From Bacteroidales bacterium (GTDB lineage Bacteria; Bacteroidota; Bacteroidia; Bacteroidales; Bacteroidaceae): 42,321 nucleotides of DNA. This document shows positions 1 through 42,321 of the stretch, one piece after another (positions within the stretch are counted from its first letter, which is position 1; each line of letters opens with the position of its first letter). A model generated the notes under the pieces. That model was given only the letters and a program-made list of their open reading frames with translations, did no database searches and had not been told where the DNA came from. Location of the stretch: NCBI GenBank assembly GCA_029218405.1, contig JAQXRG010000053.1:1-42321 (forward strand), read 5' to 3'. The position numbers were made by a program, and so were the translations under genes.

Positions 1-926
1 AGGACGCCCTCATCATGAACATCGACGACCTGCTCTGCGTAGGTGCCGTAGATAACATCCTGGTGTCCTCCACCATCGGTCGCAACAAGCTGCTGGTGCC
101 CGGCGAAGTGATTTCCGCCATCATCAACGGCACGGACGAACTGCTGGCCGAACTCCGCGAGATGGGCGTGGGAGTCTATGCCACGGGAGGTGAGACAGCG
201 GATGTGGGCGACCTGGTCCGCACCATCATCGTTGACTCGACCGTGACCTGCCGCATGAAGCGCAGCGAGGTCATCAACAACGCCAACATCCGTCCGGGCG
301 ATGTCATCGTAGGACTGGCTTCCTACGGACAAGCCACGTACGAGAAAGCGTACAACGGAGGCATGGGCAGCAACGGACTGACTTCGGCACGGCACGACGT
401 GTTCGCGAAGTACCTGGCTGAAAAGTACCCCGAAAGCTATGACCACGGCGTACCGGCCGACCTGGTGTACAGCGGCGGCCTGCAACTGACTGACCCGGTG
501 GAAGGCAGTCCCATAGATGCCGGCAAGCTGGTGCTGTCTCCCACCCGCACCTACGCACCGGTGGTGAAGAAACTGCTCGACGCGCTCCGTCCGGACATCC
601 ACGGCATGGTGCACTGCTCCGGCGGCGCACAGACCAAGGTGCTCCACTTCGTGGGCGACAACTGCCGTGTCATCAAGGACAACCTCTTCCCTGTACCTCC
701 CTTGTTCCGCACCATCAAGGAACAGAGCGGCACCGACTGGGACGAGATGTACAAGGTCTTCAACATGGGACACCGGCTGGAGGTCTATCTGGCCCCCGAA
801 CATGCCGAAGAGGTCATCGCCATCTCAAAGAGCTTCAACATTGATGCCCAGGTGGTAGGACGCATTGAAGAGAGTGACCATAAGGAACTCATCATCCGAT
901 CGGAGTTCGGTGAGTTCAAGTATTGA
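1..926 (+). CDS. purM: Phosphoribosylformylglycinamidine cyclo-ligase (AIR synthase), 5' partial
   Basis: The enzyme closes the imidazole ring in de novo purine synthesis, turning FGAM and ATP into AIR. The reading frame is open from the window edge (codons for D-A-L-I precede the first Met at 15), so the true start lies upstream and the Met at 15 is internal. Visible family features are the N-terminal ATP-binding stretch around MNIDDLLCVGA, the segment VYATGGETADVGD, and the C-terminal domain with MVHCSGGAQTK and VFNMGHRLEVYL. About 300 residues are present against about 340-390 for the family. It is followed after 18 bp by prfA on the same strand, so the two are probably cotranscribed. Confident family call; the promoter and N-terminus are outside the window. 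Confidence 0.9.
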   Translation, partial: DALIMNIDDLLCVGAVDNILVSSTIGRNKLLVPGEVISAIINGTDELLAELREMGVGVYATGGETADVGDLVRTIIVDSTVTCRMKRSEVINNANIRPGDVIVGLASYGQATYEKAYNGGMGSNGLTSARHDVFAKYLAEKYPESYDHGVPADLVYSGGLQLTDPVEGSPIDAGKLVLSPTRTYAPVVKKLLDALRPDIHGMVHCSGGAQTKVLHFVGDNCRVIKDNLFPVPPLFRTIKEQSGTDWDEMYKVFNMGHRLEVYLAPEHAEEVIAISKSFNIDAQVVGRIEESDHKELIIRSEFGEFKY

Positions 927-944
927 CCCCACGCAGGCTTGCCA

Positions 945-2051
945 ATGGCTGAGAACACGCTGATTGAGAAACTGGAGGGGCTGGTGGCCCGGTTTGAAGA
1001 AGTGGCCACCCTCATCACCGACCCGGCTGTCATCGCCGACCAGCGACGGTACGTGAAGCTGACCAAAGAGTACAAGGAACTGGGCGACCTAATGGCGGCC
1101 CGCAAGGAGTACCTGCAATGCCTGAACGGACTGGAGGAGGCGAAACAGATGATGAGCGAGAGCGACCCGGAGATGAAAGAGATGGCCCGCGAGGAAGCGG
1201 CTGCCTGCGAGGCCCGGTTGCCCGAACTGGAAGAAGAGATCAAGCTGCTGCTGGTGCCTGCCGACCCGCAGGACGACCGCAACGCCATCCTGGAGATACG
1301 TGGAGGTACAGGAGGCGACGAAGCTGCCCTGTTCGCCGGCGACTTGTTCCGCATGTACAGCAAATACTGCGAGACCAAGGGCTGGCGGCTGGAAGTGTCG
1401 AGCGCCAACGAAGGTGCGGCAGGCGGCTTCAAGGAAATCATCTGCTCCGTTACGGGTGAGAAGGTGTACGGCACCTTGAAATACGAGTCGGGCGTGCACC
1501 GGGTGCAACGGGTACCCGCCACCGAGACCCAAGGACGCGTACACACGTCCGCCGCATCGGTGGCCGTACTGCCCGAGGCGGAACCCTTCGATGTGGAAAT
1601 CAACGAAGGCGAAATCAAATGGGACACCTTCCGAAGCGGCGGAGCCGGCGGACAGAATGTCAACAAGGTGGAGTCGGGCGTGCGCCTGCGCTACAACTGG
1701 AAGAACCCGAACACGGGAACCGTGGAGGAAATCCTGATTGAATGTACCGAGACACGCGACCAGCCCAAGAATAAGGAACGCGCGCTCGCACGTCTGCGTA
1801 CCTTTATCTATGACAAGGAGCACCAGAAGTATATCGACGACATCGCCAGCAAACGGAAGACAATGGTATCGACCGGTGACCGTTCGGCCAAGATACGTAC
1901 CTACAACTATCCGCAGGGACGTATCACGGACCACCGCATCAACTATACCATCTACAACCTGGCCGCCTTCATGGATGGCGATATCCAGGACTGCATCGAC
2001 CACCTGACCGTGGCCGAGAACACAGAACGACTGAAAGAAAGTGAACTCTAA
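945..2051 (+). CDS. prfA: Peptide chain release factor 1
   Basis: RF1 recognises UAA and UAG in the ribosomal A site and triggers peptidyl-tRNA hydrolysis. The protein shows the stop-codon-reading PAT tripeptide in RVPATETQGRVHTS and the catalytic GGQ loop in SGGAGGQNVNKVESG, with the usual acidic helical domain first. I place the start at the ATG at 945 (MAENTL, 368 residues) rather than the TTG six bases upstream, because ATG gives the usual family N-terminus. It sits between purM and pyrF in a same-strand cluster with gaps of 13-18 bp. PAT marks it as RF1 and not RF2. Confidence 0.95.
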   Translation: MAENTLIEKLEGLVARFEEVATLITDPAVIADQRRYVKLTKEYKELGDLMAARKEYLQCLNGLEEAKQMMSESDPEMKEMAREEAAACEARLPELEEEIKLLLVPADPQDDRNAILEIRGGTGGDEAALFAGDLFRMYSKYCETKGWRLEVSSANEGAAGGFKEIICSVTGEKVYGTLKYESGVHRVQRVPATETQGRVHTSAASVAVLPEAEPFDVEINEGEIKWDTFRSGGAGGQNVNKVESGVRLRYNWKNPNTGTVEEILIECTETRDQPKNKERALARLRTFIYDKEHQKYIDDIASKRKTMVSTGDRSAKIRTYNYPQGRITDHRINYTIYNLAAFMDGDIQDCIDHLTVAENTERLKESEL

Positions 2052-2064
2052 ATAACGTAACACC

Positions 2065-2892
2065 ATGAACAAACAAGAATTAGTTGAGAACATCCGACGC
2101 AAGAAATCCTTCCTCTGCGTGGGATTGGACACGGATATCCAGAAAATCCCGCAGCACCTGCTGAGCGAGGAAGACCCGATTTTCGCCTTCAACAAGGCCA
2201 TCATCGACGCTACCGCCCCCTACTGTATCGCCTACAAGCCAAACCTGGCCTTCTACGAAAGCAGGGGCGTGAAAGGCTGGATGGCGTTCGAGAAGACCGT
2301 AGCCTATATCAAAGAGAACTATCCCGACCAGTTCATCATCGCTGACGCCAAGCGCGGTGACATCGGCAACACGTCTGCCATGTACGCCCGTACTTTCTTC
2401 GGCGAGCTGGACATCGACTCGGTGACGGTGGCTCCCTACATGGGAGAAGACAGCGTGACCCCCTTCCTCTCCTACGAAGGGAAATGGGTCATCCTCTTAG
2501 CACTGACATCGAACAAGGGGTCGCACGACTTCCAGCTGACTGCAGACACAGCCGGCGAACGCTTGTTTGAGAAAGTATTGCGCAAGTCGCAGGAATGGGC
2601 CAACGACGAGAACATGATGTATGTGGTGGGTGCCACCCAGGGCAGTATGTTCGAAGACATCCGCAAGGTTGCGCCCCGTCATTTCCTGCTCGTGCCGGGC
2701 ATCGGCGCACAAGGCGGCTCGCTGGAAGAGGTCTGCCGGTATGGCATGACGCCTGAATGCGGACTGATAGTCAACTCCAGCCGTGCCATCATCTATGCGG
2801 ACAAGACCGAGAACTTCGCACAGACAGCCGGCGAGGAAGCCCGGAAAGTGCAGCAGCAAATGGAACTCCAACTGAACGCACACGGTATCTGA
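2065..2892 (+). CDS. pyrF: Orotidine 5'-phosphate decarboxylase, type 2
   Basis: It decarboxylates OMP to UMP, the last step of de novo pyrimidine synthesis. The active-site Lys/Asp cluster is visible as [13 protein letters not shown] around residues 94-106. The phosphate-binding end of the barrel is seen in [14 protein letters not shown] and [13 protein letters not shown]. The length (275 residues) and the sequence fit the longer type 2 family found in Bacteroidetes, actinobacteria and myxobacteria rather than the shorter E. coli type. It is the last gene of the purM-prfA-pyrF cluster and is followed by a hairpin and a C-rich, G-poor tract that may terminate the transcript. Confidence 0.95.
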
Positions 2893-2932
2893 CACGTACC
2901 GTTGACGGTCACGGATGGACGAACCTGAGATT

Positions 2933-2993
2933 ACGGCCACCGATGGATGGACTGACTGCCCGAGAAGGCCTGCCTCTTTCCATCGGTGGCCGT
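2933..2993 (+). terminator. Hairpin downstream of pyrF
   Basis: ACGGCCACCGATGG (2933-2946) and CCATCGGTGGCCGT (2980-2993) form a perfect 14-bp stem around a 33-nt loop. The right arm runs into a pyrimidine-rich segment (TCTTCTGCTTC) rather than a clean T run. It may act as an intrinsic terminator, or as a barrier to 3' exonucleases in front of the polypyrimidine tract. Confidence 0.6.
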
Positions 2994-3175
2994 TCTTCTG
3001 CTTCTTTCTGGTTGCTGTTCTTCCCATCCTTTCCAGGCTTCCTTCCTTTTTCTTCCCTTCCACACGCCCTGCCTCTTTTCTTTCCTCCTCCCTTCCTCTT
3101 TCACACGCCCTTCCTCTTTTCCCTTCCTCTTTTCCCTTCCTCTTCTACTCTACCTTCTTGCTCTTTTTCTCGCTT
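2994..3175. repeat. Polypyrimidine tract with 13-bp tandem repeats
   Basis: About 180 bp in which the plus strand is nearly all C and T with few G. CCCTTCCTCTTTT repeats head to tail at 3108-3120 and 3121-3133, with a one-base variant at 3134-3146. CACACGCCCT occurs at 3061-3070 and 3102-3111, each followed by a similar CCTCTTTTC block, so the tract seems to have grown by duplication. All forward frames give low-complexity Pro/Leu/Phe/Ser strings, so I do not regard it as coding. The stretch 3176-3409 holds no gene; TAATTTG at 3311-3317 is a weak promoter candidate for lpxD. Confidence 0.75.
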
Positions 3176-3409
3176 GGAACAGGGGAAACAGTGCCCAAAA
3201 TCCTCTAATAAGTGGTTAAATTCACCTGTTTTACCACCATTTTTGCACTTTTACGCAGTTGATGTTACAAATAATTGTCGATTTAGACGGAAATCTGAAA
3301 AAAAAATGCGTAATTTGCATAATTAAGTGGGAGAAAGGCACAACAGCCCGCTCTCTCACCCTGAAAATTGAATCAACCAAAAGGAGCAAAATAGAAAAAA
3401 GATGTAATT

Positions 3410-4450
3410 ATGGAGTTTACAGCCAAGCAAATTGCAGCATATATCCAAGGAACCATCGTTGGAGATGAGCAAGCGACCGTGCATACCTTCGCAAAAATTG
3501 AGGAAGGGATGGAAGGGGCGCTTTCTTTCTTGTCAAACCCTAAATATACCCATTATATTTATAGTACGAAGTCTTCCATCGTATTGGTCAACAAGGATTT
3601 TGAACCGGAACATGAAATCTCCGCCACGCTTATCAAGGTGGACAACGCCTACGAGAGCCTTGCCAAACTGATGACACTCTACGAGCAAAGCCAGCCCAAG
3701 CGGACGGGTATCGACCCGTTGGCCTACGTGGCTCCGACCGCCAAAATCGGAAAGGATGTCTATCTGGCCCCCTTCGCCTGTGTGGGCGACCATGCGGAAA
3801 TCGGTGACGGAACGGAACTGCATCCGCATGCCACCGTGGGCAGAAACGCCAAGGTGGGCAGCCACTGTATCTTGTACACCCATGCCAATGTCTATCACGA
3901 CTGCCGCGTGGGTGACCGTTGCATCCTGCACTCCGGCTCCGTAGTGGGTGCCGATGGCTTCGGCTTCGCCCCCTCTCCCAACGGTTACGAGAAAATCCCG
4001 CAGATTGGTATTGCCATCCTGGAGGATGACGTGGAAATCGGTGCCAACACCTGCATTGACCGTGCCACCATGGGGGCCACCATCGTCCACAAGGGAGCCA
4101 AACTGGACAACCTGATTCAGGTGGCCCATAACGTGGAAATCGGCAGCCATACGGTCATCGCCTCGCAAACGGGCATCGCCGGCTCCGCCAAAATCGGCGA
4201 GTGGTGCATGCTGGGCGGACAAGTGGGTGTAGCCGGACACATCAAGGTGGGCAACCGGGTCTCTGTAGGCGCCCAATCGGGCATTCCGGGCAACGTGAAA
4301 GACGGTGTCCAGCTCATGGGCTACCCTGCCATCGACCCGAAGCAGTTCGCCCGCTCGGCGGCTATCTATAAGAAACTTCCGGAGATGTATTCCGAGCTCA
4401 ACCGTCTGCAGAAAGAAATCGAAGAATTAAAGAAACAACTTAACAAATAA
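3410..4450 (+). CDS. lpxD: UDP-3-O-(3-hydroxyacyl)glucosamine N-acyltransferase
   Basis: LpxD adds the second hydroxyacyl chain from acyl-ACP to the UDP-linked glucosamine in lipid A synthesis, in the cytoplasm. The N-terminal uridine-binding domain (about residues 1-100, with [11 protein letters not shown]) is followed by a left-handed beta-helix of hexapeptide repeats (about 105-320), in which [13 protein letters not shown] and the segment around [10 protein letters not shown] contain the conserved catalytic and acceptor-binding residues. A C-terminal helix ends in [14 protein letters not shown]. The length of 346 fits the family. It starts the lpx operon and ends 4 bp before lpxC-fabZ. A GGAG motif lies about 20 nt before the ATG, too far to be a normal Shine-Dalgarno site. 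Confidence 0.95.
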
Positions 4451-4454
4451 ACCC

Positions 4455-5840
4455 ATGCTGAAACAACAGACATTAAAAGGCAGCTTCACACTGAACGGAA
4501 AAGGACTCCACACCGGAGTCAAACTCACCGTAACCTTCAATCCTGCCCCTGAACATCACGGGTACAAGATTCAGCGCATCGATCTGGATGACCAGCCCAT
4601 CATCGACGCGGTAGCCGAAAACGTGGTGGACACCACCCGCGGAACCGTACTGGCGAAAAACGGAGTGAAGGTCAGCACCGTGGAACACGCGTTGGCCGCC
4701 CTCTATGCAGCAGGTATCGACAACTGTCTGATACAAGTCAACGGACCGGAATTCCCGATTCTGGACGGAAGCGCCAAATCGTACGTGGAGTGCATCCGAC
4801 GAGTGGGCATCGAGGAACAGAACGCTCCGAAAGATTATTATATCATCAAATCGAAAATCGAGTTCCGCGATGAGGCGACAGGGTCCTCCATCATTGTGTT
4901 GCCCGACGAGAAATTCAGCATCAACACCCTGATATCCTACGACTCGCAGATTCTCGACAACCAGTTCGCCACGTTGGAGAACATGGAAGACTTCCCCACC
5001 GAAATCGCTTCGGCGCGTACGTTTGTCTTCGTCCGCGAAATCGAGCCGCTGCTCAACGCAGGCCTCATCAAGGGGGGCGACCTGGACAACGCCATTGTCA
5101 TCTATGAACGGCCGATGACGCAGGACAACTTCGACAAGCTGGCCGATGTCATGGGAGTGCCCCACATGGACGCCTCCCACCTGGGCTACATCAACCACAT
5201 CCCCTTGGTATGGCCCAACGAGCCGGCCCGCCACAAGCTGCTGGACATCATCGGCGACATGGCCCTCATCGGAAAGCCCATCAAGGGACGGATCATCGCC
5301 ACAAGCCCGGGACATTACATCATCAACAAGTTAGCCGGGGATATGCGCAAGGAAATCCGTCTCCATGAAATCCAAGCACCCGTGTACAACTGCAACGAGG
5401 CACCCATCATGGACGTGAACCGCATCCGGGAACTCCTGCCCCACCGCTATCCGTTCCAGCTGGTGGACAAGGTCATCGCCATCGGCGCGAACCACATTGT
5501 CGGCATCAAGAACGTCACCGCCAACGAGCCCTTCTTCCAGGGACATTTCCCGCAGGAGCCCGTCATGCCTGGCGTACTGCAGATTGAAGCAATGGCACAG
5601 GTAGGCGGCCTGCTGGTGCTGAACTCCATCGACGAGCCGGAAAAATACTCCACCTATTTCCTGAAGATTGACGGCGTGAAGTTCCGCCAGAAGGTCGTGC
5701 CAGGGGATACCCTGATTTTCCGTGTCGAACTGATGGCCCCCATCCGCCGGGGTGTCTCCACCATGAAGGGCTATGTGTTCGTGGGCGAGAGAATCGTGTG
5801 CGAGGCCGAATTCATGGCACAAATCGTTAAGAACAAGTAA
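4455..5840 (+). CDS. lpxC/fabZ: LpxC-FabZ fusion: UDP-3-O-acyl-GlcNAc deacetylase / 3-hydroxyacyl-ACP dehydratase
   Basis: A single 461-residue polypeptide joins two enzymes. The N-terminal part (about 1-305) is the zinc deacetylase LpxC, the committed step of lipid A synthesis; zinc ligands are visible in STVEHALAAL and in ARHKLLDIIGD, with the catalytic His in ATSPGHYIINK. The C-terminal part (from about 318) is FabZ, with LPHRYPFQLVDK and the active-site segment GHFPQEPVMPGVLQIEAMAQ. The fusion puts in one chain the two enzymes that compete for 3-hydroxyacyl-ACP (lipid A versus fatty acid synthesis). This fusion is common in Bacteroidetes, so it is a lineage marker rather than a novelty. 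There is no frameshift between the halves. Confidence 0.96.
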   Translation: MLKQQTLKGSFTLNGKGLHTGVKLTVTFNPAPEHHGYKIQRIDLDDQPIIDAVAENVVDTTRGTVLAKNGVKVSTVEHALAALYAAGIDNCLIQVNGPEFPILDGSAKSYVECIRRVGIEEQNAPKDYYIIKSKIEFRDEATGSSIIVLPDEKFSINTLISYDSQILDNQFATLENMEDFPTEIASARTFVFVREIEPLLNAGLIKGGDLDNAIVIYERPMTQDNFDKLADVMGVPHMDASHLGYINHIPLVWPNEPARHKLLDIIGDMALIGKPIKGRIIATSPGHYIINKLAGDMRKEIRLHEIQAPVYNCNEAPIMDVNRIRELLPHRYPFQLVDKVIAIGANHIVGIKNVTANEPFFQGHFPQEPVMPGVLQIEAMAQVGGLLVLNSIDEPEKYSTYFLKIDGVKFRQKVVPGDTLIFRVELMAPIRRGVSTMKGYVFVGERIVCEAEFMAQIVKNK

Positions 5841-5867
5841 AGACAACCACCAGAACCAAGCATAGAT

Positions 5868-6635
5868 ATGATAAGTCCGTTATCTTATATCCACCCGGAA
5901 GCCCACATCGGCGAAAACGTTGAGATAGGTCCGTTTGTCTATATCGACAAGAATGTCGTCATCGGCGACAACAATATAATCATGCCCAACGCGAACATCC
6001 TGTACGGAGCGCGCATCGGCAACAACAACCGCATCTTCCCGGGAGCCGTCATCGGTGCCATTCCGCAAGACCTGAAGTTCCACGGCGAGGAAACCACCGC
6101 CGAGATTGGTGACAACAACACGATTCGCGAGAACGTGACCATCAACCGCGGGACGGATGCCAAAGGAAAGACCGTGGTAGGCAACAACAACCTGCTGATG
6201 GAAGGGGTGCACGTGGCGCACGACACGATAGTGGGAAGCGGCTGTATCATCGGCAACTCCACGAAGATGGCCGGCGAGGTCATCATCGATGACAACGCTA
6301 TCGTCAGTGCCAACGTACTGATGCACCAGTTCTGCCACGTGGGCAGCCACGTGATGATTCAGGGCGGCTGCCGGTTCAGCAAAGACATTCCTCCTTACAT
6401 CATCGCCGGACGCGAACCGATTGCCTACAGCGGCATCAACCTGATCGGGCTGCGCCGGAGAGGGTTTTCGAACGAGCTCATCGAGAACATCCACAACGCC
6501 TACCGTATCATTTACAACAGCGGGAAAAACGTGAGCGATGCCTTGTTGCAGGTACGCGAAGAGGTGCCCATGAGTCCGGAAATTGAATACATTGTCTCGT
6601 TCATTGAAAACTCAGGCCGAGGTATCATCCGCTGA
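5868..6635 (+). CDS. lpxA: UDP-N-acetylglucosamine O-acyltransferase
   Basis: LpxA transfers the first 3-hydroxyacyl chain to UDP-GlcNAc. The protein is a hexapeptide-repeat beta-helix from its first residues (SPLSYIHPEAHIGENVEIG) to about 185, with the catalytic-His region MEGVHVAHDTIVG. The helical C-terminal domain contains INLIGLRRRGFSNELIENIH. The length of 255 is normal. It lies 27 bp after lpxC-fabZ, so the order lpxD, lpxC-fabZ, lpxA covers the first three lipid A steps in one transcript, though not in reaction order (LpxA acts first). Confidence 0.96.
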   Translation: MISPLSYIHPEAHIGENVEIGPFVYIDKNVVIGDNNIIMPNANILYGARIGNNNRIFPGAVIGAIPQDLKFHGEETTAEIGDNNTIRENVTINRGTDAKGKTVVGNNNLLMEGVHVAHDTIVGSGCIIGNSTKMAGEVIIDDNAIVSANVLMHQFCHVGSHVMIQGGCRFSKDIPPYIIAGREPIAYSGINLIGLRRRGFSNELIENIHNAYRIIYNSGKNVSDALLQVREEVPMSPEIEYIVSFIENSGRGIIR

Positions 6636-6681
6636 CTTTAATATACTATCATTGTCTCATCCACAAAACTGAAATACAACT

Positions 6682-7236
6682 ATGGTCTATAAATTTAGAA
6701 TCATCTCTGATGAGGTTGATGACTTCCTCAGAGAAATCAAAATCGACTCGGAGGCCTCCTTCTATGACCTGCACGAGGCTATCCTGAAATCGACCGGCTA
6801 CAAGGACGACCAAATGACATCGTTCTTCATTTGCGACGACGATTGGGAAAAGGAAACTGAAATCACCCTGGAAGACATGGGGACAGGCAGCTCGGAGGAA
6901 GACACGTATGTCATGAACGATACGCTGCTGAACGAACTGCTCGAAGACGAGAAGCAGAAACTGATTTATGTGTTCGACCCGCTCGCGGAACGTGTGTTCT
7001 TCATCGAGCTGGCGGAAATCATCACCGGTAAGGACCTGGACAAGGCGGTCATCTCCCGCAAGGAAGGCAACCCGCCCCAGCAGACCGTGGACTTCGACGA
7101 ACAACTGAACGCCAACACGTCGTTGGACCTGGACGAGGATTTCTACGGCGACCAGGATTTCAATGAAGATGACTTGGACGACGCCGGCTTCGACTTCAAC
7201 GACGGCAGCGACCCCTACGGACAAGACAACTATTGA
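6682..7236 (+). CDS. pRiA4b ORF-3-like acidic protein
   Basis: An acidic 184-residue protein. The N-terminal part ([20 protein letters not shown], then [20 protein letters not shown]) matches the start of the plasmid pRiA4b ORF-3-like family, a beta-rich fold also found as a passenger gene in some insertion sequences. Its biochemical role is not known. The C-terminal 40 residues are almost all Asp, Asn and Gly. It sits between lpxA (46 bp upstream) and miaA (1-bp overlap), so it is cotranscribed with housekeeping genes and is not on a mobile element here. I recognise the fold family but claim no function. Confidence 0.8.
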
Positions 7237-8246
7237 TGAAGTCACTGATTGTCATCATCGGCCCTACAGGCATCGGCAAGACAGAACTGAGCCTGCAGGT
7301 AGCCGAGAGATTCCAGACTGACATTCTCTCGGCAGACTCGCGCCAGTTGTACGCCGACCTGAAAATCGGTACGGCAGCTCCCACCCCGGAGCAACTGGCG
7401 CGGGTCCGCCATCATTTTGTCGGCATCCTGCAACTGACCGACTATTACAGCGCGGCACGCTATGAAGAGGAGGTACTGCGAAAACTGGACGAACTGTTCC
7501 GCACGCATTCGACCGTCGTGATGACAGGCGGCTCAATGATGTACGTGGACGCTGTGTGCCAAGGTATTGACGACATCCCCACGGTAGATGCGGACACACG
7601 TGCCCTCCTGCGGGAACGCTATGAGCAGGAAGGACTGGAACCTCTCTGCCGCGAGCTGAAACTGCTCGACCCGGACTATTACCGCATCGTGGACCTGAAG
7701 AACCCCAAGCGAGTGGTACATGCCTTGGAAATCTGCTACATGACGGGGAAGACGTACACCTCCTTCCGCACCAGCACCCGGAAAGAGCGTCCGTTCCGTA
7801 TCGTGAAAATCGGCCTGCGACGGGACCGGGAAGAACTTTATGACCGTATCAACCGCCGCGTGGACCTCATGCTGGAGGAAGGACTGCTGGACGAGGCACG
7901 CCGTATGCTCCCCTACCGTCATCTCAATTCCCTCAACACGGTCGGTTACAAGGAATTGTTCAACTACTTCGACGGGACCTGGACGCTCGACTTCGCGGTA
8001 GGGAAAATCAAACAGAACTCCCGCATCTACTCCCGCAAACAAGTGACCTGGTTCAAACGTGACCCGGACATCACCTGGTTTCACCCCGACCAACAGACAG
8101 CCATCTTCGAGTTCATCGACCGCTGCCTGTCGGCAGAAGAGGTCACTCCTCGTCCTCTTCCACCGGCAGCAGGTACTCCTTGCGATACATGTCGAGGAAC
8201 AGCAGGAACAACGACACCAGCAACGGACCAAATATCACGCCCATAA
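7236..8246 (+). CDS. miaA: tRNA dimethylallyltransferase
   Basis: MiaA adds a dimethylallyl group to N6 of A37 in tRNAs that read UNN codons. The P-loop is [14 protein letters not shown] near residue 8; [18 protein letters not shown] and [14 protein letters not shown] are family motifs, followed by the insert domain and the tRNA-binding [14 protein letters not shown]. The ATG at 7236 overlaps the TGA of the preceding gene by one base. The recognisable fold ends near [12 protein letters not shown] (about 8140). A further tail of about 34 Pro/Thr/Gly-rich residues lies entirely within the antisense of the convergent membrane-protein gene, so it is probably a read-through extension after loss of the ancestral stop codon. 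Confidence 0.94.
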
Positions 8247-9153
8247 AACCGAAAATGGGCAACCCTGCCACCACTCCGAAAATGGTAATCAAGGGATGGA
8301 TGTCGGCCATCTTCTTCTGAAGCAACAGGCGAATCAGGTTGTCCGACTGGGCAATGACCACGGTACCATACACCAACAGCACGCAGGCGTTCACCCAGTC
8401 GCCTACAACCATGAGGTAAGCCACCACCGGCACCCACACCACTGTGGTGCCCACCAAGGGAATGATGGACGCAAAACCGGTCAGCAGGGCCGTCAACACC
8501 GGATTCGGCGCACCGCACAGCCAATAGCCTCCCAGGGATATGACTCCCTGGATGATGGCCAGCAACGGAATACCGATTGCATTGGAACGGACAATCAGGT
8601 CCACTTCTTCCAACACCTCTCGCTTGTATTTCTCCTTGAACGGCAACAGGGTATGCACATACCGCTCCATGGGATGCCCCCCGAACAACATAAAGAACAA
8701 CAGCAAGATGGCTACAAACAGATTGACCACCAGGTCGCTGACACCACTCATCACCTTCTGTCCTACCAAGGAGACCTGGGTCACGACAAACGACATGCTC
8801 CGTTCGGAAAGCAGGTCGAAACCGGTCTTCTCCTCAATGAAGTCAATCACCTTCTCGGCAGGACCAATCACCGATGCCATGTCCAAATGCATGCCCGACA
8901 ACTGACTGACGATGGCCCAGGTGAACAGCGTCAAGGGCACAATCAGAAACAAGGTGACCCCGATGGTCAGCAACCAGACCGCACAGGTACGGTTCATGCG
9001 GCACTGCAACCACCCATAAGGCTTGCGCAACAGCACATACAGGGTGAAGGCCCCCAAGATGCCGTTCATGTACGGCTGGGCCTGACAAAAGAGCAAATAA
9101 CCGAGTCCCACAATCAGGATACCCAGCGAATACTTCCAATACGCTTCTTTCAT
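8143..9153 (-). CDS. AI-2E/PerM family membrane transporter
   Basis: A polytopic inner-membrane protein of the AI-2E transporter (UPF0118, PerM-like) family, 336 residues. Two membrane segments near the N-terminus (about 10-65) are followed by a long soluble section (about 85-150), and then by hydrophobic segments including [19 protein letters not shown] and [20 protein letters not shown], the PxxG-type region typical of the family. Substrates differ between members (export of AI-2, Na+/H+ exchange), so none is assigned. Its ATG overlaps the TGA of the glycosyltransferase as ATGA, and it is last in the mtaB operon. Its final 104 bp overlap the 3' end of miaA on the other strand. Confidence 0.88.
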
Positions 9154-10193
9154 GACTCATATTTATTAACGGATTGAACAATCTCATTAAAGGTCCTCTT
9201 TCCCCGCACCTTCACCTGCCATACCAGACTGAACGGACAGCGCTCGGGAATGTCAACAACTACGGTCTTCCGCCAATTGTCCTGACGTACCTCCGTATAG
9301 GCGTCACGCATCCGGCGGAAGTCACGCCGTGCCTGTAGCACAGCCTTCGCGTTCTCCACCTCCCCTTTCAGCAGGAAGACCACAGCCGCCACGACATCCA
9401 GTACCCGGCGGACACGCATCACCGGCTCAAGTTCCCGCGGCGAAAGGTTCTTGTACAGCATCAGCAAGTTATTGCGGAAGTTCAGGTACGTCTTGCGGGG
9501 ACTCTCCTTCTTCAGGGTAGCCCCTCCCACATGATAGACCCGGCTGGAGGGAACGCACACAATGCCGTGTCCCCGGCTCCGCAACCGCCAGCACAGGTCG
9601 ATTTCCTCCATATGGGCAAAGAACGCTCCGTCCAGCCCCCCCACGTCCTCATACACCTTCCGGCGAATCAGCAAAGCCGCCCCGGAGGCCCAGAACACCG
9701 GGACCACCGTGTCGTACTGCCCGTTGTCCCGTTCCACGGTCTCAAACACCCTTCCCCGACAGAACGGGTAGCCGTACCTGTCGATGAACCCACCGGCAGC
9801 GCCAGCGTACTCAAAGCAATCCCGCTCGCGCTCGGACAAGAGCTTGGGCTGGCAAGCCGCCACTTCCGGATGCCCGTCCATCCACGTCACTAACGGCGAC
9901 AACCACCCTTCCGTCACCTCCACATCACTGTTCAGCAACACCACATATTCCGCCTCCACGGCAGAGATGGCCCGGTTATAGCCCTCGGCAAACCCATGGT
10001 TCTGATTCAGGCGCAGCAGACGGACCGTCGGAAACTCGGTCTCCACCACCCGGCAGGAGTCATCGGTCGAACCGTTGTCCGCCACACAGACCTCACCGTC
10101 CGGCACCGATGAATACCGGAGTACGGAAGGGAGGAAACGACGCAGCATCCCACTCCCGTTCCAGTTCAGGATGATTACCGAGACTTTCTTCAT
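9150..10193 (-). CDS. Family 2 glycosyltransferase
   Basis: A GT-A fold glycosyltransferase of 347 residues. It begins VSVIILNWNGSGMLRRFLPS, carries the nucleotide-sugar motif VCVADNGSTDDS and the DxD-like VLLNSDVEVTEGW, and has the acceptor-side FFAHMEEIDLCWRLRSRGHGI that is typical of the rhamnosyltransferase-like GT2 subfamily. A weakly hydrophobic stretch near residues 265-280 (VLDVVAAVVFLLKGEV) suggests membrane association. Donor and acceptor cannot be read from the sequence; an envelope glycan is likely. It overlaps mtaB upstream and the PerM-like gene downstream by 4 bp each (ATGA), so the three are translationally coupled. Confidence 0.88.
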   Translation of the reverse strand: MKKVSVIILNWNGSGMLRRFLPSVLRYSSVPDGEVCVADNGSTDDSCRVVETEFPTVRLLRLNQNHGFAEGYNRAISAVEAEYVVLLNSDVEVTEGWLSPLVTWMDGHPEVAACQPKLLSERERDCFEYAGAAGGFIDRYGYPFCRGRVFETVERDNGQYDTVVPVFWASGAALLIRRKVYEDVGGLDGAFFAHMEEIDLCWRLRSRGHGIVCVPSSRVYHVGGATLKKESPRKTYLNFRNNLLMLYKNLSPRELEPVMRVRRVLDVVAAVVFLLKGEVENAKAVLQARRDFRRMRDAYTEVRQDNWRKTVVVDIPERCPFSLVWQVKVRGKRTFNEIVQSVNKYES

Positions 10194-11506
10194 AAGCGGA
10201 TTCCCTTTAAGGCCGTACCGTCCTCGTTGAAGTCGCCCAGCCGCACCCGCAGCAACTGGTTGTCCAGGCGGTTGTCCTGTTCCAGTTCCACCCGGATATA
10301 GTTGTCCGTGAATCCGTGCATGACCACGCCTGGCTTGGCGTGCTCCATCAGCACCACCGCTTCCCGTCCTATGTGCCGGGCATAGAAATCCCGCAGCTTC
10401 TCTTCCGACAAGGCCAACAAGCGCTGACTGCGCTCGTGCTTGACCTCGGCAGGCACTACCGGCTCAATCTTCAGTGCCTGCGTACCCGGACGTTCAGAAT
10501 AGCTGAACACATGCAACTGCGAGATATCCAGTCCATCGATGAACCGATAGGCTTCCTCAAAATATTCGGGCAGCTCGCCTCGGGTACCCACAATCACGTC
10601 CACCCCGATGAACGCATCGGGCATGCAGGCCTTGACATGCTGGATTTTCCGCGCGAACAAGGCCGTGTCATACCGGCGGCGCATCAGCCGCAAGACCTCG
10701 TCACATCCTGACTGCAACGGAATGTGGAAGTGTGGCATGAAACGTCTGGAGGCCGCCACGTACTCAATCATCTCATCGGTCAGCAGATTCGGCTCAATGG
10801 ATGAGATACGATACCGTTCAATTCCCTCCACGGCATCCAGCGCCTTGACGAGATCGAAGAAACACTCGCCTGTCGATTTGCCGAAGTCACCGGTATTGAC
10901 CCCCGTAATCACAATCTCCTTGCCGCCCTCAGCGGCCACCTCCTGCGCCTGCTTCACCATGTCGGCAATGCTTCCGTTCCGGCTTCTGCCACGGGCGAAA
11001 GGAATCGTACAGTAGGAACAGAAGTAATCACATCCGTCCTGCACTTTCAGGAAATAGCGCGTACGGTCTCCCCGTTCACACGAAGGCGCGAACGCGCGTA
11101 TGTCCTTCATAGGGGTGGTGATGGCCTCGCCGTGCACCCGTTTCTCAAGGTTCCCCAAGAAGTCCAGCAGGTTCCCTTTCTGTTCAGCACCCAGCACCAA
11201 GTCCACCCCTTCGATGGCGGCCACCTGGTCCGGCTTCAGCTGGGCATAACACCCCGTCACCACGACAAAGGCACCGGGATGCTCCTTGACCAGCCGATGG
11301 ATGGCCTGACGGCACTTCTTGTCCGCCACCTCCGTCACCGAGCACGTGTTCACCACACAGATGTCGGCCACCTCTCCCGGACGGACCGTCCTCACTCCCG
11401 CCTCTTTCAGCAGCTTGCCGATGGAAGAGGTCTCCGAAAAATTCAGTTTGCAGCCCAACGTATAGTAAGCCGCCTTTTTATCCTGAAAAACAGTTGTATC
11501 AATCAT
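10190..11506 (-). CDS. mtaB: tRNA (t6A37) methylthiotransferase
   Basis: A radical SAM enzyme that adds a methylthio group at C2 of t6A37 in ANN-reading tRNAs. The N-terminal UPF0004 domain has YTLGCKLNFSETSSIG, whose Lys after Cys separates MtaB from MiaB and RimO (which have Q or M there), plus NTCSVTEVADKKC. The radical SAM cluster is CDYFCSYCTIPFARGRSRN, and a TRAM domain closes the protein. I choose the ATG at 11506 (MIDTTVF, 438 residues) over the TTG at 11530, because the -7 element at 11544-11551 would leave the TTG almost no leader. Confidence 0.93.
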   Translation of the reverse strand: MIDTTVFQDKKAAYYTLGCKLNFSETSSIGKLLKEAGVRTVRPGEVADICVVNTCSVTEVADKKCRQAIHRLVKEHPGAFVVVTGCYAQLKPDQVAAIEGVDLVLGAEQKGNLLDFLGNLEKRVHGEAITTPMKDIRAFAPSCERGDRTRYFLKVQDGCDYFCSYCTIPFARGRSRNGSIADMVKQAQEVAAEGGKEIVITGVNTGDFGKSTGECFFDLVKALDAVEGIERYRISSIEPNLLTDEMIEYVAASRRFMPHFHIPLQSGCDEVLRLMRRRYDTALFARKIQHVKACMPDAFIGVDVIVGTRGELPEYFEEAYRFIDGLDISQLHVFSYSERPGTQALKIEPVVPAEVKHERSQRLLALSEEKLRDFYARHIGREAVVLMEHAKPGVVMHGFTDNYIRVELEQDNRLDNQLLRVRLGDFNEDGTALKGIRL

Positions 11507-11543
11507 CTCAGTATTCGAATCTATAATCAAATTAGTACGGCCG

Positions 11544-11551
11544 CAAAGTTA
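11544..11551 (-). promoter_or_regulatory. -7 element upstream of mtaB
   Basis: TAACTTTG on the minus strand matches the Bacteroidetes TAnnTTTG element and lies 37 bp before the ATG at 11506. I see no TTG at the expected -33 spacing. Confidence 0.55.
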
Positions 11552-11700
11552 CGCATTTTCTTCCAATGGCCGTGCTCCCCGTTCCGTTCCTTATTTATTT
11601 TTTGGATTTACCAGAAGACTTCCAACCGCTAAATATGTTTAATATCATATTTTTTAGAAAAAAAGTGGCCGATAGGAGAACAACGTATCAGAAAACTCCG

Positions 11701-11708
11701 TATCTTTG
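11701..11708 (+). promoter_or_regulatory. -7 element of the small lipoprotein gene
   Basis: TATCTTTG matches TAnnTTTG exactly and lies 50 bp before the ATG at 11759. No clear -33 TTG is present. Confidence 0.6.
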
Positions 11709-11758
11709 CAGCGTTTTAGAAAACAACATAAGTATTACAGATTTAAAAAGCAAAGAAA

Positions 11759-11968
11759 ATGAAAAAATTGGTATTTTTGTTCGTAGCATTCGCTGCTGTA
11801 TCTTTCGCATCTTGCGGTAACAAAGCAGCTAACACTGAAGCAACTGAAAACGCTGAAAGCGTAGAGGCAACTGTAGTTGAAGAAGCAGCTCCCGCCGCTG
11901 AAACTGATACTTGCTGCCAGGATTCTTGCAAGAAGGATTCTGCTGACTGCTGCAAGAGCGCTGAATAA
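11759..11968 (+). CDS. Small Ala/Glu-rich lipoprotein with a Cys-rich tail
   Basis: A 69-residue predicted lipoprotein. The signal peptide MKKLVFLFVAFAAVSFASC ends in a lipobox-like SFASC, so Cys19 would be lipidated. The middle is a low-complexity Ala/Glu/Thr linker. The end carries five cysteines in about 18 residues (DTCCQDSCKKDSADCCKSAE), a spacing that suggests metal binding or disulfides. Codons are unlike those of the GC-rich neighbours: mostly GCT, GAA, AAC, GTA, ACT, as in highly expressed genes. It has its own promoter and terminator, so it is monocistronic. I do not recognise a named family; surface or periplasmic location is inferred from the lipobox. Confidence 0.75.
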   Translation: MKKLVFLFVAFAAVSFASCGNKAANTEATENAESVEATVVEEAAPAAETDTCCQDSCKKDSADCCKSAE

Positions 11969-11993
11969 TCAACGCGAGTCAACGAGAGAATTG

Positions 11994-12026
11994 AAAGTCT
12001 GTAAGCTCAGCCTACAGACTTTTATT
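11994..12026 (+). terminator. Intrinsic terminator of the small lipoprotein gene
   Basis: AAAGTCTGTA (11994-12003) pairs with TACAGACTTT (12013-12022) around a 9-nt loop, followed by TTATT. It lies 26 bp after the lipoprotein stop codon. Confidence 0.8.
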
Positions 12027-12093
12027 ATGCCCGTACGCTTCCCGTCCGCAGGCCAGGAAATGCCGGCACACAAACCCGGAGGATGCCGACGCA

Positions 12094-12138
12094 TAAAAAA
12101 AACCCCAACCAGACGTACATCTGATTGGGGGATTTTTA
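12094..12138 (-). terminator. Terminator of the rpsF-rpsR-rplI operon
   Basis: On the minus strand CCCCAATCAGA pairs with TCTGGTTGGGG (one wobble pair) and is followed by a run of eight or more T. The plus strand also ends in GGGGGATTTTT, so it may work in both directions and separate the two convergent transcripts. Confidence 0.85.
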
Positions 12139-12160
12139 TCAAGTATTTACAGATAGCCTA

Positions 12161-12610
12161 TCAAGCTTCTTCCGCAACTACCTCGAAAGGAATTTCTACA
12201 GAAACCTCCTTGTGGAGTTTCACGATGGCCTTGTACTGACCCACTTCCTTCACCTGGTCTTTCACCACGATAATCTTGCGGTCGATGTTGTGACCCAACT
12301 TAGCCAGTTCCTCAGCAATCTGGATGTTGCCTACAGAACCATAGATAGAACCGGTAGCGCTGACCTTGGTAGCGATCTTCAGGGAAACGTCCTTCAGGGA
12401 TTCAGCCACTGCTTCAGCGTCCTTCTTGATCTTTTCCAACTTGTGCGCACGCTGCTTCAGCTCTTCTGCCAACATCTTCTTGGCAGCCGGAGATGCGATG
12501 ACAGCCTTGCCGGTAGGAATAAGATAGTTACGGCCATAGCCAGACTTCACGGTTACAATGTCGTTCTTGTAACCCAGGTTCATTACGTCTTCTTTCAAAA
12601 TCAGTTCCAT
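12161..12610 (-). CDS. rplI: 50S ribosomal protein L9
   Basis: bL9 binds 23S rRNA near the L1 stalk. The N-terminal domain begins MELILKEDVMNLGYKNDIV and has the conserved SGYGRNYLIPTGKAV. A long connecting helix (about 42-75) leads to the C-terminal domain with GSIYGSVGNIQIAEEL. Length 149 is typical. It is the last gene of the rpsF-rpsR-rplI operon. A strong Shine-Dalgarno sequence, AAAGGAGG, precedes it with a 9-nt spacer, which is unusual in this phylum. Confidence 0.97.
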   Translation of the reverse strand: MELILKEDVMNLGYKNDIVTVKSGYGRNYLIPTGKAVIASPAAKKMLAEELKQRAHKLEKIKKDAEAVAESLKDVSLKIATKVSATGSIYGSVGNIQIAEELAKLGHNIDRKIIVVKDQVKEVGQYKAIVKLHKEVSVEIPFEVVAEEA

Positions 12611-12617
12611 ACTCTTA

Positions 12618-12627
12618 CTCCTCCTTT
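12618..12627 (-). promoter_or_regulatory. Strong Shine-Dalgarno sequence before rplI
   Basis: AAAGGAGGAG on the minus strand ends 7 nt before the rplI ATG (9 nt for its AAAGGAGG core). It lies in the short gap between rpsR and rplI, so no protein sequence explains it. Confidence 0.75.
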
Positions 12628-12628
12628 A

Positions 12629-12898
12629 TTATTTCATCATATCAGTTACGAAAGGCAGCAAAGCCAAGTGACGTGCTCTCTTAACAGCCTGAGCGATACG
12701 ACGCTGGAACTTCAGTGAAGTACCGGTAATACGGCGCGGAAGGATCTTGCCCTGTTCGTTCAGGAACTTCTTCAGGAATTCGGGATCCTTATAGTCGATA
12801 TACTTGATACCGCTCTTTTTGAAACGGCAATACTTCTTCTTCTTGACATCTACTGAAGGCGGAGTCAAATATCTGATTTCTGATTGTTGCTGTGCCAT
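12629..12898 (-). CDS. rpsR: 30S ribosomal protein S18
   Basis: bS18 pairs with S6 on the platform of the 30S subunit. The core [19 protein letters not shown], the segment [18 protein letters not shown] and the ending [11 protein letters not shown] are diagnostic; length 89. In Bacteroidetes ribosomes S18, with S6 and S21, helps hide the 3' end of 16S rRNA. The ATG lies 2 bp after the rpsF stop codon. GAGGAG in the last rpsF codons (12907-12912) lies 8 nt upstream and could act as a Shine-Dalgarno site, although it also encodes Glu-Glu. Confidence 0.97.
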
Positions 12899-12900
12899 GA

Positions 12901-13248
12901 TTAGTTCTCCTCATTTTTAGTTGATTTCACATTTCTTCTCTTAGCAGCGTATTCTGCAGCGTATTTGTCCATCTTGAAAGTCAAGAAACGGATAACACGT
13001 TCGTCACGACGGAAGTTTACTTCCAATTTTGCGATTACCGAAGGTTCAGCCTTGAACTCGATGAGCTGGTAAAAACCGGTAGATTTCTTCTGAATGGGAT
13101 AAGCCAATTTCTTCAGACCCCAGTTCTCCTCATTGATGATCTCAGCCCCTTCCTGAGTCAGGACAGCCTTGAACTTCTCTACCGCTTCCTTCATCTGAGC
13201 ATCAGACAAAACGGGAGTTAAAATGAAAACGGTTTCGTATTGATTCAT
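12901..13248 (-). CDS. rpsF: 30S ribosomal protein S6
   Basis: bS6 is the S18 partner on the 30S platform. It begins [20 protein letters not shown], with [20 protein letters not shown] and a [16 protein letters not shown] strand; length 115. The C-terminal tail is basic and then acidic ([15 protein letters not shown]). It is first in the operon, under a well-formed promoter at 13295-13325. The 46-nt AT-rich leader contains no Shine-Dalgarno sequence, as is normal in this phylum. Confidence 0.97.
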
Positions 13249-13294
13249 ACTATTCGTTAATTAAGTGATTAATAAAAAATTTTCAATTGCGGCG

Positions 13295-13325
13295 CAAAGG
13301 TACGACTTTTTCTGGAACTGCCAAA
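13295..13325 (-). promoter_or_regulatory. Promoter of rpsF-rpsR-rplI
   Basis: On the minus strand TTTG (13322-13325), a 19-bp spacer and TACCTTTG (13295-13302) match the Bacteroidetes -33/-7 consensus. The -7 element ends 46 bp before the rpsF ATG. Confidence 0.85.
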
Positions 13326-13397
13326 TACCTTTCCGTATTTTCTATGAAAAATTATGTTATTTCTTCGCTTTTTGTAGGCATTCTCCCAAAAGAATAC

Positions 13398-13405
13398 TAC
13401 CTTTG
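13398..13405 (+). promoter_or_regulatory. -7 element of marR
   Basis: TACCTTTG matches TAnnTTTG and lies 27 bp before the marR ATG. TTTG at 13371-13374 is a possible -33 element with a long 23-bp spacer. Confidence 0.65.
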
Positions 13406-13413
13406 CAACAAAG

Positions 13414-13425
13414 TTGTTAGCACAA
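13414..13425. promoter_or_regulatory. Possible MarR operator at the marR start
   Basis: TTGTTAGCACAA has inverted arms TTGT and ACAA around four bases. It lies between the -7 element and the ATG, where an autoregulator would block transcription. It shares the TTG...CAA form with the clearer palindrome at 13959-13973. Confidence 0.35.
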
Positions 13426-13432
13426 TGATTCA

Positions 13433-13879
13433 ATGATAGAACAGTTCAATTTCGACATACAGATGATATTTGCCATCCTGAACGGCAAGGTATCGGCGGC
13501 CATCAACCGGAAACTCATCCGAAACTTCCGGAAGAACGGGTTGGAAATCACCCCGGAGCAATGGACCGTACTACTCTTCCTTTGGGAAAAGGACGGGGTC
13601 TCCCAACAGGAGCTCTGCAACGCCACGTTCAAGGACAAGCCCAGCATGACACGGCTCATCGACAACATGGAACGGCAGCACCTGGTGGTGCGCATCAACG
13701 ACAAGAAAGACCGCCGCACGAACAAGGTGCATCTCACCAAGACCGGGAAGGACCTGGAGGAGCGGGCTCGCTTCGTGGCCAACAAGACGTTGAAGGAGGC
13801 CCTGCACGGACTGACACTCGAAGAGCTGCGCGTCAGCCAGGAGGCCTTGCGCAAGGTTTTCAGCAACACGAAGGACTGA
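13433..13879 (+). CDS. MarR family transcriptional regulator
   Basis: A 148-residue winged-helix regulator of the MarR type. The DNA-binding core is visible as LEITPEQWTVLLFLWEKDGV, the recognition helix around KPSMTRLIDNMERQHLV, and the beta-wing INDKKDRRTNKVHLTKTGK. The N- and C-terminal helices form the dimer interface. There is one Cys (in QELCNAT), so a thiol switch is possible but unsupported. It is divergent from rpsF and upstream of a small membrane protein; two TTG...CAA palindromes flank the gene and are candidate operators. The ligand is unknown. Confidence 0.9.
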   Translation: MIEQFNFDIQMIFAILNGKVSAAINRKLIRNFRKNGLEITPEQWTVLLFLWEKDGVSQQELCNATFKDKPSMTRLIDNMERQHLVVRINDKKDRRTNKVHLTKTGKDLEERARFVANKTLKEALHGLTLEELRVSQEALRKVFSNTKD

Positions 13880-13958
13880 GAGCCCGGTCCGGAAAAGCCT
13901 TTTCGGGGAAGAAACGAAGATATTTGCTCCCAATTCCGAATTTTTTCCCGAAATAATT

Positions 13959-13973
13959 TTCTTGATACAAGAA
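13959..13973. promoter_or_regulatory. Perfect 15-bp palindrome, candidate MarR operator
   Basis: TTCTTGATACAAGAA is a perfect palindrome with 6-bp arms around ATA. It sits between marR and the 58-residue membrane protein gene, in an AT-rich promoter-like gap. Size and form fit sites bound by MarR dimers. Confidence 0.5.
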
Positions 13974-14027
13974 TTATGCTTTTCTTTGCAAGTAAGAATG
14001 ATATAACCATTAAAATAGAAGACACAC

Positions 14028-14204
14028 ATGAAAAGCTTATTAAAGTATTTAGGGGTGATATTGGTCATCATTGGCGCAGGCATCCTGATTGTATGTTCCG
14101 CCACCGGCAATGTCAACGACAATGGAGTATTGGGTTCCTCACTGGTATTGATCATCGTGGGAATGATCGCCTACATTGTCATCAATAAGCGCATTACCGA
14201 CTGA
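14028..14204 (+). CDS. Small membrane protein, 58 residues
   Basis: A short ORF starting MKSLLKYLGVILVIIGAGIL and ending VINKRITD. It has two hydrophobic segments, about residues 6-23 and 36-52, joined by a polar loop (ATGNVNDNGVLGSS), so a two-pass membrane hairpin is likely. The ATG follows an AT-rich leader and a strong terminator lies just downstream, which supports a real transcript. It lies 148 bp after marR with the palindrome between them, so it may be the regulator's target. I do not recognise a characterised family. Confidence 0.7.
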   Translation: MKSLLKYLGVILVIIGAGILIVCSATGNVNDNGVLGSSLVLIIVGMIAYIVINKRITD

Positions 14205-14232
14205 CCGTCACACACAGACCGCCTTCAGGCAA

Positions 14233-14271
14233 CAAAAAGCCCGGACACCTTCATCGGTTCCGGGCTTTTTG
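14233..14271. terminator. Bidirectional intrinsic terminator
   Basis: CAAAAAGCCCGGA (14233-14245) pairs with TCCGGGCTTTTTG (14259-14271): a 13-bp stem with A and T runs at the outer ends. It serves the small membrane protein on the plus strand and rprY on the minus strand. Confidence 0.9.
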
Positions 14272-14292
14272 TCGCTCGACATCCTTCCTGCC

Positions 14293-15000
14293 TTACTCGT
14301 TCTCCGGCGTAATCAGCTTATAGCCTTTTCCATGGATGTTGATGATTTCGATCGAGTCGTCGGCCTTCAGGTGCTTGCGCAGCTTCGTGATGTACACGTC
14401 CATGCTGCGGGCGTTGAAGTAATTGTCATCAATCCAGATGGTCTTCAGCGCGAAGTCACGCTGCAGGATTTCGTTGGCGTGCGCGCACAGCAAGCCGAGC
14501 AGCTCCGACTCCTTGGTCGTCAGTTTCGTCTGCTTGTCATCAATGGTCAGCAGCTGCTTCTGAGTGTCAAAGGTAAAGCGGCCAATCTTGTACATCGTAC
14601 TCTCCTTGGTCTTCTTGCCCCGCACGCGGCGCAGGATGGCCTCGATGCGCAAGGTCAGCTCTTCCATCGAGAAGGGCTTGGTGATATAGTCATCCGCACC
14701 AATCTTGAATCCTTCCAGGATATCCTCCTTCAGCGTCTTCGCGGTCAGGAAGATGACAGGAATCTCCGAGTTGGCCTGTCGGATTTCCTGTGCCAGCGTG
14801 AACCCGTCCTTCTTCGGCATCATCACATCAAGCACGCACAAATCGTATTTATTCTTCAGGAAGGCCTTGTAACCGGCTTCCCCGTCCGGGCAAAGGTCTG
14901 CAGAAAAGCCTTTCGCCTGCAGGTACTCTCTCAAAAGCATGCCAAGATTCTCATCATCCTCGCATAACAAGATACGCAATTTCTCATCCATATTATTCAT
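14293..15000 (-). CDS. rprY: Response regulator RprY (OmpR family)
   Basis: A 235-residue response regulator. The receiver domain has the acidic pair CEDDENLG, phosphoacceptor Asp58 in LCVLDVMMPKKDGF, the conserved Thr in FLTAKT and Lys in ITKPFS. The C-terminal winged helix contains TKESELLGLLCAHANEI and SMDVYITKLRKHLK. The whole sequence fits RprY of Bacteroides, named with RprX in B. fragilis. Its ATG at 15000 overlaps the rprX stop by 8 bp; the Met at 14991 is an alternative start. It is the regulator partner of RprX. Confidence 0.93.
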   Translation of the reverse strand: MNNMDEKLRILLCEDDENLGMLLREYLQAKGFSADLCPDGEAGYKAFLKNKYDLCVLDVMMPKKDGFTLAQEIRQANSEIPVIFLTAKTLKEDILEGFKIGADDYITKPFSMEELTLRIEAILRRVRGKKTKESTMYKIGRFTFDTQKQLLTIDDKQTKLTTKESELLGLLCAHANEILQRDFALKTIWIDDNYFNARSMDVYITKLRKHLKADDSIEIINIHGKGYKLITPENE

Positions 15001-16531
15001 CTTTTAATAAAGGTAATACAATTATAAACTTAGTTCCCACATTCACTTCACTCTCGGCACGTATCGTGCCTTTGTGGTCAGTAATGATCTTTTTCACATA
15101 CGCCAGTCCCAGTCCGAACCCTTTCACATCGTGGAGGTTGCCGGTATGCACGCGGTAGAACTTCTCGAAAATCTTCTTCAGGTTCTCCTTCTTGATACCG
15201 ATGCCATTGTCCTCAATGGAGATATGCAGCTTGCCGCCCTCGTTCCAAGTGCGCACCTGCAGGTGGATGTTCACCTCCGGTTTCTTGTACTTCATGGCAT
15301 TGTCCAGCAAGTTGAAGATGACATTCGTGAAATGCATCTCGTCCACATAAACAAAGGGGTCGTCAGCGTCCAGCGCCACGTCCAGTGTCCCGTGGCTGTT
15401 CTCCACTTTCAGCTGGAACGTGTTGGTCACATTGTATATCAGTTCGTTCGCATCGACCTCCTTCATCTTCAGCGTGGCCCGCTGCCGCTCGAACATCGAC
15501 ATCTGCAGCACCTTCTCCACCTGGAAGCGGAGGCGCTTCGTCTCGTCGTTGATGACCCCGGAGATGTGCTGGAACATCGCAGGCGACTTACCCACCGCAG
15601 GGTCGTTCAGCATCTGGGCCGCCAGTGAGATGGTCGATATGGGGGTCTTGAACTCGTGCGTCATGTTGTTGATGAAGTCGTTCTTAATCTCAGTCAGCTT
15701 CTTCTGCCGGAAGATGATGTAGATGGTGAAGACAAACGTCACCAACAACACAAAGGTGAAGATGAGCGACGGAATCATGAAGCGCACCGAACTGAAGATG
15801 TAGCTGTTGATGGTCGGGAAGAACACGTTCACGAACCCCATCTTGGCCGGAGGATCCTTCTCGAAGAGCAACCGCGTATAGATTTTCTCCTGATTGTACA
15901 CATAGTCCGAGCAGCGGTACACTTCCCGTCCGTTGCGGTCGGTCACGGAAAAGTGATAAGGAATGTCCACCCCGTTGTTCAGCAGCTCCGCCTTCAGGAA
16001 ATGGTTCAGCTGATTGAAGTTGATACGCTCCTTCAGCGGCTTGTCACTGGCGGTGTAGAGCATGTTATAGACCACCTCGTCCAGCAAGGCCCGCTGGTAG
16101 ATATAGCGTTCTTTCAGGATTTCCTGCAGCGCATGCGCCGTCTGCGGGATGTTCTTACCCGTCGAGATCACCACCTTCGGAACGGAAGACGGACGCTTGG
16201 TGTAGGACTTCAGCTCAAACGAGGAGTACGGACGTCCGTTCACATCCACCGACATCGTATAACGCTGCTCCTCCACCGTTTCCGACCTGTCATTCTCACC
16301 GGAAAGCCGGCCGGCCCGTTCGGTGGCCATCATGTCCTTCTCCAAATACCGCTTTGTCTCCACCAGTTCCAGGTTATGGACTGCCTGCGCAAGACTTCGT
16401 CCGACATTCTCCTCGAACTGTTCCTTGCGCATCTTGACCATTTCTTCAATGTAACTCACCTGCAGGTACAGCAGACTGAGAAAAGAAAGGCCCATCACGA
16501 TTCCCAATATCCAAATAGTTGACTTTTTCAT
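14993..16531 (-). CDS. rprX: Sensor histidine kinase RprX
   Basis: A 512-residue membrane sensor kinase. Membrane segments are at about 5-24 and 250-274, enclosing a periplasmic sensor of about 225 residues. The dimerisation domain has His292 in NNMTHEFKTPISTIS. The ATPase domain has VIFNLLDNAMKY (N box), SIEDNGIGIKKENLKKIF (G1 and F boxes) and GFGLGLAYVKKI (G2). I choose the ATG at 16531 (MKKSTIWIL), which gives a clean N-terminal membrane anchor, over an upstream Met at 16588 that would read through the promoter. It precedes rprY with an 8-bp overlap. The predicted leader is almost absent. Confidence 0.92.
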   Translation of the reverse strand: MKKSTIWILGIVMGLSFLSLLYLQVSYIEEMVKMRKEQFEENVGRSLAQAVHNLELVETKRYLEKDMMATERAGRLSGENDRSETVEEQRYTMSVDVNGRPYSSFELKSYTKRPSSVPKVVISTGKNIPQTAHALQEILKERYIYQRALLDEVVYNMLYTASDKPLKERINFNQLNHFLKAELLNNGVDIPYHFSVTDRNGREVYRCSDYVYNQEKIYTRLLFEKDPPAKMGFVNVFFPTINSYIFSSVRFMIPSLIFTFVLLVTFVFTIYIIFRQKKLTEIKNDFINNMTHEFKTPISTISLAAQMLNDPAVGKSPAMFQHISGVINDETKRLRFQVEKVLQMSMFERQRATLKMKEVDANELIYNVTNTFQLKVENSHGTLDVALDADDPFVYVDEMHFTNVIFNLLDNAMKYKKPEVNIHLQVRTWNEGGKLHISIEDNGIGIKKENLKKIFEKFYRVHTGNLHDVKGFGLGLAYVKKIITDHKGTIRAESEVNVGTKFIIVLPLLKDE

Positions 16532-16536
16532 GGAGG

Positions 16537-16567
16537 CAAAATTAACAACCTTATCACAATTAACAAA
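16537..16567 (-). promoter_or_regulatory. Promoter of rprX-rprY
   Basis: On the minus strand TTTG (16564-16567), a 19-bp spacer and TAATTTTG (16537-16544) match the consensus. The -7 element ends only 5 bp before the ATG at 16531, which predicts a leaderless or nearly leaderless mRNA. Confidence 0.75.
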
Positions 16568-16608
16568 TGGCATTAACATGATTAACATTCGATTTCCTCT
16601 TCATTAAC
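16541..16608 (-). repeat. Five GTTAAT repeats over the rprX promoter
   Basis: GTTAAT (minus strand) occurs at 16541, 16559, 16572, 16581 and 16603 (left coordinates), all in one orientation, across and upstream of the rprX promoter. Repeated direct half-sites are typical for OmpR-family regulators, so RprY autoregulation is possible. The rest of 16609-16734 is AT-rich with nothing recognisable. Confidence 0.5.
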
Positions 16609-16734
16609 CAAAATCGCCATTCTGTCTATCAAAACAACAAGTAAAACCGGACAAAGGTTCAGTTTCTCTGCAAAAATAATTAAAAATTAAATCAAGGCCA
16701 AAGAATCGGGAAGTTATTTCAGAAAGAGACGGGA

Positions 16735-16780
16735 AGGAGGAAACGAAACGAAGCGAAAGGAGGAAACGAAACGAAGCGAA
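16735..16780. repeat. 23-bp tandem duplication
   Basis: Two identical 23-bp units, AGGAGGAAACGAAACGAAGCG plus AA, lie at 16735-16757 and 16758-16780, between the 3' end of the EF-G2 gene and the rprX promoter. Read on the minus strand they form a pyrimidine-rich tract just past the terminator hairpin. Confidence 0.85.
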
Positions 16781-16849
16781 GAGCAGGACGGCCCGGACAG
16801 GCCCTTCCTGCTCTTCGCAAGTGGGGGAGGACAACAGATGACCTCCCCC
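16776..16849 (-). terminator. Hairpins at the 3' end of the EF-G2 gene
   Basis: GCGAAGAGCAGGA (16776-16788) pairs with TCCTGCTCTTCGC (16806-16818), a 13-bp stem; on the minus strand it is followed by a T/C-rich tract. A second stem, GGGGGAGG (16823-16830) with CCTCCCCC (16842-16849), lies between it and the stop codon. Together they probably end the EF-G2 transcript. Confidence 0.7.
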
Positions 16850-16881
16850 TATCAGACAGTCTCCGCAAGGAGACATACCAC

Positions 16882-19041
16882 TTACTGATCGTCCTTTTCC
16901 TGTTCCTCGAATTCCTTCATCAGCTTGTTCTGTACATCTGTCGGAACCAGTTCATAGCTGGCGAACTTCATGATGAACGAAGCACGTCCGCCCGTCAGTG
17001 AGCTCAGCGAAGTAGAGTAGTTCGACATTTCCTTCAAGGGCACCTTAGCGGCCAGCTTCTCATAGCCTTTCTCGCTGCTCATGCCCATAATCATGCCCCG
17101 ACGGCCCTGCATGTCGCTCATCACGTCACCCAGCTTCTCGCTCGGCACGAACACTTCCACGTCGTAAATCGGTTCCAGAATCTTCGGTCCAGCGTTGCGG
17201 AAAGCCTCGCTGAAGGCGTTGCGTCCAGCCAGCATGAACGAGATTTCATTGGAATCTACCGGGTGCATCTTACCGTCGTACACGATGACACGTACGTCAC
17301 GGGCATACGAACCGGTCAACGGACCCTGCTCCATACGGCTCATGATTCCCTTCAGGATGGCCGGCATGAAACGGGTGTCGATGGCACCACCTACCACACT
17401 GTTCACGAACACCAGCTTGCCGCCCCATTCCAGGTCGATGACTTCGGTGCTCTTCACGTTCATCTTGAACTCCTGTCCGCCGAACTTATAGGTGTCGGGA
17501 GCAGGCATCCCCTCGTAATAGGGTTCCACAATCAGGTGCACCTCACCGAACTGTCCGGCACCGCCCGACTGTTTCTTGTGACGGTAGTCCGCACGGGCCG
17601 ACTTGGTAATGGTCTCACGGTACGGAATCTTCGGCTCTAAGTACTGGATAGCCAGTTTCTCGTTGTTCTCCAGGCGCCATTTCAAGGTACGCAAGTGGAA
17701 CTCACCCTGTCTGTGTACCAAAATCTGACGCAGTTCCTTCGACTGTTCCACCATCCATGTGGGATCTTCCTCCCGCATGCGGTTCAGTACGGCCATCATC
17801 TTTTCCGTATCGGCCTCATTGACCGCCTTGATGGCACGGGTATATTTGGGGTTCGGATATTTAATGAAGTTGAAACGGTTCTCGCAGTCCTTTCCGTTCA
17901 AGGTATTGCCCGTCTTCACGTCCTTCAGCTTCACGGTACAGCCAATATCGCCAGCACGCAGTTCCTCCACCTTGTCGCGGATGGAGCCGGCGCACACATA
18001 CAGCTGGGCCATACGTTCCTTGGAACCACGGTCAGCGTTCGACAGGTCATCCCCTTCGTGCACCGTACCGCTCATTACCTTGAAATACTGCACGTCACCG
18101 ATATGCGGTTCTACCGCCGTCTTGAAGAAATAAAGCGAAGTCGGTCCGTTCGGGTCGGGCACCACCACCTCGCCACGGGTATTGTGCACCTTGGGCATCT
18201 CGTCCACAAACGGCACCACGTTGCCGAGGAACTCCATCAGACGGCGCACACCCATGTCCTTGCCGGCGCACACGCAGAATACGGGGAACATGCCGCGGGC
18301 CACCAATCCCTTGCGGATACCCTCGCGCATCTCGTCCTCTGTCAGCGATTCCGACTCAAAGAACTTCTCCATCAATGTCTCGTCGTGTTCGGCAGCCGCT
18401 TCCACCAACGCCTTGTGCCATTCCTGTGCCTTTTCCATCTCTTCGGCAGGGATATCCTCAATGGTCGGTTCGCCACCTTCCGGACCCCACGAATACTTCT
18501 TCATCAGCAGCACGTCAATCAGCGCGTTGAAGTTCGGGCCGGTAGCCAAGGGGTACTGTACGGGCACCACCTTCGATCCATAGTTTTCCTTCAGCTGTTC
18601 CAGCACACGGTCGTAGTCACACTTGTCGCTGTCCAACTGGTTCACCAGGAAGATGACCGGCTTGCCCAGCTTCTCCGTATAGCGGAAATGGTTCTGCGTG
18701 CCCACCTCCGGACCGTACTGGCTGTTCAGCAACAGGATGGCCGTATCAGTCACGTTCAGGGCCGTGATGGCCGCACCCACGAAGTCATCACTTCCCGGAC
18801 AGTCAATGATGTTCAGCTTCTTGCCGTTCCATTCCACATGATAGACGGTGGAGAAAACCGAGTAACCGTACTCCTGCTCTACCGGGAAATAGTCACTTAC
18901 GGTATTCTTGGCAGTGATTCTGCCGCGACGTTTTATGATGCCACTCTCATAGAGCAACGCTTCTGTGAGGGTGGTCTTACCTGATCCGTCATTGCCAAGC
19001 AATGCAATGTTCTTAATTTCGTTCGTCTGATAGACTTTCAT
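16882..19041 (-). CDS. fusA2: Elongation factor G paralogue EF-G2 with a degenerate GTPase centre
   Basis: A 719-residue EF-G-like protein with all five domains; SGGAGQFGEVHLIVEP and GYEKLAAKVPLKEMSNYSTS mark domains IV-V. The GTPase motifs depart from translational EF-G. The P-loop reads GNDGSGKTT (16-24). Switch I has EQEYGYSV where EF-G has ERGIT. Switch II reads DCPGSDDF (80-87), with Ser84 in place of the catalytic His. The G4 motif is NQLD instead of NKxD. This agrees with the known Bacteroides thetaiotaomicron EF-G2, reported to lack GTPase activity and to be needed for gut colonisation. I choose the ATG at 19041 (MKVYQTNEIKNIALL); the 26 extra codons upstream read through the promoter region. 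Confidence 0.92.
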   Translation of the reverse strand: MKVYQTNEIKNIALLGNDGSGKTTLTEALLYESGIIKRRGRITAKNTVSDYFPVEQEYGYSVFSTVYHVEWNGKKLNIIDCPGSDDFVGAAITALNVTDTAILLLNSQYGPEVGTQNHFRYTEKLGKPVIFLVNQLDSDKCDYDRVLEQLKENYGSKVVPVQYPLATGPNFNALIDVLLMKKYSWGPEGGEPTIEDIPAEEMEKAQEWHKALVEAAAEHDETLMEKFFESESLTEDEMREGIRKGLVARGMFPVFCVCAGKDMGVRRLMEFLGNVVPFVDEMPKVHNTRGEVVVPDPNGPTSLYFFKTAVEPHIGDVQYFKVMSGTVHEGDDLSNADRGSKERMAQLYVCAGSIRDKVEELRAGDIGCTVKLKDVKTGNTLNGKDCENRFNFIKYPNPKYTRAIKAVNEADTEKMMAVLNRMREEDPTWMVEQSKELRQILVHRQGEFHLRTLKWRLENNEKLAIQYLEPKIPYRETITKSARADYRHKKQSGGAGQFGEVHLIVEPYYEGMPAPDTYKFGGQEFKMNVKSTEVIDLEWGGKLVFVNSVVGGAIDTRFMPAILKGIMSRMEQGPLTGSYARDVRVIVYDGKMHPVDSNEISFMLAGRNAFSEAFRNAGPKILEPIYDVEVFVPSEKLGDVMSDMQGRRGMIMGMSSEKGYEKLAAKVPLKEMSNYSTSLSSLTGGRASFIMKFASYELVPTDVQNKLMKEFEEQEKDDQ

Positions 19042-19107
19042 GGTATTTCGAGATTTAATTAATAGACAAAGGATATGCTTCTCATATCTCTTTTTTGAAA
19101 ACGGGCG

Positions 19108-19137
19108 CAAATTAGGCATTCTTCTTCATATATGCAA
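19108..19137 (-). promoter_or_regulatory. Candidate promoter of fusA2
   Basis: On the minus strand TTG (19135-19137), a 20-bp spacer and TAATTTG (19108-19114, one base shorter than TAnnTTTG). The leader to the ATG would be about 60 nt. The rest of 19138-19318 carries no recognisable gene. Confidence 0.5.
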
Positions 19138-19318
19138 TTTTACGGCATGTGTTCTTCAACATACTTCGATGACGTTCCGACAGCACGGCCCCTTGAATGC
19201 TGCAGATTCTCCCCGCCCGAAAGCGTTAAAAACCCTTCCAGCCCTTGCACACGTGCGGAAAAAGCCGTAACATTACGCCCGGTTCGGAACAGCCGGACTT
19301 TTATAGTACCTCATCAGC

Positions 19319-20506
19319 ATGAACAACGATACTTCACTTCACCGGAGCCTCGCCGCCCGCCCGGCCTCTTCCACAGGCGGCATCTACTTCCACATCCCCT
19401 TCTGCAAACGGAGGTGCGTGTACTGCGACTTCTTCTCGTCCACCGACAGCGGGAAGAAGGCGGCCTACGTGCAGGCCTTGTGCCGAGAGCTGGAACTGCG
19501 CCAGGACTACCTGAACGGACAGCCCGTGCAGACGGTCTATTTCGGAGGAGGCACCCCCTCGCAGCTCAGCGCCGACGACTTCGGGAAGCTGTTCGACACG
19601 ATCTACCGCCTCTTCCCCATCAGTCCGGAGGCCGAAATCACCTTAGAGGCCAATCCCGATGACCTGACGGAAGAGTATCTGTCCTCGCTGAAGCCGTTCC
19701 CCTTCAACCGGCTGAGCATGGGCATCCAGACCTTCCACGACGACACCCTCCGCCTGCTCCACCGACGGCACACGGCGGCACAGGCCGTCGAGGCTTTCCA
19801 CCGCTGCCGCGACGCAGGCATCGGCAACCTCAGCATCGACCTGATGTACGGACTGCCGGGCGAGACGATCGAACGCTGGGAAGCCGACTTGCGGCAGGCA
19901 CTGGAGCTGGCGCCCGAACACATTTCGGCCTACCACCTTATTTATGAAGAAGGCACTGCACTCTGGCGGCTGCGCGAGCAGCACCAAGTGGCCGAGGCCG
20001 ACGAAGAGCTGAGCCTGACGCTCTACCGGCACCTCGTCCAACGGCTGAAAGAAAACGGCTACGAGCATTACGAAATCTCCAACTTCTGCCGTCCGGGCCG
20101 TTTTTCCCGCCATAACTCCAGCTACTGGGACGGAACGCCCTACTTAGGGTGCGGCGCAGCGGCGCACTCGTACAACGGCATGGCTCGCCAAGCGAACGTG
20201 GCCTCCATCGACGGCTATATAGCCGGCATCCGACAAGGTTCCCCCGATGTTGAGACCGAACCGCTGGACCTCGCCACCCGCTACAACGACTGCATCGTCA
20301 CCGCGCTCCGCACCTGCTGGGGAGTCTCCCTTCCCCTCCTGACCGAACGGTTCGGAAAGAAGCTGGCCGACTACTGCCTGCGGATGGCGCGGCCTCACCT
20401 GCAACGGGGCACCCTCGAGCTCCTGGCAGACCACCTGAAGCTCACCGAACGCGGTGTCTTCGTCTCCGATGACATCCTGAGCGACCTGCTGTGGGTAGAG
20501 GCATAA
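19319..20506 (+). CDS. hemW: Radical SAM heme chaperone HemW
   Basis: A HemN-like radical SAM protein of 395 residues. The SAM/4Fe-4S motif IPFCKRRCVYCDFFSS near residue 25 is followed by TVYFGGGTPSQLSADDF, the SAM-binding ITLEANPDDLTEEYL and NRLSMGIQTFHDDTL, and the C-terminal HemN domain (HYEISNFCRPGRFSRHNSSY). The lack of the N-terminal extension of true coproporphyrinogen oxidase HemN and the CxxxCxxC followed by Asp-Phe fit HemW, which transfers heme to target proteins. It stands alone between two minus-strand units. Confidence 0.9.
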   Translation: MNNDTSLHRSLAARPASSTGGIYFHIPFCKRRCVYCDFFSSTDSGKKAAYVQALCRELELRQDYLNGQPVQTVYFGGGTPSQLSADDFGKLFDTIYRLFPISPEAEITLEANPDDLTEEYLSSLKPFPFNRLSMGIQTFHDDTLRLLHRRHTAAQAVEAFHRCRDAGIGNLSIDLMYGLPGETIERWEADLRQALELAPEHISAYHLIYEEGTALWRLREQHQVAEADEELSLTLYRHLVQRLKENGYEHYEISNFCRPGRFSRHNSSYWDGTPYLGCGAAAHSYNGMARQANVASIDGYIAGIRQGSPDVETEPLDLATRYNDCIVTALRTCWGVSLPLLTERFGKKLADYCLRMARPHLQRGTLELLADHLKLTERGVFVSDDILSDLLWVEA

Positions 20507-20532
20507 TCCCCCTACCCCTACAAAAACATCAT

Positions 20533-20563
20533 CCCCGGAACCCACACACGGCAGGTTTCGGGG
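20533..20563. terminator. Hairpin between hemW and the phosphohexomutase gene
   Basis: CCCCGGAACC (20533-20542) pairs with GGTTTCGGGG (20554-20563), one wobble pair, 11-nt loop. There is no T run, so termination efficiency is uncertain; it lies between two convergent genes. Confidence 0.5.
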
Positions 20564-20614
20564 ACGATTCACGACAGCGGCAGAAGCGTACCAGCCGCCC
20601 GGTCCGACAGGACC

Positions 20615-22003
20615 TTATTTCGCCAAGCTATACACGATATCCATAATCTGCTTGCCCAGCTCATCGGCAGCCTCCATGGTGGCAGCCTCTGAATAGACAC
20701 GGATAATCGGCTCGGTGTTGCTCTTGCGCAGGTGCACCCACTTGTCGGGGAAGTCAATCTTCACACCGTCGATGTCATTGATTTCCTCGTTCTTATAGAG
20801 TTCCTTCACCTTCACCAGGATAGCATCCACATCCGTTTCGGGAGTCAAATCAATACGGTTCTTGGCAATGCAATATTCCGGATAAGTGGCCCGCAGCTCG
20901 CTCACCTTCTTGCCTTCATGGGCCAGGTGGCTCAGGAAGAGGGCGATACCTACCAGGGCGTCACGTCCGTAGTGCGATTCGGGATAGATGACCCCACCGT
21001 TGCCTTCGCCGCCGATAACTGCGTTCACCGCCTTCATCTTCGTGGTCACGTTCACTTCGCCTACCGCAGAAGCGAAATACTCCTGACCGTACTTGCGGGT
21101 CACGTCACGCAGCGCACGGGTAGAGCTGAGGTTCGACACCGTATTGCCTGGCGTATGCTTCAGCACGTAGTCGGCCACGGTCACCAACGTATATTCCTCG
21201 CCGTACATCTTTCCGTCCTCGCAGATGAGTGCCAGACGGTCCACATCCGGGTCCACCACGAAGGCTACGTCGTTGCCCCCCTGTTTCATCAGGCCCATGA
21301 TGTCACCCAAGTTCTTCTCCAAAGGCTCCGGATTGTGCTGGAAGTCACCTGTCGGGTCACAATACAACTTCTCCACGTGCTGCACGCCCAACTGCTCCAG
21401 CAGCTGCGGCAGGATGATGCCGCCCACTGAGTTCACACAGTCGATGGCCACCCGGAAGTTGGCGCGGCGGATTGCTTCCACGTCCACCAATTTCAGGGCC
21501 AGCACACTGTCGATGTGACGCTGGTTGAAGGAATCGTCCTCCCGGTACTTGCCGATATGGTCAATGTCCGCATACTCGAAGGCCTCAGCGGCCGCGATGC
21601 GCAGCACTTCATTACCCTCGGCGGCATTCAGGAATTCCCCGTGCTCGTTGAGCAACTTCAGTGCGTTCCACTGCCGTGGGTTATGGCTGGCGGTCAGGAT
21701 GATACCGCCGCAAGCGCCTTCCATGGTCACGGCCAGCTCGGTGGTCGGCGTAGAAGCCAGTCCGATGTTCACCACATCGAAACCCATGCCCATCAGGGTG
21801 CCGCATACCACGTTCTTCACCATCTCACCCGAGATGCGAGCGTCGCGTCCCACCACAATCTTGTTCGACTGTACAGTCGTTGTCTTACGAATCAGCGTAG
21901 CGTACGCCGACGTGAATTTCACAATGTCCAGCGGGTTCAGTCCCTCACCCGCATGTCCTCCAATAGTACCGCGAATACCGGAAATAGATTTGATAAGTGT
22001 CAT
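20615..22003 (-). CDS. glmM: Phosphoglucosamine mutase-like phosphohexomutase
   Basis: An alpha-D-phosphohexomutase of 462 residues. It begins MTLIKSISGIRGTIGG, has the phosphoserine loop ILTASHNPRQWNALK, the metal-binding DPDVDRLALI, the sugar-binding GGEGNGGVIYPESHYGRD and the phosphate-binding RKSNTEPIIRVYSEA. Members act on glucosamine 6-P/1-P (GlmM) or on mannose/glucose phosphates. GGEGNGG and the overall sequence favour the phosphoglucosamine mutase annotation, but specificity is not proven. The ATG at 22003 gives the family N-terminus and lies 7 bp after the upstream lipoprotein gene, so the two are cotranscribed. Confidence 0.85.
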   Translation of the reverse strand: MTLIKSISGIRGTIGGHAGEGLNPLDIVKFTSAYATLIRKTTTVQSNKIVVGRDARISGEMVKNVVCGTLMGMGFDVVNIGLASTPTTELAVTMEGACGGIILTASHNPRQWNALKLLNEHGEFLNAAEGNEVLRIAAAEAFEYADIDHIGKYREDDSFNQRHIDSVLALKLVDVEAIRRANFRVAIDCVNSVGGIILPQLLEQLGVQHVEKLYCDPTGDFQHNPEPLEKNLGDIMGLMKQGGNDVAFVVDPDVDRLALICEDGKMYGEEYTLVTVADYVLKHTPGNTVSNLSSTRALRDVTRKYGQEYFASAVGEVNVTTKMKAVNAVIGGEGNGGVIYPESHYGRDALVGIALFLSHLAHEGKKVSELRATYPEYCIAKNRIDLTPETDVDAILVKVKELYKNEEINDIDGVKIDFPDKWVHLRKSNTEPIIRVYSEAATMEAADELGKQIMDIVYSLAK

Positions 22004-22010
22004 AATAGCT

Positions 22011-22670
22011 TTATTTACCAAGGTTATATGTAATTTCATAATAGGCCGGATAGACATAGCTGGACGCCTGGTAGGTGCCCTGGCTATGCGGCACGATGAG
22101 CCGCACCCGCGCCACGTCGGCCGCCGACTGCGTGCGCTGCGGACGGATGTACTTCAGGGGCAGGAGCCAGCCCGAAGGCACCGACGCGCTCTGGTAGGTG
22201 GAGTACATCAGCGAGTAGCCCTGGAACGTGCCCGAGTACGTGTTGTTGCTCACCGTCACCTTGTACTCTTCCGGCTGTGCCAGATACGAGGAGTTGACAA
22301 TGTGCATATTGGCCAGCAACGTGTCCCCAACCGAGAACATGTCCGACCGTTCCTGGATGGCCACCTCCACGAAGCGCGACAGCAGCTGGTAATAGCCGTC
22401 CGACAAGCGCTTCTCCGCCTTACCCCGCTGCACGATATTCATATAGACACCCGACTCTTCGAACAGCACATATTCGTTCTCTTTCGTCAGGGTGTCCTGA
22501 TCGTAAAATTCCTTTTCAGAAATGACCTTGATGTCGTTCTCCAGAATATAAGCTTGGATGGCGTCCGCCTCCTCCTCTTTCATTTCCGCATACGTCTTCC
22601 CGTTGTTGCAGCTCTGCAGTCCCCAGGCCAGGGCCAACAGGACGATGCCTACAAGTTTCATTCTTTTCAT
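22011..22670 (-). CDS. DUF4827-like lipoprotein
   Basis: A 219-residue predicted lipoprotein. The signal MKRMKLVGIVLLALAWGLQSC ends in a lipobox (GLQSC). The mature part begins with a charged helix (TYAEMKEEEADAIQAYILEN) and continues as mostly beta segments, with VSNNTYSGTFQGYSLMYSTY and a C-terminal region rich in Tyr and Ser. It resembles the DUF4827 family of Bacteroidales. An FKBP-like fold is conceivable from the order of elements but is not demonstrated. It is cotranscribed with the phosphohexomutase downstream. ATG at 22670 chosen; 22661 is also possible. Confidence 0.75.
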   Translation of the reverse strand: MKRMKLVGIVLLALAWGLQSCNNGKTYAEMKEEEADAIQAYILENDIKVISEKEFYDQDTLTKENEYVLFEESGVYMNIVQRGKAEKRLSDGYYQLLSRFVEVAIQERSDMFSVGDTLLANMHIVNSSYLAQPEEYKVTVSNNTYSGTFQGYSLMYSTYQSASVPSGWLLPLKYIRPQRTQSAADVARVRLIVPHSQGTYQASSYVYPAYYEITYNLGK

Positions 22671-22696
22671 TACTGTCATCATAAATGTTTTCAGGA

Positions 22697-22704
22697 CAAA
22701 AGTA
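22697..22704 (-). promoter_or_regulatory. -7 element of the lipoprotein-phosphohexomutase operon
   Basis: TACTTTTG on the minus strand matches TAnnTTTG and lies 26 bp before the ATG at 22670. No -33 TTG at proper spacing. Confidence 0.55.
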
Positions 22705-22756
22705 CGAAAAATGCATGTCCCTGTTTACTATTTCAAGGAAAAAAATCAATAAATAA

Positions 22757-23794
22757 CTAATTTTTCAACAATTGGTCCTCGTAGCGCACCAAGGCCTGCT
22801 TGAAGAGCTCTACGGCCTCGTCCATGGTGCCATAGAACTCGCCGCCCGAAGCGTTCAGGTGGCCGCCGCCGTTGAAGAACTCCGCCGCCACCTGGTTGCA
22901 GGGGAACTTCCCTTCCGAGCGCAGCGAGACCTTGATCATCGGCTTCTCCGTGTCCTCACGCAGGAAGGCGGAGAAACAGATTCCCTTCATCTGCAACGGC
23001 AGGTTGACCAGGCCCTCCGTGTCTCCTTTCACGTAGTGGAACTTCGACTGCTCCTCCTTGGTCAGGTAAATCAGTGCCGAACGGAACTGCGGGAACACCT
23101 GCATCTTCTCGTACAGCACATAGCCCATCAGCCGCAGCCGTCCCTCGGAATACGTGTGGAACACCCTGCGGTAAATCTCGTCCTTGTCAATGCCCTTCGA
23201 CAACAGTTCGCTGATGATGAAGTAAATCTGCCGGTCGTTCGAATTGAAGGTGAAGCCGCCTGTGTCGGTCATCATTCCAGTGTAGATGCACTGCGCTCCC
23301 TCCATCGTGATGTCCTCGAAATAGCCCATGCGGCAAATCAGGCGGAACACCAGTTCGGAAGTCGAGGAAATCTGGGGATGCGAGATGGTCACGTCACAGA
23401 AGTCGCCCGGCTCCAAGTGATGGTCCACCAGCAGCTTCTTGCAGGTGGCCTTCTCCACGGCAGGCGCCACGATGTCGATGCGTTTCAGCACGTTGAAGTC
23501 CAAGCAACAGATAAGGTCGGCACCGGCGATAAGCTGGTTGCCGAAGTCCCGGTAGCGGTCGTACCGCACGATGTCCTTCGCGCCCGGCAGCCAGCGCAGG
23601 AAGTCGGGGAAAGCGTTCGGCACCACCACGTGCACGGTCTTTCCCTGTGTCTCCAGGAAATGCAGCAGCCCCAAGGAGGAGCCGATGGCGTCACCGTCGG
23701 GCGACACGTGCGTCACAATCACAATCTTCTCAGCCTCGTCAAACAGTTCTGAGGCCCTTTCTATGTTTGCAGGAAGGATTACTTTTTCTAACAT
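22757..23794 (-). CDS. DHH/DHHA1 phosphoesterase (NrnA-like)
   Basis: A 345-residue DHH-family phosphoesterase. Motifs in order: IVTHVSPDGDAIGSSLGLLH (metal-binding), DLICCLDFN, LLVDHHLEPGDFCD (the DHH motif), GMMTDTGGF, and in the DHHA1 domain FFNGGGHLNASGGEF, which binds substrate. NrnA-like members degrade nanoRNA and dephosphorylate pAp, often also cleaving pGpG/pApA dinucleotides. Which activity dominates here cannot be told. It has its own -7 element 27 bp upstream and is followed by the DUF4827 operon on the same strand. Confidence 0.9.
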   Translation of the reverse strand: MLEKVILPANIERASELFDEAEKIVIVTHVSPDGDAIGSSLGLLHFLETQGKTVHVVVPNAFPDFLRWLPGAKDIVRYDRYRDFGNQLIAGADLICCLDFNVLKRIDIVAPAVEKATCKKLLVDHHLEPGDFCDVTISHPQISSTSELVFRLICRMGYFEDITMEGAQCIYTGMMTDTGGFTFNSNDRQIYFIISELLSKGIDKDEIYRRVFHTYSEGRLRLMGYVLYEKMQVFPQFRSALIYLTKEEQSKFHYVKGDTEGLVNLPLQMKGICFSAFLREDTEKPMIKVSLRSEGKFPCNQVAAEFFNGGGHLNASGGEFYGTMDEAVELFKQALVRYEDQLLKN

Positions 23795-23821
23795 ATATCA
23801 AACGTTGTTTATTCCAAGTGA

Positions 23822-23829
23822 CAAAAGTA
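23822..23829 (-). promoter_or_regulatory. -7 element of the DHH phosphoesterase gene
   Basis: TACTTTTG on the minus strand, 27 bp before the ATG at 23794. It lies just before the comEC stop codon region, so the gene can be transcribed independently of the rpe-comEC unit. Confidence 0.55.
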
Positions 23830-23833
23830 CAAT

Positions 23834-25819
23834 TTATTTCTCATTCTCCGGCACAATTCTCCAAGAACCTTTCTCGGGAAGCAGCAGAAACATGACACCC
23901 GACGGCTCACACTCGCGCCGCCAGCGGGCCAGCAGACGGTCGGACACTCCGTCATCGACCACCACCCTGCGGAAGTCGAACACCTCCGCCAGCTGAGTCA
24001 GGGAACCCCGGAACCCTCGGCACACGTACAGGCAGTCCACCCGCAGACGGTCGGCACCGGCCCTCCGCCGGTCCCATTGCCGGTCGTTCACGAGGCAGAC
24101 CCGGCAATCGCCTACCTTATATATATGGGTCGGTGTGGAAGGCATCCGCTCCACCTTCCGGCCTTGCTTCACCCAGACCGCCCCTTGACAGAGGTGCACC
24201 GACACTTCCTCGGGATGTATCCGTCGGTACAGCCCCGTACCTGCCAGCGCGACCGCCACCGACAGCACCCACACAGCGGCACGGGCCTGCCGCCGGTAAC
24301 AAAAGGCCACAATCCCCAGCAGCAGTGCGGCCACCAGCACGGCCTGCAGGCCGGACAGGCTGACGGGCGCTCCCTGCGCCCCTTCCCATCCGTGTACCGT
24401 CCGGGCCACCGTGTTCATACCCTTCGCCACGGCACCCAGGCACTCCATCGCCAACGCTCCCACTCCAGGTACCGCTGATACGACAGCCGCCCCCAGCGCC
24501 GAAGGCAGCAGGACCGTCACCATCGGCACCACCACGAGGTTGGTCAGCAGAAAGTACGAGGGAAACACGCCGAAGTAGTACAGCACCCAAGGCAAGGTGC
24601 CTGCCTGTGCCGCCACCGACATCCCGGCCAGCTGAAGGACATAACGCACGGCTGCAGACCGCCCGTCCGTCCACCGCCGCAGCCAAGGCCGGCACAACAG
24701 AATCGCCGCCACGGCCGAAAATGACAACTGGAACCCCACCTCAAACAGGCTCGACGGACGATGAAGCAACAGCAGGAACGCCGCCGCCGACAACGCCATC
24801 GCACCCCGATAGCGGCTCTCCGTCACCCGACGAGCCACCACGTACAAAGTAAACATCGTCACCGCCCGTACTACCGATACCCCCAGTCCCGTCAGTCCGG
24901 CAAACGCCCACAACGCTCCCAGCAACCCGACATCGCCCAACGTACGTGTCCATCGGTAACGGCGCAACGGATACCCGACGGCGGCCAGTACTGCGACAAG
25001 CAAGCCCACGTGCAAGCCCGACAGTGCCAGGATATGGCTCGCCCCCGCCGCCGTATAGGCTTCCCGCAACTCGCGGCTCAGCCCGGTCCGCTCACCGACG
25101 GTCACCGCCGCCACGACCGCCAACTCATCGCCTTTCAATCCACCTTCGCGCCAGCCGGACAGCCACCGTTCCCGCAGCCGCAACAGTTCCCGGGACAGCG
25201 AGAACTCCTCGTCCACCCCCGTCTTCCGCCAGTTTCCAGCAAAGGCAGTGCCGGTTCCGGCGATGCCCTTCCGCATCAGGTACCGTCCGTAGTCGAATCC
25301 TCCCAGTTCCCTTCCCCCTTCCGGCCGGTCCAGCCGGGCTCTGAAACAGCAACGGTCACCCAGGGCCAAGTCCCCTTGCAAGGAGTCCGGGAGCCAATAG
25401 AGCAGCACCCGCCGTTTCACCGCCCGCCAAGTGCCATCCGCCGGCTGCCGCACCGCCTCCACTTCCACCACCGACTGCCACGCCTTGCGGGTCCTCCGGG
25501 GTGTCTCGCGCACCACCGCCCGGTACACCGCCTCCCCCGGCTCCCATTCGTAGGCCGTCCGCCGCTGCTCCAGCACATACAAGGCCGCTCCCGTCGCACC
25601 GAAGAGCAAGGCCACCGCCCCGACGGTCAGTCCCCCGTGTCCGTCCTTCCGTCCTCCAGCGACGGCCATCAGTATTCCACCCAGTAGCATGCCGGCCCAC
25701 AGGTACGGCAAAGCCCTGCCGTCCAGCCCTACAGCGTCGGCAAAAAAAATTCCGGCGGCCAACGAAAGGGCCAACCGGAAAATAGGATACGTCAGGAACG
25801 GACGGAAAACAGTGGCCAC
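23834..25819 (-). CDS. comEC: ComEC/Rec2 family membrane protein
   Basis: A 661-residue polytopic membrane protein of the ComEC family, the channel for DNA uptake in transformation. An N-terminal membrane pair and a soluble OB-like domain (about 60-190) precede the competence domain, with SREAYT-like LREAYTAAGASHILALSGLHVG and the helix GLTGLGVSVVRAVTMFTLYV. The C-terminal soluble part is short and does not show the HxHxDH metallo-beta-lactamase motif of long ComEC proteins. The start is a GTG, 10 bp after the rpe stop; no closer Met is consistent with the first membrane helix. GC content is very high. Natural competence is not established in this group. Confidence 0.85.
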   Translation of the reverse strand: MATVFRPFLTYPIFRLALSLAAGIFFADAVGLDGRALPYLWAGMLLGGILMAVAGGRKDGHGGLTVGAVALLFGATGAALYVLEQRRTAYEWEPGEAVYRAVVRETPRRTRKAWQSVVEVEAVRQPADGTWRAVKRRVLLYWLPDSLQGDLALGDRCCFRARLDRPEGGRELGGFDYGRYLMRKGIAGTGTAFAGNWRKTGVDEEFSLSRELLRLRERWLSGWREGGLKGDELAVVAAVTVGERTGLSRELREAYTAAGASHILALSGLHVGLLVAVLAAVGYPLRRYRWTRTLGDVGLLGALWAFAGLTGLGVSVVRAVTMFTLYVVARRVTESRYRGAMALSAAAFLLLLHRPSSLFEVGFQLSFSAVAAILLCRPWLRRWTDGRSAAVRYVLQLAGMSVAAQAGTLPWVLYYFGVFPSYFLLTNLVVVPMVTVLLPSALGAAVVSAVPGVGALAMECLGAVAKGMNTVARTVHGWEGAQGAPVSLSGLQAVLVAALLLGIVAFCYRRQARAAVWVLSVAVALAGTGLYRRIHPEEVSVHLCQGAVWVKQGRKVERMPSTPTHIYKVGDCRVCLVNDRQWDRRRAGADRLRVDCLYVCRGFRGSLTQLAEVFDFRRVVVDDGVSDRLLARWRRECEPSGVMFLLLPEKGSWRIVPENEK

Positions 25820-25829
25820 GTTCGCCGAC

Positions 25830-26486
25830 TTACAGACATTTCAATTGATGGATCATCTCCTTCATGTCAGGAGCCTTGAAGACCGCGTTGCCGGCCACCA
25901 GCACATCCGCGCCGGCCGCTACCAGCTGCGCCCCCGTCTCCAGGTTCACGCCACCGTCCACTTCCAGCAGCGCGTTCGAGCCGCACCGGTCAATCATCTC
26001 ACGCAAGGCACGCACCTTGTCCAGTGCGCGCGGGATGAACTTCTGTCCGCCGAAGCCCGGGTTCACACTCATCACCAGCACCATGTCCACATCCTCCAGC
26101 ACGTCCTCCACGGCCGATACCGGGGTTGCCGGGTTCAAGGTCACGCCCGCCTTCATGCCGGCCTCCTTAATCTGCTGGATGACCCGGTGCAGGTGCGTGC
26201 ACGTCTCGTAGTGCACATTCATCATCATCGTCCCCAGCTCCTGGAACTCACGGATGAACTTCTCGGGCTGCACAATCATCAGATGTACGTCCAAGGGTTT
26301 CTTCGAAATCTTCGCCACGTGCTTCAGCACAGGGAACCCGAAGGAGATGTTGGGCACGAACACGCCGTCCATCACGTCCACGTGCAGCCAGTCCGCCTCA
26401 CTGTTGTTGATAACCTCAATGTCTTGCTCCAGATGACAAAAGTTGGCAGAGAGCATAGACGGTGCTATTTTCACTTCTCTTTTCAT
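25830..26486 (-). CDS. rpe: Ribulose-phosphate 3-epimerase
   Basis: It interconverts ribulose 5-phosphate and xylulose 5-phosphate in the pentose phosphate pathway. The TIM barrel shows KIAPSMLSANFCHLEQDI, the metal-binding WLHVDVMDGVFVPNISFG, VHLMIVQPE, LVMSVNPGFGGQKFIP and VDGGVNLETG. From the ATG at 26486 it has 218 residues, the normal size. The 17 upstream codons in frame read through the promoter at 26507-26537 and are not part of the gene. comEC follows 10 bp downstream. Confidence 0.95.
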   Translation of the reverse strand: MKREVKIAPSMLSANFCHLEQDIEVINNSEADWLHVDVMDGVFVPNISFGFPVLKHVAKISKKPLDVHLMIVQPEKFIREFQELGTMMMNVHYETCTHLHRVIQQIKEAGMKAGVTLNPATPVSAVEDVLEDVDMVLVMSVNPGFGGQKFIPRALDKVRALREMIDRCGSNALLEVDGGVNLETGAQLVAAGADVLVAGNAVFKAPDMKEMIHQLKCL

Positions 26487-26506
26487 GATTCTGTTCTTTG
26501 CGGCTG

Positions 26507-26537
26507 CAAAGGTAGGCATTTTCTTCCGAACCGCCAA
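26507..26537 (-). promoter_or_regulatory. Promoter of rpe-comEC
   Basis: On the minus strand TTG (26535-26537), a 20-bp spacer and TACCTTTG (26507-26514). The -7 element ends 20 bp before the rpe ATG. Confidence 0.75.
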
Positions 26538-26603
26538 CCCTTTACGACAGAATAAAACGGGAAGCCCCGCCGCACACGGCCTGCCGGCAGGAAAATGCCG
26601 GGG

Positions 26604-27647
26604 TCACTCCCGCGAAAACTCGCCGGCGAGGGGACGGCTCATCTCGTTACGGATCTCCTGCGGAGTCAGCTGATGGCCGATAAGGAACATCAGCTTGGTG
26701 AGGACACACTCCACGGTGGCGTCGTAACCACTGATGACACCGGCATCGAGCAGATGGAGGCCGGTCTCGTAGCGGCCCATCTCGACCATGCCGGTGGAGC
26801 ACTGCGAGATGTTGACAATGACAATGCCCCGCTGCGTGGCCGCCTTCAGGAGATTGATGAACCAAGGCTTCTGCGGCGCATTGCCAGAGCCATAGGTCTT
26901 GAGGATGACCGCCCGCAGGCCAGGTGTCTCCAGCACGGCCCGGATGATGTTCTCCTGGATGCCGGGAAAGAGGGTGAGGATGATGACGTTGGTATCGTAG
27001 GCATAATGAGGACGCAGGGGCAGCGAGGGGTCGGGACGGCGGATGCGGTCGTACTCATATTTAATATGGATGCCGGCGTTGGCCAGTACAGGATAGTTGT
27101 ACGAACGGAAGGCGTTGAAGTTCTCCGCGTTAATCTTGGTGGTGCGGTTGCCGCGCAGGAGATGGTTCTCAAAGAAGATGCAGACCTCGGGGACGATGGG
27201 GCTTCCGTCGGGATGCTTGGCTGCGGCTATCTCGATGGAGGTGATGAGGTTCTCCTTGCCGTCTGTACGAAGCACGCCGATGGGAATCTGGCTGCCGGTG
27301 AGGATGACGGGCTTGCCGAGGTTCTCCAGCATGAAGCTGAGGGCGGACGCGGTATAGGCCATGGTATCGGTGCCGTGGAGGATGACGAAGCCGTCGAAGT
27401 TGTCGTAATTGTAGTGGATAATCTTCACCAGCTTGGCCCAGAGCGAAGGTTCCATGTCGGAAGAGTCAATGGGCGGCGTGAACTGGTAAGAAGAGATGCG
27501 GTAGTTGAACCGCTTCAGTTCGGGCACGTTTTCAAGGAGTTGGTCGAAATTGAACGCCTCCAGCGCGCCAGTCTCGGGATTCTCAATCATACCAATGGTA
27601 CCGCCGGTATAAATGAGGAGGACGGAGGGACAGTCTGTCTTTATCAT
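26604..27647 (-). CDS. ansA: L-asparaginase, type I
   Basis: It hydrolyses asparagine to aspartate and ammonia. The two catalytic Thr motifs are visible: LIYTGGTIGMIENPETG near residue 14 and VILHGTDTMAYTASALS near residue 90, followed by GKPVILTGSQIPIG. The length of 347 and the absence of a signal peptide fit the cytoplasmic type I enzyme rather than the exported type II. The C-terminal domain contains SQCSTGMVEMGRYETG. It is monocistronic, with its own promoter at 27678-27706. Confidence 0.93.
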   Translation of the reverse strand: MIKTDCPSVLLIYTGGTIGMIENPETGALEAFNFDQLLENVPELKRFNYRISSYQFTPPIDSSDMEPSLWAKLVKIIHYNYDNFDGFVILHGTDTMAYTASALSFMLENLGKPVILTGSQIPIGVLRTDGKENLITSIEIAAAKHPDGSPIVPEVCIFFENHLLRGNRTTKINAENFNAFRSYNYPVLANAGIHIKYEYDRIRRPDPSLPLRPHYAYDTNVIILTLFPGIQENIIRAVLETPGLRAVILKTYGSGNAPQKPWFINLLKAATQRGIVIVNISQCSTGMVEMGRYETGLHLLDAGVISGYDATVECVLTKLMFLIGHQLTPQEIRNEMSRPLAGEFSRE

Positions 27648-27677
27648 AAATGATTCCTTTCTTTGCTAATTCTGGCA

Positions 27678-27706
27678 CAAAGATAGTAATTTCTTCGAAA
27701 AACAAA
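27678..27706 (-). promoter_or_regulatory. Promoter of ansA
   Basis: TATCTTTG (27678-27685, minus strand) matches the -7 element; TTTG (27703-27706) lies upstream with a slightly short 17-bp spacer. The -7 element ends 30 bp before the ATG. Confidence 0.65.
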
Positions 27707-27813
27707 GAAACAATCGTCCAACAAATAACATTTTGTCATTTATAATACGTTCCAAACCTACCTACCGCACCTCTTCCCCTCACTTCCTCCTCCACCCGCG
27801 CCCGGACGTACGG

Positions 27814-27835
27814 CGATTGACACAGAATTGTAACA
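27814..27835 (-). promoter_or_regulatory. Pho-box-like pair of 11-bp direct repeats
   Basis: Read on the minus strand, TGTTACAATTC (27825-27835) is followed directly by TGTGTCAATCG (27814-27824). The 11-bp period and the TGTnnCA core resemble the E. coli PhoB box (CTGTCAT repeats). It lies about 35 bp upstream of the -33 element of the PhoB-like regulator gene. This is similarity of form only. Confidence 0.35.
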
Positions 27836-27870
27836 CTTGTTTCATCGCTCCGAAATATTTCCGCCCCATC

Positions 27871-27902
27871 TTTGCAGATAATTAGAAAAAAACATAGATT
27901 TG
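27871..27902 (+). promoter_or_regulatory. Promoter of the PhoB/PhoR-like operon
   Basis: TTTG (27871-27874), a 20-bp spacer and TAGATTTG (27895-27902) match the consensus. The ATG follows 28 bp later. AAAGGAG (27913-27919) in the leader is a possible Shine-Dalgarno site. Confidence 0.8.
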
Positions 27903-27930
27903 TAACCGCAAAGAAAGGAGAAACGAACGT

Positions 27931-28620
27931 ATGGAAACAGATTATCACATCCTCGTGGTGGACGATGAAGAAGACCTCTGCGAGATCCTGAAATACAACC
28001 TGGAAATGGAAGGGTATGCGGTGGATACCGCCAACTCGGCCGAGGAGGCGCTGAAGATGGAGCTGGCGCGCTACCAGCTGCTGCTCCTCGACGTGATGAT
28101 GGGAGAGATTTCGGGCTTCCGCATGGCCAGCCTGCTGAAGAAGGACCCGGCAACGGCCCGCATCCCCATCATCTTCATCACCGCTAAGGACACGGAGAAC
28201 GACACGCTCACAGGCTTCAACCTCGGGGCGGACGACTACATCTCAAAGCCGTTCTCGCTGAAGGAGGTGAGCGCACGGGTACGGGCGGTGCTGCGCAGGA
28301 CGGCGCAGGTGCAGACCACCGCAGAGGAGGTGCTGCGCTACCGGGGACTGACGGTGAACCTGCCGCAGAAGAAGGTGACCATTGATGGCAGCGAGACATC
28401 GCTGACCAAGAAGGAGTTCGAGATACTGGCACTGCTGCTCCAGCATCCTGGGCGGGTGTTCTCGCGCGAGGACATCCTCAACCGGGTCTGGAACGACGAG
28501 GTGTATGTGCTCGACCGCACCATCGATGTGAACATCACGCGACTGCGCAAGAAAATCGGGACCTATGGCCGGCAGATCGTGACCCGGCTGGGCTACGGTT
28601 ACTGTTTCGAAGGGGAGTGA
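27931..28620 (+). CDS. OmpR/PhoB-type response regulator
   Basis: A 229-residue response regulator. The receiver domain shows VVDDEEDLCEIL, phosphoacceptor Asp54 in LLLDVMMGEISGF, FITAKD and ISKPFSLKEV. The winged helix has SLTKKEFEILALLLQHPGRV and VDVNITRLRKKIG-type contacts (DRTIDVNITRLRKK). The usual Pro after DVMM is replaced by Gly. It lies 6 bp before its kinase. Sequence and partner resemble PhoB/PhoR systems, but control of phosphate genes is not shown, so I leave the symbol empty. Confidence 0.9.
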   Translation: METDYHILVVDDEEDLCEILKYNLEMEGYAVDTANSAEEALKMELARYQLLLLDVMMGEISGFRMASLLKKDPATARIPIIFITAKDTENDTLTGFNLGADDYISKPFSLKEVSARVRAVLRRTAQVQTTAEEVLRYRGLTVNLPQKKVTIDGSETSLTKKEFEILALLLQHPGRVFSREDILNRVWNDEVYVLDRTIDVNITRLRKKIGTYGRQIVTRLGYGYCFEGE

Positions 28621-28626
28621 CGCGCC

Positions 28627-30396
28627 ATGAACAGACTGTCCCTCCGGATGCTGCCGTTCGGGAAACGGCTCTTCCTCTCGGTCATCGTGTTGTTCATCGC
28701 CTTCTCGGCGTGCTTTGTGGCCTTCCAGTACCAGCGCGAGAAGGTCTATAAGAGCGACGTGCTGAACATCCAGCTGCAGAACTACAACGCACAGTTGTTC
28801 GACTTCATGACCACGCATGGCGCATCGGCCGACACGTTGCGCCACTACGTGCGGACGCACGTCATCCCCGACCTGCGCGTGACCCTCATCACCCCAGAAG
28901 GAAAGGTGGTGTTCGACAATACGGAGAGCGACCTGCGGAAATTCGGCAACCATGCCTCGCGCCGCGAGGTACAAGACGCGCTCATCTACGGCAGCGGCTA
29001 CGCCATCAGCCGCCACTCGGCCAGCAAGGAAGGACAACAGTATTTCTACTCGGCCCGCTACTACCCGCAGCAGCGCATCGTCATCCGCTCGGCGCTGCCC
29101 TACAGCCTGAACCTGAACGAGCACCTCAAGGCCGACTCCACCTACCTGTGGTTCACGGTGGGCATCAGCCTGATACTGGCCGTCTTCTTCTACCAGTTCA
29201 CGCAGAAACTGGGCAAGAGCATCAGCCAGCTCCGGGAGTTCGCCCAACAGGCGGACCGCAATGCGCCCATCGACACGGAGCGGACGTTCCCGAACAACGA
29301 GCTGGGGGAAATCTCGCAGCACATCGTCAAGATTTACCAGCGGCTGCACCGGGCCAAGGAAGCGCTGTCCATCGAGCGCGAGAAGCTCATTGCCCACCTG
29401 CAGACCTCCCGCGAGGGACTGGGGGTGTTCACCCGCGAACGGAAGGAAATCCTGGTCAACAACCTGTTCACGCAATACGCCAACCTCATCTCCGACCGTC
29501 ACCTCGGCTCGACCGAGGAGGTGCTGGACATCCCAGAACTGCAGGCGGTCACCGACTTCCTGAACCGCAACGACGGACATGTCCTGAAGGAGGAAAAGCG
29601 CGTGGGACTGCACATCGAGAAGAACGCACGGACATTTGCCGTCGAGTGCATCCTCTTCCAGGACCTGTCGTTCGAGATTTCCATCAACGACATCACGCAG
29701 GAGGAGGAGCAGGCACGGCTGAAACGGCAGCTCACGCAGAACATCGCGCACGAGCTGAAGACACCGGTGAGCAGCATTCAGGGATACATAGAGACAATGC
29801 TGAACAACCCGAAGATGCCCGCCACCACCCAGCGGACCTTCCTGGAGCGGAGTTTCGCGCAGAGCAACCGGCTGACCTTCCTGCTGCGCGACATCTCGAC
29901 CCTGACCCGCCTGGACGAGGCACCCGACATGCTGGAACGGGAACCGGTGGACGTGGCCCAACTGGTGCGCAACATCCTGAACGAGGTACAGCTGAGCTTG
30001 GAGGAGAGACGCATCACGGCCCTCAACCTGCTGCCCCAGCAGCTCATCGTGCGGGGCAACGCCTCCCTGCTCTACTCCATCTTCCGCAACCTGACGGACA
30101 ACGCCATCGCGTATGCGGGAACGGACATCCAGCTCCTCATCAACTGCTTCCGCCAAGACGAGCATTATTACTATTTCAGCTTTGCCGACACCGGTGTAGG
30201 GGTGGCGCCGGAGCACCTCACGCGCCTCTTCGAGCGGTTCTACCGGGTGGATAAGGGACGCTCGCGCAAGCTGGGCGGCACAGGACTGGGACTGGCCATC
30301 GTGAAGAACGCCGTCCTCTTCCATGGAGGCACCATCTTTGCCAAGAACAACCCGAAGGGCGGACTGGAGTTCGTGTTCACGCTGGAGATAGTCTGA
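28627..30396 (+). CDS. PhoR-like sensor histidine kinase
   Basis: A 589-residue membrane kinase. Membrane segments are at about 14-33 and 172-190, enclosing a periplasmic domain of about 135 residues. A HAMP-like region (about 195-255, with FAQQADRNAPIDTER) leads to a PAS-like cytoplasmic domain. The kinase core has His375 in QNIAHELKTPVSSIQGY, FRNLTDNAIAYAG (N box), FADTGVGVAPEHLTRLFERF (G1 and F boxes) and GGTGLGLAIVKNAV (G2). It is cotranscribed with the upstream regulator. A long antisense frame covers this gene but is a composition effect. Confidence 0.9.
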   Translation: MNRLSLRMLPFGKRLFLSVIVLFIAFSACFVAFQYQREKVYKSDVLNIQLQNYNAQLFDFMTTHGASADTLRHYVRTHVIPDLRVTLITPEGKVVFDNTESDLRKFGNHASRREVQDALIYGSGYAISRHSASKEGQQYFYSARYYPQQRIVIRSALPYSLNLNEHLKADSTYLWFTVGISLILAVFFYQFTQKLGKSISQLREFAQQADRNAPIDTERTFPNNELGEISQHIVKIYQRLHRAKEALSIEREKLIAHLQTSREGLGVFTRERKEILVNNLFTQYANLISDRHLGSTEEVLDIPELQAVTDFLNRNDGHVLKEEKRVGLHIEKNARTFAVECILFQDLSFEISINDITQEEEQARLKRQLTQNIAHELKTPVSSIQGYIETMLNNPKMPATTQRTFLERSFAQSNRLTFLLRDISTLTRLDEAPDMLEREPVDVAQLVRNILNEVQLSLEERRITALNLLPQQLIVRGNASLLYSIFRNLTDNAIAYAGTDIQLLINCFRQDEHYYYFSFADTGVGVAPEHLTRLFERFYRVDKGRSRKLGGTGLGLAIVKNAVLFHGGTIFAKNNPKGGLEFVFTLEIV

Positions 30397-30439
30397 CAGG
30401 GCTTCCGGACTGGATACCCCGCTTCCCCATCAGCTCCTG

Positions 30440-31087
30440 TCAGTCGGCTCCCCGTAGGGTCGTGGTGCAAACAAAATGAGGGTGAAGGAGGTAGGAAATC
30501 CGAAATGTCTGCCGCAGGGGAGTACGGTATTCTTGGGCACGGAAGGCACCGTCCGTGCCCAGTGCAAACGGGAAGATGCGCAGGTGCTCCCGAAAATCTA
30601 CACGACTGCATCCCAGCACCTTGAACATCGTCTCCTTGGCCGACCAGTGGAGCAACAACCCGTACAGCTGGTCGGAGAGAGAAAGGCTGGAAAAGCCAGG
30701 CAGTTCATCGGGACGCACGAAGCGGCCCGCCACTCCCCGTACCCGCTCACTGACCTGTTCGATGTCTATCCCCACTTCTGCCGTGGGATGGAGCGCGACG
30801 GCCACATACCCTTTGGTATGGGAAATGCTGATGTGCCAACTGCCATCGGACAGATAAGGCTTCCCCGAATCCAGATGGCCAATCTGTTTTTCCTCGCCCA
30901 GCAAGGCCCGCAGCAGGACACGCACCGCCAGGTATTCCCCCTGGCGACAGGCGGCCCGCAGGGACGAGAGTTCCTTGTCATAGGGCAAAGCAGCGGTCAG
31001 GCACTCCCTCAACTGCGGAAGGCTTTCAGTGACCTGCCAGATACCGAAAACGGCGGCCCCTTCCTTCCATTGTCTGAACAGCGGCAT
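30440..31087 (-). CDS. 4'-phosphopantetheinyl transferase superfamily protein
   Basis: A 215-residue Sfp-type transferase, which attaches the coenzyme A phosphopantetheine arm to carrier proteins. The diagnostic motifs are VGIDIEQVSERVRGV (metal-binding Asp and Glu) and LLHWSAKETMFKVLG (WxxKEA-type). SISHTKGYVAVAL precedes them, as expected. Because it is an Sfp-like rather than AcpS-like enzyme and no polyketide or peptide synthetase is nearby, it may be the general ACP-activating enzyme of the cell. It is last in the mutY-ssb-gldE unit, 20 bp after gldE. Confidence 0.88.
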   Translation of the reverse strand: MPLFRQWKEGAAVFGIWQVTESLPQLRECLTAALPYDKELSSLRAACRQGEYLAVRVLLRALLGEEKQIGHLDSGKPYLSDGSWHISISHTKGYVAVALHPTAEVGIDIEQVSERVRGVAGRFVRPDELPGFSSLSLSDQLYGLLLHWSAKETMFKVLGCSRVDFREHLRIFPFALGTDGAFRAQEYRTPLRQTFRISYLLHPHFVCTTTLRGAD

Positions 31088-31107
31088 AAGGCGACTCGTA
31101 ATAAGAA

Positions 31108-32463
31108 TTATTCGGCAACTGCCGGACCGGCATCCGCCGGATCCACCGTCACCTTGACTTTCAGAATACGGCGCACGTCCATGGCCAGCACCTCGAAGCG
31201 GTAGTTCTTGCAGTGCAGTACCTCGTGCAGCGAGGGGAACTCACCTTTCAGTTCCAGCAACAGGCCGGCCAACGTATCGGCATCGCCCGCCACATCGGCA
31301 AACGCTTCCGGATCGATTTTCAGCACCTTGTAGAAGTCAGACAGGAGAATCTTCGCCTCGAACACATAGACATTGTCCGCCGTCTGGGTGTACATGCGCT
31401 CCTCGTCGTCGTACTCGTCGTTGATCTCGCCTACAATCTCCTCAATGATATCCTCCATGGTGACAATGCCCGACGTGCCGCCGAACTCGTCCACCACAAT
31501 GGCGATATGAATCTTGTTCACCTGGAAGTCGCGCAGCAGGTCGTCAATCATCTTGGTCTCGGGCACGAAGTAGGCAGGACGGATCAGGTTCTGCCACTTG
31601 AAGTCATCGCCCTGGCTCAGATAGGGCAGCAGGTCCTTGATGTAGAGGATGCCCTTGATATTGTCGCACGACTCCTCATAGACGGGAATGCGCGAGTAAG
31701 CGTTCTCCACGATGCACTTCAGCACCTCCGGGAACGGTGTGTCAATGGATAGGTCCACCATGTCGAGGCGCGAGGTCATGACCTCCTTGGCGGTCTCCTC
31801 GCCGAAACGGATGATGCCCTCCAGCATGGGACTCTCCTCGGAAATCTCGTTCTTGTCCGTCAGTTCCAGTGCCTGCGACAGCTCATCGACCGACAGGTTG
31901 GGTGTCTTCTGCTTCTGCGCCAACTTGTTGATGAACAACGTAGAGCGCACCAGCAGGTTCGAGAACGGACGGAACAGCCGCCGCAGGAAGCAGATGACCG
32001 GCGTGGCCCTCCGCACGAAAGGAAGGGTGTGCTGGGCCGAGTAAATCTTGGGCATGATCTCGCCGAAGAGCAAGAGCAGGAAGGTCAGCACGACCGTCAC
32101 CACGATGAACTCCAGAATGTCGGAGCCGCCGAAATCAATCACGTTGGCAAAGAAATAGTTGAGCAACATGATGATGGTGACGTTCACGAAATTGTTCGAG
32201 ATAAGGATGGTGGCCAGCAGATGCTCGGAGTCATCGAGCAACTCCTTCGCCCGCCGGTCAGCCGGGTGCTCCTCCTCATCAATCGCGCTCAGGTCGGCCG
32301 GAGAGAGCGAGAAGAAAGCAATCTCCGAAGCGGAGACGAAACCAGAACACAACAACAATACGGCGGCCAGCACAAGGGCCACCAGCGCCCCCATCGAGGG
32401 AGGCATGACGGAGACTCCGTCAAAAACATCCGCCAAGCGGCATAAATACGCGTCAGGGTCCAA
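31108..32463 (-). CDS. gldE: GldE-like CNNM/CBS/CorC membrane protein
   Basis: A 451-residue membrane protein with a CNNM (DUF21) domain (about 20-205, with CSGFVSASEIAFFSLSPADL), a CBS pair (about 220-340, with VMTSRLDMVDLSI and IAIVVDEFGGTSGIVTMEDI) and a C-terminal CorC_HlyC domain. The family includes magnesium/cobalt transport-associated proteins. In gliding Bacteroidetes the member beside mutY and ssb is GldE, required for gliding; here the same neighbourhood exists but gldD is absent. The chosen start is a TTG at 32463 (LDPDAYLCRL, read as Met); ATG at 32406 is an alternative that keeps the first membrane helix. Confidence 0.82.
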   Translation of the reverse strand: MDPDAYLCRLADVFDGVSVMPPSMGALVALVLAAVLLLCSGFVSASEIAFFSLSPADLSAIDEEEHPADRRAKELLDDSEHLLATILISNNFVNVTIIMLLNYFFANVIDFGGSDILEFIVVTVVLTFLLLLFGEIMPKIYSAQHTLPFVRRATPVICFLRRLFRPFSNLLVRSTLFINKLAQKQKTPNLSVDELSQALELTDKNEISEESPMLEGIIRFGEETAKEVMTSRLDMVDLSIDTPFPEVLKCIVENAYSRIPVYEESCDNIKGILYIKDLLPYLSQGDDFKWQNLIRPAYFVPETKMIDDLLRDFQVNKIHIAIVVDEFGGTSGIVTMEDIIEEIVGEINDEYDDEERMYTQTADNVYVFEAKILLSDFYKVLKIDPEAFADVAGDADTLAGLLLELKGEFPSLHEVLHCKNYRFEVLAMDVRRILKVKVTVDPADAGPAVAE

Positions 32464-32497
32464 ACAGAATATGATTTAGTTAAACAATCGATTACAA

Positions 32498-32959
32498 TCA
32501 GAACGGCAGGTCATCCGAGGGTTTCGGCTGTGTGGTCTGCGGGGTGGCAGGCTGCTGCGCGGACTGTACGGCAGCGGACTGCGAGGTAGCGGCGGGCTGC
32601 TGCGGATAGACCGGCTGCTGGACAGAGCGCGGCGTGAGCATCTCCATGTTGTCACCGAATATCTCCACGACATAACGCTTCACGCCGTTCTGGTCGTCGT
32701 AGGAACGGCTGCGGATTTTCCCCTCGATGTACAGCTTGTCGCCCTTGTGTACATACTTCTCGGCCGTTTCGGCCAGTCCGCGCCAGAGCACGATGTTGTG
32801 CCACTCCGTACGCTCGGGCACCTGGGTACCGTTGGCCAAGGTGTAAGCACGGTCGGTGGTGGCCAACGGGAAGGTGGCCACAGCCACTCCGGTGTCCAAG
32901 TACCTTACTTCGGGGTCTTTCCCCACATTTCCTATCAACTGGACTTTGTTCAATGACAT
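32498..32959 (-). CDS. ssb: Single-stranded DNA-binding protein
   Basis: SSB protects single-stranded DNA and recruits repair and replication proteins. The OB fold occupies about residues 1-110 (MSLNKVQLIGNVGKDPEVRY, then WHNIVLWRGLAETAEKYVHKG). A Gln/Ala/Pro-rich linker follows, and the protein ends in the acidic tip KPSDDLPF that binds partners. Length 153. It lies 13 bp after mutY and 34 bp before gldE on the same strand. Confidence 0.96.
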   Translation of the reverse strand: MSLNKVQLIGNVGKDPEVRYLDTGVAVATFPLATTDRAYTLANGTQVPERTEWHNIVLWRGLAETAEKYVHKGDKLYIEGKIRSRSYDDQNGVKRYVVEIFGDNMEMLTPRSVQQPVYPQQPAATSQSAAVQSAQQPATPQTTQPKPSDDLPF

Positions 32960-32972
32960 ATCTTGCTACGTT

Positions 32973-34031
32973 TTACTGATTCGGCTCCAAAAGTAGGGAA
33001 AAAAAATGAGAAATCAAGCGAGGAACCGCAAAATTCTGCAGTTCGGACACCAAAACCCGCTGAAAACGGCTGTCGAAGGCCGACTCGTCCGCCAGTACCA
33101 CCTCGTGACAGTCGGCGATGAGGACGCGGTGCGACAGGACATGGCGCACGCCCTGAGCCACCAGGGTGACCTCTCGCGGAGGCGTGCCGCCGAAAAACTC
33201 CGCCCACTGGGGCGACTCCAGCAGCTCCTTCCCGGCAAGGGGCACGTCGGTCTCTAACAGGGGCAGTTCGTAGAGATGCTGCCAAATGTCTCCCTTTCCC
33301 CTCTTATTAATAAAGGTATAGGCGCCCGCACGTACAAAAAAATAATGGAAATACCGTTCCTTCACCTGGGTCTTTTTCGATTTCCTGGGCAGGTCCCCCA
33401 CCCTGCCCAGCCGGAGCGCGGCGCACCCGTCGTTCAAGGGACACATCAGGCAGGCGGGCGAGGCGGGCGTGCACTGCACGGCGCCGAAGTCCATGATGGC
33501 CTGGTTGTAGAGCGCAGGGTCCGATGTCCCCATCAGCTCTCGCGCCAGGGCCGCGAAGAGCTTCTTGCCCGCCGTGGTGTCAATGGGTTCGTCAATCCCT
33601 AACCAGCGGGCGATGACCCGATAGACATTGCCATCGACCACCGCGCAAGGCAGGCCGTAGGCGAAGGCGCAGACGGCCGAGGCCGTATAGTCGCCCACTC
33701 CTTTGAGGCGGCGCACCCCCTCGTACGTGTCGGGAAACCGGCCCAGGGCCGCCACCTCCTTGGCCGCCGCGTGCAGGTTGCGGGCACGGGAGTAGTAGCC
33801 CAGCCCCTGCCACAGCTTCATCACCTCGTCCTCGGGTGCGTCGGCCAGTGCCTGCACGTCGGGAAAACGTTCGATGAAGCGCAGGTAGTAGTCATATCCC
33901 TGCGCCACCCGCGTCTGCTGCAGGATAATCTCTGAAATCCATATCCTGTACGGATCTTTCGTGCCTCGCCAAGGCAGGCTGCGACCGTTCTCACGGTACC
34001 AGTCCATCAGTTTTCGAGCGAAAAATTGCAT
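32973..34031 (-). CDS. mutY: A/G-specific adenine glycosylase
   Basis: MutY removes adenine mispaired with 8-oxoguanine. The helix-hairpin-helix glycosylase domain shows WRGTKDPYRIWISEIILQQT, the catalytic region LKGVGDYTASAVCAFAYG followed by VDGNVYRVIARWLGID, and the [4Fe-4S] loop CTPASPACLMCPLNDGC. The C-terminal NUDIX-like domain (from about 230) recognises 8-oxoG. Length 352 is normal. It opens the mutY-ssb-gldE-transferase operon and has a perfect Shine-Dalgarno sequence, rare in this phylum. Confidence 0.95.
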   Translation of the reverse strand: MQFFARKLMDWYRENGRSLPWRGTKDPYRIWISEIILQQTRVAQGYDYYLRFIERFPDVQALADAPEDEVMKLWQGLGYYSRARNLHAAAKEVAALGRFPDTYEGVRRLKGVGDYTASAVCAFAYGLPCAVVDGNVYRVIARWLGIDEPIDTTAGKKLFAALARELMGTSDPALYNQAIMDFGAVQCTPASPACLMCPLNDGCAALRLGRVGDLPRKSKKTQVKERYFHYFFVRAGAYTFINKRGKGDIWQHLYELPLLETDVPLAGKELLESPQWAEFFGGTPPREVTLVAQGVRHVLSHRVLIADCHEVVLADESAFDSRFQRVLVSELQNFAVPRLISHFFSLLLEPNQ

Positions 34032-34036
34032 GTCAT

Positions 34037-34046
34037 ACCTCCTTTT
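34037..34046 (-). promoter_or_regulatory. Perfect Shine-Dalgarno sequence before mutY
   Basis: AAAAGGAGGT on the minus strand, 5 nt before the mutY ATG, is complementary to the canonical anti-Shine-Dalgarno end of 16S rRNA. Confidence 0.8.
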
Positions 34047-34061
34047 TTATGGTTTCGGCGG

Positions 34062-34069
34062 CAAAAATA
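34062..34069 (-). promoter_or_regulatory. -7 element of the mutY operon
   Basis: TATTTTTG on the minus strand matches TAnnTTTG and lies 30 bp before the mutY ATG; no -33 TTG was found. Confidence 0.6.
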
Positions 34070-34145
34070 GGCATTAAAAGGGTACTATCCACACTTTTTT
34101 TAGAAAATTATCGGCTAATTATTTCTCAGAGAGCAGGAAAAGCTA

Positions 34146-34153
34146 TATATTTG
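34146..34153 (+). promoter_or_regulatory. -7 element of the HU gene
   Basis: TATATTTG matches TAnnTTTG and lies 45 bp before the ATG at 34199. No -33 TTG at proper spacing. Confidence 0.6.
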
Positions 34154-34198
34154 CAGTCCAAAAAATTAAGAGAACGTATAACAATAATTATTAGTGAA

Positions 34199-34474
34199 AT
34201 GACTAAAGCAGACATTGTAAATGAAATCGCCAAAAACACTGGCATTGACAGAGCCACAGTGTTAACGACACTGGAAGCTTTCATGGAGACCGTGAAGGGT
34301 TCCTTGTCGAACGATGAGAACGTGTATCTCCGTGGTTTCGGCAGCTTCATTGTAAAGAAGAGAGCCCAGAAGACCGCCCGGAACATTTCGAAGAACACCA
34401 CCATCATCATTCCGGAGCACAACATCCCGGCATTCAAACCGGCTAAGACATTTACTATCTCAGTAAAAAAATAA
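34199..34474 (+). CDS. HU family DNA-binding protein
   Basis: A 91-residue nucleoid protein of the HU/IHF family. It begins MTKADIVNEIAKNTGIDRAT and has the dimer core LEAFMETVKGSLSNDENVYLRGFGSF and the DNA-embracing arm region RAQKTARNISKNTTIIIPEH, ending FKPAKTFTISVKK. The start at 34199 matches the family exactly; upstream in-frame codons read through the -7 element. It is followed after 39 bp by the 29-residue ribosomal-type protein and then RNase G. Confidence 0.95.
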   Translation: MTKADIVNEIAKNTGIDRATVLTTLEAFMETVKGSLSNDENVYLRGFGSFIVKKRAQKTARNISKNTTIIIPEHNIPAFKPAKTFTISVKK

Positions 34475-34513
34475 CATCAACATTAGTATTAACCCTTATA
34501 AATTAATTAAGCT

Positions 34514-34603
34514 ATGCCAAGCGGAAAGAAAAGAAAAAGACATAAAATGTCTACTCACAAGCGTAAAAAAAGACTGAGAAAGAACAGACATAAGAGCAAA
34601 TAA
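34514..34603 (+). CDS. bS22/mS38-like (AURKAIP1/COX24 domain) small basic protein
   Basis: A 29-residue, extremely basic protein starting MPSGKKRKRHKM and ending LRKNRHKSK. The pattern KRKRHKM-xx-HKRKKRLRKNR fits the AURKAIP1/COX24 domain shared by mitochondrial mS38 and mycobacterial bS22, proteins on the small ribosomal subunit near the decoding region. About 60% of residues are Lys, Arg or His, so rRNA binding is very likely. It lies between HU and RNase G, an arrangement I recall from other Bacteroidales. Function in Bacteroidetes ribosomes is inferred, not shown by the sequence. Confidence 0.8.
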   Translation: MPSGKKRKRHKMSTHKRKKRLRKNRHKSK

Positions 34604-34631
34604 ATCCGATTCCGGTTACCCGGAATCGGAT
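34604..34631 (+). terminator. Perfect hairpin after the bS22-like gene
   Basis: ATCCGATTCCGG (34604-34615) and CCGGAATCGGAT (34620-34631) form a 12-bp stem with a TTAC loop directly after the stop codon. There is no T run, so it may be an RNA-stabilising or processing hairpin between HU-bS22 and rng rather than a full terminator. Confidence 0.65.
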
Positions 34632-34649
34632 GCGGTCTGTCCGACTTCA

Positions 34650-34706
34650 ATAAAGAACAAGCCCGAAGCCGACTTCCAGTAAGCCTCATTCAGGTTTGTT
34701 CTTTAT
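34650..34706 (+). promoter_or_regulatory. Inverted repeat in the rng leader
   Basis: ATAAAGAACAA (34650-34660) and TTGTTCTTTAT (34696-34706) are perfect inverted arms of 11 bp around 35 nt, about 70 nt before the rng start. It could fold in the rng mRNA and be a site for self-cleavage or control. Confidence 0.5.
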
Positions 34707-34773
34707 GCATTCTGCCGTTTCCCACACCCCGGGAGCGGCAATTGTTGAACCAAATTTAAAGAGCAAGAACCAA

Positions 34774-36348
34774 GTGACAAGCGAATTAGTAGTTGACGTA
34801 CAGCCCAAGGAGATCGCCATCGCCCTGTTGGAAGACAAGAGCCTGGTCGAATTCCAGCGCGAGCAGCGGAGCCTTTCGTTCTCCGTGGGCAACATGTACC
34901 TGGGCAAGGTGCGCAAGCTCATGCCCGGCCTGAACGCCTGCTTCGTGGATGTAGGCTTCGGCAAAGACGCTTTCCTTCATTACTTGGACCTCGGACCTCA
35001 ATTCCACTCTTATCAGAAGTATCTGAAGCAAGTACTGAGCGACCGGAAACGCCTGTACCCCATCTCGAAGGCCACCATGCTGCCCGACATCGAAAAGGGA
35101 GGTACCCTCTCGACCATCCTGCAGCAAGGACAAGAAGTCATCGTGCAAATCGTGAAGGAACCCATTTCCACCAAAGGACCCCGCCTGACCTGCGAGCTTT
35201 CCTTCGCCGGGCGTTACCTCGTCCTTATCCCCTTCAACGACAAGGTGTCCGTGTCGCAGAAAATCAAATCGAGCGAAGAGCGCGCCCGCCTCAAGCAGCT
35301 CCTCCAGAGCATCAAGCCAAAGAACTTCGGTGTCATCGTACGCACGGTGGCCGAAGGAAAACGGGTGGCGGAACTCGACGCCGAACTGAAAGTCCTGCTG
35401 AAGCATTGGGAAGAGACCATCACTAAAGTACAAAAGGCCACCAAACTGCCGGCCTTGGTGTACGAGGAGACCAGCCGCACCGTCGCCATGCTGCGCGACC
35501 TGTTCAACCCCTCGTACGAGAACATTTACGTGAACGACGAAGCCGTCTTCAACGAAGTAAAAGATTACGTAGCGCTCATCGCCCCCGAACGGGCCGGCAT
35601 CGTGAAGCTCTACAAAGGACAGCTTCCCATCTTCGACAATTTTGCCATCACCAAACAGATGAAGTCATCGTTTGGCAAGACCATCTCCTACAAGGGAGGA
35701 GCGTACCTCATCATCGAGCACACCGAAGCCCTGCACGTCGTGGACGTGAACAGCGGCAACCGCTCCCGCTCCACCAACGGACAGGAGGCCAACGCCCTCG
35801 ACGTGAACCTTGGCGCCGCCGACGAACTGGCCCGCCAGCTGCGGTTGCGCGACATGGGTGGCATCATTGTTGTGGACTTTATCGACATGAACCTGGCGGA
35901 AAGCCGCCAGAAACTGTACGAGCGGATGTGTCAGAACATGCAGAAAGACAGGGCCAAGCACAACATACTACCCCTGAGCAAATTCGGACTGATGCAAATC
36001 ACCCGGCAGCGCGTGCGCCCAGCCATGGAGGTGAACATCGACGAAGACTGTCCCGTCTGCTTCGGCAAGGGCAAGATCAAGCCCTCCATCCTCTTCACAG
36101 ATACACTGGAAAGCAAGATTGACTACCTGGTCAGCAAACTGAAGGTGAAGCGGTTCACCCTTCACATCCATCCCTACGTGGCCGCCTACGTCAACCAGGG
36201 CCTGATGTCCCTGAAACGGAAGTGGCAGATGAAGTACGGGTTCGGCATCAAGATCATCCCCAACCAGAGCCTGGCCCTCCTGCAGTACAAGTTCTACGAC
36301 GTGCAGGGAGAGGAGCTGGACATGAAGGAAGAAATCGAAATCAAGTGA
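34774..36348 (+). CDS. rng: Ribonuclease E/G family endoribonuclease
   Basis: A 524-residue RNase G-type enzyme for rRNA maturation and mRNA decay. The S1 domain occupies about residues 35-120 (FSVGNMYLGKVRKLMPGLNACFVDVG). The catalytic Asp residues lie in VVDVNSGNRSRS and IVVDFIDMNLAES, and the Zn-link is CPVCFGKGK. It lacks the long C-terminal degradosome scaffold of RNase E. The start is the GTG at 34774 (read as M-TSELVVDVQPKEIAIAL), which matches the family N-terminus; an earlier TTG frame start would pass through the leader hairpin. Confidence 0.93.
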   Translation: MTSELVVDVQPKEIAIALLEDKSLVEFQREQRSLSFSVGNMYLGKVRKLMPGLNACFVDVGFGKDAFLHYLDLGPQFHSYQKYLKQVLSDRKRLYPISKATMLPDIEKGGTLSTILQQGQEVIVQIVKEPISTKGPRLTCELSFAGRYLVLIPFNDKVSVSQKIKSSEERARLKQLLQSIKPKNFGVIVRTVAEGKRVAELDAELKVLLKHWEETITKVQKATKLPALVYEETSRTVAMLRDLFNPSYENIYVNDEAVFNEVKDYVALIAPERAGIVKLYKGQLPIFDNFAITKQMKSSFGKTISYKGGAYLIIEHTEALHVVDVNSGNRSRSTNGQEANALDVNLGAADELARQLRLRDMGGIIVVDFIDMNLAESRQKLYERMCQNMQKDRAKHNILPLSKFGLMQITRQRVRPAMEVNIDEDCPVCFGKGKIKPSILFTDTLESKIDYLVSKLKVKRFTLHIHPYVAAYVNQGLMSLKRKWQMKYGFGIKIIPNQSLALLQYKFYDVQGEELDMKEEIEIK

Positions 36349-36397
36349 CCCCAGCGGCGGCTCCGGAAGCGAAGCGACCGGCCTGCCGACAGCCATC

Positions 36398-36465
36398 GGA
36401 GAAGCGTACCGTCCCCCCTGCCCCATCCGGGCAAACGCCGTGGACGGTACGCTTCTCCTTTTTTT
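36398..36465 (+). terminator. Intrinsic terminator of rng
   Basis: GGAGAAGCGTACCGTCC (36398-36414) pairs perfectly over 17 bp with GGACGGTACGCTTCTCC (36442-36458), followed by seven T (36459-36465). The strongest terminator in the window. Confidence 0.95.
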
Positions 36466-36499
36466 GTCCCGAATTGTTTCGTGCATAACATTTATTGTG

Positions 36500-36507
36500 T
36501 ATTTTTG
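36500..36507 (+). promoter_or_regulatory. -7 element of the C69-C1 peptidase operon
   Basis: TATTTTTG matches TAnnTTTG, 28 bp before the ATG at 36536. TTG at 36474-36476 is a possible -33 with a long 23-bp spacer. Confidence 0.65.
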
Positions 36508-36535
36508 CACATCCAATAACCAAAAGCATACAAGA

Positions 36536-38128
36536 ATGATACGAACAGCATTACTTCTGACAGGACTGGCCCTCTGCCAGCTCCTCTCCGCACAGAACCC
36601 CGTACACTACGACCCCGACTGCTGCACCAGCATCATGGTGGGCCGGCTGGCCAGCACCGACGGCTCTGTCATGACCAGCCACACCTGCGACAGCTGGTAC
36701 CGCACCTGGGTGAACGTGCAGCCTGCCGCCGACTACCCCAACGACACGGTGATGAGCATCTACAAGGGACGCATGCACACCGAGACCTGGACCGACCAGA
36801 CCAACTCAGTGGAAAGCGGCAAGATACCGCAGGCACGCCACACCTACTCCTTCCTCGACACCGCCTATCCCTGCCTGAACGAGAAACAGCTGGCCATGGG
36901 CGAGACCACCATCAGCGGCCGCCGCGAGCTGCAGAACAAGAACGGCATGTTCCTCATCGAGGAGCTGCAGCGCGTGGCCCTGCAGCGCTGCACCACCGCC
37001 CGTGAGGCCATCCGGCTGATGGGCGACCTCATCCAGCGCTACGGCTACGGCGACTCGGGCGAGTGCCTCACCATCGCCGACCCGAAAGAAGTGTGGCACT
37101 TCGAGGTCTTTGGCGAAGGCCCCGACAAGCTGGGAGGCGTATGGGCGGCCGTCCGCATCCCCGACGACGAGGTGGGCGTGTCGGCCAACATCTCCCGCAT
37201 CAGCACCCTCGACCTCAAGGACACCGACCGCTACATGGCCTCTGACAATGTGTTCGAAGTGGCCCGCCGCCTCAAGCTGTGGGACGGCAAGGAGCCGTTC
37301 AAGTTCTGGAAAGCCTACGGCGGCCCCAACTACTCCGGCAAGTACCAGGCCTACAGCATCCGCGACTACTTCATCCTGAGCACCCTGGCCCCCTCGCTGA
37401 AACTGACGATGGACGGCGAGGAGCTGCCCTTCAGCGTCAAGCCCGAGAAGAAGCTGAGCGTGGAGGACGTGCTGGCCTACTTCCGCCAGTACTATGAGGG
37501 CACCGAGCACGACATCACCCGCCACCTGAAAGTGGAGGTGAAGGACAAGGACGGCAAGACGGACAGCATCATCAGCCCTGTGGCCAACCCGTGGATGCGC
37601 CCGGACGAGATCAAAATGCTGAACGCCATCAAGCCTGGCGCCGCTCCGCAGGTGCGCAACATCGCCGTGCCCCAGTGCGCCTACGCCACCGTCATCCAGT
37701 TGCGCAGCTGGCTGCCCGACGCCGTGGGCGGCGTGTGCTGGTTCTCGATGGACAACCCTGCGCAGAGTCCCCGTGTGCCCATCTTCTGCGGCACCACCGA
37801 CCTGCCCGACATGTACAAGATCTGCGGCAACCACCGCTACCGCCAGGATGCCGCCCTGTGGCACTACCGCACCGCCAACAAGCTGGCCACCGTGCGCTGG
37901 GGCACCGCCCGCAAGGAGCTGGAGCAGCACCTGCAGCACTTCATCCGCAAGGGCGTGACCGAACTGCCCATGGTGGAAGCCCGCTACCAGGAACTGGCCC
38001 GCACCGAAGGCGAAGCCGCCGCAAAGGCCTACCTGACCGACTACACCGCCGACTTCATCGGCGCCACCGTCCTGCGCTGGGACCAGATGGCCGCCCGCCT
38101 CTGGAACACCTACCGTTTCGGACTCTGA
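36536..38128 (+). CDS. Exported C69 family dipeptidase
   Basis: A 530-residue N-terminal-nucleophile peptidase of family C69 (formerly U34). A signal peptide (MIRTALLLTGLALCQLLSAQ) is followed by a short propeptide and DCCTSIMVGRLASTDGSVM, where a Cys (about residue 29 or 30) becomes the nucleophile after processing. Further family segments are TYSFLDTAYPCLNEKQLAMGE and the central YGDSGECLTIADPKEVWHFEVFG. It should cleave dipeptides or short peptides in the periplasm. The ATG at 36536 gives the signal peptide. It lies 43 bp before the C1 peptidase, so the pair may work in sequence on dietary or envelope peptides. Confidence 0.9.
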   Translation: MIRTALLLTGLALCQLLSAQNPVHYDPDCCTSIMVGRLASTDGSVMTSHTCDSWYRTWVNVQPAADYPNDTVMSIYKGRMHTETWTDQTNSVESGKIPQARHTYSFLDTAYPCLNEKQLAMGETTISGRRELQNKNGMFLIEELQRVALQRCTTAREAIRLMGDLIQRYGYGDSGECLTIADPKEVWHFEVFGEGPDKLGGVWAAVRIPDDEVGVSANISRISTLDLKDTDRYMASDNVFEVARRLKLWDGKEPFKFWKAYGGPNYSGKYQAYSIRDYFILSTLAPSLKLTMDGEELPFSVKPEKKLSVEDVLAYFRQYYEGTEHDITRHLKVEVKDKDGKTDSIISPVANPWMRPDEIKMLNAIKPGAAPQVRNIAVPQCAYATVIQLRSWLPDAVGGVCWFSMDNPAQSPRVPIFCGTTDLPDMYKICGNHRYRQDAALWHYRTANKLATVRWGTARKELEQHLQHFIRKGVTELPMVEARYQELARTEGEAAAKAYLTDYTADFIGATVLRWDQMAARLWNTYRFGL

Positions 38129-38171
38129 CCCTACTGTTACATCCTATCATCTTTTAATCCATCATGACCCG

Positions 38172-39350
38172 ATGAAAGCAATGACACTCGCCGCCCTGCT
38201 GACGGCCACCGCCGCAGCAACGGCACAATCCACCGACGGATACCAGTTCACCACCGTCGTCAACCAAAAGGTGACCCCCGTAAAGAACCAGGCCGCCACC
38301 GGCACCTGCTGGTGCTTCGCCACCACCTCCTTCTTCGAGGCCGAACTGCTCCGCATGGGCAAGGGCGAATACGACCTCTCCGAGATGTTCATCGTGCGCC
38401 AGAAGTACATGAACCAGCTCGATGACAACTACCTGCGCCGAGGCAAAGGCAACCTGGGACCGGGCAGCATCTCCCCCACCTGGGTCACCGCCTTCCGCCA
38501 AGTGGGCATCGTGCCCGAAGAGGTGTACAGCGGCATCAACTACGACTCGCCCACCCACAACCACAAGGAACTGGGCAGCTACGTGGGCGCCATCGCCGAG
38601 ACAGCCGTCCAGCTGCGCCAGCGCAGTCCGGAGTACTACGAGCTGGTGAACAGCCTGTTCGACATCTACCTCGGCAAGGTGCCCGAGAAGTTCACCTACC
38701 GAGGCAAGGAATACACCCCGAAGACCTTTGCCGTCAGCCTGGGCCTGAACATGGACGACTACGTGATGCTGACCAGCTTCACCCACAAGCCCTACTACGC
38801 GCCCATGGAGGTCGAGGTGCCCGACAACTGGGAGCACGCCGAGATGTACAACCTCCCCCTCGACGAGCTGATGCAGGAGACCGACAACGCCCTGCAGACC
38901 GGCTACACCGTGTGCTGGGACGGCGACGTGAGCGAGAAAGGCTTCTCCTTCAAGAACGGCGTGGCCATCAACCCCGAAGTGGAGAAGACCGAAGACCTGA
39001 AGGACACCGACTTCGCCCGCTGGAACCAGATGGACGCACAGGCCCGTCTGGCCGAGGCCTACCGCTTCGAGGGTCCCTGCCCGGAAGTGAAGGTGACCCC
39101 CGAAATCCGCCAGCAGGGCTATGAGGCCTTCGTCACCACCGACGACCACCTGATGCACCTCACCGGCATCGCCAAGGACCAGAACGGCACGAAGTACTAC
39201 ATCACGAAGAACTCGTGGGGCACGGCCCGCAACGACTTCGGCGGCTACCTGAACATGTCCGAAAGCTATGTGCGCGCCAAGACCATCTTTGTGATGATGC
39301 ACAAGGACGCGCTGACCAAGGGCATGCGCCAGCGGCTGGGCCTCCGGTAG
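38172..39350 (+). CDS. Exported C1 family peptidase (bleomycin hydrolase/PepC-like)
   Basis: A papain-like cysteine peptidase of 392 residues with a signal peptide (MKAMTLAALLTATAAATAQ). The active site is complete: the Gln/Cys segment TPVKNQAATGTCWCFATTSF near residue 45, the His in TTDDHLMHLTGIAKD and the Asn in YYITKNSWGTARNDFGGYL. The arrangement resembles aminopeptidase C/BlmA rather than classical papain, with a long insertion between Cys and His. It follows the C69 dipeptidase on one transcript and is closed by a long hairpin terminator. Confidence 0.9.
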   Translation: MKAMTLAALLTATAAATAQSTDGYQFTTVVNQKVTPVKNQAATGTCWCFATTSFFEAELLRMGKGEYDLSEMFIVRQKYMNQLDDNYLRRGKGNLGPGSISPTWVTAFRQVGIVPEEVYSGINYDSPTHNHKELGSYVGAIAETAVQLRQRSPEYYELVNSLFDIYLGKVPEKFTYRGKEYTPKTFAVSLGLNMDDYVMLTSFTHKPYYAPMEVEVPDNWEHAEMYNLPLDELMQETDNALQTGYTVCWDGDVSEKGFSFKNGVAINPEVEKTEDLKDTDFARWNQMDAQARLAEAYRFEGPCPEVKVTPEIRQQGYEAFVTTDDHLMHLTGIAKDQNGTKYYITKNSWGTARNDFGGYLNMSESYVRAKTIFVMMHKDALTKGMRQRLGLR

Positions 39351-39380
39351 GAACGCTGCCGCACGGCACAACTCCCACGC

Positions 39381-39440
39381 AAGAGACGGGGTGGACGGCC
39401 AAGGGAACCAGTATCCCCTTCGGCCTCCGCCCCGTCTCTT
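39381..39440. terminator. Long hairpin after the C1 peptidase gene
   Basis: AAGAGACGGGG (39381-39391) pairs with CCCCGTCTCTT (39430-39440). Inner complementary blocks (GGA/TCC, GGCC/GGCC, AAGGG/CCCTT) extend it into a nearly continuous stem. A few T follow. It separates the peptidase operon from the convergent small exported protein gene. Confidence 0.75.
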
Positions 39441-39530
39441 CCTGTGCAGCCTCCGACATGCGCCGCTTCCCTGGTCAGGAGTGCGCCGCTTTTCCGGTTG
39501 AAGTACGTCACCGCCCCCGTTAGAGGCGCG

Positions 39531-39893
39531 TCACTGCCGTCTTCCTCCCTGCGGGCGCTGGTTCATCTCCTGGTACTTCTTATACTGCTCCTCTGTCAGG
39601 ATAGCCTTCACCTTCTGGTCCACCGCCTCACGCTTCTGCTTCATCTCCTCGCGCATCTTCTCCATCTCCTCCTTCGACGGACGCTGTCCGTCAGCGGGAC
39701 GGGCGGCCGGACGCATCTCAGCCATCGCCTCCCGGAACTGCTTGGCCTGTGCCTCGTCCAGTCCCAGCTTCTTCACCATCTGTTCGATACGCTTCGCAGG
39801 GTCCATCTGTCCGTTGCCCCGTTGTGCCATTCCCGTTGCGGCTCCCATCAGGCAGAGAGCCATTGCCAGTACTACTGTCTTCATTCTCATCAT
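39531..39893 (-). CDS. Small exported Glu/Lys/Met-rich protein (DUF4890-like)
   Basis: A 120-residue protein with signal peptide MMRMKTVVLAMALCLMGAATGMAQ. The mature part is helical and charged: MDPAKRIEQMVKKLGLDEAQAKQF, a Pro/Ala linker (RPAARPADGQRPSKEE), a long charged helix (EEMEKMREEMKQKREAVDQK) and VKAILTEEQYKKYQEM. The LT-EEQ-YKKY pattern recalls CpxP/Spy-type periplasmic chaperones and the DUF4890 family of Bacteroidales; the assignment is tentative. I use the ATG at 39893; the upstream sequence is close to the 51-bp repeat and has no good promoter. Confidence 0.72.
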   Translation of the reverse strand: MMRMKTVVLAMALCLMGAATGMAQRGNGQMDPAKRIEQMVKKLGLDEAQAKQFREAMAEMRPAARPADGQRPSKEEMEKMREEMKQKREAVDQKVKAILTEEQYKKYQEMNQRPQGGRRQ

Positions 39894-40013
39894 TGTCAAA
39901 AATTAAAAGGTTCGTAATCATGTTGTTTTGTCGTTTTGACGGTTTTCCATCCCCAAAGTTTAATTCGTCTTCCGTTAAAATATCCTGCATCAGGCTTCCC
40001 CCGTTTTTCAAAA

Positions 40014-40064
40014 AAGGGGTTCTACCGTAATTAGTGTGAGTTAACAATCTCGAATAGTTAAACC
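40014..40064 (+). repeat. 51-bp perfect direct repeat, copy 1
   Basis: Begins AAGGGGTTCTACCGTAATTA and ends CGAATAGTTAAACC. It is identical over 51 bp to 42080-42130, in the same orientation and 2066 bp apart. The flanking bases differ on both sides, so these are the exact limits. A hairpin-like CCCC...TTTTT/AAAAA...GGGG (39999-40019) overlaps its left end. Nothing else recognisable lies in 39900-40013. Confidence 0.95.
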
Positions 40065-40105
40065 GTTTCTCAACTCCAAAAGAGTGCTTCTACGAAAAGA
40101 TTTCG

Positions 40106-40113
40106 TAAATTTG
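40106..40113 (+). promoter_or_regulatory. -7 element of the 490-residue orphan gene
   Basis: TAAATTTG matches TAnnTTTG and lies 30 bp before the ATG at 40144, just inside the left repeat. No -33 TTG. Confidence 0.55.
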
Positions 40114-40143
40114 CACTTGCTAGTTGAATCCGCGAGTTGGTGA

Positions 40144-41616
40144 ATGCAGAATAATCAGTTAAAAAAAATACAAATGAACAAAGAAAAGAAAGAAGAATTG
40201 AAGAAGCTGTTCTCAATCATCGATGAGAAGAAGTTTCTGAGGTTTACCAAGTCGTATGCGATGAAGGATGAGTCATTTGCGGATGCCATCTTTGAATATT
40301 TCATGCCGGAGGACAAACCTATTGACTATAAGAAAAACATTGCAGAATGCTTTGCCCACAAGAAGAAGGGCAGGGTGGCGTCGTGGAAACTCAAATATGA
40401 CTGGGAGGTGATTCGCAAGGAGTCGAAGCGTGTGATGAAACAGCTGCAGATGATGGTTGATGGCAGCGATTACATTTCAGCCATCGATGGCGCCTTGCTT
40501 TTCCTTGAAACACTGTGCAAGCACTTCAACGAAGACAATTTTGAGTACGACTACAACACCTACGAGGGCAAGGATTTCAGCACTCGTACGGCATTGTCCA
40601 TCGTGCGCAAACTGCTGCTCTCTGAACATGGGGAATTCACCAAACCAGAAAAACTCCAAATAGTTGAGCGCCTGAAGAGAATTGACAAGAAAGGCGTGAT
40701 AGACGAATATCTCGACGGCAACATGGGTGACCTGATTGACGATGCCCAGAAGATGCTTCTGGATGACGGGCAGATGCTTCTGGTATTGGACGAAAAGATT
40801 GCCGCAGAGGAGTATGACCACAAGAAAGCACTGCTAATTATCCAGAAGGCCGAGCTCCTCAATGGCATGAACAGGCAGAATGAATCGGACAAACTGATCG
40901 AGCAGAATATGCACATTGAGGAGATCAGGAAGTATGATCTCGACAAGTTGATGGCAGGGCATAAATATGAGGAGGCGGAAAGAAAATGCACTGCTTATCT
41001 GAAAGAGAAAGGTTATCGCACCCAGATGTGGATGGAATACAAACTTGCCATCGGTGAGAAAACAGACAACAAGGAACTGATGTGTCCTGCCCTGCAATGG
41101 CTCTGCGTATATGCCAATACGTACAGAGAGGCCCGGATGGAGTATTGCACCAGGCTAAAGTCGCTATGCGAAAAGGAGCAATGGCTAAAGGTTCGTGAGG
41201 AGCTGATAAAGGAAATGGTGGAGGAGTCCGGCGGTAAAGAACTCGGTTTCTGGCTGTTGAGGCAGGAGGGTTTGAATGAGCGCCTCTATGGTTACATCGC
41301 TGGCCTTCCACTCTTTTCAAACTATTGGAACAGAACATCCGGTGGAGAAATGTTGAAATACTATGCCCTCTTTTCAGATGCCTTTACTGAGGAGCAGCAG
41401 GAAGCGCTGGAGAACCGCATCTGCGATGCTGTCATGAACGATGCGACACGTTCCAACAAGGAGAAGGATTATTACGGCATAAAATATGGAATAGAGGAGT
41501 TGGCGAAAGTGCGGCCTGAAAGTCATGACAAGGCAGTCACCCTGCGCGACAACCTTATCCGTCTATACCCGAGGAAACCATTATTCCTTTCCATTTTGAA
41601 AAAATTGGATTTGTAG
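40144..41616 (+). CDS. Orphan helical-repeat protein, 490 residues
   Basis: I do not recognise a named family with confidence. The protein is almost wholly helical and charged, with no signal peptide or membrane segment. TPR-like pairs are suggested by DKLMAGHKYEEAERKCTAYLKEK and nearby helices. The C-terminal end (VTLRDNLIRLYPRKPLFLSIL) recalls the ending of the long helical region found behind SWIM zinc-finger domains, yet no CxC...CxH motif is present, so it could be a SWIM protein that lost its N-terminus. The Met at 40174 (MNKEKKEELKKL) is an alternative start. Codons and GC content differ from the rest of the window, suggesting transfer. It is enclosed by the 51-bp repeats. Confidence 0.8.
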   Translation: MQNNQLKKIQMNKEKKEELKKLFSIIDEKKFLRFTKSYAMKDESFADAIFEYFMPEDKPIDYKKNIAECFAHKKKGRVASWKLKYDWEVIRKESKRVMKQLQMMVDGSDYISAIDGALLFLETLCKHFNEDNFEYDYNTYEGKDFSTRTALSIVRKLLLSEHGEFTKPEKLQIVERLKRIDKKGVIDEYLDGNMGDLIDDAQKMLLDDGQMLLVLDEKIAAEEYDHKKALLIIQKAELLNGMNRQNESDKLIEQNMHIEEIRKYDLDKLMAGHKYEEAERKCTAYLKEKGYRTQMWMEYKLAIGEKTDNKELMCPALQWLCVYANTYREARMEYCTRLKSLCEKEQWLKVREELIKEMVEESGGKELGFWLLRQEGLNERLYGYIAGLPLFSNYWNRTSGGEMLKYYALFSDAFTEEQQEALENRICDAVMNDATRSNKEKDYYGIKYGIEELAKVRPESHDKAVTLRDNLIRLYPRKPLFLSILKKLDL

Positions 41617-41838
41617 CGACATACTCGACTGCGATCCCTGCGGAGAGAAGCGCTGCTCACCGCCATCTACAACGAACGGCGTACGGAGTTTCTCGACGAA
41701 GGGATGCGCGGATTGGATAAGCGGGCCTACAAAGAGAAAGGCCAAAGAGAAGCTCGACAAGATGGTTTTCAACATCGGCTGTCCCGACAGATGGGTCGAG
41801 GAGGCGTTGCCACAGCTCACAGGACCGGCGTTGGTTAG
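41617..41838 (+). pseudogene. Gene remnant resembling a SusD/RagB C-terminus
   Basis: Directly after the orphan gene's TAG and in the same frame, the sequence is open to a TAG at 41836. It contains REALLTAIYNERRTEFLDEG (from about 41644), which fits the conserved C-terminal stretch of SusD-family glycan-binding lipoproteins (xxIxxERRxEFxxEGxRxxD). It has no start codon, signal peptide or SusD N-terminus. After about 41720 the match stops. I read it as a short broken fragment; the family call rests on one motif. Confidence 0.5.
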
Positions 41839-41869
41839 ATGTCCGCCCAAGCAGCCATCAAGCAGATAG
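41723..41869 (+). pseudogene. Gene remnant resembling an M13 metallopeptidase
   Basis: In the +1 frame relative to the SusD-like fragment, AKEKLDKMVFNIGCPDRW (41741-41794) fits the M13 (neprilysin-like) segment where ...KxxEKLxKMxxxIGYPDKW precedes the zinc site. The zinc motif HExxH is absent, and the frame ends at a TAG at 41867-41869. A short decayed piece. Confidence 0.5.
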
Positions 41870-41982
41870 ACCTCAAAGACTATGCCTCGAAGGTTGCACT
41901 CTCAGGTCTGCCCATCGTGAAGGTTGGCGTCAACTTCGACACCAGTCGCCGGACTATAGGCGACTGGAAAGTGGAGCCGTAA
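41839..41982 (+). pseudogene. Remnant: C-terminus of a PD-(D/E)XK nuclease-domain protein
   Basis: An ATG at 41839 opens 47 codons ending in TAA at 41980. Residues AIKQIDLKDYASKVA, then IVKVGVNFDTSRRTIGDWKV, match the conserved end of the AAA-like ATPase/PD-(D/E)XK nuclease proteins (DUF1703 type) common in Bacteroidales. The AAA part and nuclease core are missing. The intervening 41983-42079 has no clear gene; one frame ends in ARYVMETYA and may be a further fragment. Confidence 0.65.
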
Positions 41983-42079
41983 TGGAGTATTTCTCCTGTT
42001 CCGAATCTGTTGATTCATCAGTCACGATACGGAAGAAAGACTGCACGGTACGTCATGGAAACCTACGCTTAGCATTCAG

Positions 42080-42130
42080 AAGGGGTTCTACCGTAATTAG
42101 TGTGAGTTAACAATCTCGAATAGTTAAACC
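42080..42130 (+). repeat. 51-bp perfect direct repeat, copy 2
   Basis: Identical to 40014-40064 over all 51 bases and in the same orientation. It closes the segment that holds the orphan gene and the fragment mosaic. Confidence 0.95.
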
Positions 42131-42321
42131 ATTAACATTTGCAAGCTTCCCTAAAAGAGAAACACCTCAAAAAGCCGTACACGGCTCTTGTCAGAGAGCG
42201 AAAAAAGTTGAAAGTCGTAGGTTGAAAAAGTGAAATATTGTTTAATAATCGAGTAGGAGATCAGCCGGTCAGCCAAAGATGTACGTGACTTCATGAACAG
42301 GCAAGAGGATGCCCAGCATAA
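42131..42321. other. AT-rich flank beyond the second repeat
   Basis: No gene can be supported. A small hairpin AGCCG-TACA-CGGCT (42173-42186) is present. A frame open to the window edge reads ISRSAKDVRDFMNRQEDAQH, preceded by a stop, and could be the start or a fragment of a gene that continues outside. Confidence 0.4.

Follow-up and report, generated by a model that had tools for sequence, protein, structure and literature searches.

An 8-bp target duplication is usual for insertion sequences (ISs) of the ISL3 family. Among the non-autonomous elements known from the Bacteroidales, the MITEs of Porphyromonas gingivalis (MITE239, MITE464/PgRS, MITE700 and BrickBuilt) resemble the element described here in carrying no means of moving themselves, but the report on them gives terminal repeats of the GAGACC... 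and ACGT... types, located beside IS5-family elements, and these differ from the termini of our element (PMC4596501). Among the matches listed for literature on MITEs or ISL3 elements in Prevotella, Bacteroides and Bacteroidetes, none concerned an ISL3-derived miniature element of Bacteroidales, and the element may be undescribed. It is represented by two same-facing copies in the window, the whole 42,321-nucleotide stretch of DNA analyzed here (contig C53 of a Bacteroidales bacterium draft genome). We consider it very likely that these copies are truncated ISL3-type miniature-element ends, both without the other end, and that the segment between them is leftover accessory DNA rather than cargo. 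What had looked like a possible cassette system is thereby replaced by a known kind of mobile debris, and ISL3-derived miniature elements are documented in the Bacteroidales.

The initial annotation of this DNA had drawn attention to a perfect 51-bp direct repeat, and direct comparison bears this out: positions 40014-40064 and 42080-42130 are identical at 51/51 bp, lie in the same orientation and start 2066 bp apart. A 32-base core had two matches in the window, whereas 100 dinucleotide shuffles yielded 0.00 on average (up to three mismatches allowed). When the comparison is extended to 40014-40067 and 42080-42133, 53 of the 54 bp match. The first four bases of the 51-mer (AAGG) fall outside the element; the copies on two other contigs, C75 and C90, are common from GGTTCT or just before. 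The segment between the repeats had also been described as AT-richer than a GC-rich block of 40 kb preceding it. The segment (44% GC at 40001-41000 and 51% at 41001-42000) is indeed AT-richer than its immediate surroundings, but equally low GC occurs within those 40 kb, with 44% at 34001-35000 and 46-50% at 11001-15000. An exact 34-mer had no match in viral contigs, and a 121-bp query from the element had none among plasmids or phages.

Table 1. Features around the two copies of the miniature element. Positions are those of the window (C53).
Feature	Position	Strand	Evidence
Copy 1: terminal 50 bp (bases 1-50) of ISL3-type miniature element, outer edge leftward	40018..40067	+	Identical to C75 and C90 copies to 40067; aligns with full-length ISL3 termini
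Last 70 bp of IS30-family element: final transposase codons (by eye) and right terminus	40066..40135	+	100% identity to C36:5709-5778
490-aa ORF without family assignment	40144..41616	+	Two SWIM zinc-finger proteins of the genus match at 25-26% identity
Scrap of PD-(D/E)XK nuclease (PDDEXK_9) gene C-terminus	41839..41982	+	Pfam PF08011 on translated piece, E 7.7e-6
Copy 2: terminal 105 bp (bases 1-105) of miniature element, oriented as copy 1	42084..42188	+	99% over 42082-42188 to C75-type query, then divergence
Stretch from the copy 2 break to the contig end	42189..42321	.	No match elsewhere in own genome

The draft genome to which the window belongs comprises 2.71 Mb in 188 contigs and is 83% complete. 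The terminus of the repeat is found there at five places, namely twice on C53 and also on C75 (C75:21528), C90 (C90:4122) and C106, where the copy is cut by the contig end. Sequence common to the copies runs well past the 51-mer and reaches a hairpin with a T-run that was recognized by eye (AGCCGTGTACGGCTTTTT on one strand). On C106 the element is preserved for 147 bp, a stretch that takes in its opposite, inverted terminus (GGTTCTCAGGGTTTAGTGTGAATTAACA); adding the 27 bp known from other copies gives an inferred length of about 174 bp. The element thus combines the features expected of a MITE: several dispersed copies, a short sequence without a transposase gene, and terminal inverted repeats related to those of autonomous ISs, with both ends aligning to ISL3 ends. 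No contig of this genome holds a complete copy, and with all copies incomplete, no 8-bp duplication is demonstrable for any of them. A further scrap of 32 bp (L022, C148:16938-16969) is joined to an apparent DUF1016 gene fragment (by eye).

Copy 2 and the copies on C75, C90 and C106 lie no more than about 240 bp from contig ends, and copy 1 does not. Such a placement is expected when an assembler stops in a repeat, and the element is the likely reason for where several of the draft contigs end. In searches of the same genome, a 23-base pattern with three mismatches gave four matches and its reversed control none; a 16-base core with two mismatches allowed gave five, all exact, but because its reversed control gave three, the core alone is no proof. 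Across the genus, the 121-bp query matched in 2 of 61 genomes, the window's own included. An autonomous partner is not assembled in this genome, where the sole ISL3 transposase match is a C-terminal fragment (L017, C138:45097-45312) near a contig end, beside a tRNA-like sequence (by eye). It was considered as the partner and dropped; the end-like sequence adjacent to it differs, as judged by eye. In a Phocaeicola plebeius MAG (G025), the opposite end of the window's element occurs and stops after the GTGTACGGCTTT hairpin (L018 / L028); this is another truncated copy, in a relative.

The closest counterparts of the element came from searches with its end. Of 22 loci that a degenerate end pattern found in a genome collection, 18 bear the title Prevotella or Prevotellaceae and the remaining four Phocaeicola plebeius (one), Bacteroidales bacterium (one) and uncultured bacterium (two). 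Within the family the end is rare, with matches in 9 of 399 genomes, own included, and none for the reversed control pattern. The 39 loci examined (22 from the collection pattern and 17 from the family sample, partly overlapping and with the window included) contained nine distinct inverted pairs: three of 1307-1359 bp, five of 196 bp and one of 593 bp. The three long elements (L043, L023 and L032), which are Prevotellaceae ISs, encode an ISL3 transposase (Pfam PF01610 DDE_Tnp_ISL3, E 2e-54 to 3e-58), and the NCBIfam ISL3 model scored above its cut-off for L043 and L023, the two tested. Like the window's element, these ISs have GGTTCT...TTAGTGTGA.TTAAC ends, and in the full-length elements L043 and L023 GTTAA-type motifs reappear behind the termini, which fits the earlier suggestion that such motifs in the repeat might suit a putative protein-binding site. 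They differ in being 1.31-1.36 kb long with a transposase, whereas the window's element is about 174 bp without a gene and its copies in the window are truncated. In L043 (3323-4681) and L023 (109-1461), the N-terminal and DDE parts of the transposase are in two frames that meet at an eight-A run (GAAAAAAAACGATAG), an arrangement that suggests a -1 frameshift.

The 196-bp elements (L025, L033, L034, L035 and L037, from Prevotella jejuni, P. veroralis and Bacteroidales bacterium KA00344) are, like the window's, small, geneless and bounded by two inverted ISL3-type ends. They derive from the 1307-bp type, of which they are the joined ends (bases 1-115 at 100% and 112-196 at 98%), and no similarity to the window's element was reported past about 30 bp of each end. 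Unlike the window's copies, theirs are intact and flanked by 8-bp target duplications, perfect (8/8) in four cases and 7/8 in the fifth. One long element (L023) also has a perfect 8/8 duplication and the other two do not (4/8 and 3/8); the 593-bp pair has no clear one. Duplications of at least 7/8 therefore accompany six of the nine related pairs.

Judged by alignment, the 51-mer forms one end of a miniature element of ISL3 type. Its repeat end aligned best with the transposase-start ends of L023 (75% over the first 78 bases, E 6e-11) and L043 (84% over 54 bp, E 4e-10), and the other end of the element aligned best with the opposite ends of L023 and L043 (82% over 43 bp, E 4e-6 each). Weaker cross-matches exist because the ends of the element are inverted repeats of each other: the repeat end gave E 8e-6 and 2e-5, and the other end 3e-5 and 2e-4. 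We therefore regard the repeat end as clearly assigned and the other end as only weakly so. An alignment of the repeat end with the 1307-bp type covered 29 bp (E 2e-7), and all lesser alignments of the window's ends with other ends had E values from 2e-7 to 4e-3. These resemblances favor one of the options offered in the initial annotation, that of two ends left by related insertion elements. A match of the 51-mer to the terminal repeat of a known IS had also been named there as grounds for abandoning a cassette. The resemblance to an ISL3-family terminal region comes close to that, although it stems from comparisons outside ISfinder and these did not yield the true parent: alignments to full-length elements reach at best 75-84% over 43-78 bases.

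Copy 1 runs directly into IS30-family sequence, the two overlapping by TT at the join. The match to this 70-bp tail on C36 is near the end of that contig, and 8 of 61 genus genomes, counting the window's own, carry homologues of the tail. A frame with RPREKL was found upstream of the tail in four of the six loci sought (L069, L061, L066 and L059), and under that filter there was none in L071 or L068. Because the two longest frames, those of L069 and L059, are IS30-family transposases by NCBIfam (E 1e-69 and 3e-66), we take 40066-40135 to be the tail of an IS30-family element. The claim that no transposase or integrase lies between the repeats consequently needs amending: no intact transposase is present there, but the 3' end of an IS30-family element is. 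Reading the ORFs of 36000-42321 by eye revealed no integrase; four of these ORFs were also scanned with Pfam. In another relative (G047; L058, L065, L070 and L074), eleven IS30-type tail matches were noted, several within 25 bp of contig ends, which probably reflects an IS30 expansion in that relative.

Little else in the segment can be assigned to a family. Protein matches to its 490-aa ORF were obtained in 2 of 59 other genus genomes (E 1e-15 and 2e-14), and both matching proteins carry an N-terminal SWIM zinc finger, which no Pfam hit shows in the ORF itself; on these alignments, the ORF is a distant relative of SWIM zinc-finger proteins. It had two Pfam hits, both below cut-off, no NCBIfam hit, and no match among plasmids. 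The nuclease scrap scored 26.3 bits with PF08011 against a cut-off of 25.5 and has DNA matches of 78-80% at four other places in the genome. A reading of the 41620-41830 scrap as SusD-like failed (E 0.18), and a by-eye reading as peptidase M13 returned no hit. Beyond copy 2, the sequence to the contig end gave a single 26-bp match of 92%, in 1 of 250 other family genomes, among the matches listed (up to three candidates per genome).

The locus was also compared with that of relatives, one of the checks originally proposed. A relative of the C1 peptidase gene is present in 59 of 61 genus genomes (paralogues counted, own included), and in nine relatives the DNA 3' of this gene holds various other genes, with the segment in none of them. 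By blastn, none of the nine matches the window past the DUF4890 gene, and eight do not match even at that gene. The closest relative (G025) has the order peptidase, DUF4890-like gene, metallo-hydrolase gene (named by eye), and in the window's genome the metallo-hydrolase gene is on C168, adjoining an mltG-like gene (by eye). Gene order beside the C1 peptidase varies, which prevented us from demonstrating a clean empty site; the nine relatives yielded neither an empty site nor a single-copy version of the segment.

The different genes that these relatives carry at this position are also what might be seen if an assembly misjoin at the multi-copy repeat had placed the segment beside the 40-kb block. 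The fragmentation of the draft and the location of the C75, C90 and C106 copies at contig ends point the same way. Nevertheless, the truncated copies in the window measure 50 and 105 bp, less than the full repeat, and would not necessarily break an assembly, and copy 1 joins IS30 sequence rather than another copy of the MITE. We regard a misjoin as unlikely.

A local duplication that made one repeat from the other is very improbable. Such a scar would accommodate the identity of the two copies for 4 bp (AAGG) beyond the end of the element, but the flanks before AAGG differ, as does one base in the common part, and copy 2, unlike copy 1, goes on to match those on C75, C90 and C106 for another 55 bp. 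It is also very improbable that the two copies form a composite transposon that jointly carries the intervening DNA. Two mobile-element copies 2 kb apart do flank non-core genes, but a composite would present outward ends on both sides of the segment, and here there is one only on the left because copy 2 has lost its far end, diverging at 42189; pattern scans found no further ISL3-type end in C53, which stops at 42321. With a single end retained by each copy and the two in the same orientation, the pair lacks the right-hand counterpart that it would need to mobilize the segment. Most improbable of all is a site-specific cassette in which the 51-mer is a recombination site and an enzyme excises or acquires the segment: a perfect direct repeat does flank a distinct segment, but that repeat continues inward as a larger multi-copy element with inverted ends resembling ISL3, its copies are truncated and those on C90 and C106 adjoin unrelated genes (among the ORFs listed for these two contigs), and no integrase was seen among the ORFs listed.

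The best reading of the arrangement is an intergenic region that holds truncated mobile elements, one of which is fused to an IS30 tail, and our verdict is that the region is ordinary mobile-element debris. The identity with the other copies, the opposite end on C106, the resemblance of both ends to full-length ISL3 elements and the IS30 remnant are observed directly; from these we infer mobilization in trans and an order of events. An ISL3 transposase would move the miniature element in trans, recognizing the GGTTCT...TTAGTGTGA.TTAAC end together with the GTTAA motifs that follow it. Two insertions in the same orientation would have landed close together past the DUF4890 gene, and both would later have lost their other end. 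At copy 1, a deletion would have joined base 50 of the MITE to the IS30-family tail through the 2-bp overlap, and copy 2 would have been cut after base 105. A crossover between the 51-bp copies could in principle delete the segment. More tentatively, and with odds that we place somewhat against it, the element may belong to an undescribed group of ISL3-derived miniature elements spread across the Bacteroidaceae and Prevotellaceae, whose truncated ends would shape accessory regions such as the present one by serving as sites of deletion and fusion. In another locus (L027, 1-110), a tandem of two ISL3-type ends was noted, 49 bp apart and in the same orientation, a truncated end with another directly after it in an arrangement resembling copy 1 of the window.
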